Source of the DNA: Lepidurus packardi
Taxonomy: Eukaryota; Arthropoda; Branchiopoda; Notostraca; Triopsidae
Reading direction: 5' to 3'
Length of the DNA: 64,000 nt
NCBI GenBank assembly: GCA_023053545.1
Contig: JAKZAN010000002.1
Coordinates: 10,908,790 to 10,972,789 of the forward strand
Positions 1-64,000 of this stretch are shown in pieces. The notes under the pieces were generated by a model, which was given only the letters and a program-made list of their open reading frames with translations, was not told the DNA's origin and made no database searches. Positions within the stretch are counted from its first letter, which is position 1. The number at the start of each line of letters is the position of its first letter. Position numbers and translations under genes: made by a program.

Positions 1-110
1 GTGTTGGAACGGGAGTGAAAGTACCTCCTATCACACCAGCCCCTACCACAATTGAAAGGAAACAGCCTCCGAAGAAAAATGGCAAAGATGTGAAAGAGTG
101 GTATGTGTAA
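1..110 (+). CDS. possible 3' end of a gene cut by the window edge
   Basis: One frame (first full codon at base 3) is open from the window edge to a TAA at 108-110. It would encode 35 residues rich in Pro, Thr and Lys, ending with KEWYV. There is no visible domain and the stretch is short, so it could be chance. If real, it is the C-terminus of a gene starting before the window. I do not recognise it. Confidence 0.25.
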   Translation, partial: VGTGVKVPPITPAPTTIERKQPPKKNGKDVKEWYV

Positions 111-1804
111 TGGAGTAATGGAACACTGAATGCCCAATAGTATTGGCAAACATTCTTGGGTTCAGGTACAATCTTGAGAATGAAGGAGACAAGAGAAACC
201 GACGCAAATGAGTCAGTTATGAGAGTGTTTGAAATGTATATTTCAAGTTTCCAAAAAGAGCCTGTTATCATTTTTCAAAGTTCATTTGTTTGTCTTTCTC
301 AGCCCTCTTTTCTTGCGTACGAATACGGAGCTATAAAGGTACCCCAACTTATGAGTGGGGTAGTTCTAGATTCCAACGTGCCACTTGTGGTTTAAGATAG
401 CACGTTTCTCTATATTCCATTTCATTCAGATTTTTAACTATAGGACGTTATTCTTATCTTATACATGCGTTTACATCTTAGCGTTTTTTCCTTCCTGGCC
501 TCATGTGTTATTAATTCCCGTTACATTGTCTGTGACAGGAGTCTTTATGCTAGGCAAGTAGACATGATTCCGACCTTACCGTCTGTGTATTAAGTTAAAG
601 AAATACAATTGTTACACTGGCTAAAGTCCAAAACAAAAACAATGCGAAGGCAGGGATGTGACGTCAATGTCTTAATAAGTTGAATCCTTAAAAACTTGTG
701 CATTTGGAATTAGTCCTTTTTAATTCCTTCTTTAATTAAGTGCCGTATTGCATAACCTTACTTTTAGACCTAAGTAAGGCCTTGTCGAAAGTAAGACAAG
801 GTTACATTGTGGACAATGTCGTAATCTTACAATGTAGCTTTCGTCTCGTCATGATTATCTGTGCAAGCTCTATTTGTGGTTAACGTGCTTGATACCACTG
901 TGGGATGCCATATCTATACTTTCATTTTCGTGAATTTGTCTTGATCATAAAGTAAATTACCTAATCATGTGCTGAGATGATTACCTTATGCTTGTAAAAC
1001 GCCTTCAAAGTAAAAGTGAGTTTTATCCTTAGCTTACGGACTAAACACATAACAGCGGTTAATATTGCCACACCTTTCCGCTTTCAGATCGTGGCCAATA
1101 TAAAATTACTAAAGCCTTTTCTTGAAACTAATAATGAGCACGTGAATAAAGGGAAAAAAGAGAGAAAATAAGTATAATTTTTCGGCACTCCATGATTGCA
1201 TGAGACCAACACAACCAAACCTCCGGCAAAAACTAGAAAGCGAGATGCTTTTTAACAACACCGAACAGTTCAGTTCTCACAGTTAAGTTTACCTTCAATG
1301 AACTGGTCCCATGACCGTACTTGCTAACTTAATTTTAATTAAAACAACCCTAAGGACCTTGGGTAGATTATTTTGTGGTATCAAATTTTCCCAGAATCCC
1401 TTTCTATTGCTCACAGGCAACATGTTTACCTCTTCACGCTAGCTTAACTCGAACGCTAACACCAAGTCAGGATTCCATAGAGCACATAATGAGTTCACGT
1501 TAGAATCCTTCTGGAAGGATGTATATAACGTGGAATGACAAAAAATAGTACACACTAGAACTCGATTGCCTTATTGCGGCATATTAAAACGAGTTTATGC
1601 TCGCAGGTGTTTGGCAATACTTATCTTGTGGGACGCCCAAGAGACACCTAAACAAAGATCCGTTGATCTAAAAGCGACGCCGTTACGCGGGGACGATTAC
1701 AACATCGTGAGTTGGGAGTTTCGCTCTCCATTGGATTCAGCGTGTGCTTGCTGCACATGATAAATACACAACGTGCACACTCTCTTCATGTACCCGTGTT
1801 CAAC
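111..1804. other. intergenic, nothing recognised
   Basis: This AT-rich stretch lies upstream of the first cuticle gene. I see no convincing ORF, RNA gene or repeat. Open frames at 156-395 and 1566-1760 lack any recognisable motif. The proximal part presumably holds promoter elements of the 1921 gene. Confidence 0.5.
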
Positions 1805-1812
1805 TATAAAAA
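1805..1812 (+). promoter_or_regulatory. TATA box of the 1921 cuticle gene
   Basis: TATAAAAA lies 116 bp before the ATG at 1921. The same arrangement recurs in front of the other cuticle genes in the window. Confidence 0.7.
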
Positions 1813-1920
1813 GCATAGGTGGTGAGACAGACCAACAACAGTTCGATCTAGTTCATCCAACAGTGATCAGCTCTCTGTTTTACTCACAAGCTATTTAAAT
1901 ACTCGAATAGAAGTTCCAAC

Positions 1921-3271
1921 ATGAAGGTATGGTCTAGTAACATTACAAACTTAGTAAAATGTCGCAAAAATTTGTTATTGTTACATCTACTTCTAGGTTT
2001 TCATCCTGCTCAGCACTATGGCTCTGGCCAGTTTAGTCGCCGGACAACAATCAAATTACCCCAGCAAGCCCACCAGCTACCCCCAATCGTCCCACCCTCG
2101 TCCGTCCTACAAGTCGCCGGAAGCATACAAACAAGAGCGCGATGCTTATCCCCGTCCATCCTATAAGCAACGTGAATCCTATGGACCAGAATATGAATCT
2201 CCGGCTTACGTATGTCACTATTCGAACTTCGTAGTTCCATTCATAATTTGTTAATGATAAACAACGTTCAGGAGCCCAAGCTGAACTACAGTCCTAAACC
2301 TGCGAACTACCCCGTGAACAAACCAGCTTATGTTGCGCCTTCTACATACGTAAAATTACAAACCCTGTCGAATTTCTAAACTGCGCAGTTACAAAAATAT
2401 GTATTCCTTTAGGAGACCAAATATCCTACGAAGCCTTCTTATCCATCCCCTTCTAGTAACTACGTAAGAAATCTTAAATTAGTTCCAAAATCTTTCATTC
2501 TTAACATTATTATTCTCTTCATAGGAAACGAAATATAACAAGCCTTCTTATCCCTCTGAGTCCTACGAGAATACTCCTTCCGTTTATGTATAGTTTATTT
2601 CGGTATCTATTAATTAAATTAATTCCACTTTTTATAGGAGCCTAAATATAACGCCAAACCCCAAGCTTACCCCGGAGGTTACAGCCAATCTTATGTAAGT
2701 AATCTTGACCAATTAAGGCACATATTTTTGAACCTCTAACGTTATTGTCCAATAGGAACCTGGCATGCCATTCAACTTCGTCTGGGCTGTCAAGGATGAG
2801 TACAACTACAATGACTACTCTCACGCTTCCGAAAGTGATGGCAAAGTGACCAAAGGTAACCAAAAAATTGACTATCGATACAAACTAATCCTAACATCTG
2901 TAAATACAGGTGAATACCGTACTTTGCTTCCCGACGGTCGCATGCAGGTCGTGACTTACGTTGCTGACGACTACAACGGCTACAACGCTGACGTCAAATA
3001 CATCGGTGAAGCCAAGCCTTACGAGTACAAGCCTTCTAGCTATAGCCCCAAGCCCTATGCACCTGAAACTTATTCTAGCAAACCCATTTACCCCGTACAA
3101 GAATCTTCTTACCCCAAGCCAAGTTACAACAACGCACCTTCTCCCGCCTACGCTCCTCGCCCCGCCTACCCTACTAATGCAGCTTACCCAAAACCCAGCT
3201 ATACGCCAGTAGATTCCTATCAGCAACGTCCATCTTACCCTGCGAAGTACCCTTCCAGCGACAAGTATTAA
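1921..3271 (+). CDS. RR-type cuticle protein with small repeated exons
   Basis: A secreted structural cuticle protein expected to bind chitin in the exoskeleton. Eight exons can be read by eye: 1921-1926, 1997-2209, 2272-2349, 2413-2463, 2525-2587, 2638-2694, 2756-2855 and 2910-3271, giving about 309 residues. Exon 1 encodes only Met-Lys; exon 2 continues a signal peptide (VFILLSTMALASLVAG). A Tyr/Pro/Ser-rich region follows. The RR domain begins in exon 7 (FVWAVKDEYNYND) and, across a phase-1 intron, continues as EYRTLLPDGRMQVVTYVADD, with GYNADVKYIGEA after it. Exons 3 to 6 are short, all flanked by phase-0 introns, and each begins with Glu and ends with Tyr, so any could be skipped without a frameshift. 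The C-terminus is a run of Tyr-Pro motifs. Family assignment is secure; exact splicing is inferred. Confidence 0.85.
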
Positions 3272-7165
<3,894 letters not shown>

Positions 7166-7173
7166 TATATAAG
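7166..7173 (+). promoter_or_regulatory. TATA box of the 7230 cuticle gene
   Basis: TATATAAG lies 64 bp before the ATG at 7230. Confidence 0.65.
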
Positions 7174-7229
7174 GATCCAAAGAGAGACCGAAGCATCACC
7201 ATACACTCGGCTACCATCCGACAACAAAC

Positions 7230-8702
7230 ATGAAGGCAAGTGTCTCCTAACTTTATTTTTTCTTAAAAAAGCAAGGAATTTAATTCAATTTAATTCCTTA
7301 AATTATTTTATTTTAATCTTACCGAATTCTTGGAATAGTGTGTAGCTTATTTGGCGGCGATCCTCGCTATTGTGGTGGCAAATGATCCGTACAGTTATCC
7401 CAAGGATCCATACCGGCAATCCTATCAACCCAGTTATCAGTCCAGTTATCAGCCCAGTTATCAACCTATTAAGCAGAAAGGATACGCCCAAGAATACGTA
7501 AGTTTCAAGTACAATAAAAGAAGCAGTAAGAGGAGATCTATTTATTCGAAACTTACTCGGTTTAGGAGGTCGAAACCCCTTACGTGGAATACTCAGTCAA
7601 AGAAGAATACGGACACGACGTTTACCAACAGCCTCGTCCTGCTTATCAAGATGAATACTCCACTGGTTACCAACAGCCAGAAAAGTACCAACAGCCATCG
7701 TACGACTACAAACCTAAAGCCACGACTTACCAAGCACCCAAGTACCCGTCTTACCAAACTTCTTCCTACGCAGTGAGCTACAGCACACCCAAGCCTTATA
7801 CAGCCACCAAATCCTACCAGCCCGAGTACAAGCCTGTGGAATACAAACCCGAGTACAAGCCTGTGGAATACAAGCCCGAGTATAAGCCTGAATACAAGCC
7901 TGTGGAATACAAGCAGGAATATAAGCCGGAATACAAGCCCGAGTATAAGCCTGAGTACAAGCCTGAATACAAGCCTGTGGAATACAAGCAGGAATATAAG
8001 CCGGAATATAAGCCAGCAGAATACAAACCGGAATACCCCAAGAAAGTCGAATACGAAGAACCATTCAAGCCATACGTCCCGGCTCCAGCTTACAAAGCGA
8101 AAGCTCCTGCTTACCCCACATACCAAAAACCTGCAGCCCCAAAGGGTTACCAACAAAGCTACACACCCAGTTACGAATCAACGCCCAAATACTCCAAGCC
8201 TGATCAGTACGCCCCATCGTACGATATCTACTCTACTCCCTCCTACGGGAAGAAGCCACAATACGAAGAAACTTACTCAACTGCATCATACCCCGTCAAG
8301 TCCAAGGGATATGAGCAATACTCTTACTCTACTCCGGCCTACCCCGTAAAGCCTAAGGCCTATGACGAATATACTTACTCTACCCCTGCTTACCCTAAGG
8401 CTAAGGGATACAAGGACGACTATTCTTACTCCACCCCAGCTTATCCCACTAAATCCAAGGGTTACGAGGAGTATTCTTATGCTACTCCTTCCTACCCTGT
8501 CAAAGCTAAGGGTTATGACGAATACTCCTACAGCAGCACCACTTACGCACCCAAAGCGAAAGGCTATGGCGATGATTACCAATACCAACAACCTGCATAC
8601 AAGCCCGCTTCTTACGTTCCCCATTACGAGCCCAAGAAGCCAAGCTACCCGGCTCCTCAGTATGAAGCTTACAGCACACCAAAATACGGATATGAGTATT
8701 AA
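7230..8702 (+). CDS. Tyr/Pro-rich low-complexity cuticle protein without a full RR domain
   Basis: A likely secreted structural protein of the cuticle. Exons are 7230-7235 (Met-Lys), 7339-7497 and 7566-8702, for about 433 residues. Exon 2 gives a hydrophobic signal segment (CVAYLAAILAIVVA), then YQPSYQ repeats. Exon 3 begins with EVETPYVEYSVKEEYGHDVY, which resembles the start of an RR domain, but the expected continuation (LPDGR.Q.V.Y.AD) is missing. Instead there are EYKPEYKPVEYK repeats (7820-8040) and a second series of about 20-residue units built on YSYSTPAYPVKPKGY (about 8220-8560). The first intron appears to be of GC-AG type (AAG/GCAAGT), because the paralogues all break after ATGAAG in phase 0. 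A GT donor 4 nt downstream with another acceptor is the alternative. It may be an RR protein that lost the domain. Confidence 0.75.
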
Positions 8703-10428
8703 AACAAAACTCCGGATGTAGCAGAGAAGATCTTATTCGACACTACTGACTTGCACAGAACGTGGCCAGCAAATTATTCTATACTTGTGTTCCTACGAAA
8801 TGTAACCCTTGTATTATTTAAAACTACAGAGAGAAAGAGAGAGATTAACAAATACACAATACTTTTATAACTCAAAATTCCAATCGTTAAGTTCCCTTTT
8901 CCTTTGCACTCAAAAAACTGGTATCACTTGTCCCTTTGGGTAGGTCTTTTACCCTTAAGCTTTTGTCCCATATACTCTACTTTCACTTTCCTTTTCTGTG
9001 GTCAGTTAATATTACCTCTACTTCAGGCCGAACTCATAAACTTCAGGAAAGAAAATGCCTTTTGCACTGCCTCTTGACAGCATCTTTATACCTGGGAATT
9101 CGGGCTTCCTCAAATGTTTCCTACGGTTCCTGTACGAGGCCTTGGCATGATTATAATAGCTGATCCACAGTCACGCTCTCATCATTCCCGCCGTGATTAT
9201 GCTACTTTCTCCTGGGCAACACCACGGGCCACACCCCAAGTAATAGGTTCCTATGGTAAAGCGGGCTATCATAACATTGCAAAGGTCGCACGTTCTCGCG
9301 AAAGCTAAAGTAGATCATTTTTTTGCGAATGCGTTGCCAATGACAAGGGGTTTCTTAGGAGTAACGTCAATGGACTGAACGCCATTGCAATGTGTCTATG
9401 ACAAATGCTCAATGACCGACTGACTGACTGGTATATTCAAGCGCTACGTTTCCGATATTTAGCTTAAAGCTCACAGACTATGGTAATTATTGCAAATACT
9501 TTGCAATGCTAAGGATTATATTCCTTAACACTCTATGTGAACTTTTCCATGTTTTAAGTCCTGAATATTAATCATAGCCGGGTTTTTGTTGCAAATAATA
9601 CATTGATGAAGAATATTTGGTGTACGATATTTATTTTACTTTTAGCCACCTTTTAAAATAGTCTTACAATATTATTTTATTCTTAGCTTTATTGTTGTTC
9701 CTAGTATAAATAGGCAACTAATATAAAAAATAATTTTAAAAATCCTTGCTTGTCTACTTGTATAGACAACAAGTTGACAGAAAGCGAAGCAAACGCTTCT
9801 TCAACCTACTTTTTCATTAGCAATCCCCACAATCGGATTAGCAAATACAAGGAAAATTTCTTTAGTGGGAAAACCTATTCGCCCGGCTCCATGGGTGTGG
9901 TCCTTTAGGTAGTTTCGCTCTACAGAAGTAAACGAGAGCTAGTACACGGAGAAAGGGTCCGACCACTACCACCATAGAATGCGTAATGCAATTTCCTACT
10001 CCAAAACATCTTACCAGATAAGGTTAAGAAAAAAGTTATATCTTAATCCCAAATCAGCAATTCGTACTGCCATGTTACTAAACTTTGGAACAGGTTCAAT
10101 CGTAGAAAACCGAGACGGGACCTCAATTGGCAAAACGACAGGAGAAAGGGAAAATGTCGTGCACGACCAAGGGTTTTAGGAATCAATTTTTCCTTTTTTG
10201 TGGCTGTTTTGTAACCTATAAGCTGTACGCACTAGGCGCGGTCCAACCGAGCTTTTGAAAAACAAAAAAGAGTCGCTCAGAAGAAGCTCCACACGAGTAA
10301 CACAGTCCCTTTCTCTGCCGTGTATAATTGTTTATCCTGGGTTCTGACAAGAGCCCTACAGGTCTTCGTGGTAAGCCAGCCGCCCACCTTTCCTGTTGCT
10401 CGACCTGCAGGCCAGTTGGGGTATTTGG
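8703..10428. other. intergenic, nothing recognised
   Basis: No supported gene. A short GA repeat (about 8830-8850) lies 3' of the preceding gene. Open frames at 8936-9163, 9114-9308 and 9979-10179 have no recognisable features. The last 100 bp share sequence character with the promoter region at 12980-13045. Confidence 0.5.
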
Positions 10429-10435
10429 TATAAAA
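10429..10435 (+). promoter_or_regulatory. TATA box of the 10512 cuticle gene
   Basis: TATAAAA lies 83 bp before the ATG. About 25-30 bp downstream is CAGCACACTTGG, which is also present at the same place in front of the paralogue at 13154 and probably marks the transcription start. Confidence 0.75.
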
Positions 10436-10511
10436 CCGGTGCTCACTCTTTCCAGCAGCACACTTGGAGTCATCCAACAGTCCAGTGAAGAACCAACTTA
10501 CCAGAACAACC

Positions 10512-11742
10512 ATGAAGGTAAGGCTATAACATTACTACCAGAAAATATTCTTTCTACGAACATGGATAAGTACCGTGCAAAAGTTTTGGGCTTAAAATTT
10601 TACTAACGTTTTTTTTTTTTTTACCTTTTTCAGTTCTTCATTTTGCTTGCTGTAACGGCTTGTGCCTTGGCTGCTCCGCCAGCATATGACACACAGTACC
10701 GTAATGCTCCTAAGCCATATCAACCGGCTGAGGAATACCGACCGGCTCAATACAAAGAGGAGCAAAGATACCAAGCACCCCAAGCTTACCCTAGCCCAGC
10801 CCCATACAAGGAGGAACCTAAATACGCTGCCCCTGCTTACCCTCAGAAGGTAGAATACCAAGAAGAACAACCCGCTTACCCTACCCAATCCTACAAGGAA
10901 GAGCCTGCGTATCCCCAGAAGGCTGAGTACAAGCAACCCGCTTCCTACGTACCTTCGTACGAACCCAAGAGAACCGAATACACCACCCCTAAATATACTA
11001 CCCCTGCAGCTTACCCTGCCCCAGCACCTTACAAGGAGGAAGTCAAATACGCCCCTGCCCCCGCCTCCTACAAAGAAGAGGTTAAATACCCCCCTGCCCC
11101 CTACAAGGAGGAAACCAAGTACGCAACTGCTCCCCGTCCTTACTCCGCCCCTGCTCCCGCCTACAAACCCAAGGAGCCCGAATACCCAAAACCCGCTCAA
11201 TACGCTCAACCCACCCCTGCTTATGCTCCTCGTCCCAAACAGTACCAACCTGCCTACGAAGCAACCACCTATGTAAGTTCTACTTGTTCTAAGAAACATA
11301 AAGATTTTACTTAATTCATCTTTATTTTCACCCCATTTTACAGGCCTCAGCTCCCCCTAAACCTTACAGCTTCGGATACGTCGTAAAAGACGAATACGAT
11401 GATCACTCCAGACAAGAAACCAGCGACGGTAAAACCATTACTGGATCCTACCACGTCTACTTGCCCGATGGAAGAAAGCAAACCGTAGTCTACAAGGCCG
11501 ATCCTGATACAGGATTCACCGCTGATGTCAGCTACGAAGGTGAAGCTAAATACCCCGAAGAGAAGCCCCGCTCTAAGTACGAGCCTGAGTACCGTCAGCC
11601 TCAATACAAGGCGGAATCCTACGAGTCCCCTAAATACGAATCTCCCAAATACGAAGCTCCCAAATACGAAGCTCCCAAATACGAATCCCCCAAATACGAA
11701 GCCCCCAAATACGAGACTCCGAAGTACCCCACCAAGTACTAA
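10512..11742 (+). CDS. RR-type cuticle protein with PYKEE repeats
   Basis: A secreted chitin-binding cuticle protein of about 347 residues. Exons are 10512-10517 (Met-Lys), 10634-11272 and 11344-11742. The signal peptide is FFILLAVTACALAAP. Residues about 20-215 are repeats built on APYKEEPKYAAPAYP, which is rich in Tyr, Pro, Lys and Glu. Exon 3 carries the RR domain: PKPYSFGYVVKDEYDDHSRQ, then ETSDGKTITGSYHVYLPDGR and KQTVVYKADPDTGFTADVSY, then EGEAKYPEEKP. The tail is a run of about seven KYE(A/S)P units. It is a close paralogue of the next gene, with the same exon structure, the same RR domain type and related promoter sequence, but a much shorter repeat exon. The pair most likely arose by tandem duplication. 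Confidence 0.9.
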
Positions 11743-11916
11743 ATGCCAAACAGTAAGTCGACGCCAAGGATGATCTGGAGAACAGTTCTATAATTTGGCA
11801 TTATTCTTCAGAACATCTGTAACGTTTACAAGTTAGAATACCACTATTTTCCCAAGACCTAGTGTTTTGGGTTGAAAAGTGTATTGTATAATATATCAAA
11901 CTATCTTTCTGTGAAA

Positions 11917-11922
11917 AATAAA
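11917..11922 (+). terminator. polyadenylation signal AATAAA
   Basis: AATAAA lies 175 bp after the stop of the 10512 gene. The paralogous position after the 13154 gene reads AATAAG (about 16215-16220) in otherwise similar sequence. Confidence 0.6.
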
Positions 11923-13042
11923 CGAAGTTTCCTGTCAAACAATTCTTCAATATCACTTCACGATACGCCTTACTAAAAGTAGAGCAAATTTTACCTGGAC
12001 TGATGACAGCAAAAGTAATATGTATTGCATGGGATTTTTACAGCGATTTGAATAATAATGAATAAACTACAATAATTAATAGCTAAAAAAACTGTGTAAA
12101 AAGTTTGAAAGTCAAGTATTCCAACCATCAAGCTTTAAACACAAATTTGAACAATTCAAACAATTTCAGCCTGTATAAGTAAAAAAATAAGAAAGCCATT
12201 TATCGCTGTTTTTACAATTTAAAGACTACTCTACAGTTGTGAGTCAGGGCTACATTGAGAAAAACACGAACTTGATCTCTCCAAATATTCGCTGAGGGTT
12301 AATCTATCCAAAATTTGGTTAATGTATACATTGTAAAAAAAATTCACCAATCTTACAATAAGTGTATGTAACTTTGGTAACGATTTCCTAATTGTAACGA
12401 CGTTTACAATGTATTTTTGTAGTTTTAAAATTTCAAGTAATAAACTACCTTCAAATCAAAGTTGCACGTTCTAATAACTATGTTTAATCGTAGTTTATTG
12501 TACTTTCTATTTATTTTATTGGTACACAAAAACCGATTACCACAGAACTTGAAGCGCAGATGACAAATCTACAATCTAGAAAAGTCTTCGTTTTCCCCTC
12601 AAGCAAATAAGAAGTCTCTCACTTTCAGTGCTATGTCAAACGAGAACACGCTTCTTAGGGCTTTCACAACTGTCTCACCAGCACGAGGTTAAATCCTTCT
12701 TAACATCGCCAACTACGTATATCGTAGCGATAATGGTTTGGATTACAAATGATGGACTAGATAATAGTTGACACGAAAAGACTTAGTCATTTTCCACATT
12801 TTTGAAAAAGTAAAAAGCCATACTTATGCTAAGCGAACCAATTTAGTAGGTAGCTCATAAAAACTATTAGACTATATAGGGCACATTTGACCGAGTCCGG
12901 AAAGAAAAGTTGCTTATATGAAAAACCCATACAAGAAAAAATTTACTTTCTCCTCCGTATAATGAGAGTCTACTTAGTGCCCTACAGGTTCAGCGGTCAC
13001 CTTTCTCCAGGACTCGATAAACGGGTCGGGAAGTCGGTTGGG
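11923..13042. other. intergenic, nothing recognised
   Basis: AT-rich spacer between the two paralogous cuticle genes. No supported ORF, RNA or repeat was seen. The last 80 bp form the proximal promoter of the 13154 gene. Confidence 0.5.
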
Positions 13043-13049
13043 TATAAAA
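13043..13049 (+). promoter_or_regulatory. TATA box of the 13154 cuticle gene
   Basis: TATAAAA lies 105 bp before the ATG, followed by the CAGCACACTTGG motif shared with the 10512 gene. Confidence 0.75.
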
Positions 13050-13153
13050 CCCACGTTCCAAAGTGTCCAACAGCACACTTGGGGTGATCCAGTTGTCCAG
13101 TGCAATACTAGAGCAAGTGGACTAGTGAAAAGAACCAGTTAATCAAAACTAAT

Positions 13154-16049
13154 ATGAAGGTAAGCATATTCCAACACGTTTAAATGTGCGATAAAGTGTA
13201 ATCGTCACAAACAATTTGTAACGTTTTTTTCTTTTAAAAATAGTTCTTCGTTTTGGTAGCCGTAGCGGCTTGTGCCTTGGCTACTTCGTCAGCAAATGAC
13301 ACACCGTACAGTGCTGCTCCAAAGCCCTACCAACAGGCAGAGGAATACCGTCCAGTTCAATACCAAGCACCACAAGCTTACCCTGATCCCGCTCCCTACA
13401 AAGAGGAACGTAAATACGCCGCGCCTCAAGCCTATCCTACACCTGCTCCATACAGGGAGACAACCCAGTATGCCGCTTCCCAATCTTACCCAGCGCCTAC
13501 ACCTTACAAGCAGGAACAAAAGTACGTAGCTCCCCAAGCTTACCCTAGCCCTATCTCTTACAGAGAAGAGCCCAAATACGCCGCTCCTCAAACCTACTCT
13601 ACTCCTGCAACTTATAAAGAGGAACCGAAGTACGTAGCTCCCCAAGCTTACCCTACTCCTGCTCCACACAGAGAAGAGCCTAAACATACCGCTCCCCAAA
13701 CGTACCCAGCCCCTGCCCCTTACAAAGAAGAACAAAACTACGTAGCTCCCCAAACCAACCCTACTTCTGCCCCATACAAAGAAGAGCAAAAATATGCCGC
13801 TCCCCAAGCTTACCCAACCCCTGCTCCATACAGAGGAGAGCCTAAGTACACTGCTCCCCAGACTTACTCTGCCCCATCCCCATACAAACCTGAACCAACA
13901 TACAACGCTCCCCAAGCTTACCCAACCCCTGCACTTTACAAAGAAGAACAAAAGTACGTAGCACCTCAAGCCTACCCTACTCCTGCCCCTTACAAAGAAG
14001 AGCCCAAATATACAACTCCCCGGACTTATTCTACCCCAGCCCCATACAAGCAGGAACCAAGATATCCCTCTCCTCAAGCTTACCCAACCCCTGCTCCTTA
14101 CAAAGAAGAACTTAAGTACGTAGCACCTCAAGCTTACCCTACTCCTGCCCCTTACAAAGAGGAGCCCAAATACAACGCTCCCCAAACCTACTCTACCCCT
14201 GCCCCATACAAGCAAGAGCCCAAATATCCTTCACCCCAAGCTTATCCAACTCCTGCTCCTTATAAAGAGGAACAAAAGTACGTAGCACCCCAAGTCTACC
14301 CTACTCCTGGCCCTTACAAGGAGGAACCTAAATACAACGCTCCCCAAACCTATTCTACACCCGCCCCATACAAGCAAGAACCTAACTATCCCCCTCCCCA
14401 AGCTTACCCAACACCTGCTCAGTACAAAGAGGAACAAAAGTACGTAGCACCTCAAGCCTACCCTACTCCTGCCTTGTACAAGGAGGAGCCTAAATACAAC
14501 GCTCCCCAAACCTATTCTACACCCGCCCCATACAAGCAAGAACCTAAATATCCCTCTCCCCAAGCCTACCCAGCTCCTGCTCCTTACAAAGAGGAACAAA
14601 AGTACGTAGCTGCTCAAGCTTACCCTACTCCCGCCCCTTACAAGGAGGAGCCTAAATACAACGCTCCCCAAACCTATTCTACCCCCGCCCCATACAAGCA
14701 AGAACCTAAATATCCCTCTCCCCAAACTTACCCAACCCCTGCTCCTTACAAAGAGGAACAAAAGTACGTAGCCCCTCAAGCCTACCCAACTCCCGCCCCT
14801 TACAAGGAGGAGCCTAAATACAACGCTCCCCAAACCTATTCTACCCCCGCCCCATACAAGCAAGAGCCTAAATACGCCGCTCCCCAAGCTTACCCAGCTC
14901 CTGCTCCTTACAAAGAGGAACAAAAGTACGTAGCTCCTCAAGCCTACCCTACTCCCGCCCCTTACAAGGAGGAGCCTAAATACAACGCTCCCCAAACCTA
15001 TTCTACCCCCGCCCCATACAAGCAAGAGCCTAAATACGCCGCTCCCCAAGCTTACCCAGCTCCTGCTCCTTACAAAGAGGAACAAAAGTACGTAGCTCCT
15101 CAAGCCTACCCTACTCCCGCCCCTTACAAGGAGGAGCCTAAATACAACGCTCCCCAAACCTATTCTACCCCCGCCCCATACAAGCAAGAGCCTAAATACG
15201 CCGCTCCCCAAGCTTACCCAGCTCCTGCTCCTTACAAAGAGGAACAAAAGTACGTAGCTCCTCAAGCCTACCCTACTCCCGCCCCTTACAAGGAGGAGCC
15301 TAAATACAACGCTCCCCAAACCTATTCTACCCCAGCACCTTACAAAGAGGAACCCAAGTACGCCGCTCCCCAAGCTTATCCTACCCCAGCACCTTACAAG
15401 GAAGAAGTTAAATACGTACCTGCTCCCGCCCCTTACAAGGAAGAAGTCAAGTACACCCCGACCCCCGCTGCTTACAAAGATGAAGTGAAATACACACCAA
15501 CTCCCAGACCTTATTCTCCCCCTGCTGCGGACTACCAACAGAAGGACAGGGATTACCGCAGCTCTGACCAATACGCGCAACCCGCTAAACCCACAGCATC
15601 CTATGCACCCCGTCCTAGAGCGTACGAACCTTCCACCTATGAAACAAGCTCCTATGTAAGTTTAAATCTCAATGTAAAATCGTATTTAATAACGTATTTT
15701 GTATTTTTTTTTTTTACACAAATAGGCCCCAATTCCTCCCCGACCTTACAGCTTCGGATACGAAGTCAACGACGAGTACGACAATCACGCCAGACAAGAA
15801 ACCAGCGACGGTAAGGTTGTCACAGGATCCTACCACGTCTACTTGCCTGATGGAAGGAAACAAACCGTAGTCTACAAAGCTGATGCTTTAGAAGGATTCA
15901 CCGCGGATGTTAGCTACGAAGGTGAAGCCAAGTACCCCGAAACGAAGCCACGTGCACAGTACGAAGCTGAATACCGCCAGCCCCAATACAAAGCGGAATC
16001 CTATGAGGTCCCTAAATACGAAGCCCCCAGTGAAAACGTTAAAAATTAG
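13154..16049 (+). CDS. giant repeat-rich RR-type cuticle protein
   Basis: A secreted cuticle protein of about 913 residues. Exons are 13154-13159 (Met-Lys), 13244-15655 and 15726-16049. The signal peptide is FFVLVAVAACALATS. Exon 2 is a single 2,412-bp exon made almost entirely of 18-residue units of the type KYVAPQAYPTPAPYKEEP. In its later part the units alternate in a fixed order of three (KYVAPQAYPTP.., KYNAPQTYSTP.., KYAAPQAYPAP..), making a 54-residue or 162-bp higher-order repeat. Exon 3 carries the RR domain (PRPYSFGYEVNDEYDNHARQ, later YLPDGRKQTVVYKAD and FTADVSYEGEAKYPE) and a short tail. The frame is intact across all repeats. Tyr, Lys and Glu spacing suits cross-linking and metal or chitin interaction in cuticle, but that role is inferred. 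Array length probably varies between alleles. Confidence 0.9.
14861..15330 (+). repeat. 162-bp higher-order tandem repeat inside the cuticle gene
   Basis: Units starting at 14861, 15023 and 15185 appear identical at nucleotide level, the third being partial. More diverged versions continue upstream to about 13500. Identity highest at the 3' side indicates recent unequal exchange or slippage there. Confidence 0.9.
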
Positions 16050-17113
16050 GTGTCACATGATCAAAAGATGAAGGAGAAGAGGCCCGCAGTTTGACATTGT
16101 TCATGGGAGCTCTTCAAAAACGTTCAAAACGTGTAAAGTCCCATATACTACTTCTTGCCAAATCCATGTGCTTTGGGAGTCAAATGAATTGTATAATATA
16201 ACCTACCTATGAAAAATAAGCGAAAGTTTTATTGTCCAAGATTACTGTCTTTTTATAAAGACGTCACAGAGTCACTGTAAAAATATCGAGTTATAAAAAT
16301 TAGTTATAATAATATTATAGATAATCTATTTTCACCAATTGAGTTAGAACAATAATCATTAAACAATAATCACACAATAAAATGAGAAATTCTTAAAAAC
16401 GTTTAGAAAAATCAGACTAGTCGCTATAATTCACTAATAAATAAAGAATCAAAAGCATTGAAACTACTTAATCTGCTAGAAAAAAATATAAGAAAATCGT
16501 CTCAGTGACCTAACAAATGGCAATCCGTGGCATTTTAGAATCAATTCCTCTTACAAAAAATATCGATAAGCCACACCAGGTCAACTTTTGCTACGTCACG
16601 GCCAAATTTTTGCAAGTTAATAATTCGGTAAACGTTACTCAGAAAGAATGAAAATCAAGTATTTTTCCTTAATATAACACACAAATAGCAATAAAATAAA
16701 ATGTCATTGTAAATTATGTTGGTTGTCATTGCCCTTCAGACAAAAGGTTTAACATACGAGATAAACTGTCAATGTTGCAATTGATATCCTACTCGTTATC
16801 TGTTTTAGCACTGAGACGCTTGAATTGATTTTCTTTCTTAGAAAGACAACCCGAGAGAATTCAAAACTTCGCATCTCCTATTTCCCAAGCCTGCTCCCGT
16901 TCTTTTCTATTCTCTTCAAGTTCGATCTCTGCTTCTTACAAGATCTCTTACACGCTGAGTTTGCTTCAGAATCTTAGGTAGTTCAGCTTGCAACAGTTAA
17001 ATGGACAAGGAAGTCCAATAGTGTGAATCTCCAAGAGTATTTTCTTTTAAACTATCGAAGATGTTTCCTTTTAAAAAAAAGTGACGGTTGTATCGAGTTT
17101 CGCACGAGGGAGT
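16050..17113. other. intergenic, convergent gene ends
   Basis: AT-rich spacer between the 3' ends of the 13154 (+) and 17247-18033 (-) genes. No supported features except the polyadenylation signals at its two ends. Confidence 0.5.
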
Positions 17114-17119
17114 TTTATT
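17114..17119 (-). terminator. polyadenylation signal (minus strand)
   Basis: AATAAA on the minus strand, 128 bp downstream of the stop of the 17247-18033 gene. Confidence 0.55.
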
Positions 17120-17246
17120 GAAATCAATTCTTTACCACATATAAAACACCTCAACTTGACTTTTGCGGTGGTTCCGACAAAATTAAGCAAGCTAAATTTT
17201 GCAGAATTTTTATCAATTTTCATCATTTTCTTTGCTTATGAAGATT

Positions 17247-18033
17247 CTAGTAAGGGTAAGACGAGTAACTGGGACGGGAATTGCTGTTAGATTCTTGTTC
17301 ATTGTAAGCTTCAGGTGCCCTGTAAGTTGCTTTCGGTCTGGGTGCAGGAGCTGCCTTGTAGGTAGGGGCGTCATATTGGTCATTCAACTTGGGACTAACG
17401 GCAGCTTTAGGCTTTTCTTCCGGGTACACGGCCTCGCCCTCGTACCTGACATCAGCAACGAATCCTTTCTCAGGATCGGCTGTGTACGTTACGATCTGGG
17501 TACGGGAGTCGGGCAACTTCACGGAATATGAACCAGTAAGGCTATCACCATCACGGTTCTCAGACTTGGAGTACTGGGAGTAACCATTGTCATCCTTGAC
17601 GTCAAAATCGTAGTTATACTTGGCTGGAATCTATAATTCGAAACAGAATTTAGAAGGGAACTTTAAATTTTCCGAAACATATGTTTTGTTTATGAAGGTT
17701 TTTACCGCTGGATAAGCTGATTCGTCTTTGTACGAGTTTCCGTGAGAAGATTTGCTGGGTGCTGTGTATTGGGCAGGTCTTGCAGGTTGTTGTCTGGGCT
17801 GAACATACGAATTTGAGGGTGTTGATTGGGCACTAGCAACGTACACACTGTCTAATCTTTGCTTGCGATCGTTGTAAGCGTCCACCACCGGCTTGGAGGA
17901 GTATTCATCTTCGTAGTCGCTCGTAGGAGCAGCAGTTGCGACTGCAATTAACACTAATGTTGCACAAATCTAGAAAAAAACATTAATTTTTAAGGTATTC
18001 AACGACCTTAAATCCATCTCTTACCAGCTTCAT
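17247..18033 (-). CDS. RR-1-like cuticle protein (minus strand)
   Basis: A secreted chitin-binding cuticle protein of about 218 residues, and the only gene of the cluster on the minus strand. Exons in transcription order are 18033-18025 (Met-Lys-Leu), 17969-17706 and 17630-17247. The signal peptide is MKLICATLVLIAVATAAPT. A 70-residue Ser/Gln/Pro-rich spacer follows. The RR domain is wholly in the last exon: KYNYDFDVKDDNGYSQYSKS, then ENRDGDSLTGSYSVKLPDSR and TQIVTYTADPEKGFVADVRY, then EGEAVYPEEKP. The tail is rich in Ala, Pro and Tyr. Spacing of the conserved Gly and Tyr residues fits RR-1, the type usual in flexible cuticle; that inference is tentative. Confidence 0.88.
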
Positions 18034-18094
18034 GGTTGCTTCCTGCTAGTCAGATCGTTTCACCACAACTGAATTACTCACAACAATCACGACT

Positions 18095-18102
18095 CTTATA
18101 TA
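18095..18102 (-). promoter_or_regulatory. TATA box of the minus-strand cuticle gene
   Basis: TATATAAG on the minus strand, 62 bp before the ATG at 18033. Confidence 0.65.
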
Positions 18103-18947
18103 TCTCAAGTGCTCAACGGGGAGAGAAAGGAAGAGAAATGGGAAACGGGAGACCGGTTAACCTGGAACCCTTTGCCTTTTTTCGGCTGACATAACCCCGT
18201 TCAAAAAGTGTACATAGGACATTTCCGCGTATGCAATGCACCCCGTCAAACGGAAACTAGAATACTTGACACTTGAAGCCAATCGACCGTAAAAACAATG
18301 GACAAGACTTTCACTATTACCAGCCCGTTAGACACGCTCGAGTCGAGACTCGAAAACTCTTTTTCAAAGAAAAAACTTGGGTTCGCCTTCGCCCAAGACC
18401 CATTTTCTCCTGAAAAACACAACCCTTTATACCTACTAGATTTCCTTGTGAAGCAAAAAATTTACGAAATAAAAATAATATGGAATAACATTTAAGAAAA
18501 ATGTGAAAGAGCTTCACGCAGAAAGTATACCATGGACCGGAAAAGTCTGGCCGTAACAATTACTTAAAGGTATGCAACACACAAATGCAGGTTCCCACCG
18601 TTCTAAAATGGCATAACTACTATAATGTAAATTGTTCCACTCCTCCTAACGTTGACAACGCTTTTACAGTATTCTACTTCCCTCCAAGTTCGCCTTCCAT
18701 GGACTAATCTGGTTAATTGCTCACCTTCTTGTCAACAACCCATGGAAAATCTCTCTATTTAACGTATCAGTAAGCTCGAATTACACAGCAACTGCTGAGG
18801 AGGTGAAAAAGGGGGAAAGTACTTGAGTATTTCTACGCATTTCCATGGTTCCTATGAAACTAATAAAAAAAATCTGTTCCGCGTAATTAACCCTTTGCAT
18901 ACCTTGGTTTCTCAAAACTGTCACGGGCACACGACAATGTTAAACTG

Positions 18948-18956
18948 TATATAAAG
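18948..18956 (+). promoter_or_regulatory. TATA box of the 19050 gene
   Basis: TATATAAAG lies 94 bp before the end of exon 1's upstream sequence; it is identical in the second copy at 59436-59444. Confidence 0.65.
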
Positions 18957-19049
18957 GGCAGTCAGAACAGCCAACAGTATCAATTCGTTAACCTACAATC
19001 GTTCAAGCAACTTCCAGCTCACAGCAGTGAATTTTAATCCACAATTAAC

Positions 19050-19577
19050 ATGAAGGTATGGTTTAACTGTTAGCAAAGTAAAATGTAATTTAGAAATTGA
19101 TCCCCAACTTTGCTCTTTCTGTAGGTCGCTATTATTTTGGCTTTGACTGTGGCTTGTGTGGCCGCTAACGGTTATTACGGACACGGCGGAGCAGGTCACG
19201 ATGACTACTACGTAAGCAGCTTGGGATTGGCTAGTCATCCCCATGTTTAATGTATTCTTTCTAGGCTCCCGCATCCTATAAATTTGGATACGACGTTGCT
19301 GATCAGAAATCTTATGTCAACATGGGGCACAAGGAACAACGAGATGGAGACAAGACACAAGGTACAGAAAGAACTTGCTAACAAAGCTTATGCTTTCTAA
19401 TAAACGCGACTGTAATTCACATTGTCATAATGTCAAATGGACCATTTTTTAGGCGTATACTACGTTCATTTGCCCGATGGTCGTCTGCAAAAAACTGAGT
19501 ACGTCGTAGCTGGAAAATCGGGTTATCTTCCTAAAGTAACATACCATAGTGCTGGACACGCTGGAAAGGCTTACTAA
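19050..19577 (+). CDS. small RR-like cuticle protein, copy 1
   Basis: A secreted protein of about 104 residues. Exons are 19050-19055 (Met-Lys), 19125-19211, 19265-19361 and 19453-19577. The signal peptide is VAIILALTVACVAANG. A short Gly/His/Tyr stretch precedes a compact RR-like domain: ASYKFGYDVADQKSYVNMGH, then GVYYVHLPDGRLQKTEYVVA and GYLPKVTYH. The phase-1 intron inside the domain is at the same place as in the 1921 gene. The Ala-Asp pair normal in RR domains is replaced by Val-Ala, so this is a divergent member. A second copy lies at 59538-60065 with the same splice sites. Confidence 0.85.
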
Positions 19578-21485
19578 AACAAAACCAAGTTCCCAAACCT
19601 GATGGCACAAATTTGCTTACTAATCTCTCTCTGTCGCTAACGCTCTGAAGTATACTTGTGATTCTACTGTACATACATAAAGCTAATCTACCTTTTTTAA
19701 TGTGTGAGAACAACGACTTAAATACACAGGTGTATCACTAAGCGTTTAAACCCATTCTTGCTACTCTAGTTCCCAGAAGTTAACAGTTAATCAAGCAACA
19801 GACTAACTTCAACTGTTTTATTGTGATAATTTAAATGCTTTTGCATACCTGACATTCCAGGTTATCTTGATTCTGATCTCAGAGAACAACAAACACTGCG
19901 ATTATTACAAAACAATTGCTCCGACATGCAGTTTGGCAGTCAAATTGGAGAACGTTATCTAGCCGAACTGGGTTTTGAAATGAATCTTTTTGAAATTTGC
20001 GCTTCAATTCGAGCAGTGTTGTACAATCTTGTATTTGAAGGAAGCTTCCAAAATTTTGGGACATCTAGAGTCTCTATCTGGTAGCTTTCTATCGCTTTCA
20101 ATTTTCAAACAGATTCAGAATTCGGCGGCATTTTATTAAATCCTAGTAACTCCGTACTTTTTTCTTTCACAAATACAAGCTTAGTTTTATTAATGTGCGT
20201 ATTAATATGTACAATATATGTGCGGTTTTTAACTGTATTTTTAATACTAAACTACAAAAATAAATGTCACATCGCAGAGGAATGTGACTCTTAAATCACC
20301 AATAATGTCAATTTTACGAGCACTTCGTTCACGTTGCCAACACTTATACACCGATGCTTATCTGCCTTCCCTTTTCCATCGTTAACCCAAATCCATATAT
20401 TTTACCTTTTAATATCCCCATGTACAAATAAATACCCAACATTCTTCTTTTTTTGGCTAAGTTCCTAAATCTTTTCAAACTGCAAACTTTCAAAGTTAAT
20501 ATACTTTCTGTCGATAAGTACTTTTAATTTTTATGTGAGCAAAAAAGTACCAAAAAACGTGGATGAAACTTTGTGACCTGAGTGTTTCATTAAACAGGGA
20601 AAGATAGCAAAGTTGTATCTGAAAAAGTAGCAATAACCATAAAAATAATTATTCAAAGGAATTATTTCTATGAAGTTTTCTTTGCTTACATAAAATACCG
20701 AAAAAGCACGTTGCTTATTAAAATGTGTGCACAAACTGTCTGCGAGGTAAACATAGGGTTTTGTATTATCCTTGTCATAAAAATAGATGTTCTACCATGA
20801 CAGGACCCTCTACCATTTCTATAAGAACTGACGAAACATCGCGAGAGAATTGGCTTTCACTAGGGAAATGATTATGTAATAAAAGATTTTTAAAAGTAAG
20901 ATTAGTAATCAATAGACTGTTTCTCTTACTAAACAGACTGCTTACTACATCTGGATAGACCAATACACTATATTTCTTACTTTTTTCATTCATACACGCG
21001 TCAGCGTAACCATTACCAATAGGAAAACCTGCATAATACGATGTCACAATTTACTAAGAATTCGAGTTTGCCTTAAGTCAATAGTTTACGGAAGCCAGCT
21101 TTTTATGCCATCCGCGAGACTGTTAATAATAATAACTAGGCAGTCTTGTCAACTTATTTGCAACTTTTGGCGTTTAAGGCCATATTAAACAGATATTGCT
21201 ATAAAGCCGCAGACAGCTTTCATTCACCTGACCGAGTTTTTACTACTTATGAATTTCAGCAACAAAATGGCCAATAAGCTCCAAGAAATAGCACGAACTT
21301 AAGATCTAGGAAGCCCGCAAACCGGTACGTTGACCGAAGCGGGGGAAAGTGTGAAAGGACATTTTTTGTTCAAAAAGGACTATAGGTGAGAATTATTCCA
21401 ATTTTTTAATAAAAAAGTAAGAAATATGTCGATATCTGTTGCTTTTCTTCCATTTCGGTGTACCATATATTACGAAAGTTTGCGG
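19578..21485. other. intergenic, nothing recognised
   Basis: AT-rich spacer, repeated in the second copy (60066-61973). Open frames at 19879-20064, 20531-20734 and 20775-21047 (minus) are present in both copies simply because the copies are near-identical; none has a recognisable domain. Confidence 0.5.
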
Positions 21486-21493
21486 TATAAAAA
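21486..21493 (+). promoter_or_regulatory. TATA box of the 21585 gene
   Basis: TATAAAAA lies 92 bp before the ATG; the second copy is at 61974-61981. Confidence 0.65.
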
Positions 21494-21584
21494 GCCTCCA
21501 TCCTACCTCTCAGAACATCAGTTCGCTCTAATCTTCTCCTTCAACAATACTCAATCGCTAAATAGCTCATTTGATTCCAGCATA

Positions 21585-22170
21585 ATGTCCAAAGTAAGTT
21601 AAATCCAATATTTTTTGACAAACTACGGTAAGGTACTATGAATAACAAATGTGAATCCTTTTCTACAGGTCGTTGTCTTCATATCGCTGTTGGCCCTTGC
21701 CGTAGCCTTTCCACAACAATACGCTCCGAAGCCAAATCAAAACTACGCAGCTCCCCAGTATCAACAAGCGTCCCAAGGTTACAAGACGGAATCGAACTAC
21801 CCAGATGTAAAAGAAATTTTCGACTCCTTTGATTCAAAACTACTAAATACTGACAACACGGCCTTCAATTGTTATTAATATATAGGTTCCACCGAAGTAT
21901 GAATTCAACTACGCTGTCAAGGACGACGCCAACTACAACAGCTTCGGTCATCAAGAAAGTCGTGATAACGATAAAACCTCAGGTTCTTATACCGTAGCTT
22001 TGCCTGACGGACGCACACAGATCACCACCTACAACGTCCGAGATAACTACTCGGGCTTTAACGCCAACGTCGAATATGTCGGTGAAGCCAAGCATCCACA
22101 AGGTTATAATAATGCTGCACCAGCTGAAAGCTACAAACAGCCATCTAAATATGCCCCCGCACCTTACTAA
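21585..22170 (+). CDS. RR-1-like cuticle protein, copy 1
   Basis: A secreted chitin-binding cuticle protein of about 143 residues. Exons are 21585-21593 (Met-Ser-Lys), 21669-21806 and 21886-22170. The signal peptide is VVVFISLLALAVAFP. A Gln/Tyr/Ala-rich spacer follows, then the RR domain in exon 3: KYEFNYAVKDDANYNSFGHQ, then ESRDNDKTSGSYTVALPDGR and TQITTYNVRDNYSGFNANVE, then YVGEAKHPQ. The tail is short. The usual Ala-Asp after the central Tyr is replaced here by Val-Arg-Asp (Val-Gln-Asp in the second copy at 62073-62658). Confidence 0.9.
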
Positions 22171-22292
22171 AGTGATTCATTTTGCAAGGATTATTTTACA
22201 TGGCATCATAACTTCCTGCGTTGATGCGCAAAACATTACAAATAACATGTTGCTGTACTACTAATGAAAAAGTAATTCCTATCCTGTAACTC

Positions 22293-22298
22293 AATAAA
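22293..22298 (+). terminator. polyadenylation signal AATAAA
   Basis: AATAAA lies 123 bp after the stop codon of the 21585 gene. It is conserved in the second copy at about 62782-62787. Confidence 0.6.
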
Positions 22299-24407
22299 CA
22301 ATATTATCCTTAAAGCTTCTTGTAGTTTTGTATATCGGATGATGTCATAAGAAAGACACAAGACGGTAATATTACAATTTAAAATACAGTAATTAGGTTA
22401 CAACTTATGATATCACAAAAATCCGGTAAATACCATGATAAATACTGTATTATTTCTTAACAAAAGATATTGCACGAAAATTGACTCTATAACAAGTTTC
22501 TATTCCGTTTTCAAGTGTTAGTGCACGCCGACGCCGTACTATGCGCAGATGCCATGCGCGTTTGTTCATATCCATACATTAACATGTTCTCCGGATTTGG
22601 TGACAAAACTATGTACTGTTTCCCGCTGCCAAATTGACACTCATGAGTCACTTTCCAACAATGAATTTTGTTTGTTTTTCAGCTATTGGAGTGAAAGAAA
22701 GTACAAGCTTTAACGATTCTCATCAACGAAAATTTATGAGAATCGTTAACCTATTCTAACCTAATGCATTCCCAATCCAACTACCAATTTTGAACTCGAG
22801 TAACACCGGTTTGTCACTCTTTTTCCAGAGAGCGTTTAGCAACAGTATGACACCCTAAGTGTAATTTCTATCTCCGGATTATAAAACCGGAGAACCTGTT
22901 GCCATACATACAGCAACTCGCCTTCGCCATCTTGCGATAATTAGGAAGAATTAACGTTCAGTTTAGTCAGGACTTGGTAACTAACCTTAAAAAAAGAAAC
23001 CCTTCAGTGAAATTCTTAAGCTACAGGCTATTGTTAGTTATTTTCTCTAATTTGGCTGCGCTATGTTGCATTTTAATTTTTATCATATTTTTATAATTTA
23101 ATAATAAATTATATTGTTATGATTATAAAATTATTTTTACGTTACGCTAGTTAAATTACTAAGCTCTAGTTTAACACACCGAAAACAAAATTGCAAGCTT
23201 TCTCTCAAGCGAGAAGAAGGAAACGCGAACTTTTTTTTTATTTTACTTTACATTCCTGGACTAGCATTCTTTGGCACCAATGGACTTAATACAGCGCGAA
23301 AAGAAATACAAGTTTGACTAGTGCTCTTTATGACCCAACGGGAAATGCCTTGCCGAAGACTTCGGAATAAGTTAGAAAACACAGAGGTGCTCTAGATTGA
23401 ACAAACCAGAAAAACTGCCCCTTTTATACGAAAAACACTTTCACTTTCTTTGTCTCTTATATTCCTGTTGCCCTTATCTTTTATACGAAACGCGGCTGTT
23501 TTCGTAGAAATATAATCGTAGTGTTTCCAGGTCACTTTACTTGCTGTGCCACGTAAAAACAAGAGGGGCAAGTTTTATCTTGAAGGATGAAATTACCAAA
23601 AAAACGAGAGTGAACATAGGCGACATGCAGCCTTGTTCATGGTCTACTTTGCTTTACCGCATTAATCTTTAACAGGCAATCACATCGCTCCCTGCAGCGT
23701 GAAACTAGCACATATATTTCAAGATTCCCTTCACGCTTTATGCTCGCCAAGAATGCCATTCCAGGCCTTTTTTAGTGCGATTGCAAAATTGGAAGTTAGA
23801 CAATAATAATAGTGTGCCAATAATAACTGGTCCTGTACTGCTGTTTAGTAGGCTATTGTCGCATGCCTCTTAAACTCAGGATTTTTCTTTCGGTTGCTGT
23901 TTTTTACTGACGGGACTAAACCATTAACACTTTCGCTTTAGCAAAAAACTCAACGTAAAAAGACAGATTTGGTAGCTAACGGTCCTTTACTTAGCTTGAT
24001 AGCGTTTCGTATCTAAACAGCGAAACGCACGCCAGAACCACAGTACGAGGTAAGCGTCGGTAGACATTATCTTCATGTTTTATTATTACCAGAAACTGGG
24101 AAATAATATACTTTTTTTGCTTTACATAATGTTTTAGAAATATACGTTCTTTGAAAAAGTTATAATCTTGTATAACCTCAGTGACACGTGTTCCATTACT
24201 AATGTTAGAAACCGTCCCTTTTAGAAATCTCTTGGAGACAGGTCCATTTTTCAAATGCAGGGCACTTATCACATGCGTGCAGAACCTGGGCCTCGCTTTC
24301 TGGTCCAAAAAAGCAAAACAGCCGTTTTCGTGGGAGAGGGACCGCGCCCCACGAGGGCAAGGCGTGGTTTAGACGCTTGGAACACGACTCACAGGTATGT
24401 TTTTTTA
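22299..24407. other. intergenic, nothing recognised
   Basis: AT-rich sequence, the first 1.2 kb of which is repeated at 62788-64000. No gene supported. Open frames around 23991-24308 and 24205-24636 (minus) have no recognisable domain, and the second overlaps the MITE. Confidence 0.5.
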
Positions 24408-24792
24408 GGGTGCGTTCCAATTGGCGACTCAACCCGGGTTGAAGTGGGTTTTCAACTCGGGTTCCAGAACTCGCCTGTTTCAAGTGGCCAAACTCGGGTT
24501 CAAAGCGGAGTTTGGGGAAGGGTTGTTCGACTCCACTTTGGATCAGGGTTGAACACAGCAGAAGCGAGTTGGGGGACGTTTCGCGTCTGGGTGCTAGGTG
24601 GAGTCGTGGTTCCATGTAAACAAAACAAAGCTTCATTGATTCAAACTAAGATTCATTGTCTCTGATTACAAGTTATAGCGATTCCAACCATAACCCGATT
24701 GAATAGTACATGTGCCTATTGGGACGCGGGTTTACTCAACCCGAGTTCAGAAAACTCAACTCCCTAGTCGAGTTCGCAATTGGAACGCACCC
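24408..24792. mobile_element. 385-bp MITE, PIF/Harbinger-like
   Basis: Terminal inverted repeats GGGTGCGTTCCAATTG...CAATTGGAACGCACCC are flanked by a direct TTA on each side (24405-24407 and 24793-24795). A TTA/TWA duplication with GG-starting ends is typical of PIF/Harbinger non-autonomous elements. The inside is full of partly inverted AACCCGGGTTGAA-type motifs that can fold back. No transposase is present. Confidence 0.8.
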
Positions 24793-24804
24793 TTAGTCAG
24801 GCAT

Positions 24805-24977
24805 TGTAGTGACCTGACTCCCTGGTCAGGGTGGCCCCGCCCCGATAAGGCGGATATAAACAAACCAGGTACAATACAGGAGTGATAACCCTCAATCAAG
24901 AGCATCATCTTATCAAATATCTCAAGCTAAAATAACCATCCAAGTTACCAAACAGTGTCATCACCAACGATACCACA
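24805..24977 (+). repeat. 5' LTR of a Ty3/gypsy retrotransposon
   Basis: A 173-bp segment starts TGTAGTGACC and ends GATACCACA. It is followed directly by TTTGGCGACGAAGATAAA, which fits a primer-binding site of the kind found next to arthropod gypsy LTRs. It contains a TATA-like GATATAAAC. No matching 3' LTR occurs in the window, so the boundaries rest on the TG/CA ends and the adjacent PBS-like sequence. Confidence 0.65.
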
Positions 24978-25076
24978 TTTGGCGACGAAGATAAAAGTTT
25001 TCAGCACCGTAGCAGTTAAGTTTGGCCTCAATTTTATGGTACCTAGCCTAGCAGCCAGCAGCCCATAACAAATCAC

Positions 25077-25653
25077 ATGGCGGAAGGATTGCCTCATTTT
25101 CCAAGCTTTGATCCTTATGGAGAGCCGCGAACAGTCGGAGAAAGATGGGAAAGTTATTTAATGCGTTTTAACACGTATTTAACTGCTTTTAACATCAAGA
25201 CAGATGAACGCCAGAAAGCGTTACTGCTATTTTACGCTGGGGAAGTCGTGCAGAAGATCGCAGGCACGTTGGATCACACCCCAAGGAAGCTGGAAGGCAA
25301 GACCGAAACAGCAGTCGAAGCGCTAACGAGGGCATTATCTGAACGATTTAACCCGAGCGTTAACACCGACTACGAAACATATCGTTTCCGTCAGTTGTCA
25401 CAGAAGACCAACGAAACACTGGACAATTTCTACACAAGGCTGCAGCAACAGGTACTGCAAGTTCAAAGATCCTAATGCAGAAGTCAGGACACAGATCATA
25501 CAGAACTGCGTGTCACACAAACTTCGGAAGCAGATTCTAGAAAACCCGGACATGAAGCTCGAGGATATTTTAAAGAAGGCTCGCACGATGGAACTATCTA
25601 CATTGTATGCCCAAGAGATGGCAGGGTCACAACAGGCAGCAACACGTGAATAA
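25077..25653 (+). pseudogene. gag: gypsy gag, frameshifted
   Basis: Encodes a capsid-like Gag (MAEGLPHFPSFDPYGEPRTV start). The first frame is open to 25475. From about 25450 the plausible Gag continuation (KFKDPNAEVRTQIIQNCVSH) is in the +1 frame and runs to a TAA at 25651-25653. Pol begins in a third frame at 25607. The shift near 25450 is either a mutation or a sequencing error in the CAGCAACAG repeat. The region resembles the retrotransposon Gag domain of Ty3/gypsy elements in its helical, Leu- and Gln-rich character. Confidence 0.8.
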
Positions 25654-27352
25654 GGTGACCGCAAAGGAGAAAACGCCGCGTCAGCCCAACAAGGGGAAGC
25701 AATGCCGTTTCTGCGGGAATGAATTCCACGAAAAGCTCGAACTCTGCCCAGCACGTGGAAAACAGTGTAGGTCATGCGGAAAAAACAACCACTTCAGCCG
25801 GTGTTGTCTAAGCAAGAAAAACGAGCACGTTGATCAACATGGGAATAGTCGTCCTCAAAAGCAGCAAGTGCGGCAGATCGTCACCGAGGAGGGAACTTCC
25901 AGTGAAGAAGAATGCATTTGGTCGCTGAGAACACTGCCAGAAGATGGAACCATGGGCGAAGCAGAGCGCATTTTGCGCATTTTAACGTCCCACCCAAAGG
26001 ACCTAGAGATCGTAACAACGATTGGCACCACACAAGTGCGGATGTTGATTGACACCGGCACAACCGTTAACATCCTGGACAATGAAACGCATAAGCAATT
26101 GGGATCACCAGCCCTAACACCTGCAGACGTCAAGCTCTTTCCATGGGGAAGCCCCCACCTAAGCGTTGCAGGGGAGATTTACCAAAACATCACATCTAAC
26201 GGGATAACAATCCAGGCACGTTTCCTAGTACACCCAACAATCCCAGGCAACTTGTTGTCCTACAAGACAGCCAAAGCTTTACGTCTCATCGAAATAGTCA
26301 ACACGCTGGAGGAAGAAAGCACCGCAATTGATCTCTTGTCCCTCCAACAGCAATATCCAAACCTATTTGCCAAGTCTGGAAAATTGAAAGACACAACGAT
26401 CAAACTCCACGTAGACCCGAATGTGACGGCCAAAGCACAGCCACACCGTCGAGTTCCCGTCCATCTACGTCGACAGGTAGAAGAAGAGCTTGTGGAGATG
26501 GAGAAGCTTGGCATCATAGAAAAGGTCACCGGACCTACACCGTGGGTCTCACCGATAGTAGTCGTGCCAAAACCGAAAGCACCCGGTAAAATTCGTATAT
26601 GTGTAGACATGAGAGAAGCCAACAAAGCCGTAAAGAGAGAGCGCCATTTAACACCGACATTGGACGAAGTCTTGGCCGAGCTGGATGGAGCCATGGTATT
26701 TTCAGTACTGGATCTTAAGCATGGTTATCACCAGCTGGAACTGGCTGAGGAGAGTCGCTATATCACGACGTTCTCCACCCACTGCGGATTAAGGCGTTAC
26801 ACACGGCTATCGTTTGCAATCAACGCCGCGGCTGAAATATTTCAAGAAGCAATACGGCAAACATTGGCAGGACTTCCCGGACAGCTCAACATCAGCGACG
26901 ACATATTAGTCTTCGGGAGATCGGTAGAAGAACACAACAAGCGTCTTCATTACGTCTTTGACCGACTGAACAGCAGTGGCCTCTGTCTAAATTGGCAGAA
27001 ATCGAAGATCGGCCGCAATCAGGTCACATTTTTTGGATTTCAGTTCAGCCAGAACGGTATTAAGCCCGATCCTAAGAAAGTAGAAGCGTTGGTTAATACA
27101 ACAAATCCGTCCAACGAAGCAGAGCTTCGAAGCTTCTTAGGGATGACGAATTATCTTGCGCGTTTCATTCCGGGATATGCGACGATCACAGCGCCACTCA
27201 GAAGCCTGTTGAAGAAACAGACCAAGTACGACTGGACCGCCAATTGTGACATGGCTGTACAAAAGCTCAAGAGCATTCTTACAACCGACCCCCAAGTTGC
27301 TTTCTTTAATCCAAACTTGCCAACCACCATCATCACAGATGATGTTGTTTAG
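25607..27352 (+). pseudogene. pol: gypsy pol, truncated after reverse transcriptase
   Basis: A frame of 581 codons. Two cysteine knuckles come first (CRFC...C at residues about 33-47 and the CCHC knuckle CRSCGKNNHFSRC at about 54-66). The aspartic protease motif LIDTGTTVNIL is near residue 147. Reverse transcriptase follows, with the VLDLKHGYHQLEL motif and the active-site ISDDILVFG near residue 430. RNase H starts (TTIITD) but the frame is cut by the rearrangement at 27345 and ends by chance at 27352. The enzyme copies element RNA into DNA. This copy lacks RNase H and integrase and cannot be autonomous. Confidence 0.92.
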
Positions 27353-27640
27353 ATTCCTCATGAATCGTTCAACGTCGCCGTTAGCGGCGGGCCAGTATGG
27401 TGTTATACGGCGGTGTTCGACACCAATACGTTGAAGATACTGTTTTAGCTCTTCACTTTGGAACGGTGGTCCATTGTCTGAGGCGATAGTCGCTGGTATC
27501 CCAAAACGTGCGAATTTGGCATCTAGCACCTTGATGATGTCTTTGGCGCTGGTGTGTTCAAGAATCGCCACCTCTGGGAATCGGGAATACTTGTCGATTA
27601 TGACAAACGCTTTATCGCCGTTCGGCAGACTAAAAAGGCT
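27346..27640 (-). mobile_element. gypsy integrase fragment
   Basis: Minus-strand piece of the integrase core (FVIIDKYSRFPEVAILEHTS through ERFMRNLN), a duplicate of 29687-29974. On its left it joins the plus-strand pol after a few unmatched bases. On its right it joins a protease fragment inside codons for GSP/DSLFS. Both joins are internal to coding regions, so these are rearrangement breakpoints and not element ends. Confidence 0.88.
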
Positions 27641-27958
27641 ATCTGGTGATCCCAATTGCTTATGCGTTTCATTGTCCAGGATGTTAACGGTTGTGCCGGT
27701 GTCAATCAACATCCGTACTTGTGTGGTGCCAATCGTTGTTACGATCTCTAGGTCCTTTGGGTGGGACGTTAAAATGCGCTCTGCTTCGCCCATGGTTCCA
27801 TCTTCTGGCAGTGTTCTCAGCGACCAAATGCATTCTTCTTCACTGGAAGTTCCCTCCTCGGTGACGATCTGCCGCACTTGCTGCTTTTGAGGACGACTAT
27901 TCCCATGTTGATCAACGGGCTCGTTTTTCTTGCTTAGACAACACCGGCTGAAATGGTT
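27641..27958 (-). mobile_element. gypsy gag-knuckle/protease fragment
   Basis: Minus-strand fragment encoding NHFSRCCLSKKNEPVDQ through LIDTGTTVNILDNETHKQLG, i.e. the second zinc knuckle and the protease active site. On its right it joins virus-derived sequence. This is the left edge of the first tandem unit; the same start is at 35303 in the second unit. Confidence 0.88.
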
Positions 27959-28086
27959 ACCACGTTTTATCCAGCGAGGGGTTTCACTTATTGGCTCAGC
28001 AATCACCGCTTGCGGGACTAGGCGTAAATCCAATTAATTAAGTAAGGCACGGAATTAGTAGAGACCCATAGTACGAACGATCTTCA
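27959..28086 (-). other. virus-derived or unassigned segment after the P-like ORF
   Basis: About 128 bp between the P-like stop codon and the gypsy zinc knuckle. It has no match elsewhere in the window except the duplicate at 35621-35748. An open frame (DLRLVPQAVIAEPISETPRW) runs into the gypsy knuckle in frame. In a rhabdovirus genome the P gene is followed by M, so this may be the P/M junction region and M start. I see no conserved motif to prove that. Confidence 0.4.
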
Positions 28087-29205
28087 TTAAGAGGCCCAAA
28101 ATCTTATGTCTGATTCATCTCTGATTGCTGGCGTCTTCTTAGATCCAATCATAGTGATATTAGTCAGTGAACTTGTTGACTTAGCTGGATCAAGAAGAGA
28201 AGATGAAGACGAGTTAGTGTAGCTCTTAGGTCCACTCACAACTGATGTTGTTCCCTTAAACACAGACTTTTGATCTATTTGAGATATCAGGCTTATTTTT
28301 TCCATCATAGAACTTAATTGTTGATTGGTTCTTTTCATATCTCCATCCATCTGATCCACCAGTGATCTGATGCAACCAGTCGCTGATTGAATGTTGTGGT
28401 TGTGAACAGCTAAGTCTGCTTTCAAAGATTGGGTGAGCTTGTCTAGACTAGCTGTAGTTGTGGACAGTTTGTTTCCAATCTCGGTCAGTGCTGTTGCGGG
28501 TGATGGCCTAAATGTTGTGTAGGCAGAATAATCCTTTATTATCTCTTGCTTCCTCTTCACATCCACTTTACCACTTAAGATCATAGTTGATGCCCAATTG
28601 CAAGTAAGCAGAGTGATCAACTCTAAAGCATGAGATGAGTCGTTGTGGTTTAGTTTATGCCAGGGAAAATGAGATACCAGTAACCAATTAGGAGGATCAA
28701 TAAGATTATTCCATAAATCAGAGGCCCATATAGCCATAGTCTCAGCCATGTATTCCTGGTCGACTCCCTGAGAGTATAGGATCATTGGTTCGAGCTTGGC
28801 TTCAAGAGAATACGGAGGAATAATTGGTTGATCAGGTACCTCCTTGTCTTTATCTTCTGGTCTTTTAACTTTTGAGCCTCCTTTATAAGGAGTCTTAGAT
28901 GGTCGAGACTCTAGTAAATCTTCATTTAAGAAAGGAACCGACTTCTTGGAAGCTAATGTAGAAGGTCCATCAGATTTTAGCAGTGATAAAGAGGATTCCT
29001 CTCCACCTTCTAACACTGTTTTCTCCATCTGCCTTATTACTTGTTCTTTTTCTGCTTCAGATCCAGTTAGGACTGTGTCAAGGGATATTAGTTCTTCATT
29101 TTCTTGAATGTCAGGGGTATTCCTGTCCGCTTTCCTATTCGATTTGGCTCTGGTGTTCTTTCCTCCCGTTTTACCTTGGGCCGTTGGAGTTCTAGCTGTG
29201 GCCAT
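28087..29205 (-). CDS. endogenous viral P-like (phosphoprotein) ORF, copy 1
   Basis: An intact 372-codon ORF with a true ATG in good context and a TAA stop. The protein is hydrophilic, Ser/Thr/Lys/Glu-rich at the N-terminus (about 1-130) with predicted disorder. It has a more structured middle (about 130-220, with several Trp) and a heptad-like helix region (about 240-310), and it ends FWAS. This layout fits a mononegavirus phosphoprotein, the cofactor linking the L polymerase to the nucleocapsid. The call rests on layout and on the nearby L fragment, not on a diagnostic motif. It lies directly after the gypsy pol stop (29216) on the same strand. The second copy at 35749-36867 encodes the same protein. 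Unrelated host or transposon origin is possible but less likely. Confidence 0.55.
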   Translation of the reverse strand: MATARTPTAQGKTGGKNTRAKSNRKADRNTPDIQENEELISLDTVLTGSEAEKEQVIRQMEKTVLEGGEESSLSLLKSDGPSTLASKKSVPFLNEDLLESRPSKTPYKGGSKVKRPEDKDKEVPDQPIIPPYSLEAKLEPMILYSQGVDQEYMAETMAIWASDLWNNLIDPPNWLLVSHFPWHKLNHNDSSHALELITLLTCNWASTMILSGKVDVKRKQEIIKDYSAYTTFRPSPATALTEIGNKLSTTTASLDKLTQSLKADLAVHNHNIQSATGCIRSLVDQMDGDMKRTNQQLSSMMEKISLISQIDQKSVFKGTTSVVSGPKSYTNSSSSSLLDPAKSTSSLTNITMIGSKKTPAIRDESDIRFWAS

Positions 29206-29215
29206 GGTTGAAGGC

Positions 29216-30862
29216 TTAATCCTGAATTTGGCTCAAGAGACTTCCGGTAAATCTTTTGAATAAGCTGGCATTGCGCGTGACTTGTTCGCTTCCACGTTGG
29301 GCTGTGATCATCGTTCCTTTTGCTGCAATTACTGTGTAGGGTTTGGTGTTATATCCTGGCAGCATTTTGTTTGGGATAGCCCTTTGGTCTTTCAAGAGGA
29401 CTTTTTCCCCTACGATGAAGCTCTTCTGCCTGGCATGGTTATGCCGATCCGCATTGGCTTTCATTTTCTCTTTGGCTTTCCGGTCCTGGTTCTTCACTTC
29501 TTCCTTTCGGGGTTGCTGATGTGCATTGCTAAGCTGAGGGAGCTTGGTTTTCACCTGTCTTCCAAATAGTAGGCTAGCTGGGCTGTGCCCAGTCATCCGG
29601 TGAGGTGCTGAACGATAGGCTAGAAGGAAAGGTTGCAACTTCTCCTTCCAGTCCACGTTCTCCGCAACTGAGGATCTGACCAGTTTGTTTAGATTCCTCA
29701 TGAATCGTTCAACGTCGCCGTTAGCGGCGGGCCAGTATGGTGTTATACGGCGGTGTTCGACACCAATACGTTGAAGATACTGTTTTAGCTCTTCACTTTG
29801 GAACGGTGGTCCATTGTCTGAGGCGATAGTCGCTGGTATCCCAAAACGTGCGAATTTGGCATCTAGCACCTTGATGATGTCTTTGGCGCTGGTGTGTTCA
29901 AGAATCGCCACCTCTGGGAATCGGGAATACTTGTCGATTATGACAAACGCTTTATCGCCGTTCGGCAGACTAAAAGGTCCATACTGAGGTCCGTCCAGGG
30001 TTCATCAGGTAATGGTGTGGGGCATACTGGTTCTTTTGAGCGATCTTCAGTGCACATTTGGCACTCACGGCAGATTTCAATGATCGTTTCGACCATGCGG
30101 TCCATGCCGGGAAACCAGACATGTAGGCGCAGACGTTGCTTGGTTTTAGTCATGCCCATATGGCTTTCGTGTGCTATCTGAATGATGCGCTCTTGCTGCT
30201 CTTCTGGAATACAAATCTTGCGTCCTTTTAAAATTACGTTGTTGTCGGCGTCAAACGTTAACTCGTTTCTACGTTGAAAGTAAACTGCGTTACGTTTCTT
30301 GACAGGGCTCCAGTTCCCTGTGACGATAGCTCGCTTGACTAGCTGTAGTACTTCGTCTTGCTCCGTTGCTCTTGCTACCTCGGATAGCTTGAGGGCAGTG
30401 GGCAGGAGGCTCTGACTTAAGAGATTCACGAACGCATCAGCACAGGTGCTGGCTACCGCGTTCCGATCCGATGCTGTTGGTTGCCTTGACATGAAGTCGG
30501 CGGGGTTAGTGGCTCCAGCTATGTGTTGAATTGTCGCATTGTAAGGCAAAAGACGTAGCGCCCAGCGTTCAATACGCGCGTTCCCGCAGTTAAGAGATTT
30601 GCTGAATAAGCCTACCAGCGGCTTATGGTCTGTTCTAACCGTGATGGGTTTTCCGAAAACATACAAATGAAAGTGCTCACAGGCCCAGACGACTGCGAGG
30701 CCCTCCCTTTCCAACTGCGAATAACGCTGTTCCGTGGCCGTCAACGAGCGACTTGCATACGCCACGACCCTTTCCTTGCCATTTTCCTCTTGCAACAAGA
30801 TCGCTGCTACACCGACAGGGCTGGCATCTGTGATGATGGTGGTCGGCAAGTTTGGATTAAAG
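29216..30862 (-). pseudogene. pol: gypsy RNase H-integrase, frameshifted (unit 1)
   Basis: Minus-strand continuation of pol. RNase H (TTIITDASPVGVAAILLQEE, later YASRSL and TDHKPL) is followed by the integrase zinc region (HESHMG...CRECQMC), the catalytic core with Asp (DLSMDL), Asp (IASDNGPPFQ) and Glu (NGDVERFMR), and a basic C-terminal tail ending SQIQD. A missing A in an A-run near 29970, compared with the second unit, splits the frame into 29938-30909 and 29216-29911. The left end abuts the P-like ORF; the right end abuts the LTR fragment after TTAAAG. It is dead as an enzyme because of the shift. Confidence 0.92.
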
Positions 30863-30918
30863 TGTAAGAATGTGCTTTTATTCTTACAACTTATTTTTGA
30901 GTACCCCACCTATATTCT
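30863..30918 (+). repeat. 56-bp LTR start of the env-bearing element (unit 1)
   Basis: Identical to the first 56 bp of the complete LTR at 45456-45910. It begins TGTAAGAATG, directly after AAAG, and then switches to L-like viral sequence. It includes a perfect 9-bp inverted repeat (TGTAAGAAT/ATTCTTACA) with an 8-nt loop. Confidence 0.9.
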
Positions 30919-33900
30919 ACAAACTCCAAAGATGTTCTCGGAGTAAACAGACAATGTCTCGTAACATGTCAGGGTCTTTCACTTCCATATCCATCACTAT
31001 GAGATTCACATTCAATCCATTCTGGGAAGTCGTGTCCATTAAGTATTCCCAAGTAGCATTCAAGGACAAGTCTGAGGGGAATTTCCAGCAAGATTTGAAA
31101 TTGACACAACGAGATGCTACAGATCCCAAAGCAGTGATGGCAGAAGGGGGGTCCGGAGCTGATCCACGCAATGACACCTCGTTATAATCCAACAAGCTGT
31201 TGAAAATCCCTCTTGCACAAGGATATTCCCTTAAGAGACTACTCGTGATTCCTCCGGAACCATCTCCGAGCACCATGAAATCTGAACAGGATATATGGAA
31301 ATGTCTCAAAACGCTTCGAACTTTGTAATGAGAACCCGTTGCTAATTGTCCCAGCCTAAAACCAGATATAGTTGGATCCTGAATTCTAGAAGGAGGGGTT
31401 TTTATTTTGTCAGTTGACCCACAATTTGAAGAGAAGTGCATCCTCACAGAAGTTATCGGTCCTCCAATCTCATTACCCCATCTTAGATTTTTCTTCGTCT
31501 GATCCGAATGTTCCTGGATCGTAAACTTACAAGCATGTCGAATTTCTGCATCAACTGAAAACACCTTCTTAATCAGATGATTCAAACATGGAATGTCTTC
31601 GGTAGTATCCCTCAGTTGAGACAAGGTGTGTGCCAATTTTCTTAACCGATTTTTGTCTTTGGTGTCCCATTTGGAATGAGTCAAAGTCCACATCACAGTG
31701 GAACTAATGACCATAGGTCCTATCACTGAGGCAGACATCATATCCGCAAACAAAAAGATTCTGGAATCTTCTGGTTCATACGTCTGAGTCATAAACAGAT
31801 TACGGAAAGTTGTCCAAAGATAACTCCTCAACAACAACCCAATATCTCGATCAGAGACTGGATAAGATGCCGGGACCTTGTGAGGAAAAGACAACAACTC
31901 TTGGTGAAGATTTCCCTCCCTAGTCAAATTTCTTAAATTCACACTGTTTGACATAAGATCAATCAGGTGTAGCACTGTTCCAAAAACTGCTTGTTCAGGG
32001 TGTGTCAACTTTTGGATGGCTCTACGATGTAACAAATCCAAAGAAGCTGCTCTCAACAACCCATCCAACAAACCTCGGAAAAATGGTGTAGGTACTAGTT
32101 TACGTTTGATGGTCAAAGGAAACAAAGATGAATCATCTTTGTGAGAATTGGAAATACATGTCAGATCCCCAAACATAAACCCGATAGAACGACCAACATG
32201 AAAACTTTGTTTCCACTTACCGGTTTCCTCCCATCTTCCTTCCGGTATCTCAATGGTCGTTCGGTTCTTTCCCCATGGATCATCTGAACCTCTCCATTTG
32301 TTCAGTGCTTCTGCTCTATCAGCAAACTCGTAAACCCAATCGGACTCCAGTGTCGGCTCCTCAATTTTACGGATACAATCTTTACAACCCAAATGCAAAT
32401 GATAAACCGCCCCCTCACCTTGTCCATCATGCAGTTCTCCGACGGTGGTTTGTCCGTAAATTAAAAGGGATTGAAACATGAAATCATAATTTTCACTCCC
32501 TAATGTCTCCATCGTGTCGGTTGTCCCAATCATTCTTGTCAACTTTGCGGGACTTTGAGCAGAATAACCACCAGCACTAACCCTAGAACAGGAAAATCTA
32601 TGCAAAGCAGACCCTGTTCTCTTAAACCCCTGAGAACCCAATGACCAATCCTCCCCAGTCTGTGACTCAATATTCTTAAGAATAGACTTAGCCAAATTAG
32701 AGCCTGGGGCAACAAACCAAGAGATGGCATCTCTTAACTTAGCAGCTCTCTTAATCAAGGGGATAGTCGCTTGCTTTTCCCATGGTTGAAGGATGCTTGT
32801 TGACTCTGATGTTTTAGAACCAAGATATGCTTGTTGTTTCCCTCTAGAGTCCAAATAGTTTCGTAATCCATTTGGTAACGTGATCGTCAAATAACAATCA
32901 GGGTTCTCACCATGACAATCAGTGCACTGATGATTGACATTTTGTCCTCTGCTCAATAACTCCAACGGGTGAGGAACTGTGGTTCCCAAAACTTTAGATC
33001 CCCACGACTCCGTCCTCAACTCGTCTGCTCTGGTTGATGAACAATCCCAAATAGTGCCAAGTCGCTTACGTGTACCATACCTACTCATTTGTACCAAGGT
33101 GCTAATTTCCCCTCTGATAATCTTATCGTCCAACTCCCTTTTGAACCAAGGACTGAAGTAATTCCTGATGGTTCGAGAATTTTGGAAAAGAGAAATTAAA
33201 GAATCAGTCAAACCCAAAAATGTTGCACTTTTAAATTCACTCAAGAAACGGGGAAAGAGTGGTTTAATATTCGATAAGAAAAGTAGCATTCTCTCTTCTT
33301 CTTCTTTGGAATATAACACCGAATCCTGAATTTGCACATTCTGGATTGCATGAGCATTCCTGTAAAGTCCCTTCTTCACTTCTTCTTTTAGAATTGTCAT
33401 GGCACTTATCCCTTTCGGGATGTTCAGAGAATTCGGATTTTCCAACAATCGGGAGATCTCTGTCCCATTCTGTTGTTTGATCTGGGGAGATCCAGCCTCA
33501 ATGCACAAATTTTTCAACCATTGGACTGAAGTATTGTTGTAAACCAACTTCCAGAAAGACAAACTCTCAGTCACTGGATCCGGAAATGCCCGAATCACAA
33601 ATCGAGACAGAGATGTACCTGACACTCCGCCCAGAGACGGATCTAGGTACAAACATGCTGCAACATACCCTGGACTCCGAGCATTAAACTTGGGATCCTT
33701 AATCAATTCATTCACGGACCCCCTAATTGCAGGATTGTGTAAATCCAACAATTCTTTAGCAAGCAGACCAAAAAACAAATAGTTTCGAATTGGATCAATT
33801 GGAGATGTCCCAAAATGAGAAACTGTCAATGCGTTGGTCGAGACTGATGACAACACGTTTGCAAAAGTAGGCAATTGATCATTTGTTACGCAAGTAACCC

Positions 33901-34054
33901 GAGACCAACGTTTAGTCTCCAATCCCCTGATATTACCCCTGAATATAGGAATTTTCCCATAATTTAGGTAATCCGCTGATCGAACAGTCTCATCTTGATT
34001 GATGATTAATCCCAATTTTGCTGTCCCTGCCTCTATAGCACCCAAGAACCTCTA
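30917..34054 (-). CDS. endogenous viral L-polymerase fragment, copy 1
   Basis: An uninterrupted frame of about 1,042 codons from a mononegavirus L protein, closest in character to Rhabdoviridae. The first listed codon is TTG; an in-frame TAG precedes it by two codons, so no native start is present. The fragment begins just downstream of where the catalytic motif C of the polymerase would lie, so the RNA-synthesis active site is absent. Visible parts are the end of the polymerase domain, the capping domain with PSLGGVSG (about 136-143), GTTVPHPLE (about 353-361), YLGSKTSES (about 407-415) and the His-Arg motif in GSALHRFS (about 477-484), then a connector. The methyltransferase SAM-binding motif VLGDGSGG is at about 925, and the methyltransferase is cut soon after VMDMEV. 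No stop or frameshift was seen. It cannot encode a working polymerase. Confidence 0.9.
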
Positions 34055-34058
34055 TAAA

Positions 34059-34082
34059 CCCAATCTGTGATTATGCATCTGT
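34059..34082. other. breakpoint with duplicated filler
   Basis: After the L fragment the sequence reads ATCTGTGATTATGC then CATCTGTGATTATGG, i.e. a near-perfect direct repeat of about 14 bp, before continuing as gypsy pol. The repeated bases are themselves gypsy RNase H start sequence. This looks like templated filler at a repaired break. Confidence 0.75.
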
Positions 34083-35620
34083 GATTATGGTGGTCGGCAA
34101 GTTTGGATTAAAGAAAGCAACTTGGGGGTCGGTTGTAAGAATGCTCTTGAGCTTTTGTACAGCCATGTCACAATTGGGGGTCCAGTCGTACTTGGTCTGT
34201 TTCTTCAACAGGCTTCTGAGTGGCGCTGTGATCGTCGCATATCCCGGAATGAAACGCGCAAGATAATTCGTCATCCCTAAGAAGCTTCGAAGCTCTGCTT
34301 CGTTGGACGGATTTGTTGTATTAACCAACGCTTCTACTTTCTTAGGATCGGGCTTAATACCGTTCTGGCTGAACTGAAATCCAAAAAACGTGACCTGATT
34401 GCGGCCGATCTTCGATTTCTGCCAATTTAGACAGAGGCCACTGCTGTTCAGTCGGTCAAAGACGTAATGAAGACGCTTGTTGTGTTCTTCTACCGATCTC
34501 CCGAAGACTAATATGTCGTCGCTGATGTTGAGCTGTCCGGGAAGTCCTGCCAATGTTTGCCGTATTGCTTCTTGAATATTTCAGCCGCGGCGTTGATTCC
34601 AAACGATAGCCGTGTGTAACGCCTTAATCCGCAGTGGGTGTAGAACGTCGTGATATAGCGACTCTCCTCAGCCAGTTCCAGCTGGTGATAACCATGCTTA
34701 AGATCCAGTACTGAAAATACCATGGCTCCATCCAGCTCGGCCAAGACTTCGTCCAATGTTGGTGTTAAATGGCGCTCTCTCTTTACGGCTTTGTTGGCTT
34801 CTCTCATGTCTACACATATACGAATTTTACCGGGTGCTTTCGGTTTTGGCACGACTACTATCGGTGAGACCCACGGTGTAGGTCCGGTGACCTTTTCTAT
34901 GATGCCAAGCTTCTCCATCTCCACAAGCTCTTCTTCTACCTGTCGACGTAGATGGACGGGAACTCGACGGTGTGGTTGTGCTTTGGCCGTCACATTCGGG
35001 TCTACGTGGAGTTTGATCGTTGTGTCTTTCAATTTTCCAGACTTGGCAAATAGGTTTGGATATTGCTGTTGGAGGGACAAGAGATCAATTGCGGTGCTTT
35101 CTTCCTCCAGCGTGTTGACTATTTCGATGAGACGTAAAGCTTTGGCTGTCTTGTAGGACAACAAGTTGCCTGGGATTGTTGGGTGTACTAGGAAACGTGC
35201 CTGGATTGTTATCCCGTTAGATGTGATGTTTTGGTAAATCTCCCCTGCAACGCTTAGGTGGGGGCTTCCCCATGGAAAGAGCTTGACGTCTGCAGGTGTT
35301 AGGGCTGGTGATCCCAATTGCTTATGCGTTTCATTGTCCAGGATGTTAACGGTTGTGCCGGTGTCAATCAACATCCGTACTTGTGTGGTGCCAATCGTTG
35401 TTACGATCTCTAGGTCCTTTGGGTGGGACGTTAAAATGCGCTCTGCTTCGCCCATGGTTCCATTTTCTGGCAGTGTTCTCATCGACCAAATGCATTCTTC
35501 TTCACTGGAAGTTCCCTCCTCGGTGACGATCTGCCGCACTTGCTGCTTTTGAGGACGACTATTCCCATGTTGATCAACGGGCTCGTTTTTCTTGCTTAGA
35601 CAACACCGGCTGAAATGGTT
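34070..35620 (-). pseudogene. pol: gypsy gag-knuckle to reverse transcriptase fragment
   Basis: Minus-strand pol from the zinc knuckle (NHFSRCCLSKKNEPVDQ) through protease and reverse transcriptase to TTIITDA. A one-base deletion in an A-run near 34575 shifts the RT frame (35695-34508 then 34553-34071). The stretch GGATTAAAGAAAGC (about 34105-34118) is uninterrupted here, so this segment carries the empty target site of the env-bearing element. On the right it joins the virus-derived segment at 35620/35621. Confidence 0.92.
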
Positions 35621-35748
35621 ACCACGTTTTATCCAGCGAGGGGTTTCACTTATTGGCTCAGCAATCACCGCTTGCGGGACTAGGCGTAAATCCAATTAAT
35701 TAAGTAAGGCACGGAATTAGTAGAGACCCATAGTACGAACGATCTTCA
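35621..35748 (-). other. virus-derived or unassigned segment after the P-like ORF (unit 2)
   Basis: Same as 27959-28086, with the same fusion to the gypsy knuckle. Confidence 0.4.
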
Positions 35749-36867
35749 TTAAGAGGCCCAAAATCTTATGTCTGATTCATCTCTGATTGCTGGCGTCTTC
35801 TTAGATCCAATCATAGTGATATTAGTCAGTGAACTTGTTGACTTAGCTGGATCAAGAAGAGAAGATGAAGACGAGTTAGTGTAGCTCTTAGGTCCACTCA
35901 CAACTGATGTTGTTCCCTTAAACACAGACTTTTGATCTATTTGAGATATCAGGCTTATTTTTTCCATCATAGAACTTAATTGTTGATTGGTTCTTTTCAT
36001 ATCTCCATCCATCTGATCCACCAGTGATCTGATGCAACCAGTCGCTGATTGAATGTTGTGGTTGTGAACAGCTAAGTCTGCTTTCAAAGATTGGGTGAGC
36101 TTGTCTAGACTAGCTGTAGTTGTGGACAGTTTGTTTCCAATCTCGGTCAGTGCTGTTGCGGGTGATGGCCTAAATGTTGTGTAGGCAGAATAATCCTTTA
36201 TTATCTCTTGCTTCCTCTTCACATCCACTTTACCACTTAAGATCATAGTTGATGCCCAATTGCAAGTAAGCAGAGTGATCAACTCTAAAGCATGAGATGA
36301 GTCGTTGTGGTTTAGTTTATGCCAGGGAAAATGAGATACCAGTAACCAATTAGGAGGATCAATAAGATTATTCCATAAATCAGAGGCCCATATAGCCATA
36401 GTCTCAGCCATGTATTCCTGGTCGACTCCCTGAGAGTATAGGATCATTGGTTCGAGCTTGGCTTCAAGAGAATACGGAGGAATAATTGGTTGATCAGGTA
36501 CCTCCTTGTCTTTATCTTCTGGTCTTTTAACTTTTGAGCCTCCTTTATAAGGAGTCTTAGATGGTCGAGACTCTAGTAAATCTTCATTTAAGAAAGGAAC
36601 CGACTTCTTGGAAGCTAATGTAGAAGGTCCATCAGATTTTAGCAGTGATAAAGAGGATTCCTCTCCACCTTCTAACACTGTTTTCTCCATCTGCCTTATT
36701 ACTTGTTCTTTTTCTGCTTCAGATCCAGTTAGGACTGTGTCAAGGGATATTAGTTCTTCATTTTCTTGAATGTCAGGGGTATTCCTGTCCGCTTTCCTAT
36801 TCGATTTGGCTCTGGTGTTCTTTCCTCCCGTTTTACCTTGGGCCGTTGGAGTTCTAGCTGTGGCCAT
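35749..36867 (-). CDS. endogenous viral P-like ORF, copy 2
   Basis: 372 codons, identical in protein sequence to 28087-29205, with the same ATG and stop. It sits between the end of gypsy pol (36878) and the gypsy zinc-knuckle fragment, all on the minus strand. If the gypsy promoter still acts, it would be transcribed in sense as part of a gypsy transcript. The same reservations on assignment apply as for copy 1. Confidence 0.55.
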   Translation of the reverse strand: MATARTPTAQGKTGGKNTRAKSNRKADRNTPDIQENEELISLDTVLTGSEAEKEQVIRQMEKTVLEGGEESSLSLLKSDGPSTLASKKSVPFLNEDLLESRPSKTPYKGGSKVKRPEDKDKEVPDQPIIPPYSLEAKLEPMILYSQGVDQEYMAETMAIWASDLWNNLIDPPNWLLVSHFPWHKLNHNDSSHALELITLLTCNWASTMILSGKVDVKRKQEIIKDYSAYTTFRPSPATALTEIGNKLSTTTASLDKLTQSLKADLAVHNHNIQSATGCIRSLVDQMDGDMKRTNQQLSSMMEKISLISQIDQKSVFKGTTSVVSGPKSYTNSSSSSLLDPAKSTSSLTNITMIGSKKTPAIRDESDIRFWAS

Positions 36868-36877
36868 GGTTGAAGGC

Positions 36878-38525
36878 TTAATCCTGAATTTGGCTCAAGA
36901 GACTTCCGGTAAATCTTTTGAATAAGCTGGCATTGCGCGTGACTTGTTCGCTTCCACGTTGGGCTGTGATCATCGTTCCTTTTGCTGCAATTACTGTGTA
37001 GGGTTTGGTGTTATATCCTGGCAGCATTTTGTTTGGGATAGCCCTTTGGTCTTTCAAGAGGACTTTTTCCCCTACGATGAAGCTCTTCTGCCTGGCATGG
37101 TTATGCCGATCCGCATTGGCTTTCATTTTCTCTTTGGCTTTCCGGTCCTGGTTCTTCACTTCTTCCTTTCGGGGTTGCTGATGTGCATTGCTAAGCTGAG
37201 GGTGCTTGGTTTTCACCTGTCTTCCAAATAGTAGGCTAGCTGGGCTGTGCCCAGTCATCCGGTGAGGTGCTGAACGATAGGCTAGAAGGAAAGGTTGCAA
37301 CTTCTCCTTCCAGTCCACGTTCTCCGCAACTGAGGATCTGACCAGTTTGTTTAGATTCCTCATGAATCGTTCAACGTCGCCGTTAGCGGCGGGCCAGTAT
37401 GGTGTTATACGGCGGTGTTCGACACCAATACGTTGAAGATACTGTTTTAGCTCTTCACTTTGGAACGGTGGTCCATTGTCTGAGGCGATAGTCGCTGGTA
37501 TCACAAAACGTGCGAATTTGGCATCTAGCACCTTGATGATGTCTTTGGCGCTGGTGTGTTCAAGAATCGCCACCTCTGGGAATCGGGAATACTTGTCGAT
37601 TATGACAAACGCTTTATCGCCGTTCGGCAGACTAAAAAGGTCCATACTGAGGTCCGTCCAGGGTTCATCAGGTAATGGTGTGGGGCATACTGGTTCTTTT
37701 GAGCGATCTTCAGTGCACATTTGGCACTCACGGCAGATTTCAATGATCGTTTCGACCATGCGGTCCATGCCGGGAAACCAGACATGTAGGCGCAGACGTT
37801 GCTTGGTTTTAGTCATGCCCATATGGCTTTCGTGTGCTATCTGAATGATGCGCTCTTGCTGCTCTTCTGGAATACAAATCTTGCGTCCTTTTAAAATTAC
37901 GTTGTTGTCGGCGTCAAACGTTAACTCGTTTCTACGTTGAAAGTAAACTGCGTTACGTTTCTTGACAGGGCTCCAGTTCCCTGTGACGATAGCTCGCTTG
38001 ACTAGCTGTAGTACTTCGTCTTGCTCCGTTGCTCTTGCTACCTCGGATAGCTTGAGGGCAGTGGGCAGGAGGCTCTGACTTAAGAGATTCACGAACGCAT
38101 CAGCACAGGTGCTGGCTACCGCGTTCCGATCCGATGCTGTTGGTTGCCTTGACATGAAGTCGGCGGGGTTAGTGGCTCCAGCTATGTGTTGAATTGTCGC
38201 ATTGTAAGGCAAAAGACGTAGCGCCCAGCGTTCAATACGCGCGTTCCCGCAGTTAAGAGATTTGCTGAATAAGCCTACCAGCGGCTTATGGTCTGTTCTA
38301 ACCGTGATGGGTTTTCCGAAAACATACAAATGAAAGTGCTCACAGGCCCAGACGACTGCGAGGCCCTCCCTTTCCAACTGCGAATAACGCTGTTCCGTGG
38401 CCGTCAACGAGCGACTTGCATACGCCACGACCCTTTCCTTGCCATTTTCCTCTTGCAACAAGATCGCTGCTACACCGACAGGGCTGGCATCTGTGATGAT
38501 GGTGGTCGGCAAGTTTGGATTAAAG
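36878..38525 (-). CDS. pol: gypsy RNase H-integrase, intact frame (unit 2)
   Basis: The frame (38572-36878, 564 codons) is intact here, unlike in unit 1. RNase H is at about residues 18-130, the integrase zinc-binding region (HESHMG...CRECQMC) at about 245-285, and the catalytic core with Asp in DLSMDLFSL, Asp in ASDNGPPF and Glu in DVERFMRNL at about 305-435. The basic tail ends SQIQD. The first 15 or so codons are contributed by the LTR fragment of the inserted element and are not part of pol. Upstream pol lies beyond the inserted element (45911-46080 and 57800-58685), so no whole Pol can be made. Confidence 0.9.
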
Positions 38526-38581
38526 TGTAAGAATGTGCTTTTATTCTTACAACTTATTTTTGAGTACCCCACCTATATTCT
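38526..38581 (+). repeat. 56-bp LTR start of the env-bearing element (unit 2)
   Basis: First 56 bp of the 455-bp LTR, preceded by the target duplication AAAG (38522-38525). It is joined at about 38581/38582 to the downstream end of the L fragment. It supplies part of the TAG that ends the L frame. Confidence 0.92.
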
Positions 38582-41500
38582 ACAAACTCCAAAGATGTTC
38601 TCGGAGTAAACAGACAATGTCTCGTAACATGTCAGGGTCTTTCACTTCCATATCCATCACTATGAGATTCACATTCAATCCATTCTGGGAAGTCGTGTCC
38701 ATTAAGTATTCCCAAGTAGCATTCAAGGACAAGTCTGAGGGGAATTTCCAGCAAGATTTGAAATTGACACAACGAGATGCTACAGATCCCAAAGCAGTGA
38801 TGGCAGAAGGGGGGTCCGGAGCTGATCCACGCAATGACACCTCGTTATAATCCAACAAGCTGTTGAAAATCCCTCTTGCACAAGGATATTCCCTTAAGAG
38901 ACTACTCGTGATTCCTCCGGAACCATCTCCGAGCACCATGAAATCTGAACAGGATATATGGAAATGTCTCAAAATGCTTCGAACTTTGTAATGAGAACCC
39001 GTTGCTAATTGTCCCAGCCTAAAACCAGATATAGTTGGATCCTGAATTCTAGAAGGAGGGGTTTTTATTTTGTCAGTTGACCCACAATTTGAAGAGAAGT
39101 GCATCCTCACAGAAGTTATCGGTCCTCCAATCTCATTACCCCATCTTAGATTTTTCTTCGTCTGATCCGAATGTTCCTGGATCGTAAACTTACAAGCATG
39201 TCGAATTTCTGCATCAACTGAAAACACCTTCTTAATCAGATGATTCAAACATGGAATGTCTTCGGTAGTATCCCTCAGTTGAGACAAGGTGTGTGCCAAT
39301 TTTCTTAACCGATTTTTGTCTTTGGTGTCCCATTTGGAATGAGTCAAAGTCCACATCACAGTGGAACTAATGACCATAGGTCCTATCACTGAGGCAGACA
39401 TCATATCCGCAAACAAAAAGATTCTGGAATCTTCTGGTTCATACGTCTGAGTCATAAACAGATTACGGAAAGTTGTCCAAAGATAACTCCTCAACAACAA
39501 CCCAATATCTCGATCAGAGACTGGATAAGATGCCGGGACCTTGTGAGGAAAAGACAACAACTCTTGGTGAAGATTTCCCTCCCTAGTCAAATTTCTTAAA
39601 TTCACACTGTTTGACATAAGATCAATCAGGTGTAGCACTGTTCCAAAAACTGCTTGTTCAGGGTGTGTCAACTTTTGGATGGCTCTACGATGTAACAAAT
39701 CCAAAGAAGCTGCTCTCAACAACCCATCCAACAAACCTCGGAAAAATGGTGTAGGTACTAGTTTACGTTTGATGGTCAAAGGAAACAAAGATGAATCATC
39801 TTTGTGAGAATTGGAAATACATGTCAGATCCCCAAACATAAACCCGATAGAACGACCAACATGAAAACTTTGTTTCCACTTACCGGTTTCCTCCCATCTT
39901 CCTTCCGGTATCTCAATGGTCGTTCGGTTCTTTCCCCATGGATCATCTGAACCTCTCCATTTGTTCAGTGCTTCTGCTCTATCAGCAAACTCGTAAACCC
40001 AATCGGACTCCAGTGTCGGCTCCTCAATTTTACGGATACAATCTTTACAACCCAAATGCAAATGATAAACCGCCCCCTCACCTTGTCCATCATGCAGTTC
40101 TCCGACGGTGGTTTGTCCGTAAATTAAAAGGGATTGAAACATGAAATCATAATTTTCACTCCCTAATGTCTCCATCGTGTCGGTTGTCCCAATCATTCTT
40201 GTCAACTTTGCGGGACTTTGAGCAGAATAACCACCAGCACTAACCCTAGAACAGGAAAATCTATGCAAAGCAGACCCTGTTCTCTTAAACCCCTGAGAAC
40301 CCAATGACCAATCCTCCCCAGTCTGTGACTCAATATTCTTAAGAATAGACTTAGCCAAATTAGAGCCTGGGGCAACAAACCAAGAGATGGCATCTTTTAA
40401 CTTAGCAGCTCTCTTAATCAAGGGGATAGTCGCTTGCTTTTCCCATGGTTGAAGGATGCTTGTTGACTCTGATGTTTTAGAACCAAGATATGCTTGTTGT
40501 TTCCCTCTGGAGTCCAAATAGTTTCGTAATCCATTTGGTAACGTGATCGTCAAATAACAATCAGGGTTCTCACCATGACAATCAGTGCACTGATGATTGA
40601 CATTTTGTCCTCTGCTCAATAACTCCAACGGGTGAGGAACTGTGGTTCCCAAAACTTTAGATCCCCACGACTCCGTCCTCAACTCGTCTGCTCTGGTTGA
40701 TGAACAATCCCAAATAGTGCCAAGTCGCTTACGTGTACCATACCTACTCATTTGTACCAAGGTGCTAATTTCCCCTCTGATAATCTTATCGTCCAACTCC
40801 CTTTTGAACCAAGGACTGAAGTAATTCCTGATGGTTCGAGAATTTTGGAAAAGAGAAATTAAAGAATCAGTCAAACCCAAAAATGTTGCACTTTTAAATT
40901 CACTCAAGAAACGGGGAAAGAGTGGTTTAATATTCGATAAGAAAAGTAGCATTCTCTCTTCTTCTTCTTTGGAATATAACACCGAATCCTGAATTTGCAC
41001 ATTCTGGATTGCATGAGCATTCCTGTAAAGTCCCTTCTTCACTTCTTCTTTTAGAATTGTCATGGCACTTATCCCTTTCGGGATGTTCAGAGAATTCGGA
41101 TTTTCCAACAATCGGGAGATCTCTGTCCCATTCTGTTGTTTGATCTGGGGAGATCCAGCCTCAATGCACAAATTTTTCAACCATTGGACTGAAGTATTGT
41201 TGTAAACCAACTTCCAGAAAGACAAACTCTCAGTCACTGGATCCGGAAATGCCCGAATCACAAATCGAGACAGAGATGTACCTGACACTCCGCCCAGAGA
41301 CGGATCTAGGTACAAACATGCTGCAACATACCCTGGACTCCGAGCATTAAACTTGGGATCCTTAATCAATTCATTCACGGACCCCCTAATTGCAGGATTG
41401 TGTAAATCCAACAATTCTTTAGCAAGCAGACCAAAAAACAAATAGTTTCGAATTGGATCAATTGGAGATGTCCCAAAATGAGAAACTGTCAATGCGTTGG

Positions 41501-41717
41501 TCGAGACTGATGACAACACGTTTGCAAAAGTAGGCAATTGATCATTTGTTACGCAAGTAACCCGAGACCAACGTTTAGTCTCCAATCCCCTGATATTACC
41601 CCTGAATATAGGAATTTTCCCATAATTTAGGTAATCCGCTGATTGAACAGTCTCATCTTGATTGATGATTAATCCCAATTTTGCTGTCCCTGCCTCTATA
41701 GCACCCAAGAACCTCTA
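38580..41717 (-). CDS. endogenous viral L-polymerase fragment, copy 2
   Basis: Same fragment and limits as 30917-34054 and also uninterrupted for about 1,042 codons. Against copy 1 I see three residue differences (Arg/Gln near 23, Arg/Lys near 440, Val/Ile near 905). It contains the capping-domain His-Arg motif and most of the methyltransferase but not the polymerase catalytic motifs. It lies antisense within the env-bearing retroelement, between its LTR start and its integrase. Confidence 0.9.
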
Positions 41718-41726
41718 TAAACCCAA

Positions 41727-43303
41727 GACGCGAAAACCGTTGCTCGCATTTTCGTAGAAAAAATTATCTGTCGCCATGGTGTACCTATGGAGCTACTGTC
41801 TGATAGAGGAACAAACTTCCTATCAAGTCTAGTTAAAGAGGTCTGCACCTTTTTCAATATCACCAAAACCAACACTACCGCCTACAACCCTAAATGTAAT
41901 GGTATGGTAGAACGACACCATCGCGTTTTAATGGATGGATTAGCCAAAATGTGCGACGGAAACCAACGGTCTTGGGACGAACGATTAGACTATGTTTTGT
42001 TCGCGTACAGAACATCCGTGCACGCTAGCACAAACGAAACCCCCTTCTTCCTCATGCACGGAAGAGACCCCATTCTCGACGTAAATCCTATTTTAATCCC
42101 CCCCCCCGGAAGAATTACGCCATCGACGACGACTATAAAGCAGAAATGGTCCAACGCCTACACAATGCTTTCTCTTATGTCCAAACGCAGCTGATCTCTG
42201 CTCATGAGACGCAAAAAAAGACTTACGATCGACGCGTCAAATCCCAAACCTTCCATGTCGGTGACAAAGTGTTAAAATTAAATACCGCTTTGAAAATCGG
42301 AGAGTCCCCCAAATTAACGATGAATTCTTGGTTGGGCCCCTATCGAATTATCAAACAGACGGGAGATGAAATTTTCGTGATACAAGACATCAAAACCAAA
42401 ACCGAAGAGAACGTTAACGTAAATAGATTAAAACATTACGTGGAAAGATTCTTCTCGGGAGATGCCCCAATTACCGAATCCATAATTGGACAAATGGAAG
42501 ACCCCAAGGGAGCGGAATCCCCAAAACCCAAGAAACCCCCAACCACAGAAAAACTCGAAGAACAAACGGATAAACTCCTCGATCAGATCGATCAATTACT
42601 AAAATCCGCCGCAGAATTAACACCCCCCACCGTTGAAATCTATGTACCCCCACCCCCGGCCCTTAACTTTCCTACTCCCCATCCCAACACCACCCCCTCC
42701 CGACCATTGACGCCACCTCCCGTCTTCCAAAACTTGTCCCCCGCTCCAGCCAGCCCGGAAAATTCCTCGGACTCCTCAGATTACTTAAACTTCTCGATGC
42801 CCGAATCTAGGCCTACCAGCCCTACTTCTTCACCTTTTCCCGCCTTGACAGATGAGCAAACCTGGTCCACCCATCGAAGTCCAGCTCTCGACCCAAATTC
42901 TTCTACGAGTACTCCCTCCTCCCCTGATGTTTCCACCCCTTATCAAAGTGATCTCCAACCCCCATCTAATTTCATTGTTTCTGATGATTCCTTCCCGACT
43001 TACAACTTTCCTCATGCTTTCCGACCCCGAACCGTTAGTACACCTGCGGAAATTTATGCCCCCCATTCTTCTTCCTCCGAGCCCATGTCACTCCCCACAG
43101 AAGTATTAACACGCTCCCGTTCCATAAGTGACCCACCCTTACCAGTAGTGCAACCTCGATTATTGTTTCCACCCATAGATAACCGCCCAACCCTAACCAC
43201 CCGCTCGGGAAGAGTCGTAAAGCCCCCGTACGTTTCTCTGAAGACGTACAGTATTTTAAATGAGGATCGATTTCCCACCAGTAAAATTATCACCCACCTG
43301 TAG
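41727..43303 (+). pseudogene. pol: integrase end of the env-bearing element, with Pro/Ser-rich tail
   Basis: A gypsy-type integrase core starting inside the domain (DAKTVARIFVEKIICRHGVP), with the second catalytic Asp in LLSDRGTNFL and the Glu in NGMVERHHRV. The first Asp is lost at the junction with L. The frame shifts at a run of C near 42098-42108: 41727-42194 carries the core, and 42146-43303 carries the C-terminal region with VGDKVLKLN and the LGPY motif. About 270 residues rich in Pro, Ser and Thr follow, an unusual extension. It differs clearly from the other gypsy family in this window. Confidence 0.85.
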
Positions 43304-43305
43304 AA

Positions 43306-45172
43306 GGTTGCCGTTTGCTCATCCTCTTCAAAAAATCCCTTCTAGGACCGATAGCATTTTGGATATGCGTCTTTCTTGTCATGGTTGGACCAGTCAGCCC
43401 AGAGTTGGAATCCCACCGTATAACCCTGGGAAGTATCTTCAAATACGAAGATCAATTAACCCTCACCAATTCGAAGTGGACCATAGTCTCCGATATAGAT
43501 CTTACGCCTTATGACATCATTATGGAAAATTTGGCACAATATCTAAGAAACTTCCGTCCCATAGACACCCACATCGAAACCAAAGTCACGGAATTCCAAA
43601 ACTTCTTGGTCTTAGTTAACCTTACCATCAACCGAGAAAATCGCCTATTTACGAAAGATTTCAACGAGATAAAAATCAAACTAGAAAATATCCGACGTAT
43701 AACAACCCTCAATGACCGGACCAAAGGTTTTGTACTCATCCCTGGCGGAAGTACGATACTACACTTCCTTTTCGGTACCGCGGGTGACGGAGATATCGAC
43801 CAAATTAATAGCCGAATCGATAGTATGACCAAACAGACAAGCAGCATTGCTCATGTGCAAGAATTACAAGCCTCCCTGATTCAAACCACACATGATGACA
43901 TCCTACGCAATCGTGGAACGCTCCATAACCTAACCCAAGCGATTAGCCTAGTCGGACAAACCATAGATAATATTCGATCCAATCTACAAACCCATCAACA
44001 TAATTCCGATCAAATATTAGGCGAGCTGCTAGGAATTACTTCAGCTACGGCAGAAATACAGACGAACCTACGGTTGACCAATAATTTATTACAATACCTA
44101 AATGATGACCTCACTCTAATCTCAATTGGACGTATTCCCAAACATCTCCTACCCCCAACGAGGATCGTTCCTGTACTTCGAGAGATTGAAGGACGATTGC
44201 CAACTGGTTGGACCATCATGACCAACTCGAAAACAAAAAATTTCTGGGAACTGTACACCTCCGTCAACGTCAAAGCAGCGTCCCTCAACCATGGTTTACG
44301 TCTGTTCATCGAAATCCTTATCTCCCCCCAACAAAATGATTTCGAATTGTACCATTTCTCGCCTTTCCCTACTCCTGTTCCGGATACTGACATGTACGCC
44401 TTGACACAAATTGATCACCCTTACTTGGCTATCTCCGCGGATCGAAAAAACTTTATCGAACTACGTCAGGATGATTTAAAAAACTGCCTTCAATTGGATA
44501 AGCGCTGGTGCTTAACACAAAACCCTATAGTCCGGCATAACACCGCTACCTCTTGCCCGATATCCCTTTACTTGGATGATAAAGCAAGAATCAACAATGA
44601 ATGCGACACGAAAATTATTCGTCGGAGCCGAATTACCTTACTTCCGGTAGGAGAGGGTAAGTGGTTGTATTCATCGCCCGTATCTACAAAAATTTCTCTT
44701 CTGTGCCCGCATGTTTCACTAATCTCGAGTCTTAGAAAAGCGGACTGAAATACTGGGAGTAGGATTTTTAGTGTTGCCGCCGAAGTGTACTTTGCAGGCG
44801 CCTACGTTTTCGATTCCAGCCACTTACTCCGAATATACCAACGTGCGATCGCAAACCTACGAACTGAATTTGATGCCTTTGACTCCCTACTTCGGGAACG
44901 CCACGCTGAGTCCATTTGAGCCTCGTCAGTTACCCAAGATTAAGGAACTTTTGGCTGATCTCAACGCCACTGATGATTGGGAGATCTCTGTTGCCAAAAT
45001 GAAGGAAGCTGTCGCCCAACAGAAGTTACTATTCTTGGACGAAAATTCCGAAATTCAACACCATGTTTCTGCCCGACTCAACATCTACCTCGCGGCCGGG
45101 GTAGTTTTCTTTATCGTGCAGATCGCCTTGTTCGCCTTTGGTGCATACAAACTATGGAGTTACTTCAGCTAA
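43306..45172 (+). pseudogene. env: errantivirus-type envelope (env) gene, frameshifted
   Basis: Follows pol. A splice acceptor (CCACCTGTAG) lies just before the frame and there is no ATG at its start (first listed codon TTG), which fits a spliced env message. The N-terminus is hydrophobic (IAFWICVFLVMVGPVSP), consistent with a signal peptide. A central segment around residues 140-160 with a Gly-rich LFGTAGDGDI-type motif, followed by a long heptad region, resembles the F-type fusion proteins shared by errantiviruses and baculoviruses. The first frame ends at 44748; the rest lies in another frame (to 45172) and ends in a transmembrane helix (IYLAAGVVFFIVQIALFAFG) and a short tail. The F-type assignment is by architecture. 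The frameshift near 44730-44770 breaks this copy. Confidence 0.75.
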
Positions 45173-45391
45173 CGAAACGACTTAGTCCAGACCGACCAGC
45201 AACGGGATCTGAACCAACGAACTGCCGACCTTCTAGAAGCCCAGAAGAACTTAATCCAGGAGCTGAATGCCCTAAAGAGTCGGAATTTAGAGCTGGATCT
45301 AGAGGTCGGAAGACTAACCACCATCATGAAGCTGGAGTCCGAAGTAGTTAAAGATCGACTACTAGCCTTTGAACAGAAATTGTTTAAATAG
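45173..45391 (+). other. in-frame coiled-coil extension after the env stop
   Basis: After the TAA at 45170-45172 the same frame stays open for 72 codons to a TAG at 45389-45391. The content is strongly helix-forming with Leu at heptad spacing (for example LLEAQKNLIQELNALK). The only ATG is internal. It could be a former cytoplasmic tail cut by a stop mutation, a readthrough product, or a separate small ORF. Confidence 0.5.
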
Positions 45392-45455
45392 TTTGGCTGT
45401 TTTCGTGGTTCTTTTCTTTTACTCCGGGACGTAGTTTTTCCAATGGGGGAAGTGA

Positions 45456-45910
45456 TGTAAGAATGTGCTTTTATTCTTACAACTTATTTTTGAGTACCCC
45501 ACCTATATTCTCCCGTAAACACTAGATGTCGCCCTCCACATGCATGAAGCCATGCATGTGTCTGATTAGTCCGCTATTGCCCAATACTGTGAATCCCCTT
45601 ATTATGTACGAACCGCCCACACCAATGAAGTAATAGCTCAGCTTACTAGTTAATTGTTTTCCTGGTGGCTTTCATTTTATCAATCAGGGCAGTCAGAAGT
45701 TGCCTTTAGTAGGGGTCGGTATTCGCCTTTGGTGGAAAGTTGGTGCTCGCTTTTAGCAGAGGGTGTTAGAGTGTGTATGTACAAAATACATCCGTGAACC
45801 AGAGTCTAAGTCCTTTTTCGGACTCTAACTTTACTCCGTGAGTCCTGATAACCACAGCCTCTCCTTCCGCCACAAAGAACCTACTATAATTTGTAAGACA
45901 CTTTCTTACA
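45456..45910 (+). repeat. complete 3' LTR of the env-bearing element
   Basis: 455 bp, from TGTAAGAATG to CTTTCTTACA, with short inverted ends TGTAAG/CTTACA. A purine-rich tract (GGGGGAAGTGA) lies just before it, as expected for plus-strand priming. It is followed by the target duplication AAAG and gypsy pol sequence. Confidence 0.88.
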
Positions 45911-46080
45911 AAAGAAAGCAACTTGGGGGTCGGTTGTAAGAATGCTCTTGAGCTTTTGTACAGCCATGTCACAATTGGGGGTCCAGTCGTACTTGGTCTG
46001 TTTCTTCAACAGGCTTCTGAGTGGCGCTGTGATCGTCGCATATCCCGGAATGAAACGCGCAAGATAATTCGTCATCCCTA
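45911..46080 (-). mobile_element. gypsy reverse transcriptase/RNase H linker fragment
   Basis: 170 bp of minus-strand pol (GMTNYLARFIPGYATITAPL through TDPQVAFF). It is bounded on the left by the env-bearing element and on the right by the DNA transposon, and it continues at 57800. Confidence 0.92.
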
Positions 46081-46380
46081 CCCAGATACAAATTTATCAT
46101 AATAAATTATGATATATCACGATAAATTATAATCTATCACGATAAATTATAATCTATCACGATAAATTATGATCTATCTCGATACATTATGATCTATCAC
46201 GATAGATTATGATCTATCATGATAAGATTATGATCTATCACGTTAAATTATGATCTATCATGACACACTATGTTCTATTACGATAAATTATGATCTATCA
46301 TGACAAAATTATGCTCTATCATAGTTTATCATGATTCCACGTACTTTATCATGATGTATTGCGATAGTGAGGACCGAGGT
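46081..46380. repeat. left terminus and subterminal repeat array
   Basis: About 13 copies of a degenerate unit near TATCACGATAAATTATGATC, repeated every 20 bp or so. They presumably bind the transposase, as subterminal repeats do in EnSpm elements. The stretch 46381-46603 that follows shows no recognised feature. Confidence 0.85.
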
Positions 46381-46746
46381 TAGCATCGAGTGTGTGTGGA
46401 CGTGGCAAATTCGCTCCACTGGAAATAACCCTTATCTAAGTGATCGGTGTAAGAAATCTCAAATTTCAGCACCAATCTATAGTACGAAGCCTTTACATGG
46501 TAAATTGTGTTCTTGAAAGGTGGATATCCAGTATCAAATTAGTTAATTTAAAATGTGAAAAACTACAAATCTCCTTGGCCAAAACTACTTTTCTTTCAAA
46601 TTGACGGGCCTCAGGCCCACCCGTCTCTCACATCACCCGTTAAAAAGTGTTAAAAAGTGTTACTTACCTGTTTTACGTTAAGTGCGTTAAAAAGTTCCTA
46701 TCCAACCAAAGCTATACCCGATCAGCTTTAGTGACGTCATTACAGT

Positions 46747-48106
46747 ATGGAAACGTCTGATCCACAACCTCCAACCGGTTCAACCTGCACTATAAACCAA
46801 CCTGACAACGTCGACCAAGAAAATGGCCAAAACATGGATACACAAAATCCAAAGGTGATAACCTGCGGAGGCTGCAACGAACCCTTTGAGAAAGACCACG
46901 CGAGAGCCAAAACCTGCCCATCCTGCAGAAATGAAGCCGCAACCAAAAGAACCAGAACACACTCACCAGGAGGAACCGTTAGGGTTACACGAACTCGCTC
47001 ATCTTCAGTTGAGAAAGCAAATGAGGATAAGTTCGAATACGTAGCAAACACCATCCGAAACATCCAAGAAAACCAAATGTTATTAATCCAAGAAGTGGCC
47101 AAGCTCACGGATACCATCCAGACACAAAGCACATGGATCCGGAATCTCGAAAAGGAGCTCAGTTCACTACAACACCAAAGAGAGAACACAATTTCCGATG
47201 AAGCTTCATGGACACAAGTCGTCAAACGTACCCGAAAACCCCCAAGAATACCCGAAGTTGACGTCCCTACCCCCGCTAATGTAGGAGTCACCAATAGCAA
47301 TGTTAACAAAGCTATCCCAAGGCCCCATCAAGAGTACGAAAATGTACTGGTAATTCAACAGCAAGACGTCTCAAAACGGAACCTTACAATCGCAAGGAGA
47401 GACCTGTTAACTCTTGTCGAACAAGATATAAAAGAGAAAAACCCCAGAGCTCCAACCCCTATCCTAGTCAACAAATCACCAGCTGGCAATCTGTTTCTAA
47501 CCTTCAAAAATGCAAATGAAATGATAGAAACTGGAAATCTTTTAAAAGAAACTACACTTTCCCAACTCGGATCCGTAAAGACTGTCGTGAGACAACGTAA
47601 CCGGAAGATAGTTATTCACCAACTTCCTCGCGACCTCGACCTGAACACTATTTGTACCCATATGTCAGAAAAACTCAGCACTCGGCGTACTTTTTGTAGC
47701 AGACCAAGCTAAATGGCTGAACCCGAGCAGCACGAAAAAGTTTGGATCAATCTGGTACATCTGCTCAACAACGGAGGAAAAAAGCAAACTTCTCAACGTA
47801 GCAGCGCTCCTCGCCTTTAACAGGGTTGTACAGATCGAGGACGTGAGACATTCACCTCTAATCCAATGTTTTAATTGCCTCGCTTTTGGACACATTGCCT
47901 CAGCTTGCAAACGCCTAATCCCCACCTGCGCAAAATGCGCATCAGCAGAGCACTCAACGAACACCTGCCACGTCAAAGAACTGAAATGTGCGAACTGCCG
48001 CGGCAAACACGAAGCCTTTGACCGTTCATGCCCAGCTAGGATTGCTGCTCTCGAAAAACTGACAAATAACCCGACGGCAACACTAACGACATCGTCACAA
48101 ACATGA
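46747..48106 (+). pseudogene. LINE ORF1 (nucleic-acid-binding protein), frameshifted
   Basis: Starts METSDPQPPTGSTC, with an N-terminal CxxC pair set (CGGCNEPF, CPSCRN), then a helical region with Gln/Leu repeats (residues about 100-145). The first frame ends at 47712. The true continuation (KNSALGVLFVADQAKWLNP) is in another frame from about 47670 and includes three CCHC knuckles (CFNCLAFGHIASAC, CAKCASAEHSTNTC, CANCRGKHEAFDRSC). It ends in a TGA that overlaps the ORF2 ATG. ORF1 proteins coat LINE RNA and chaperone target-primed reverse transcription. Confidence 0.85.
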
Positions 48107-51100
48107 TACGCACGACTAGAAGTGACGCTCAACAAACAACTGACGTAAACCAACCTGACCAACAACGAAACAACGGAGGAACAAGCATAATCTTTCATAA
48201 CATAAGGAAAAGCTTTTTTCAACTTACAGAGACTCTGAGGGAAGCAAACATCCAAGAAGCGAAAGCAGTCTTCATACTAGAACCACCTACAAAGTTGTCG
48301 AATCAATCTCAACAGGGCTTTGACCTAATTATGCCTCCGACGGAGTATAAAGGGGTGGTATGTTTCAAGAGACCAAATACGTCCCATTTTCAAATCCAAT
48401 CAGTACAAGAATTGTACTCCATTTCAAAAATACAACCGGAGAGTCTACCTTCCATAACACTTGTATGCATCTACAGAAGGCAAACCAATGATACACTCAA
48501 ACTACTCACCGAGATATGGCACCAGTTGAACGACATCACCTCTCCCATCATTCTATGCGGCGACTTTAACGCGCATCACTGGTATTGGGAAAACAAACCT
48601 CCAGACGGACCGGGTTCACAGTTATACGATTTTGTCACGGAGAAAAACATGGTCCTTGTAAACGAATGGAACACTCCAACCTTTCAAAATGAAAGAGGAG
48701 ATTCCTCAACAATAGACCTCGTCTTTGCCTCACCGAAGATCGCAGAATGCATGCAAATGATACCCCTAAATAACAACTCTTTCCCCAACTCGTCGGATCA
48801 CAACGCTTTCTCCTTACGGATACATACACCTGTTAAAGAATTCGCCCCGCCATTTTGGAACTACAAGAAAGCCGATTGGAAATCACTTAATGAAGACCTT
48901 TCCAATAAATTAAATGAAATGGAAAAGACATTGACACAGCTCAACTCTACCGAGCAACTTGATAATGCAGTTGGCCGTCTATCCGCTATTCTCGTAGACA
49001 CCGCTTCAACGTTCATCCCAAAAATAAATTTATCGAACAAAAAAAATCCTTGGTGGAATTCTACACTCAAATCCTTAAAGAAAGATGTAGCCAAGAAACT
49101 AAGAACGTACCGCTCCTACCCAAATGCTAACAACGATAGACTCTGGAAGGACGCTAGAAACGAATACACTAGTCAATGCCGAAAAGCCAGGGAGAGATAC
49201 TGGGAAGACAAAATATCCACCTCAGACACAAAGTTACTTTGGAACTTAGACAGGAAAGCACGGAAAATTACCACAAATAGCTCAATTGACTTTCTTCTCG
49301 ACTCAAACCGGAAAACTTTCCAAAACGAAACGGAGAAATTAAATCACCTCGCAGTGAAACTACTGGAAGCAGACCTTAGCCCACCCATAAACAACAAACC
49401 TAGGAGGACGCAACCAGATGTAAGTAAACGGCCGAAATGCAGAAATGAAGTTCAGCACAAAATTTCACACGCTGAAATTACAACTATTGTTGACCACCTC
49501 CCACCCCTAAAAGCACCCGGCACAGACCTTATACAACCAACTCTTATAAAAAAACACGTGGAAATCGATTGGACCTTATATAACTGGATTTTTCAACGCA
49601 AGTGTAAAGCTAAAACACTTCCCAACCCCCTGGAAAATCGCTAAGATCTTCCCCATCCCAAATCCCGGTAAAACGGACTACTCTACCTATAAGAGTTTTA
49701 GACCAATTGCCCTTCTATCGTGCCTGGGAAAAATACTGGAAAAAATCATAGCAAACAGGATTACAACCCACCTCGAAACCAATAACTTACTATCCTCAAA
49801 TCAATCGGCCTTTCGCACAAAGAAGTCAACAACAAACTCGCTAATCACGCTGTCGGACAAAATCCTAAACGGTTTCGACAAAACGAAAGTGACATCTGCT
49901 CTCCTTCTAGACATTGAGGGAGCTTTCAACAATGTTCTACACGGAAAACTCCTCCAGAAAATGAGAAAGAAAAGATTCCCAACCTACATGTCTGAATGGG
50001 TACGAAGTTTTCTTGAGAACCATTCAAGCTTCGTAATAAACGGCCCATCTTTCAGTGATACCTTCATCATGCTTAAAGGTGTACCACAGGGCTCTCCCCT
50101 CTCCCCAATACTCTTTCTCCTCTATATAGACGACGCACTCCACCTGCTCAAACAAAAACGTATCACCACAATTGCGTACGCCGACGACCTGCTCCTTGCG
50201 GTGACAGGCTCATCTAGCAAGATCAACGTTAAAATTCTTCAAAATGCCCTTAAAACTTTGGAAAAATGGAGTAAGAATCTAGGCTTTATTTTCTCAAAAA
50301 GCAAGACGGAACTCATACACTTCTCGAGGAAAAGAACTGACGAAACTACTGCCTTAACCTGGAATGAAGACGTTATATGCCCCAAAGACAGCGTTCGCTA
50401 TCTTGGCCTAATTTTCGACACGAACTTAAACTGGTCAAAACAAGCTGCTCATCTTGCCTCAAAAGGGCATCGCACAATTAGCAGACTACGCAAATTAATC
50501 ACCTTCCTACCAACTATTAAAGTCAACCAACTAAGAACGCTGGTCCTGAGTCTCCTCTACTCGACAATTCTGTACGGTCTTCCAGCCTGGTCTAACACTA
50601 AGCTATCCTCCCTTGCCCCTGTACGAACACTACATAGACAAGCCCTGCTTCTTATTACCGGTGCACTCAAAACTACCCCCACTTCAGCTCTTGAAGTTGA
50701 AACAGGCATTCCTCCTTTAAACCTCCTCTCGCTCGAAAGAACTCTAAGATTCAGCCACAACAACCCGACTATCCCAAACGCCATCGCACCGAAACACAAA
50801 CGTTACGCCTCTTGTTCATTCTTAATGGAGTCACTAAAAAATAACAATCTGCTCACCGACAAGTCCCAAGACTTGAAGAAAAGTATAAAGCATCTGATTT
50901 TACAGAAATGGCAAGAAGAATGGCCTACCTCTGCCTCCCCCTTCCGCGATCTACAGATATCTCCAACGCTACAACCTATCTGCAAACTTGACCAAGACAG
51001 ACGGACTATTTCTACACTTATCAGACTTAGAACCTTACATTTCCCGACGAAGTCATTCCTCTACCGCATTAAAAAGACACAAGACTCAAATTGCACCTGT

Positions 51101-51298
51101 AACAACCACTCGAAACAAGACCTCAGACACATATTTTTCCACTGCAGACTCTTAAATAGATCCAGAGCTATTTTGCTAAGAGACTTATCAAAACTTCGAC
51201 TCCACTTTAATCCACAGACTATACTCACAAACCCAACCGCTTACAAAGCAATAAATACTTTCGCCATCTCGGCTCTAATAACCCTACATCCCAACTAA
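48103..51298 (+). pseudogene. LINE ORF2 (endonuclease-reverse transcriptase), frameshifted
   Basis: The ATG at 48103 overlaps the ORF1 stop (ATGA). The N-terminal apurinic endonuclease shows CGDFNAHH (about residue 150), STIDLVFAS (about 205) and SDHNAF (about 230). The frame ends at 49644. Reverse transcriptase continues in another frame (KSFRPIALLS at about 49690, LLLDIEGAFN, GVPQGSPLSP, IAYADDLLL at about 50180), and the open frame from 49889 reaches 51298. Near the C-terminus is a Cys/His group (CTCNNHSKQDLRHIFFHC). The protein nicks the target and copies LINE RNA at the nick. One frameshift at about 49580-49620 inactivates this copy. Confidence 0.9.
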
Positions 51299-51628
51299 CC
51301 CACTAGTATGGCTACGCTCTCCTTTCGAGGAATAGCGTAAATGAATGTATGTTTGTAAAATTGTTCACTGATTACTCAACTTCAGACCCAATAAATAGGC
51401 GGCAACGAGCAGTGCTCACGCTGAGATAAATTTAAAAAAAAAATAAAAATTGCGATAGTTAGATACCGCACTTATTCAGTTTCCTCCTAGATTTCAGGTT
51501 AAATTGTGAATAAAGCAGCCGAAATTAATATTTGTTACGAGACTAAACCATTCGATGTACTTCACAAAGCAGGAATAATAAAGGAAATTGTTATACACAT
51601 CTCATACATGAATAGTCATACACTATAA

Positions 51629-54600
51629 TTAATCCTTCTCAAACCTCCTGTCAAGTTTCAGGTAAAAATTGAGGTTTGCTTTCGTCACGGACACGTATTT
51701 TCCCCGGATATGTTGAGGGAGAACGCAAGCTATCGTGGAACTCTGGACTGTGTTCTTTACGTACATAAATTCGGTCAGGTTTAACCCCGCATACGCATCT
51801 TTTAACTGCGGAGCAGGTTTCAATGCAATTTTTGTACACATTACAACAATTGCTTTGTTTTTGGTAGTGGTGAGTGCGGAACAACGCTCCGTGTTCATGG
51901 CACACTTGCAAGAAGTGCATACAACAAGAATATCAGATATTTCAAAAGCAGTCATTACATCGTCGGTGAAAACAGTGGAATTGTCACGCAGATTTTTGTT
52001 CGCGTAACGCTGTGTACAAAATATTTTCCCGTTTATTGCAATACGATTGTACGCAATAGAACGCCCACATTCGAAAGGTTTCCCAAAAGCCTCCTCAATT
52101 GCAAGTTCTTCAGCAACAAAGAGCTTTCTAACATCGCCTTTTCCAATACACTCAGTAGGGAGGCTGTCCTGAGTGAATGTCTGTCGTTCATTAACCAAAG
52201 ATTCGTAGAAGTCTTGAATGCGGTCATGAGAAAGTGGCAAAAAAGCGGATGCATACTTATCCAGTAGTTTTTTAGCGTTAAAGTAGGAGAATATTTGAAT
52301 CGGCACATAACGAGTGCCGCTAAACATTGATTTAAATTCCCCGATCAAATCTTCAAAAACAAAGCCAGAATACGCCCACGGAGATCCCCAGTGGGACACA
52401 TAATCAACTACGTGCAAAAGTTGATGGACATTATACGACATGTGCTCCACTCCATACAAATCGCGCACTTTAGCTACAAATTCTGCGGCAAGCAATTTAG
52501 CACGCACTAAATCTTGACCATCCATGTTTTTCGACAATAAAATACGGATTACGTTGACGAACAACATCCAATGGTAGTAATAATCTACTGCCAACAAACC
52601 CCGGAGAGCCACTGGAGAGTAATAAACCGCAAAGTTCCTGTACTCACTGGCTTTGAAAAATTTTCGGTCTCTTTCAAACGATCGAGGCAACCTCTTAACT
52701 TCTTCGGCTGGTTTAATATTAAGTACAACGTCGTCCAACTGCCGGACTTTGGAAATATAGTACGGGGTACCCGGGTTGTCAAGCCACAGGTTGATAAACT
52801 GTCGACAAATTCCCAAGATAAGCCCGTGCATGTAGTCACTGGGCATTCCCTTGACAATGTCGAAATGAGGAAGCCTCATTAATTCGCTTGGCCCACGGAT
52901 CCCACGAACGTGGTCTGCCCCAGTTTCCAAAGCTTATTTTGCGCAACTGACATAAAATTCTTTTGATTTGTATTTCGGCGGAGGTGCACTGAAGGAGAAT
53001 ACGGTGACGCTGCCGGCTCCTTTCTCAACGCGCTCACCAGGATGGTCACATTTCTCGCATCCGTTGTACCCATTAAACTGTTTCACGTTCATCGCCATGG
53101 CACGTGCAGGGGCATCGCATACTCCAACAAGGCAAGTAACTTTCGACGTTCGCTTGATCCCCTTCGAGTCTGTCCATTCTAGCCCGGCATTAAAGAGATC
53201 GCGCAGTTCGTCCACAAATGGTTTCAAAACCGTGTTTCCTCTTTCCGGTTTTTGTTTCCCAAACCAGAGAGTATGCAAAAGTGCCGTTGATCTTTTGGCT
53301 TGGAATGGAACTTCATTGATGGTAATGATGATGGGCCACACAGAGAAACCGGAGGATTTAAAGATCGGAACACCGTCAAAATTGAAAGAGATTGAAAAAT
53401 TGTTCCCGCTTTTGAGCCACGCCTGCAGATCTTCTCTTTGATACTCGTTTCCTGCGTAAACAAGGCGGTTTAGGCTGAGTTACCTGCTTATAATTACTTC
53501 ATTTACCCGTCATAATTTCTCCGAAGGAACGACGCTTCATACCGACGTCCGACGCTTCATACCGACGCTTCGTCTCCACAATCCGGTCCCACAGGTTGTC
53601 GTTTTCCAGAGCGTGTTTCAACTGCTCTTTAAGTGGTTTTACAAGGAAAAATTTTTGCTGCTTCTGAAGTAAGGCAGCATCAATTGGCGTCTCGCATCCC
53701 ATGCACAGTTGTCCATCCCAAGATTTAAGATCAGTAGCATTGCATATGTATTGGCTGCAATGATGGCAATAAAAATGCTTCTCGACCGCCTTAATACCTT
53801 GGAAAAAGTACTTCTCCAGAACGTATTTTGTTGACGGTACACATCCCGGAACAATAATGTTTAGGAGTGTAAGCAAATCTTGCAGCGCAATTTTGCTGCA
53901 CTGGTGCCTAAGCACAAATGCAACGACTAGTGACAGCAGCTCCCCCTTTTTACAATCCAGGCCTGTTGCTACGGGGTCATCGCCACTGAATTGGAGACAA
54001 CCAAATTTGCTTGCCGGGGCATCAAGCGGTGCCTCGTCGCTATCGTTAGGGAATCCTGCCACGGAGACGCCTTGAATTCCATAGTCATCATCATTTAATG
54101 CGGCACCATCATTATCGTCGACTGTAGCACTACGTTCCATGCTGAATTCGAAAATTAAGATAAGTTTTTTGTTCAAGCAAAAACGAAAACCTTAAATTTT
54201 TATGCCATTACAGTATTATCGAAATATATTTAGTCATATTTTATTACATTATTTGTATCTATTATTATTTATTATGTTGTGTTTTTGTATTTTTCTTTTA
54301 AACAATAAGTGAAACTTTTATTTAAATAAATTATACATTTGTTACTTTTGGCATATTTTATTTTAGTATTTGGATTGATGGTATTTACCTGAAAGGGTAG
54401 GCTTCCTCGCCTTCTTGATCAATTACAGGCCAAAGCGATTGGTCAATACTGTCATGAGAACTTCTATTGGTAATGCTGCTATCTCGTCTTGGCATATAAA
54501 GTACGAAGGATTTTCGAAAATGTCAGACGCTGCCGCTGTTGTACCTTCAGTGTTTTTATCCCTGTATATTACGGTAAAACTACTTGAAAGACAAATATAC

Positions 54601-54867
54601 TATATGACGCGAGGATATAACTTACAGTGAGGAATTCTCAGCCATAATGCCTTGTTTTTGAGAATCAAAATCAGACGTTGCAAAGGCAACAGGTCCCGGC
54701 TGCTTTTCCGCATCGTCACCACTTGAGCAATTACTTTCATTCACTTTCCCTTGTGTTTCACGACGACGCAGTGTTGTGCGAGGTATTACGACTGGTAACC
54801 CTTTTGCAGCATCTTTCAAATATTGTTTATAACTTCGTTTTCGAGTAACACTTCGAACGTCCTCCAT
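51629..54867 (-). pseudogene. CMC/EnSpm-type transposase with an in-frame stop
   Basis: Minus strand. Probable exon 1 is 54867-54626 (MEDVRSVTRKRSYKQYLKDA start), spliced over about 480 bp to 54141. A zinc-ribbon-like region (CHHCSQYICNATDL...CMGCE) is followed near 53500 by a frame break or tiny intron. The core has the first catalytic Asp in SFNFDGVPIF, WPIIITINEVPFQAKR, the second Asp in GVCDAPARAMAM, a CEKC pair, SDYMHGLILGI, and the Glu in YSGFVFEDL. This order is that of Transposase_21/TNP2-like proteins. A TAA at 52934-52936 lies in frame between the two halves (53341-52937 and 52933-51629), so this copy would make a truncated enzyme. The DDE residue assignments are inferred from family knowledge. 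Confidence 0.8.
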
Positions 54868-55191
54868 ATTTGTTTACCACACATGAGATGTGTTCCGTAC
54901 TAGATACGGAAGGTGGATTTCACTGTTGCAAAATTCAATGTTACCCGATTACACGTTCTCGCTAACGTGGCACTCACGTTCCGTTCTCGACAACGGCTAG
55001 TCGATTTTCGTAACCCCTCAAAATTTCTTTGTTGTGTACACATGATTAACGAAATATAGTCGTGTTTTAAAGTGCTTTTTCTGAAAGGTAAGCGTGACTT
55101 AATTTCACAGAAGTCTCGTAACATTGTATTAACTATTTTTTACAGTTAGACACTGTTTTATTTTAATTTGTATTTCTTTTTTAACAGTGAA
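54868..55191. promoter_or_regulatory. divergent promoter region of transposase and BEN gene
   Basis: 324 bp separate the two start codons, which point away from each other. Two TTTTTTACAG/TTTTTTAACAG acceptor-like sites (about 55145 and 55186) lie before the BEN-gene ATG, so a non-coding first exon may be present. No TATA box is obvious. Confidence 0.4.
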
Positions 55192-57392
55192 ATGTATTTT
55201 GCACTGTACGATTTTGTCTCCACTGGAGAGATTGCTATTGGACATCTCGGCTGGACAGAAAAGTTCGACTTCAGCAAACTAGAAGAATATTCAAGGTTGG
55301 ACGACCGTATTGTTTTATGGTCAGACAAGAAGTCTCGGGATTTTCACAAGAAATTTGTCGTAAAAATTCTTTCAATCAGTGGTAAGTTAAGTTTTCAGTT
55401 TTCAGTTAAGTTTTCTATTTTTTGAAAAATAAACGCTAACAATTGTACTCGGTACTTTTATGCTATAACCCAGGGGTTCTCGAACTGTGCGCCGCGGTAG
55501 GCTTGCAGGGGCGCCGCGAAAGATTCGTATAATTTCATAGATGCAGCAGTTATATATTCAGGCATGCAAGTCCCACAAGCTAAGAAAGTCGGTGCTGGAA
55601 AGCCCAGAAATGACGTTACTGGACATTCTCCGAAAAGGCCGAGCGCAAGAAACTTCAGTGGTCCAAGCCAAAGCAATGACAAAGAACAACGGAGATGCCG
55701 CGGTACAAACAACCAACGCCATCAAGACCAAACACATAGTTTAGGCCCAGATTATGTTCAGGCATATTTATTTGCAAGTATATAGTGAAGTTTTTACTCT
55801 TGCAAGCGCTTAGAAAGCATGCAAATCGAGAGTGTATAACACGAATGAACCATTTCACCAATTTAAGTAGTTTGTCATTTATTTAATTTCGTAGAGAACA
55901 GAGCCCAGCTTGAAGAAGTAGCAAAATTGATCGAATTAAACAAGCTGGAAGTGAAGAATCTGCCTCTCTCCATTGTGGAGCCCTCTGTCATCTTGGCAGA
56001 GTTGGGGGAAAAGAGGCAAAGGGTCCCAAAACAGCCATATATCGGTAGCACCTCGGACGACAATCCTGATTCAGCTGGAGAGGAAGACATCGGATTGACA
56101 GAACAAGCAGCGGTCTCGGTTGGAAGGCTCAAAAAGCGACCGTTCAAAACGAAGAATTCTAAGGTAGCGGCCAAAAAGTTTGCGGCATCACACAGCTTGT
56201 CCATTATGAAAGACATCATTACTGTAAGCTACAATATTTTTTTACAATCACAGTAATATTACACTAATATTACAGTAATAACTTTTCGTTTGACGTGTAT
56301 TTATAGGACAATGGGGGTCTATTAGCATATGCTGACAACGAAGTCTGCCGATCTCATCCGTCGAACACTTTGGCTGCGACTTCTGCTGGAGTATCTAATC
56401 CCAATGAGATCCCAGCTAAAGAGCAACCGTGCTGCTGTTCTATTGTATCCGGCGAACTGTCGGAGGTGAAGAATGCTCTCGCTTCACTCGAAAGCACAGT
56501 GAAAGAACTTCGTAAGTTGCTATGTTCCATTTGATATTTTAGTTAATTACGTAATTGTTTTTTTGCAGTTATTCCCAACATCCAGCAACTGACGGCGGGG
56601 CGGGGCGGGACTGACTCGAGAAGTCTGTGCTTTCACCAGCAGCCCGCCCTCTCAAGCATACACCACCTGTAATCCACTCGTCGCGCCGTCTGCCACTTCT
56701 TCGCCAGAGGGTATCAAATGAAGGTACTCGATTAAACAGTCAAATAATGTTCATTATAAACAAGTCTTACTGTTTTTAGGAGCCATTGAAGAGGACATAA
56801 CGACCCCACCTGAGGCCGACAATGAAGAGTCGCAAGCCCTGATTGTAGACGAATCTACTTTCGCGATCGAGGTATTGTGTTAAATTTCGTGAACTGTGCA
56901 GTTGATTTTCAAAGAGCACTCTTTTTTTAGATTGAAACCTGCGTGCAGCCAGCAGAGAAGCAGGTTGTGGAAAATGCGATGTCTCCGCAGCCCCTGGCGG
57001 CAGGTCCCGAATACCCACCAAGTAGCCCGGTGTTCCAGCAACAGATATTCGAAAGGGTTGCTTCCTATGCTGTCAGTACCAAGGTTAACAAGTTCATTGC
57101 TGAGCTGATGGAGGGAGTGTTCACACGCAGCTATCTCAAAAGTCACTGCCTTAAAGGGACGAAGAATAGTAGTTGCCCCGTAGGAGAAAGGAAGGCTGCA
57201 ATGAGGCCTGAATACTTCAGCCTCATCAAACGTAAGGCTTTTTGTGATAATCATAGGCATACGGCAAAATGTACAAATATTTTCTTTGTTCCAGGACTGA
57301 CACAAGAGAGAGTAAAACCTCCGCCGACAGACAAGGAGATTGCCGACGCCATCAGAATTAAATTCAATAACTCAAGGAGGTTTCGCGAGTGA
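55192..57392 (+). CDS. BEN-domain protein encoded by the DNA transposon
   Basis: A multi-exon gene, divergent from the transposase. Exons that join in phase: 55192-55381 (MYFALYDFVSTGEIAIGHLG start), 55895-56223, 56307-56511, an unresolved part around 56570-56720, 56780-56871, 56931-57231 and 57295-57392. The last two exons encode a BEN domain: VNKFIAELMEGVFTRSYLKS, later RPEYFSLIKRLTQERVKPPP and DKEIADAIRIKFNNSRR. BEN domains bind DNA and mediate protein contacts in chromatin and some viral proteins. The N-terminal 60 residues form a small domain I do not recognise, and the middle is acidic and Ser-rich. One segment (56570-56670) would hit a stop, so splicing there is unclear. A role at the transposon ends or in chromatin evasion is inference. 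Confidence 0.75.
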
Positions 57393-57799
57393 GATTTAAT
57401 ATATTCTCAATGTCACGTTCCTTATGTCATATTCTTACTGTGTTACATAACCGTTCATTGCCAAAATTCATTGCCAAAAAAAGTGTCAAAGTGAACCTAT
57501 GTTACATTACCTTTCAGTGTCAATTGTTCGAAGTACAAAATGCAACTACGTTTCAATTTTTGTTTCCTCATTATCACAAAGCTAAATACAGTAAATTATA
57601 ATTTATTACGATCTAGGGTAATCACGATAAATCATGATCATCTTGATCATGATAAATTGGACATCATAATTAACCATGATCATGATCATCGTAATCATCA
57701 TTATCATGATTTATCATGATCGATCATGATTAATCATGATGTCCAATTTATCATGATCCGGTTTTTATCATGATCAATCATGATGAATTTTTATCTGGG
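57393..57799. repeat. right terminus and subterminal repeats of the DNA transposon
   Basis: The last 200 bp (about 57600-57799) are a dense array of ATCATGAT/TTATCATGATC motifs, many inverted, ending in TTATCTGGG. The array matches the left end in motif (TATCATGATA-like) but not in spacing. Before it lies 3' untranslated sequence of the BEN gene. Confidence 0.85.
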
Positions 57800-58685
57800 T
57801 AAGAAGCTTCGAAGCTCTGCTTCGTTGGACGGATTTGCTGTATTAACCAACGCTTCTACTTTCTTAGGATCGGGCTTAATACCGTTCTGGCTGAACTGAA
57901 ATCCAAAAAATGTGACCTGATTGCGGCCGATCTTCGATTTCTGCCAATTTAGACAGAGGCCACTGCTGTTCAGTCGGTCAAAGACGTAATGAAGACGCTT
58001 GTTGTGTTCTTCTACCGATCTCCCGAAGACTAATATGTCGTCGCTGATGTTGAGCTGTCCGGGAAGTCCTGCCAATGTTTGCCGTATTGCTTCTTGAAAT
58101 ATTTCAGCCGCGGCGTTGATTGCAAACGATAGCCGTGTGTAACGCCTTAATCCGCAGTGGGTGGAGAACGTCGTGATATAGCGACTCTCCTCAGCCAGTT
58201 CCAGCTGGTGATAACCATGCTTAAGATCCAGTACTGAAAATACCATGGCTCCATCCAGCTCGGCCAAGACTTCGTCCAATGTCGGTGTTAAATGGCGCTC
58301 TCTCTTTACGGCTTTGTTGGCTTCTCTCATGTCTACACATATACGAATTTTACCGGGTGCTTTCGGTTTTGGCACGACTACTATCGGTGAGACCCACGGT
58401 GTAGGTCCGGTGACCGTTTCTATGATGCCAAGCTTCTCCATCTCCACAAGCTCTTCTTCTACCTGTCGACGTAGATGGACGGGAACTCGACGGTGTGGCT
58501 GTGCTTTGGCCGTCACATTCGGGTCTACGTGGAGTTTGATCGTTGTGTCTTTCAATTTTCCAGACTTGGCAAATAGGTTTGGATATTGCTGTTGGAGGGA
58601 CAAGAGATCAATTGCGGTGCTTTCTTCCTCCAGCGTGTTGACTATTTCGATGAGACGTAAAGCTTTGGCTGTCTTGTAGGACAAC
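57800..58685 (-). pseudogene. pol: gypsy protease-reverse transcriptase fragment
   Basis: Minus-strand pol from SYKTAKALRLIEIVNTLEEE through the RT active site (ISDDILVFG) to EAELRSFL, continuous with 45911-46080 before the DNA transposon inserted. It ends abruptly at 58685, where the duplicated cuticle segment starts, with AAC (58683-58685) shared by both sides. Confidence 0.92.
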
Positions 58686-59435
58686 CCCGTTCAAAAAGTG
58701 TATATAGGACATTTCCGCGTATGCAATGCACCCCGTCAAACGGAAACTAGAATACTTGACACTTGAAGCCAATCGACCGTAAAAACAATGGACAAGACTT
58801 TCACTATTACCAGCCCGTTAGACACGCTCGAGTCGAGACTCGAAAACTCTTTTTCAAAGAAAAAACTTGGGTTCGCCTTCGCCCAAGGCCCATTTTCTCC
58901 TGAAAAACACAACCCTTTATACCTACTAGATTTCCTTGTGAAGCAAAAAATTTACGAAATAAAAATAATATGAATAATATTTAAGAAAAATGTGAAAGAG
59001 CTTCACGCAGAAAGTATACCATGGACCGGAAAAGTCAGGCCGTAACAATTACTTATAGGTATGCAACACACAAATGCAGGTTCCCACCGTTCTAAAATGG
59101 CATAACTACTATAATTTAAATTGTTCCACTCCTCCTAACGTTGACAACGCTTTTACAGTATTCTACTTCCCTCCAAGTTCGCCTTCCATGGACTAATTTG
59201 GTTAATTGCTCACCTTCTTGTCAACAACCCATGGAAAATCTCTCTATTTAACGTATCAGTAAGCTCGAATTACACGGCAACTGCTGAGGAGGTGAAAAAG
59301 GGGGAAAGTACTTGAGTATTTCTACGCATTTCCATGGTTCCTATGAAACTAATAAAAAAATCTGTTCCGCGTAATTAACCCTTTGCATACCTTGGTTTCT
59401 CAAAACTGTCACGGGCACACGACAATGTTAAACTG

Positions 59436-59444
59436 TATATAAAG
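59436..59444 (+). promoter_or_regulatory. TATA box, second copy
   Basis: TATATAAAG, the same as 18948-18956. Confidence 0.65.
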
Positions 59445-59537
59445 GGCAGTCAGAACAGCCAACAGTATCAATTCGTTAACCTACAATCGTTCAAGCAACT
59501 TCCAGCTCACAGCAGTGAATTTTAATCCACAATTAAC

Positions 59538-60065
59538 ATGAAGGTATGGTTTAACTGTTAGCAAAGTAAAATGTAATTTAGAAATTGATCCCCAACTTTG
59601 CTCTTTCTGTAGGTCGCTATTATTTTGGCTTTGACTGTGGCTTGTGTGGCCGCTAACGGTTATTACGGACACGGCGGAGCAGGTCACGATGACTACTACG
59701 TAAGCAGCTTGGGATTGGCTAGTCATCCCCATGTTTAATGTATTCTTTCTAGGCTCCCGCATCCTATAAATTTGGATACGACGTTGCTGATCAGAAATCT
59801 TATGTCAACATGGGGCACAAGGAACAACGAGATGGAGACAAGACACAAGGTACAGAAAGAACTTGCTAACAAAGCTTATGCTTTCTAATAAACGCGACTG
59901 TAATTCACATTGTCATAATGTCAAATGGACCATTTTTTAGGCGTATACTACGTTCATTTGCCCGATGGTCGTCTGCAAAAAACTGAGTACGTCGTAGCTG
60001 GAAAATCGGGTTATCTTCCTAAAGTAACATACCATAGTGCTGGACACGCTGGAAAGGCTTACTAA
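59538..60065 (+). CDS. small RR-like cuticle protein, copy 2
   Basis: Same four-exon structure as 19050-19577 (exons at 59538-59543, 59613-59699, 59753-59849 and 59941-60065). I see no coding difference from copy 1. The promoter is also retained, so both copies should be functional if the duplication is real. Confidence 0.85.
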
Positions 60066-61973
60066 AACAAAACCAAGTTCCCAAACCTGATGGCACAAAT
60101 TTGCTTACTAATCTCTCTCTGTCGCTAACGCTCTGAAGTATACTTGTGATTCTACTGTACATACATAAAGCTAATCTACCTTTTTTAATGTGTGAGAACA
60201 ACGACTTAAATACACAGGTGTATCACTAAGCGTTTAAACCCATTCTTGCTACTCTAGTTCCCAGAAGTTAACAGTTAATCAAGCAACAGACTAACTTCAA
60301 CTGTTTTATTGTGATAATTTAAATGCTTTTGCATACCTGACATTCCAGGTTATCTTGATTCTGATCTCAGAGAACAACAAACACTGCGATTATTACAAAA
60401 CAATTGCTCCGACATGCAGTTTGACAGTCAAATTGGAGAACGTTATCTAGCCGAACTGGGTTTTGAAATGAATCTTTTTGAAATTTGCGCTTCAATTCGA
60501 GCAGTGTTGTACAATCTTGTATTTGAAGGAAGCTTCCAAAATTTTGGGACATCTAGAGTCTCTATCTGGTAGCTTTCTATCGCTTTCAATTTTCAAACAG
60601 ATTCAGAATTCGGCGGCATTTTATTAAATCCTAGTAACTCCGTACTTTTTTCTTTCACAAATACAAGCTTAGTTTTATTAATGTGCGTATTAATATGTAC
60701 AATATATGTGCGGTTTTTAACTGTATTTTTAATACTAAACTACAAAAATAAATGTCACATCGCAGAGGAATGTGACTCTTAAATCACCAATAATGTCAAT
60801 TTTACGAGCACTTCGTTCACGTTGCCAACACTTATACACCGATGCTTATCTGCCTTCCCTTTTCCATCGTTAACCCAAATCCATATATTTTACCTTTTAA
60901 TATCCCCATGTACAAATAAATACCCAACATTCTTCTTTTTTTGGCTAAGTTCCTAAATCTTTTCAAACTGCAAACTTTCAAAGTTAATATACTTTCTGTC
61001 GATAAGTACTTTTAATTTTTATGTGAGCAAAAAAGTACCAAAAAACGTGGATGAAACTTTGTGACCTGAGTGTTTCATTAAACAGGGAAAGATAGCAAAG
61101 TTGTATCTGAAAAAGTAGCAATAACCATAAAAATAATTATTCAAAGGAATTATTTCTATGAAGTTTTCTTTGCTTACATAAAATACCGAAAAAGCACGTT
61201 GCTTATTAAAATGTGTGCACAAACTGTCTGCGAGGTAAACATAGAGTTTTGTATTATCCTTGTTATAAAAATAGATGTTCTACCATGACAGGACCCTCTA
61301 CCATTTCTATAAGAACTGACGAAACATCGCGAGAGAATTGGCTTTCACTAGGGAAATGATTATGTAATAAAAGATTTTTAAAAGTAAGATTAGTAATCAA
61401 TAGACTGTTTCTCTTACTAAACAGACTGCTTACTACATCTGAATAGACCAATACACTATATTTCTTACTTCTTTCATTCATACACGCGTCAGCGTAACCA
61501 TTACCAATAGGAAAACCTGCATAATACGATGTCACAATTTACTAAGAATTCGAGTTTGCCTTAAGTCAATAGTTTACGGAAGCCAGCTTTTTATGCCATC
61601 CGCGAGACTGTTAATAATAATAACTAGGCAGTCTTGTCAACTTATTTGCAACTTTTGGCGTTTAAGGCCATATTAAACAGATATTGCTATAAAGCCGCAG
61701 ACAGCTTTCATTCACCTGACCGAGTTTTTACTACTTATGAATTTCAGCAACAAAATGGCCAATAAGCTCCAAGAAATAGCACGAACTTAAGATCTAGGAA
61801 GCCCGCAAACCGGTACGTTGACCGAAGCGGGGGAAAGTGTGAAAGGACATTTTTTGTTCAAAAAGGACTATAGGTGAGAATTATTCCAATTTTTTAATAA
61901 AAAAGTAAGAAATATGTCGACATCTGTTGCTTTTCTTCCATTTCGGTGTACCATATATTACGAAAGTTTGCGG

Positions 61974-61981
61974 TATAAAAA
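61974..61981 (+). promoter_or_regulatory. TATA box, second copy
   Basis: TATAAAAA, the same as 21486-21493. Confidence 0.65.
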
Positions 61982-62072
61982 GCCTCCATCCTACCTCTCA
62001 GAACATCAGTTCGCTCTAATCTTCTCCTTCAACAATACTCAATCGCTAAATAGCTCATTTGATTCCAGCATA

Positions 62073-62658
62073 ATGTCCAAAGTAAGTTAAATCCAATATT
62101 TTTTGACAAACTACGGTAGTATACTATGAATAACAAATGTGAATCCTTTTCTACAGGTCGTTGTCTTCATATCGCTGTTGGCCCTTGCCGTGGCCTTTCC
62201 ACAACAATACGCTCCGAAGCCAAATCAAAACTACGCAGCTCCCCAGTATCAACAAGCGTCCCAAGGTTACAAGACGGAATCGAACTACCCAGATGTAAAA
62301 GAAATTTTCGACTCCTTTGATTCAAAACTACTAAATACTGACAACACGGCCTTCAATTGTTATTAATATATAGGTTCCACCGAAGTATGAATTCAACTAC
62401 GCTGTCAAGGACGACGCCAACTACAACAGCTTCGGTCATCAAGAAAGTCGTGATAACGATAAAACCTCAGGTTCTTATACCGTAGCTTTGCCTGACGGAC
62501 GCACACAGATCACCACCTACAACGTCCAAGATAACTACTCGGGCTTTAACGCCAACGTCGAATATGTCGGTGAAGCCAAGCATCCACAAGGTTATAATAA
62601 TGCTGCACCAGCTGAAAGCTACAAACAGCCATCTAAATATGCCCCCGCACCTTACTAA
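62073..62658 (+). CDS. RR-1-like cuticle protein, copy 2
   Basis: Copy of 21585-22170 (exons at 62073-62081, 62157-62294 and 62374-62658). One residue differs within the RR domain: NVQD here, NVRD in copy 1. A synonymous change lies in the signal peptide. Splice sites, TATA box and AATAAA (about 62782) are kept. Confidence 0.9.
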
Positions 62659-64000
62659 AGTGATTCATTTTGCAAGGATTATTTTACATGGCATCATAAC
62701 TTCCTGCGTTGATGCGCGAAACATTATAAATAACATGTTGCTGTACTACTAATGAAAAAGTAATTCCTATCCTGTAGACTCAATAAACAATATTATCCTT
62801 AAAGCTTCTTGTAGTTTTGTATATCGGATGATGTCATAAGAAAGACACAAGACGGTAATATTACAATTTAAAATACAGTAATTAGGTTACAACTTATGAT
62901 ATCACAAAAATCCGGTAAATGCCATGATAAATACTGTATTATTTTGTAACGAAAGATATTGCACGAAAATTGACTCTATAACAAGTTTCTATTCCGTTTT
63001 CAAGTGTTAGTGCACGCCGACGCCGTACTATGCGCAGATGCCATGCGCGTTTGTTCATATCCATACATCAACACGTTCTCCGGATTTGGTGACAAAACTA
63101 TGTACTGTATCCCGCTGCCAAATTGACACTCTTGAGTCACTTTTCAACAATGAATTTTGTTTGTTTTTCAGCTATTGGAGTGAAAGAAAGTACAAGCTTT
63201 AACGATTCTCATCAACGAAAATTTATGAGAATCGTTAACCTATTCTAACCTAATGCATTCCCAATCCAACTACCAATTTTGAACTCGAGTAACACCGGTT
63301 TGTCACTCTTTTTCCAGAGAGCGTTTAGCAACAGTATGACACCCTAAGTGTAATTTCTATCTCCGGATTATAAAACCGGAGAACCTGTTGCCATACATAC
63401 AGCAACTCGCCTTCGCCATCTTGCGATAATTAGGAAGAATTAACGTTCAGTTTAGTCAGGACTTGGTAACTAACCTTAAAAAAAGAAACCCTTCAGTGAA
63501 ATTCTTAAGCTACAGGCTATTGTTAGTTATTTTCTCTAATTTGGCTGCGCTATGTTGCATTTTAATTTTTATCATATTTTTATAATTTAATAATAAATTA
63601 TATTGTTATGATTATAAAATTATTTTTACGTTACGCTAGTTAAATTACTAAGCTCTAGTTTAACACACCGAAAACAAAATTGCAAGCTTTCTCTCAAGCG
63701 AGAAGAAGGAAACGCGAACTTTTTTTTTATTTTACTTTACATTCCTGGACTAGCATTCTTTGGCACCAATGGACTTAATACAGCGCGAAAAGAAATACAA
63801 GTTTGACTAGTGCTCTTTATGACCCAACGGGAAATGCCTTGCCGAAGACTTCGGAATAAGTTAGAAAACACAGAGGTGCTCTAGATTGAACAAACCAGAA
63901 AAACTGCCCCTTTTATACGAAAAACACTTTCACTTTCTTTGTCTCTTATATTCCTGTTGCCCTTATCTTTTATACGAAACTCGGCTGTTTTCGTAGAAAT

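Follow-up and report, generated by a model that had tools for sequence, protein, structure and literature searches.

In Aedes, endogenous RNA-virus sequences (NIRVS/EVEs) are enriched near Ty3/gypsy elements, and one bunyavirus piece is embedded within a full-length Pao-Bel element (PMC5497376). The same report also describes partial rhabdovirus genes amid gypsy-type elements and instances of duplication, both of which recur at the locus analyzed here. Rhabdovirus EVEs have been reported from Sf cells (PMC5803895), as has a rhabdovirus N gene EVE from Culicoides stellifer (PMC11907880); like our case, these are rhabdovirus gene pieces in animal genomes, whereas the available portions of the two accounts describe no retroelement with a replaced interior. 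In the recombination of LCMV with IAP (Geuking et al. 2009, reported via PMC3205384; the reference is also listed in PMC2987831), an LTR retroelement and a non-retroviral RNA virus were likewise joined in DNA, and the event was, according to the secondary source, seen in infected cells and mice, whereas ours is a genome-assembly copy whose joints favour DNA end joining. RNA-virus EVEs in a 2010 survey are said to span single transcripts, consistent with an mRNA template (PMC2987831). On the repair side, templated insertions have been called a smoking gun for polymerase theta, and end joining is reported to act also on LTR-element DNA outside the chromosome (PMC12426944). Short templated insertions and microhomology of the kind associated there with polymerase theta and microhomology-mediated end joining occur at the joints of this patchwork locus, although the DNA captured here differs in including viral cDNA, and the polymerase is here putative.

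How cDNA of RNA viruses that have no DNA stage enters germ-line chromosomes has mostly been inferred from neighbourhood, that is, from EVEs lying near LTR elements. Viral fragments among LTR elements are thus already known, and it is the joint record that is unusually clear here: unlike in the Aedes NIRVS, the viral piece takes the place of an element's interior while the outer edges and the target duplication are preserved, and the two inner joints are readable. Among the titles and abstract openings listed in searches of the open-licence literature, we found no description of an LTR element that keeps its outer edges intact while a rhabdovirus piece replaces its interior. The same viral end, moreover, is joined to two different partners, and because of this and the readable joints, template switching and DNA end joining can be compared at a single locus.

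The window, a 64-kb stretch of the Lepidurus packardi genome (contig C2:10908790-10972789), was drawn from an assembly of 108.6 Mb in 344 contigs. It contains a chimera (38526-45910, plus strand) of an env-bearing gypsy-type LTR element, here called X, nested in another gypsy-type element, gypsyA, in the order of 56 LTR bases (LTR56), antisense L, X integrase, env and a complete LTR. The chimera is real and is known from the assembly alone, in which the viral gene piece has a chromosomal setting, with gypsyA flanks on the 13.5-Mb contig C2. The features are, in window coordinates:

30863-30918, plus strand: second copy of LTR56
30919-34063, minus strand: second copy of L including its end (same base as 41726)
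34064-34075: TCTGTGATTATG, a 12-nt copy of 34078-34089, where the L end meets gypsyA
34075-35620, minus strand: gypsyA from gag zinc finger to RNase H, ending at element position 1539
35305-41726: right-hand member of the 6.4-kb duplication, paired with 27643-34063 on the left
35693-36903, minus strand: insert interrupting gypsyA, whose 372-aa ORF (35749-36867) is perhaps rhabdovirus P; also present at 28031-29241
36904-38525, minus strand: gypsyA from RNase H to integrase end (G1501-3147)
38522-38525, plus strand: left target-site duplication AAAG in gypsyA (site uninterrupted in genome copy L005 and at window ~34105-34120)
38526-38581, plus strand: first 56 bp of the X LTR (LTR56, the U3 tip) with the private variant TTACAA, from LTR comparison
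38582-~41710, minus strand: rhabdovirus L fragment, antisense to X, from the ORF list, Pfam and structure matches
41710-41718: joint filler; CCTCTATA (41712-41719) repeats 41693-41700
41719-45455, plus strand: X integrase, beginning past its first catalytic Asp, followed by env (Baculo_F), with apparently interrupted frames
45456-45906, plus strand: complete 3' LTR of X, TGTAAG...CTTACA (TG...CA)
45907-45910, plus strand: right target-site duplication AAAG
45911-46080, minus strand: gypsyA beyond the X insertion (G1504-1335)

Much of this anatomy had been reported in a preliminary description of the locus, and it held. The start of an LTR was said to be joined to the end of L, and the 56 bp at 38526-38581 are identical to the beginning of the LTR at 45456 (56/56 bases). 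The other end of L was said to be joined to integrase after its first catalytic Asp, and X integrase homology indeed begins at 41719; four other X loci (L013, L015, L017 and L018) read ...TTTCCCTATGC|AAACCCAAGACGCG at the corresponding position and encode just upstream of the cut what we take to be a VDHFSKW-type stretch, which places the cut after that Asp. Integrase, a Baculo_F env and a complete TG...CA LTR follow, as had been stated. So do the AAAG flanks around a site that is uninterrupted elsewhere: the empty site is present in gypsyA at ~34105 and also, inverted, at ~27310. Compared with the X copy on contig C5, in which the LTR begins at 11431795 and the base equivalent to 41719 is 11437095, the chimera lacks ~5.24 kb of X and carries ~3.14 kb in place of the missing stretch.

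X appears to be an errantivirus-like Ty3/gypsy element by its LTR, target duplication, env and integrase. A TG...CA LTR with a 4-bp target duplication is as in errantivirus-like Ty3/gypsy elements, the env matches Baculo_F (E 5e-16), and env and integrase match PF12259 and PF22938; a protein search with the env yielded one weak relative. The 4-bp duplications were AAAG here, AAGA on contig C86 and GCAG at a single LTR on C3; the C5 copy has none, and a duplication was present in two of the three other copies with both edges read. Eight other X loci were read out, four at the integrase joint and four, on the opposite strand, at the far end. LTR56 and the chimera's own 3' LTR carry TTACAA, whereas TCCCG stands there in every one of the 10 other loci read, which represent 8 distinct LTRs; a perfect match to the 56 bases was found only in three window copies among the 40 scored of 49 candidates. 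Because the two share this private U3 variant, both outer edges most likely derive from one X insertion and one reverse transcription. Together with the LTR tip, the TTACAA variant (38526-38581 and 45456-45511) forms a perfect inverted repeat, as though a hairpin had been copied. On the ORF list, the integrase and env frames of the chimeric X appear to shift or stop at 42100-42194 and 44740-44775; the first of these lies near a run of C, where a sequencing error is possible. Elsewhere on C2, a tandem array (C2:786495-795570; period ~1.76 kb) has units containing ~156 bp of X-type LTR.

The sequence at 38582-41710 is, by its predicted protein, a piece of a VSV-like rhabdovirus L gene. Its frame is open for 1,042 codons and contains PF00946, PF14318, PF21080 and PF14314, with the polymerase (RdRp), capping and two methyltransferase domains standing in L order, and the best matches among solved structures were to VSV L, at residues 748-1280 (655 bits) and 1293-1772 (415 bits). 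The gene is incomplete; the match runs from VSV residue 748 to near 1772 of 2109, with an upper limit extrapolated to approximately residue 1790. IMG/VR scans with half of L and with the N sequence described below retrieved no relative, and no match to a rhabdovirus glycoprotein was found in the genome, nor did the control genomes give one. The preliminary description had proposed a search for further chimeric copies at different target sites, and none was found: at the DNA level L had two matches in the assembly, both within the window.

The second of these matches, which the preliminary description omits, is the LTR56 and L at 30863-34063. Self-comparison of the window revealed a 6.4-kb tandem duplication (27643-34063 = 35305-41726) that is 99.86% identical, and a single-copy reading of the chimera was dropped. 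The two copies, spaced 7,663 bp apart as taken within L, differ by 8 substitutions and one gap spread along their length, and each contains gypsyA, the insert with the 372-aa ORF, LTR56 and L. On the right, the duplication stops at the L end, which lies at the L/integrase joint; the partner of this end is X integrase in copy 2 and gypsyA, at element position 1539, in copy 1. LTR56 and L with the same L end thus occur without X integrase in copy 1, an arrangement that a later rearrangement could also yield. The pieces, their joints, the duplication and the common L end are all read directly in the assembled sequence. A second recurrence lies in gypsyA itself: at window positions 27341 and 34075, two pieces ~1.5% apart in sequence and joined to different partners are broken, to within 1 nt, at the same element position (1538/1539). 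The window holds two further repeats: a 5.3-kb duplication (18193-23511 = 58683-64000; 99.4% identical), the right copy of which adjoins a gypsyA fragment (57800-58685), and a tandem repeat at 4914-5327 with a period of ~50 bp (self-matches at offsets of 100, 150, 200 and more).

Both right-hand joints carry microhomology or locally templated insertions, as in the products of microhomology-mediated end joining. At the L/integrase joint, the 8-nt CCTCTATA copies 41693-41700 and is found in copy 1 too, and L end and X integrase meet across 8 shared bases, AAACCCAA. The identity of the two copies past L consists of AAACCCAA only, which is common to X integrase. One reading of the L end, CCTCTATAAACCCAA, is that it nearly repeats CCTCTATAGCACCCAA, a stretch of L 19 bases upstream; since AAACCCAA is readable in this way, copy 1 need hold no X sequence. 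When flanks were letter-shuffled, the 11-nt filler was matched in 0 of 20,000 trials (the test of the 12-nt repeat used 11 of its 12 repeated bases) and the 8-nt filler at a rate of 0.0013. Unassigned bases were present at other joints of the locus, 3 at 27342-27344, 4 at 27639-27642 and 11 at 27959-27969, the last of which recur at 35621-35631. The LTR56/L joint showed no filler and no testable microhomology.

The second insert, at 35693-36903, splits gypsyA at element positions 3147/3192. It matched only its two window copies (10 candidates, all scored), and its flanks match other places. In a CpG scan of the 64 kb (629 segments of 1,116 bp; median ratio 0.92), ratios of 0.60 or below were confined to this insert with its edges, L and a proline-rich repeat gene at 13-15.5 kb. 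The 372-aa ORF had no Pfam match above cut-off, a homologue search gave 2,890 candidates with none at E 0.001 or better, and a single-sequence structure model was poor (pLDDT 49.6), with one long helix. Its codon-usage distance to L was 0.199 and 0.221, compared with 0.161 to a LINE frame, 0.167 to the gag of element Y (below), 0.105 between the halves of L, and 0.136-0.144 between N and L. The ORF is perhaps P-like, a putative label given by place and CpG content only.

We propose, with modest confidence, that L was probably stitched in by end-joining repair after X had integrated, rather than copied in as part of one chimeric element. X would have integrated intact into a gypsyA copy, which would have produced AAAG on both sides, and a later break within X would have been closed by DNA end joining of the microhomology type, with capture of a reverse-transcribed stretch of rhabdovirus L. 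One L end would have been joined to base 56 of the left LTR, and the other would have remained free long enough for two joinings, one to broken gypsyA ~7.7 kb upstream, yielding the tandem duplication, and one to the right half of X across the common AAACCCAA. The order of these events, the free end and a retroelement reverse transcriptase as the maker of the viral cDNA are what we infer from the arrangement. We favour repair because the same L end (34063 = 41726) meets two different partners, because both right-hand joints carry short repeats copied from adjoining sequence, and because a second unique, CpG-poor insert sits in gypsyA of the same duplicated unit; we also count for it that L has no DNA match outside the window and that unassigned bases stand at other joints of the locus. 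The gypsyA break recurring within 1 nt is a second coincidence, which repair does not explain and which warns against over-trusting the argument from the L end, and the codon usage of the second insert, nearer to the LINE frame and Y gag than to L, also counts against it. So do the LTR56/L joint, which lacks both filler and testable microhomology, and the fact that microhomology and slip-back repeats can arise in reverse transcription too.

The preliminary description had read the chimera as a one-piece product of template switching. As far as anatomy, target duplication and the derivation of both outer edges from a single element go, that reading holds up, whereas the joints favour repair after integration. 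In its fuller form, minus-strand synthesis on X RNA would have switched from integrase onto negative-sense rhabdovirus RNA and then onto plus-strand strong-stop DNA at U3 base 56, running off at the correct tip, and X integrase would have inserted the chimera as one piece; the tandem duplication would have come later, broken near the inner joint by chance. This sequence of events is possible but rather unlikely in our assessment. It fits the two outer edges and the AAAG pair, both intact, the private variant common to LTR56 and the 3' LTR, the TCTTGGGT that L and integrase appear to share near their joint, and the retroelement-virus recombination reported for LCMV and IAP (Geuking et al. 2009, via PMC3205384). 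The outer edges and target duplication do not separate the two routes, however, since they are expected from a chimera integrated whole and from repair within the provirus alike. Against template switching, the L end recurs at a different partner, no sibling stands at another target site, and the second insert in the neighbouring element is left unexplained; antisense L would also require a genomic viral RNA template, whereas the EVEs of the 2010 survey are reported to fit viral mRNA (PMC2987831). A chimera-first order further needs a later break within 8 bp of the inner joint, approximately 0.1% of the 7.4-kb element, whereas an L end left free after joining to LTR56 would meet both partners without such a coincidence; the argument is post hoc. 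If the X-L chimera was nevertheless built by reverse transcription, the locus would be a full joint record of a retroelement capturing an RNA-virus gene in the germ line.

Since LTR-element DNA outside the chromosome is also a substrate of end joining, the joints by themselves do not tell whether the event was chromosomal. A possible alternative is that X integrase inserted a product formed beforehand, outside the chromosome, by end joining of X cDNA with viral cDNA, two steps that templated joints and a clean duplication would fit, and in flies factors of microhomology-mediated end joining are reported to be necessary for circularisation of LTR-element DNA (PMC12426944); the common L end in copy 1 would again be left to chance, and we regard this order as unlikely. 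We hold an assembly artefact at one or more joints to be slightly less probable still. The locus is repeat-rich, with near-identical stretches that include 18193-23511 and 58683-64000, and the evidence comes from the assembly alone; yet 8 base differences and one gap spread along 6.4 kb set the two copies apart, both of which hold the LTR56/L joint, and short templated fillers and an exact AAAG pair would be untypical of misjoins.

Because two more LTR elements of this genome carry inserts, one of rhabdovirus N and one virus-like, the question of how viral cDNA reaches the chromosome is a general one. The genome contains 17 matches to rhabdovirus N (PF00945). On contig C3, an N frame open for 438 codons lies between the gag-protease and the LTR of an LTR element, Y, in sense to it (C3:2832403-2834329, L062 4404-6330 and onward). 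Among the 40 of 133 candidates that were scored, the Y sequence flanking N, of which 369 bp is LTR, had many copies, and the 1,558 bp between the flanks had no other match. Corresponding points in six other Y copies (three on C1, two on C4 and one on C16) lie 5.86-6.04 kb apart, indicating that the N insert replaced ~6 kb of Y, in which pol would be expected. The left LTR of the N-bearing Y is cut to 92 bp, and the bases to either side of the LTR beside N do not match each other. Where the insert borders gag-protease, a short tandem repeat is present. It is conceivable, though we consider it rather unlikely, that rhabdovirus genes were captured more than once by this animal's LTR retroelements (X taking up L, gypsyA a P-like gene and Y the N gene) and that the X-L chimera at least may have been built during reverse transcription, by a switch from viral genomic RNA to plus-strand strong-stop DNA, with X integrase then inserting it.

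Other viral pieces are scattered through the assembly. An 856-aa open frame on C4 (C4:2576486-2579056, L035 1487-4057) matches the Mononegavirales capping domain at 38.8 bits, over cut-off. As a candidate second X chimera it was rejected: the surrounding 20 kb match the window only in an X-type LTR ~2.7 kb away, and the frame is apparently from a different virus. At C2:856625-870837 (L059 and L060), nine main N matches that are ~99% alike form a tandem array spaced at ~1.65 kb, some of them with long open frames, and a decayed N with stops on C6 (C6:277615-278501, L063) has ~71% DNA identity to this array.
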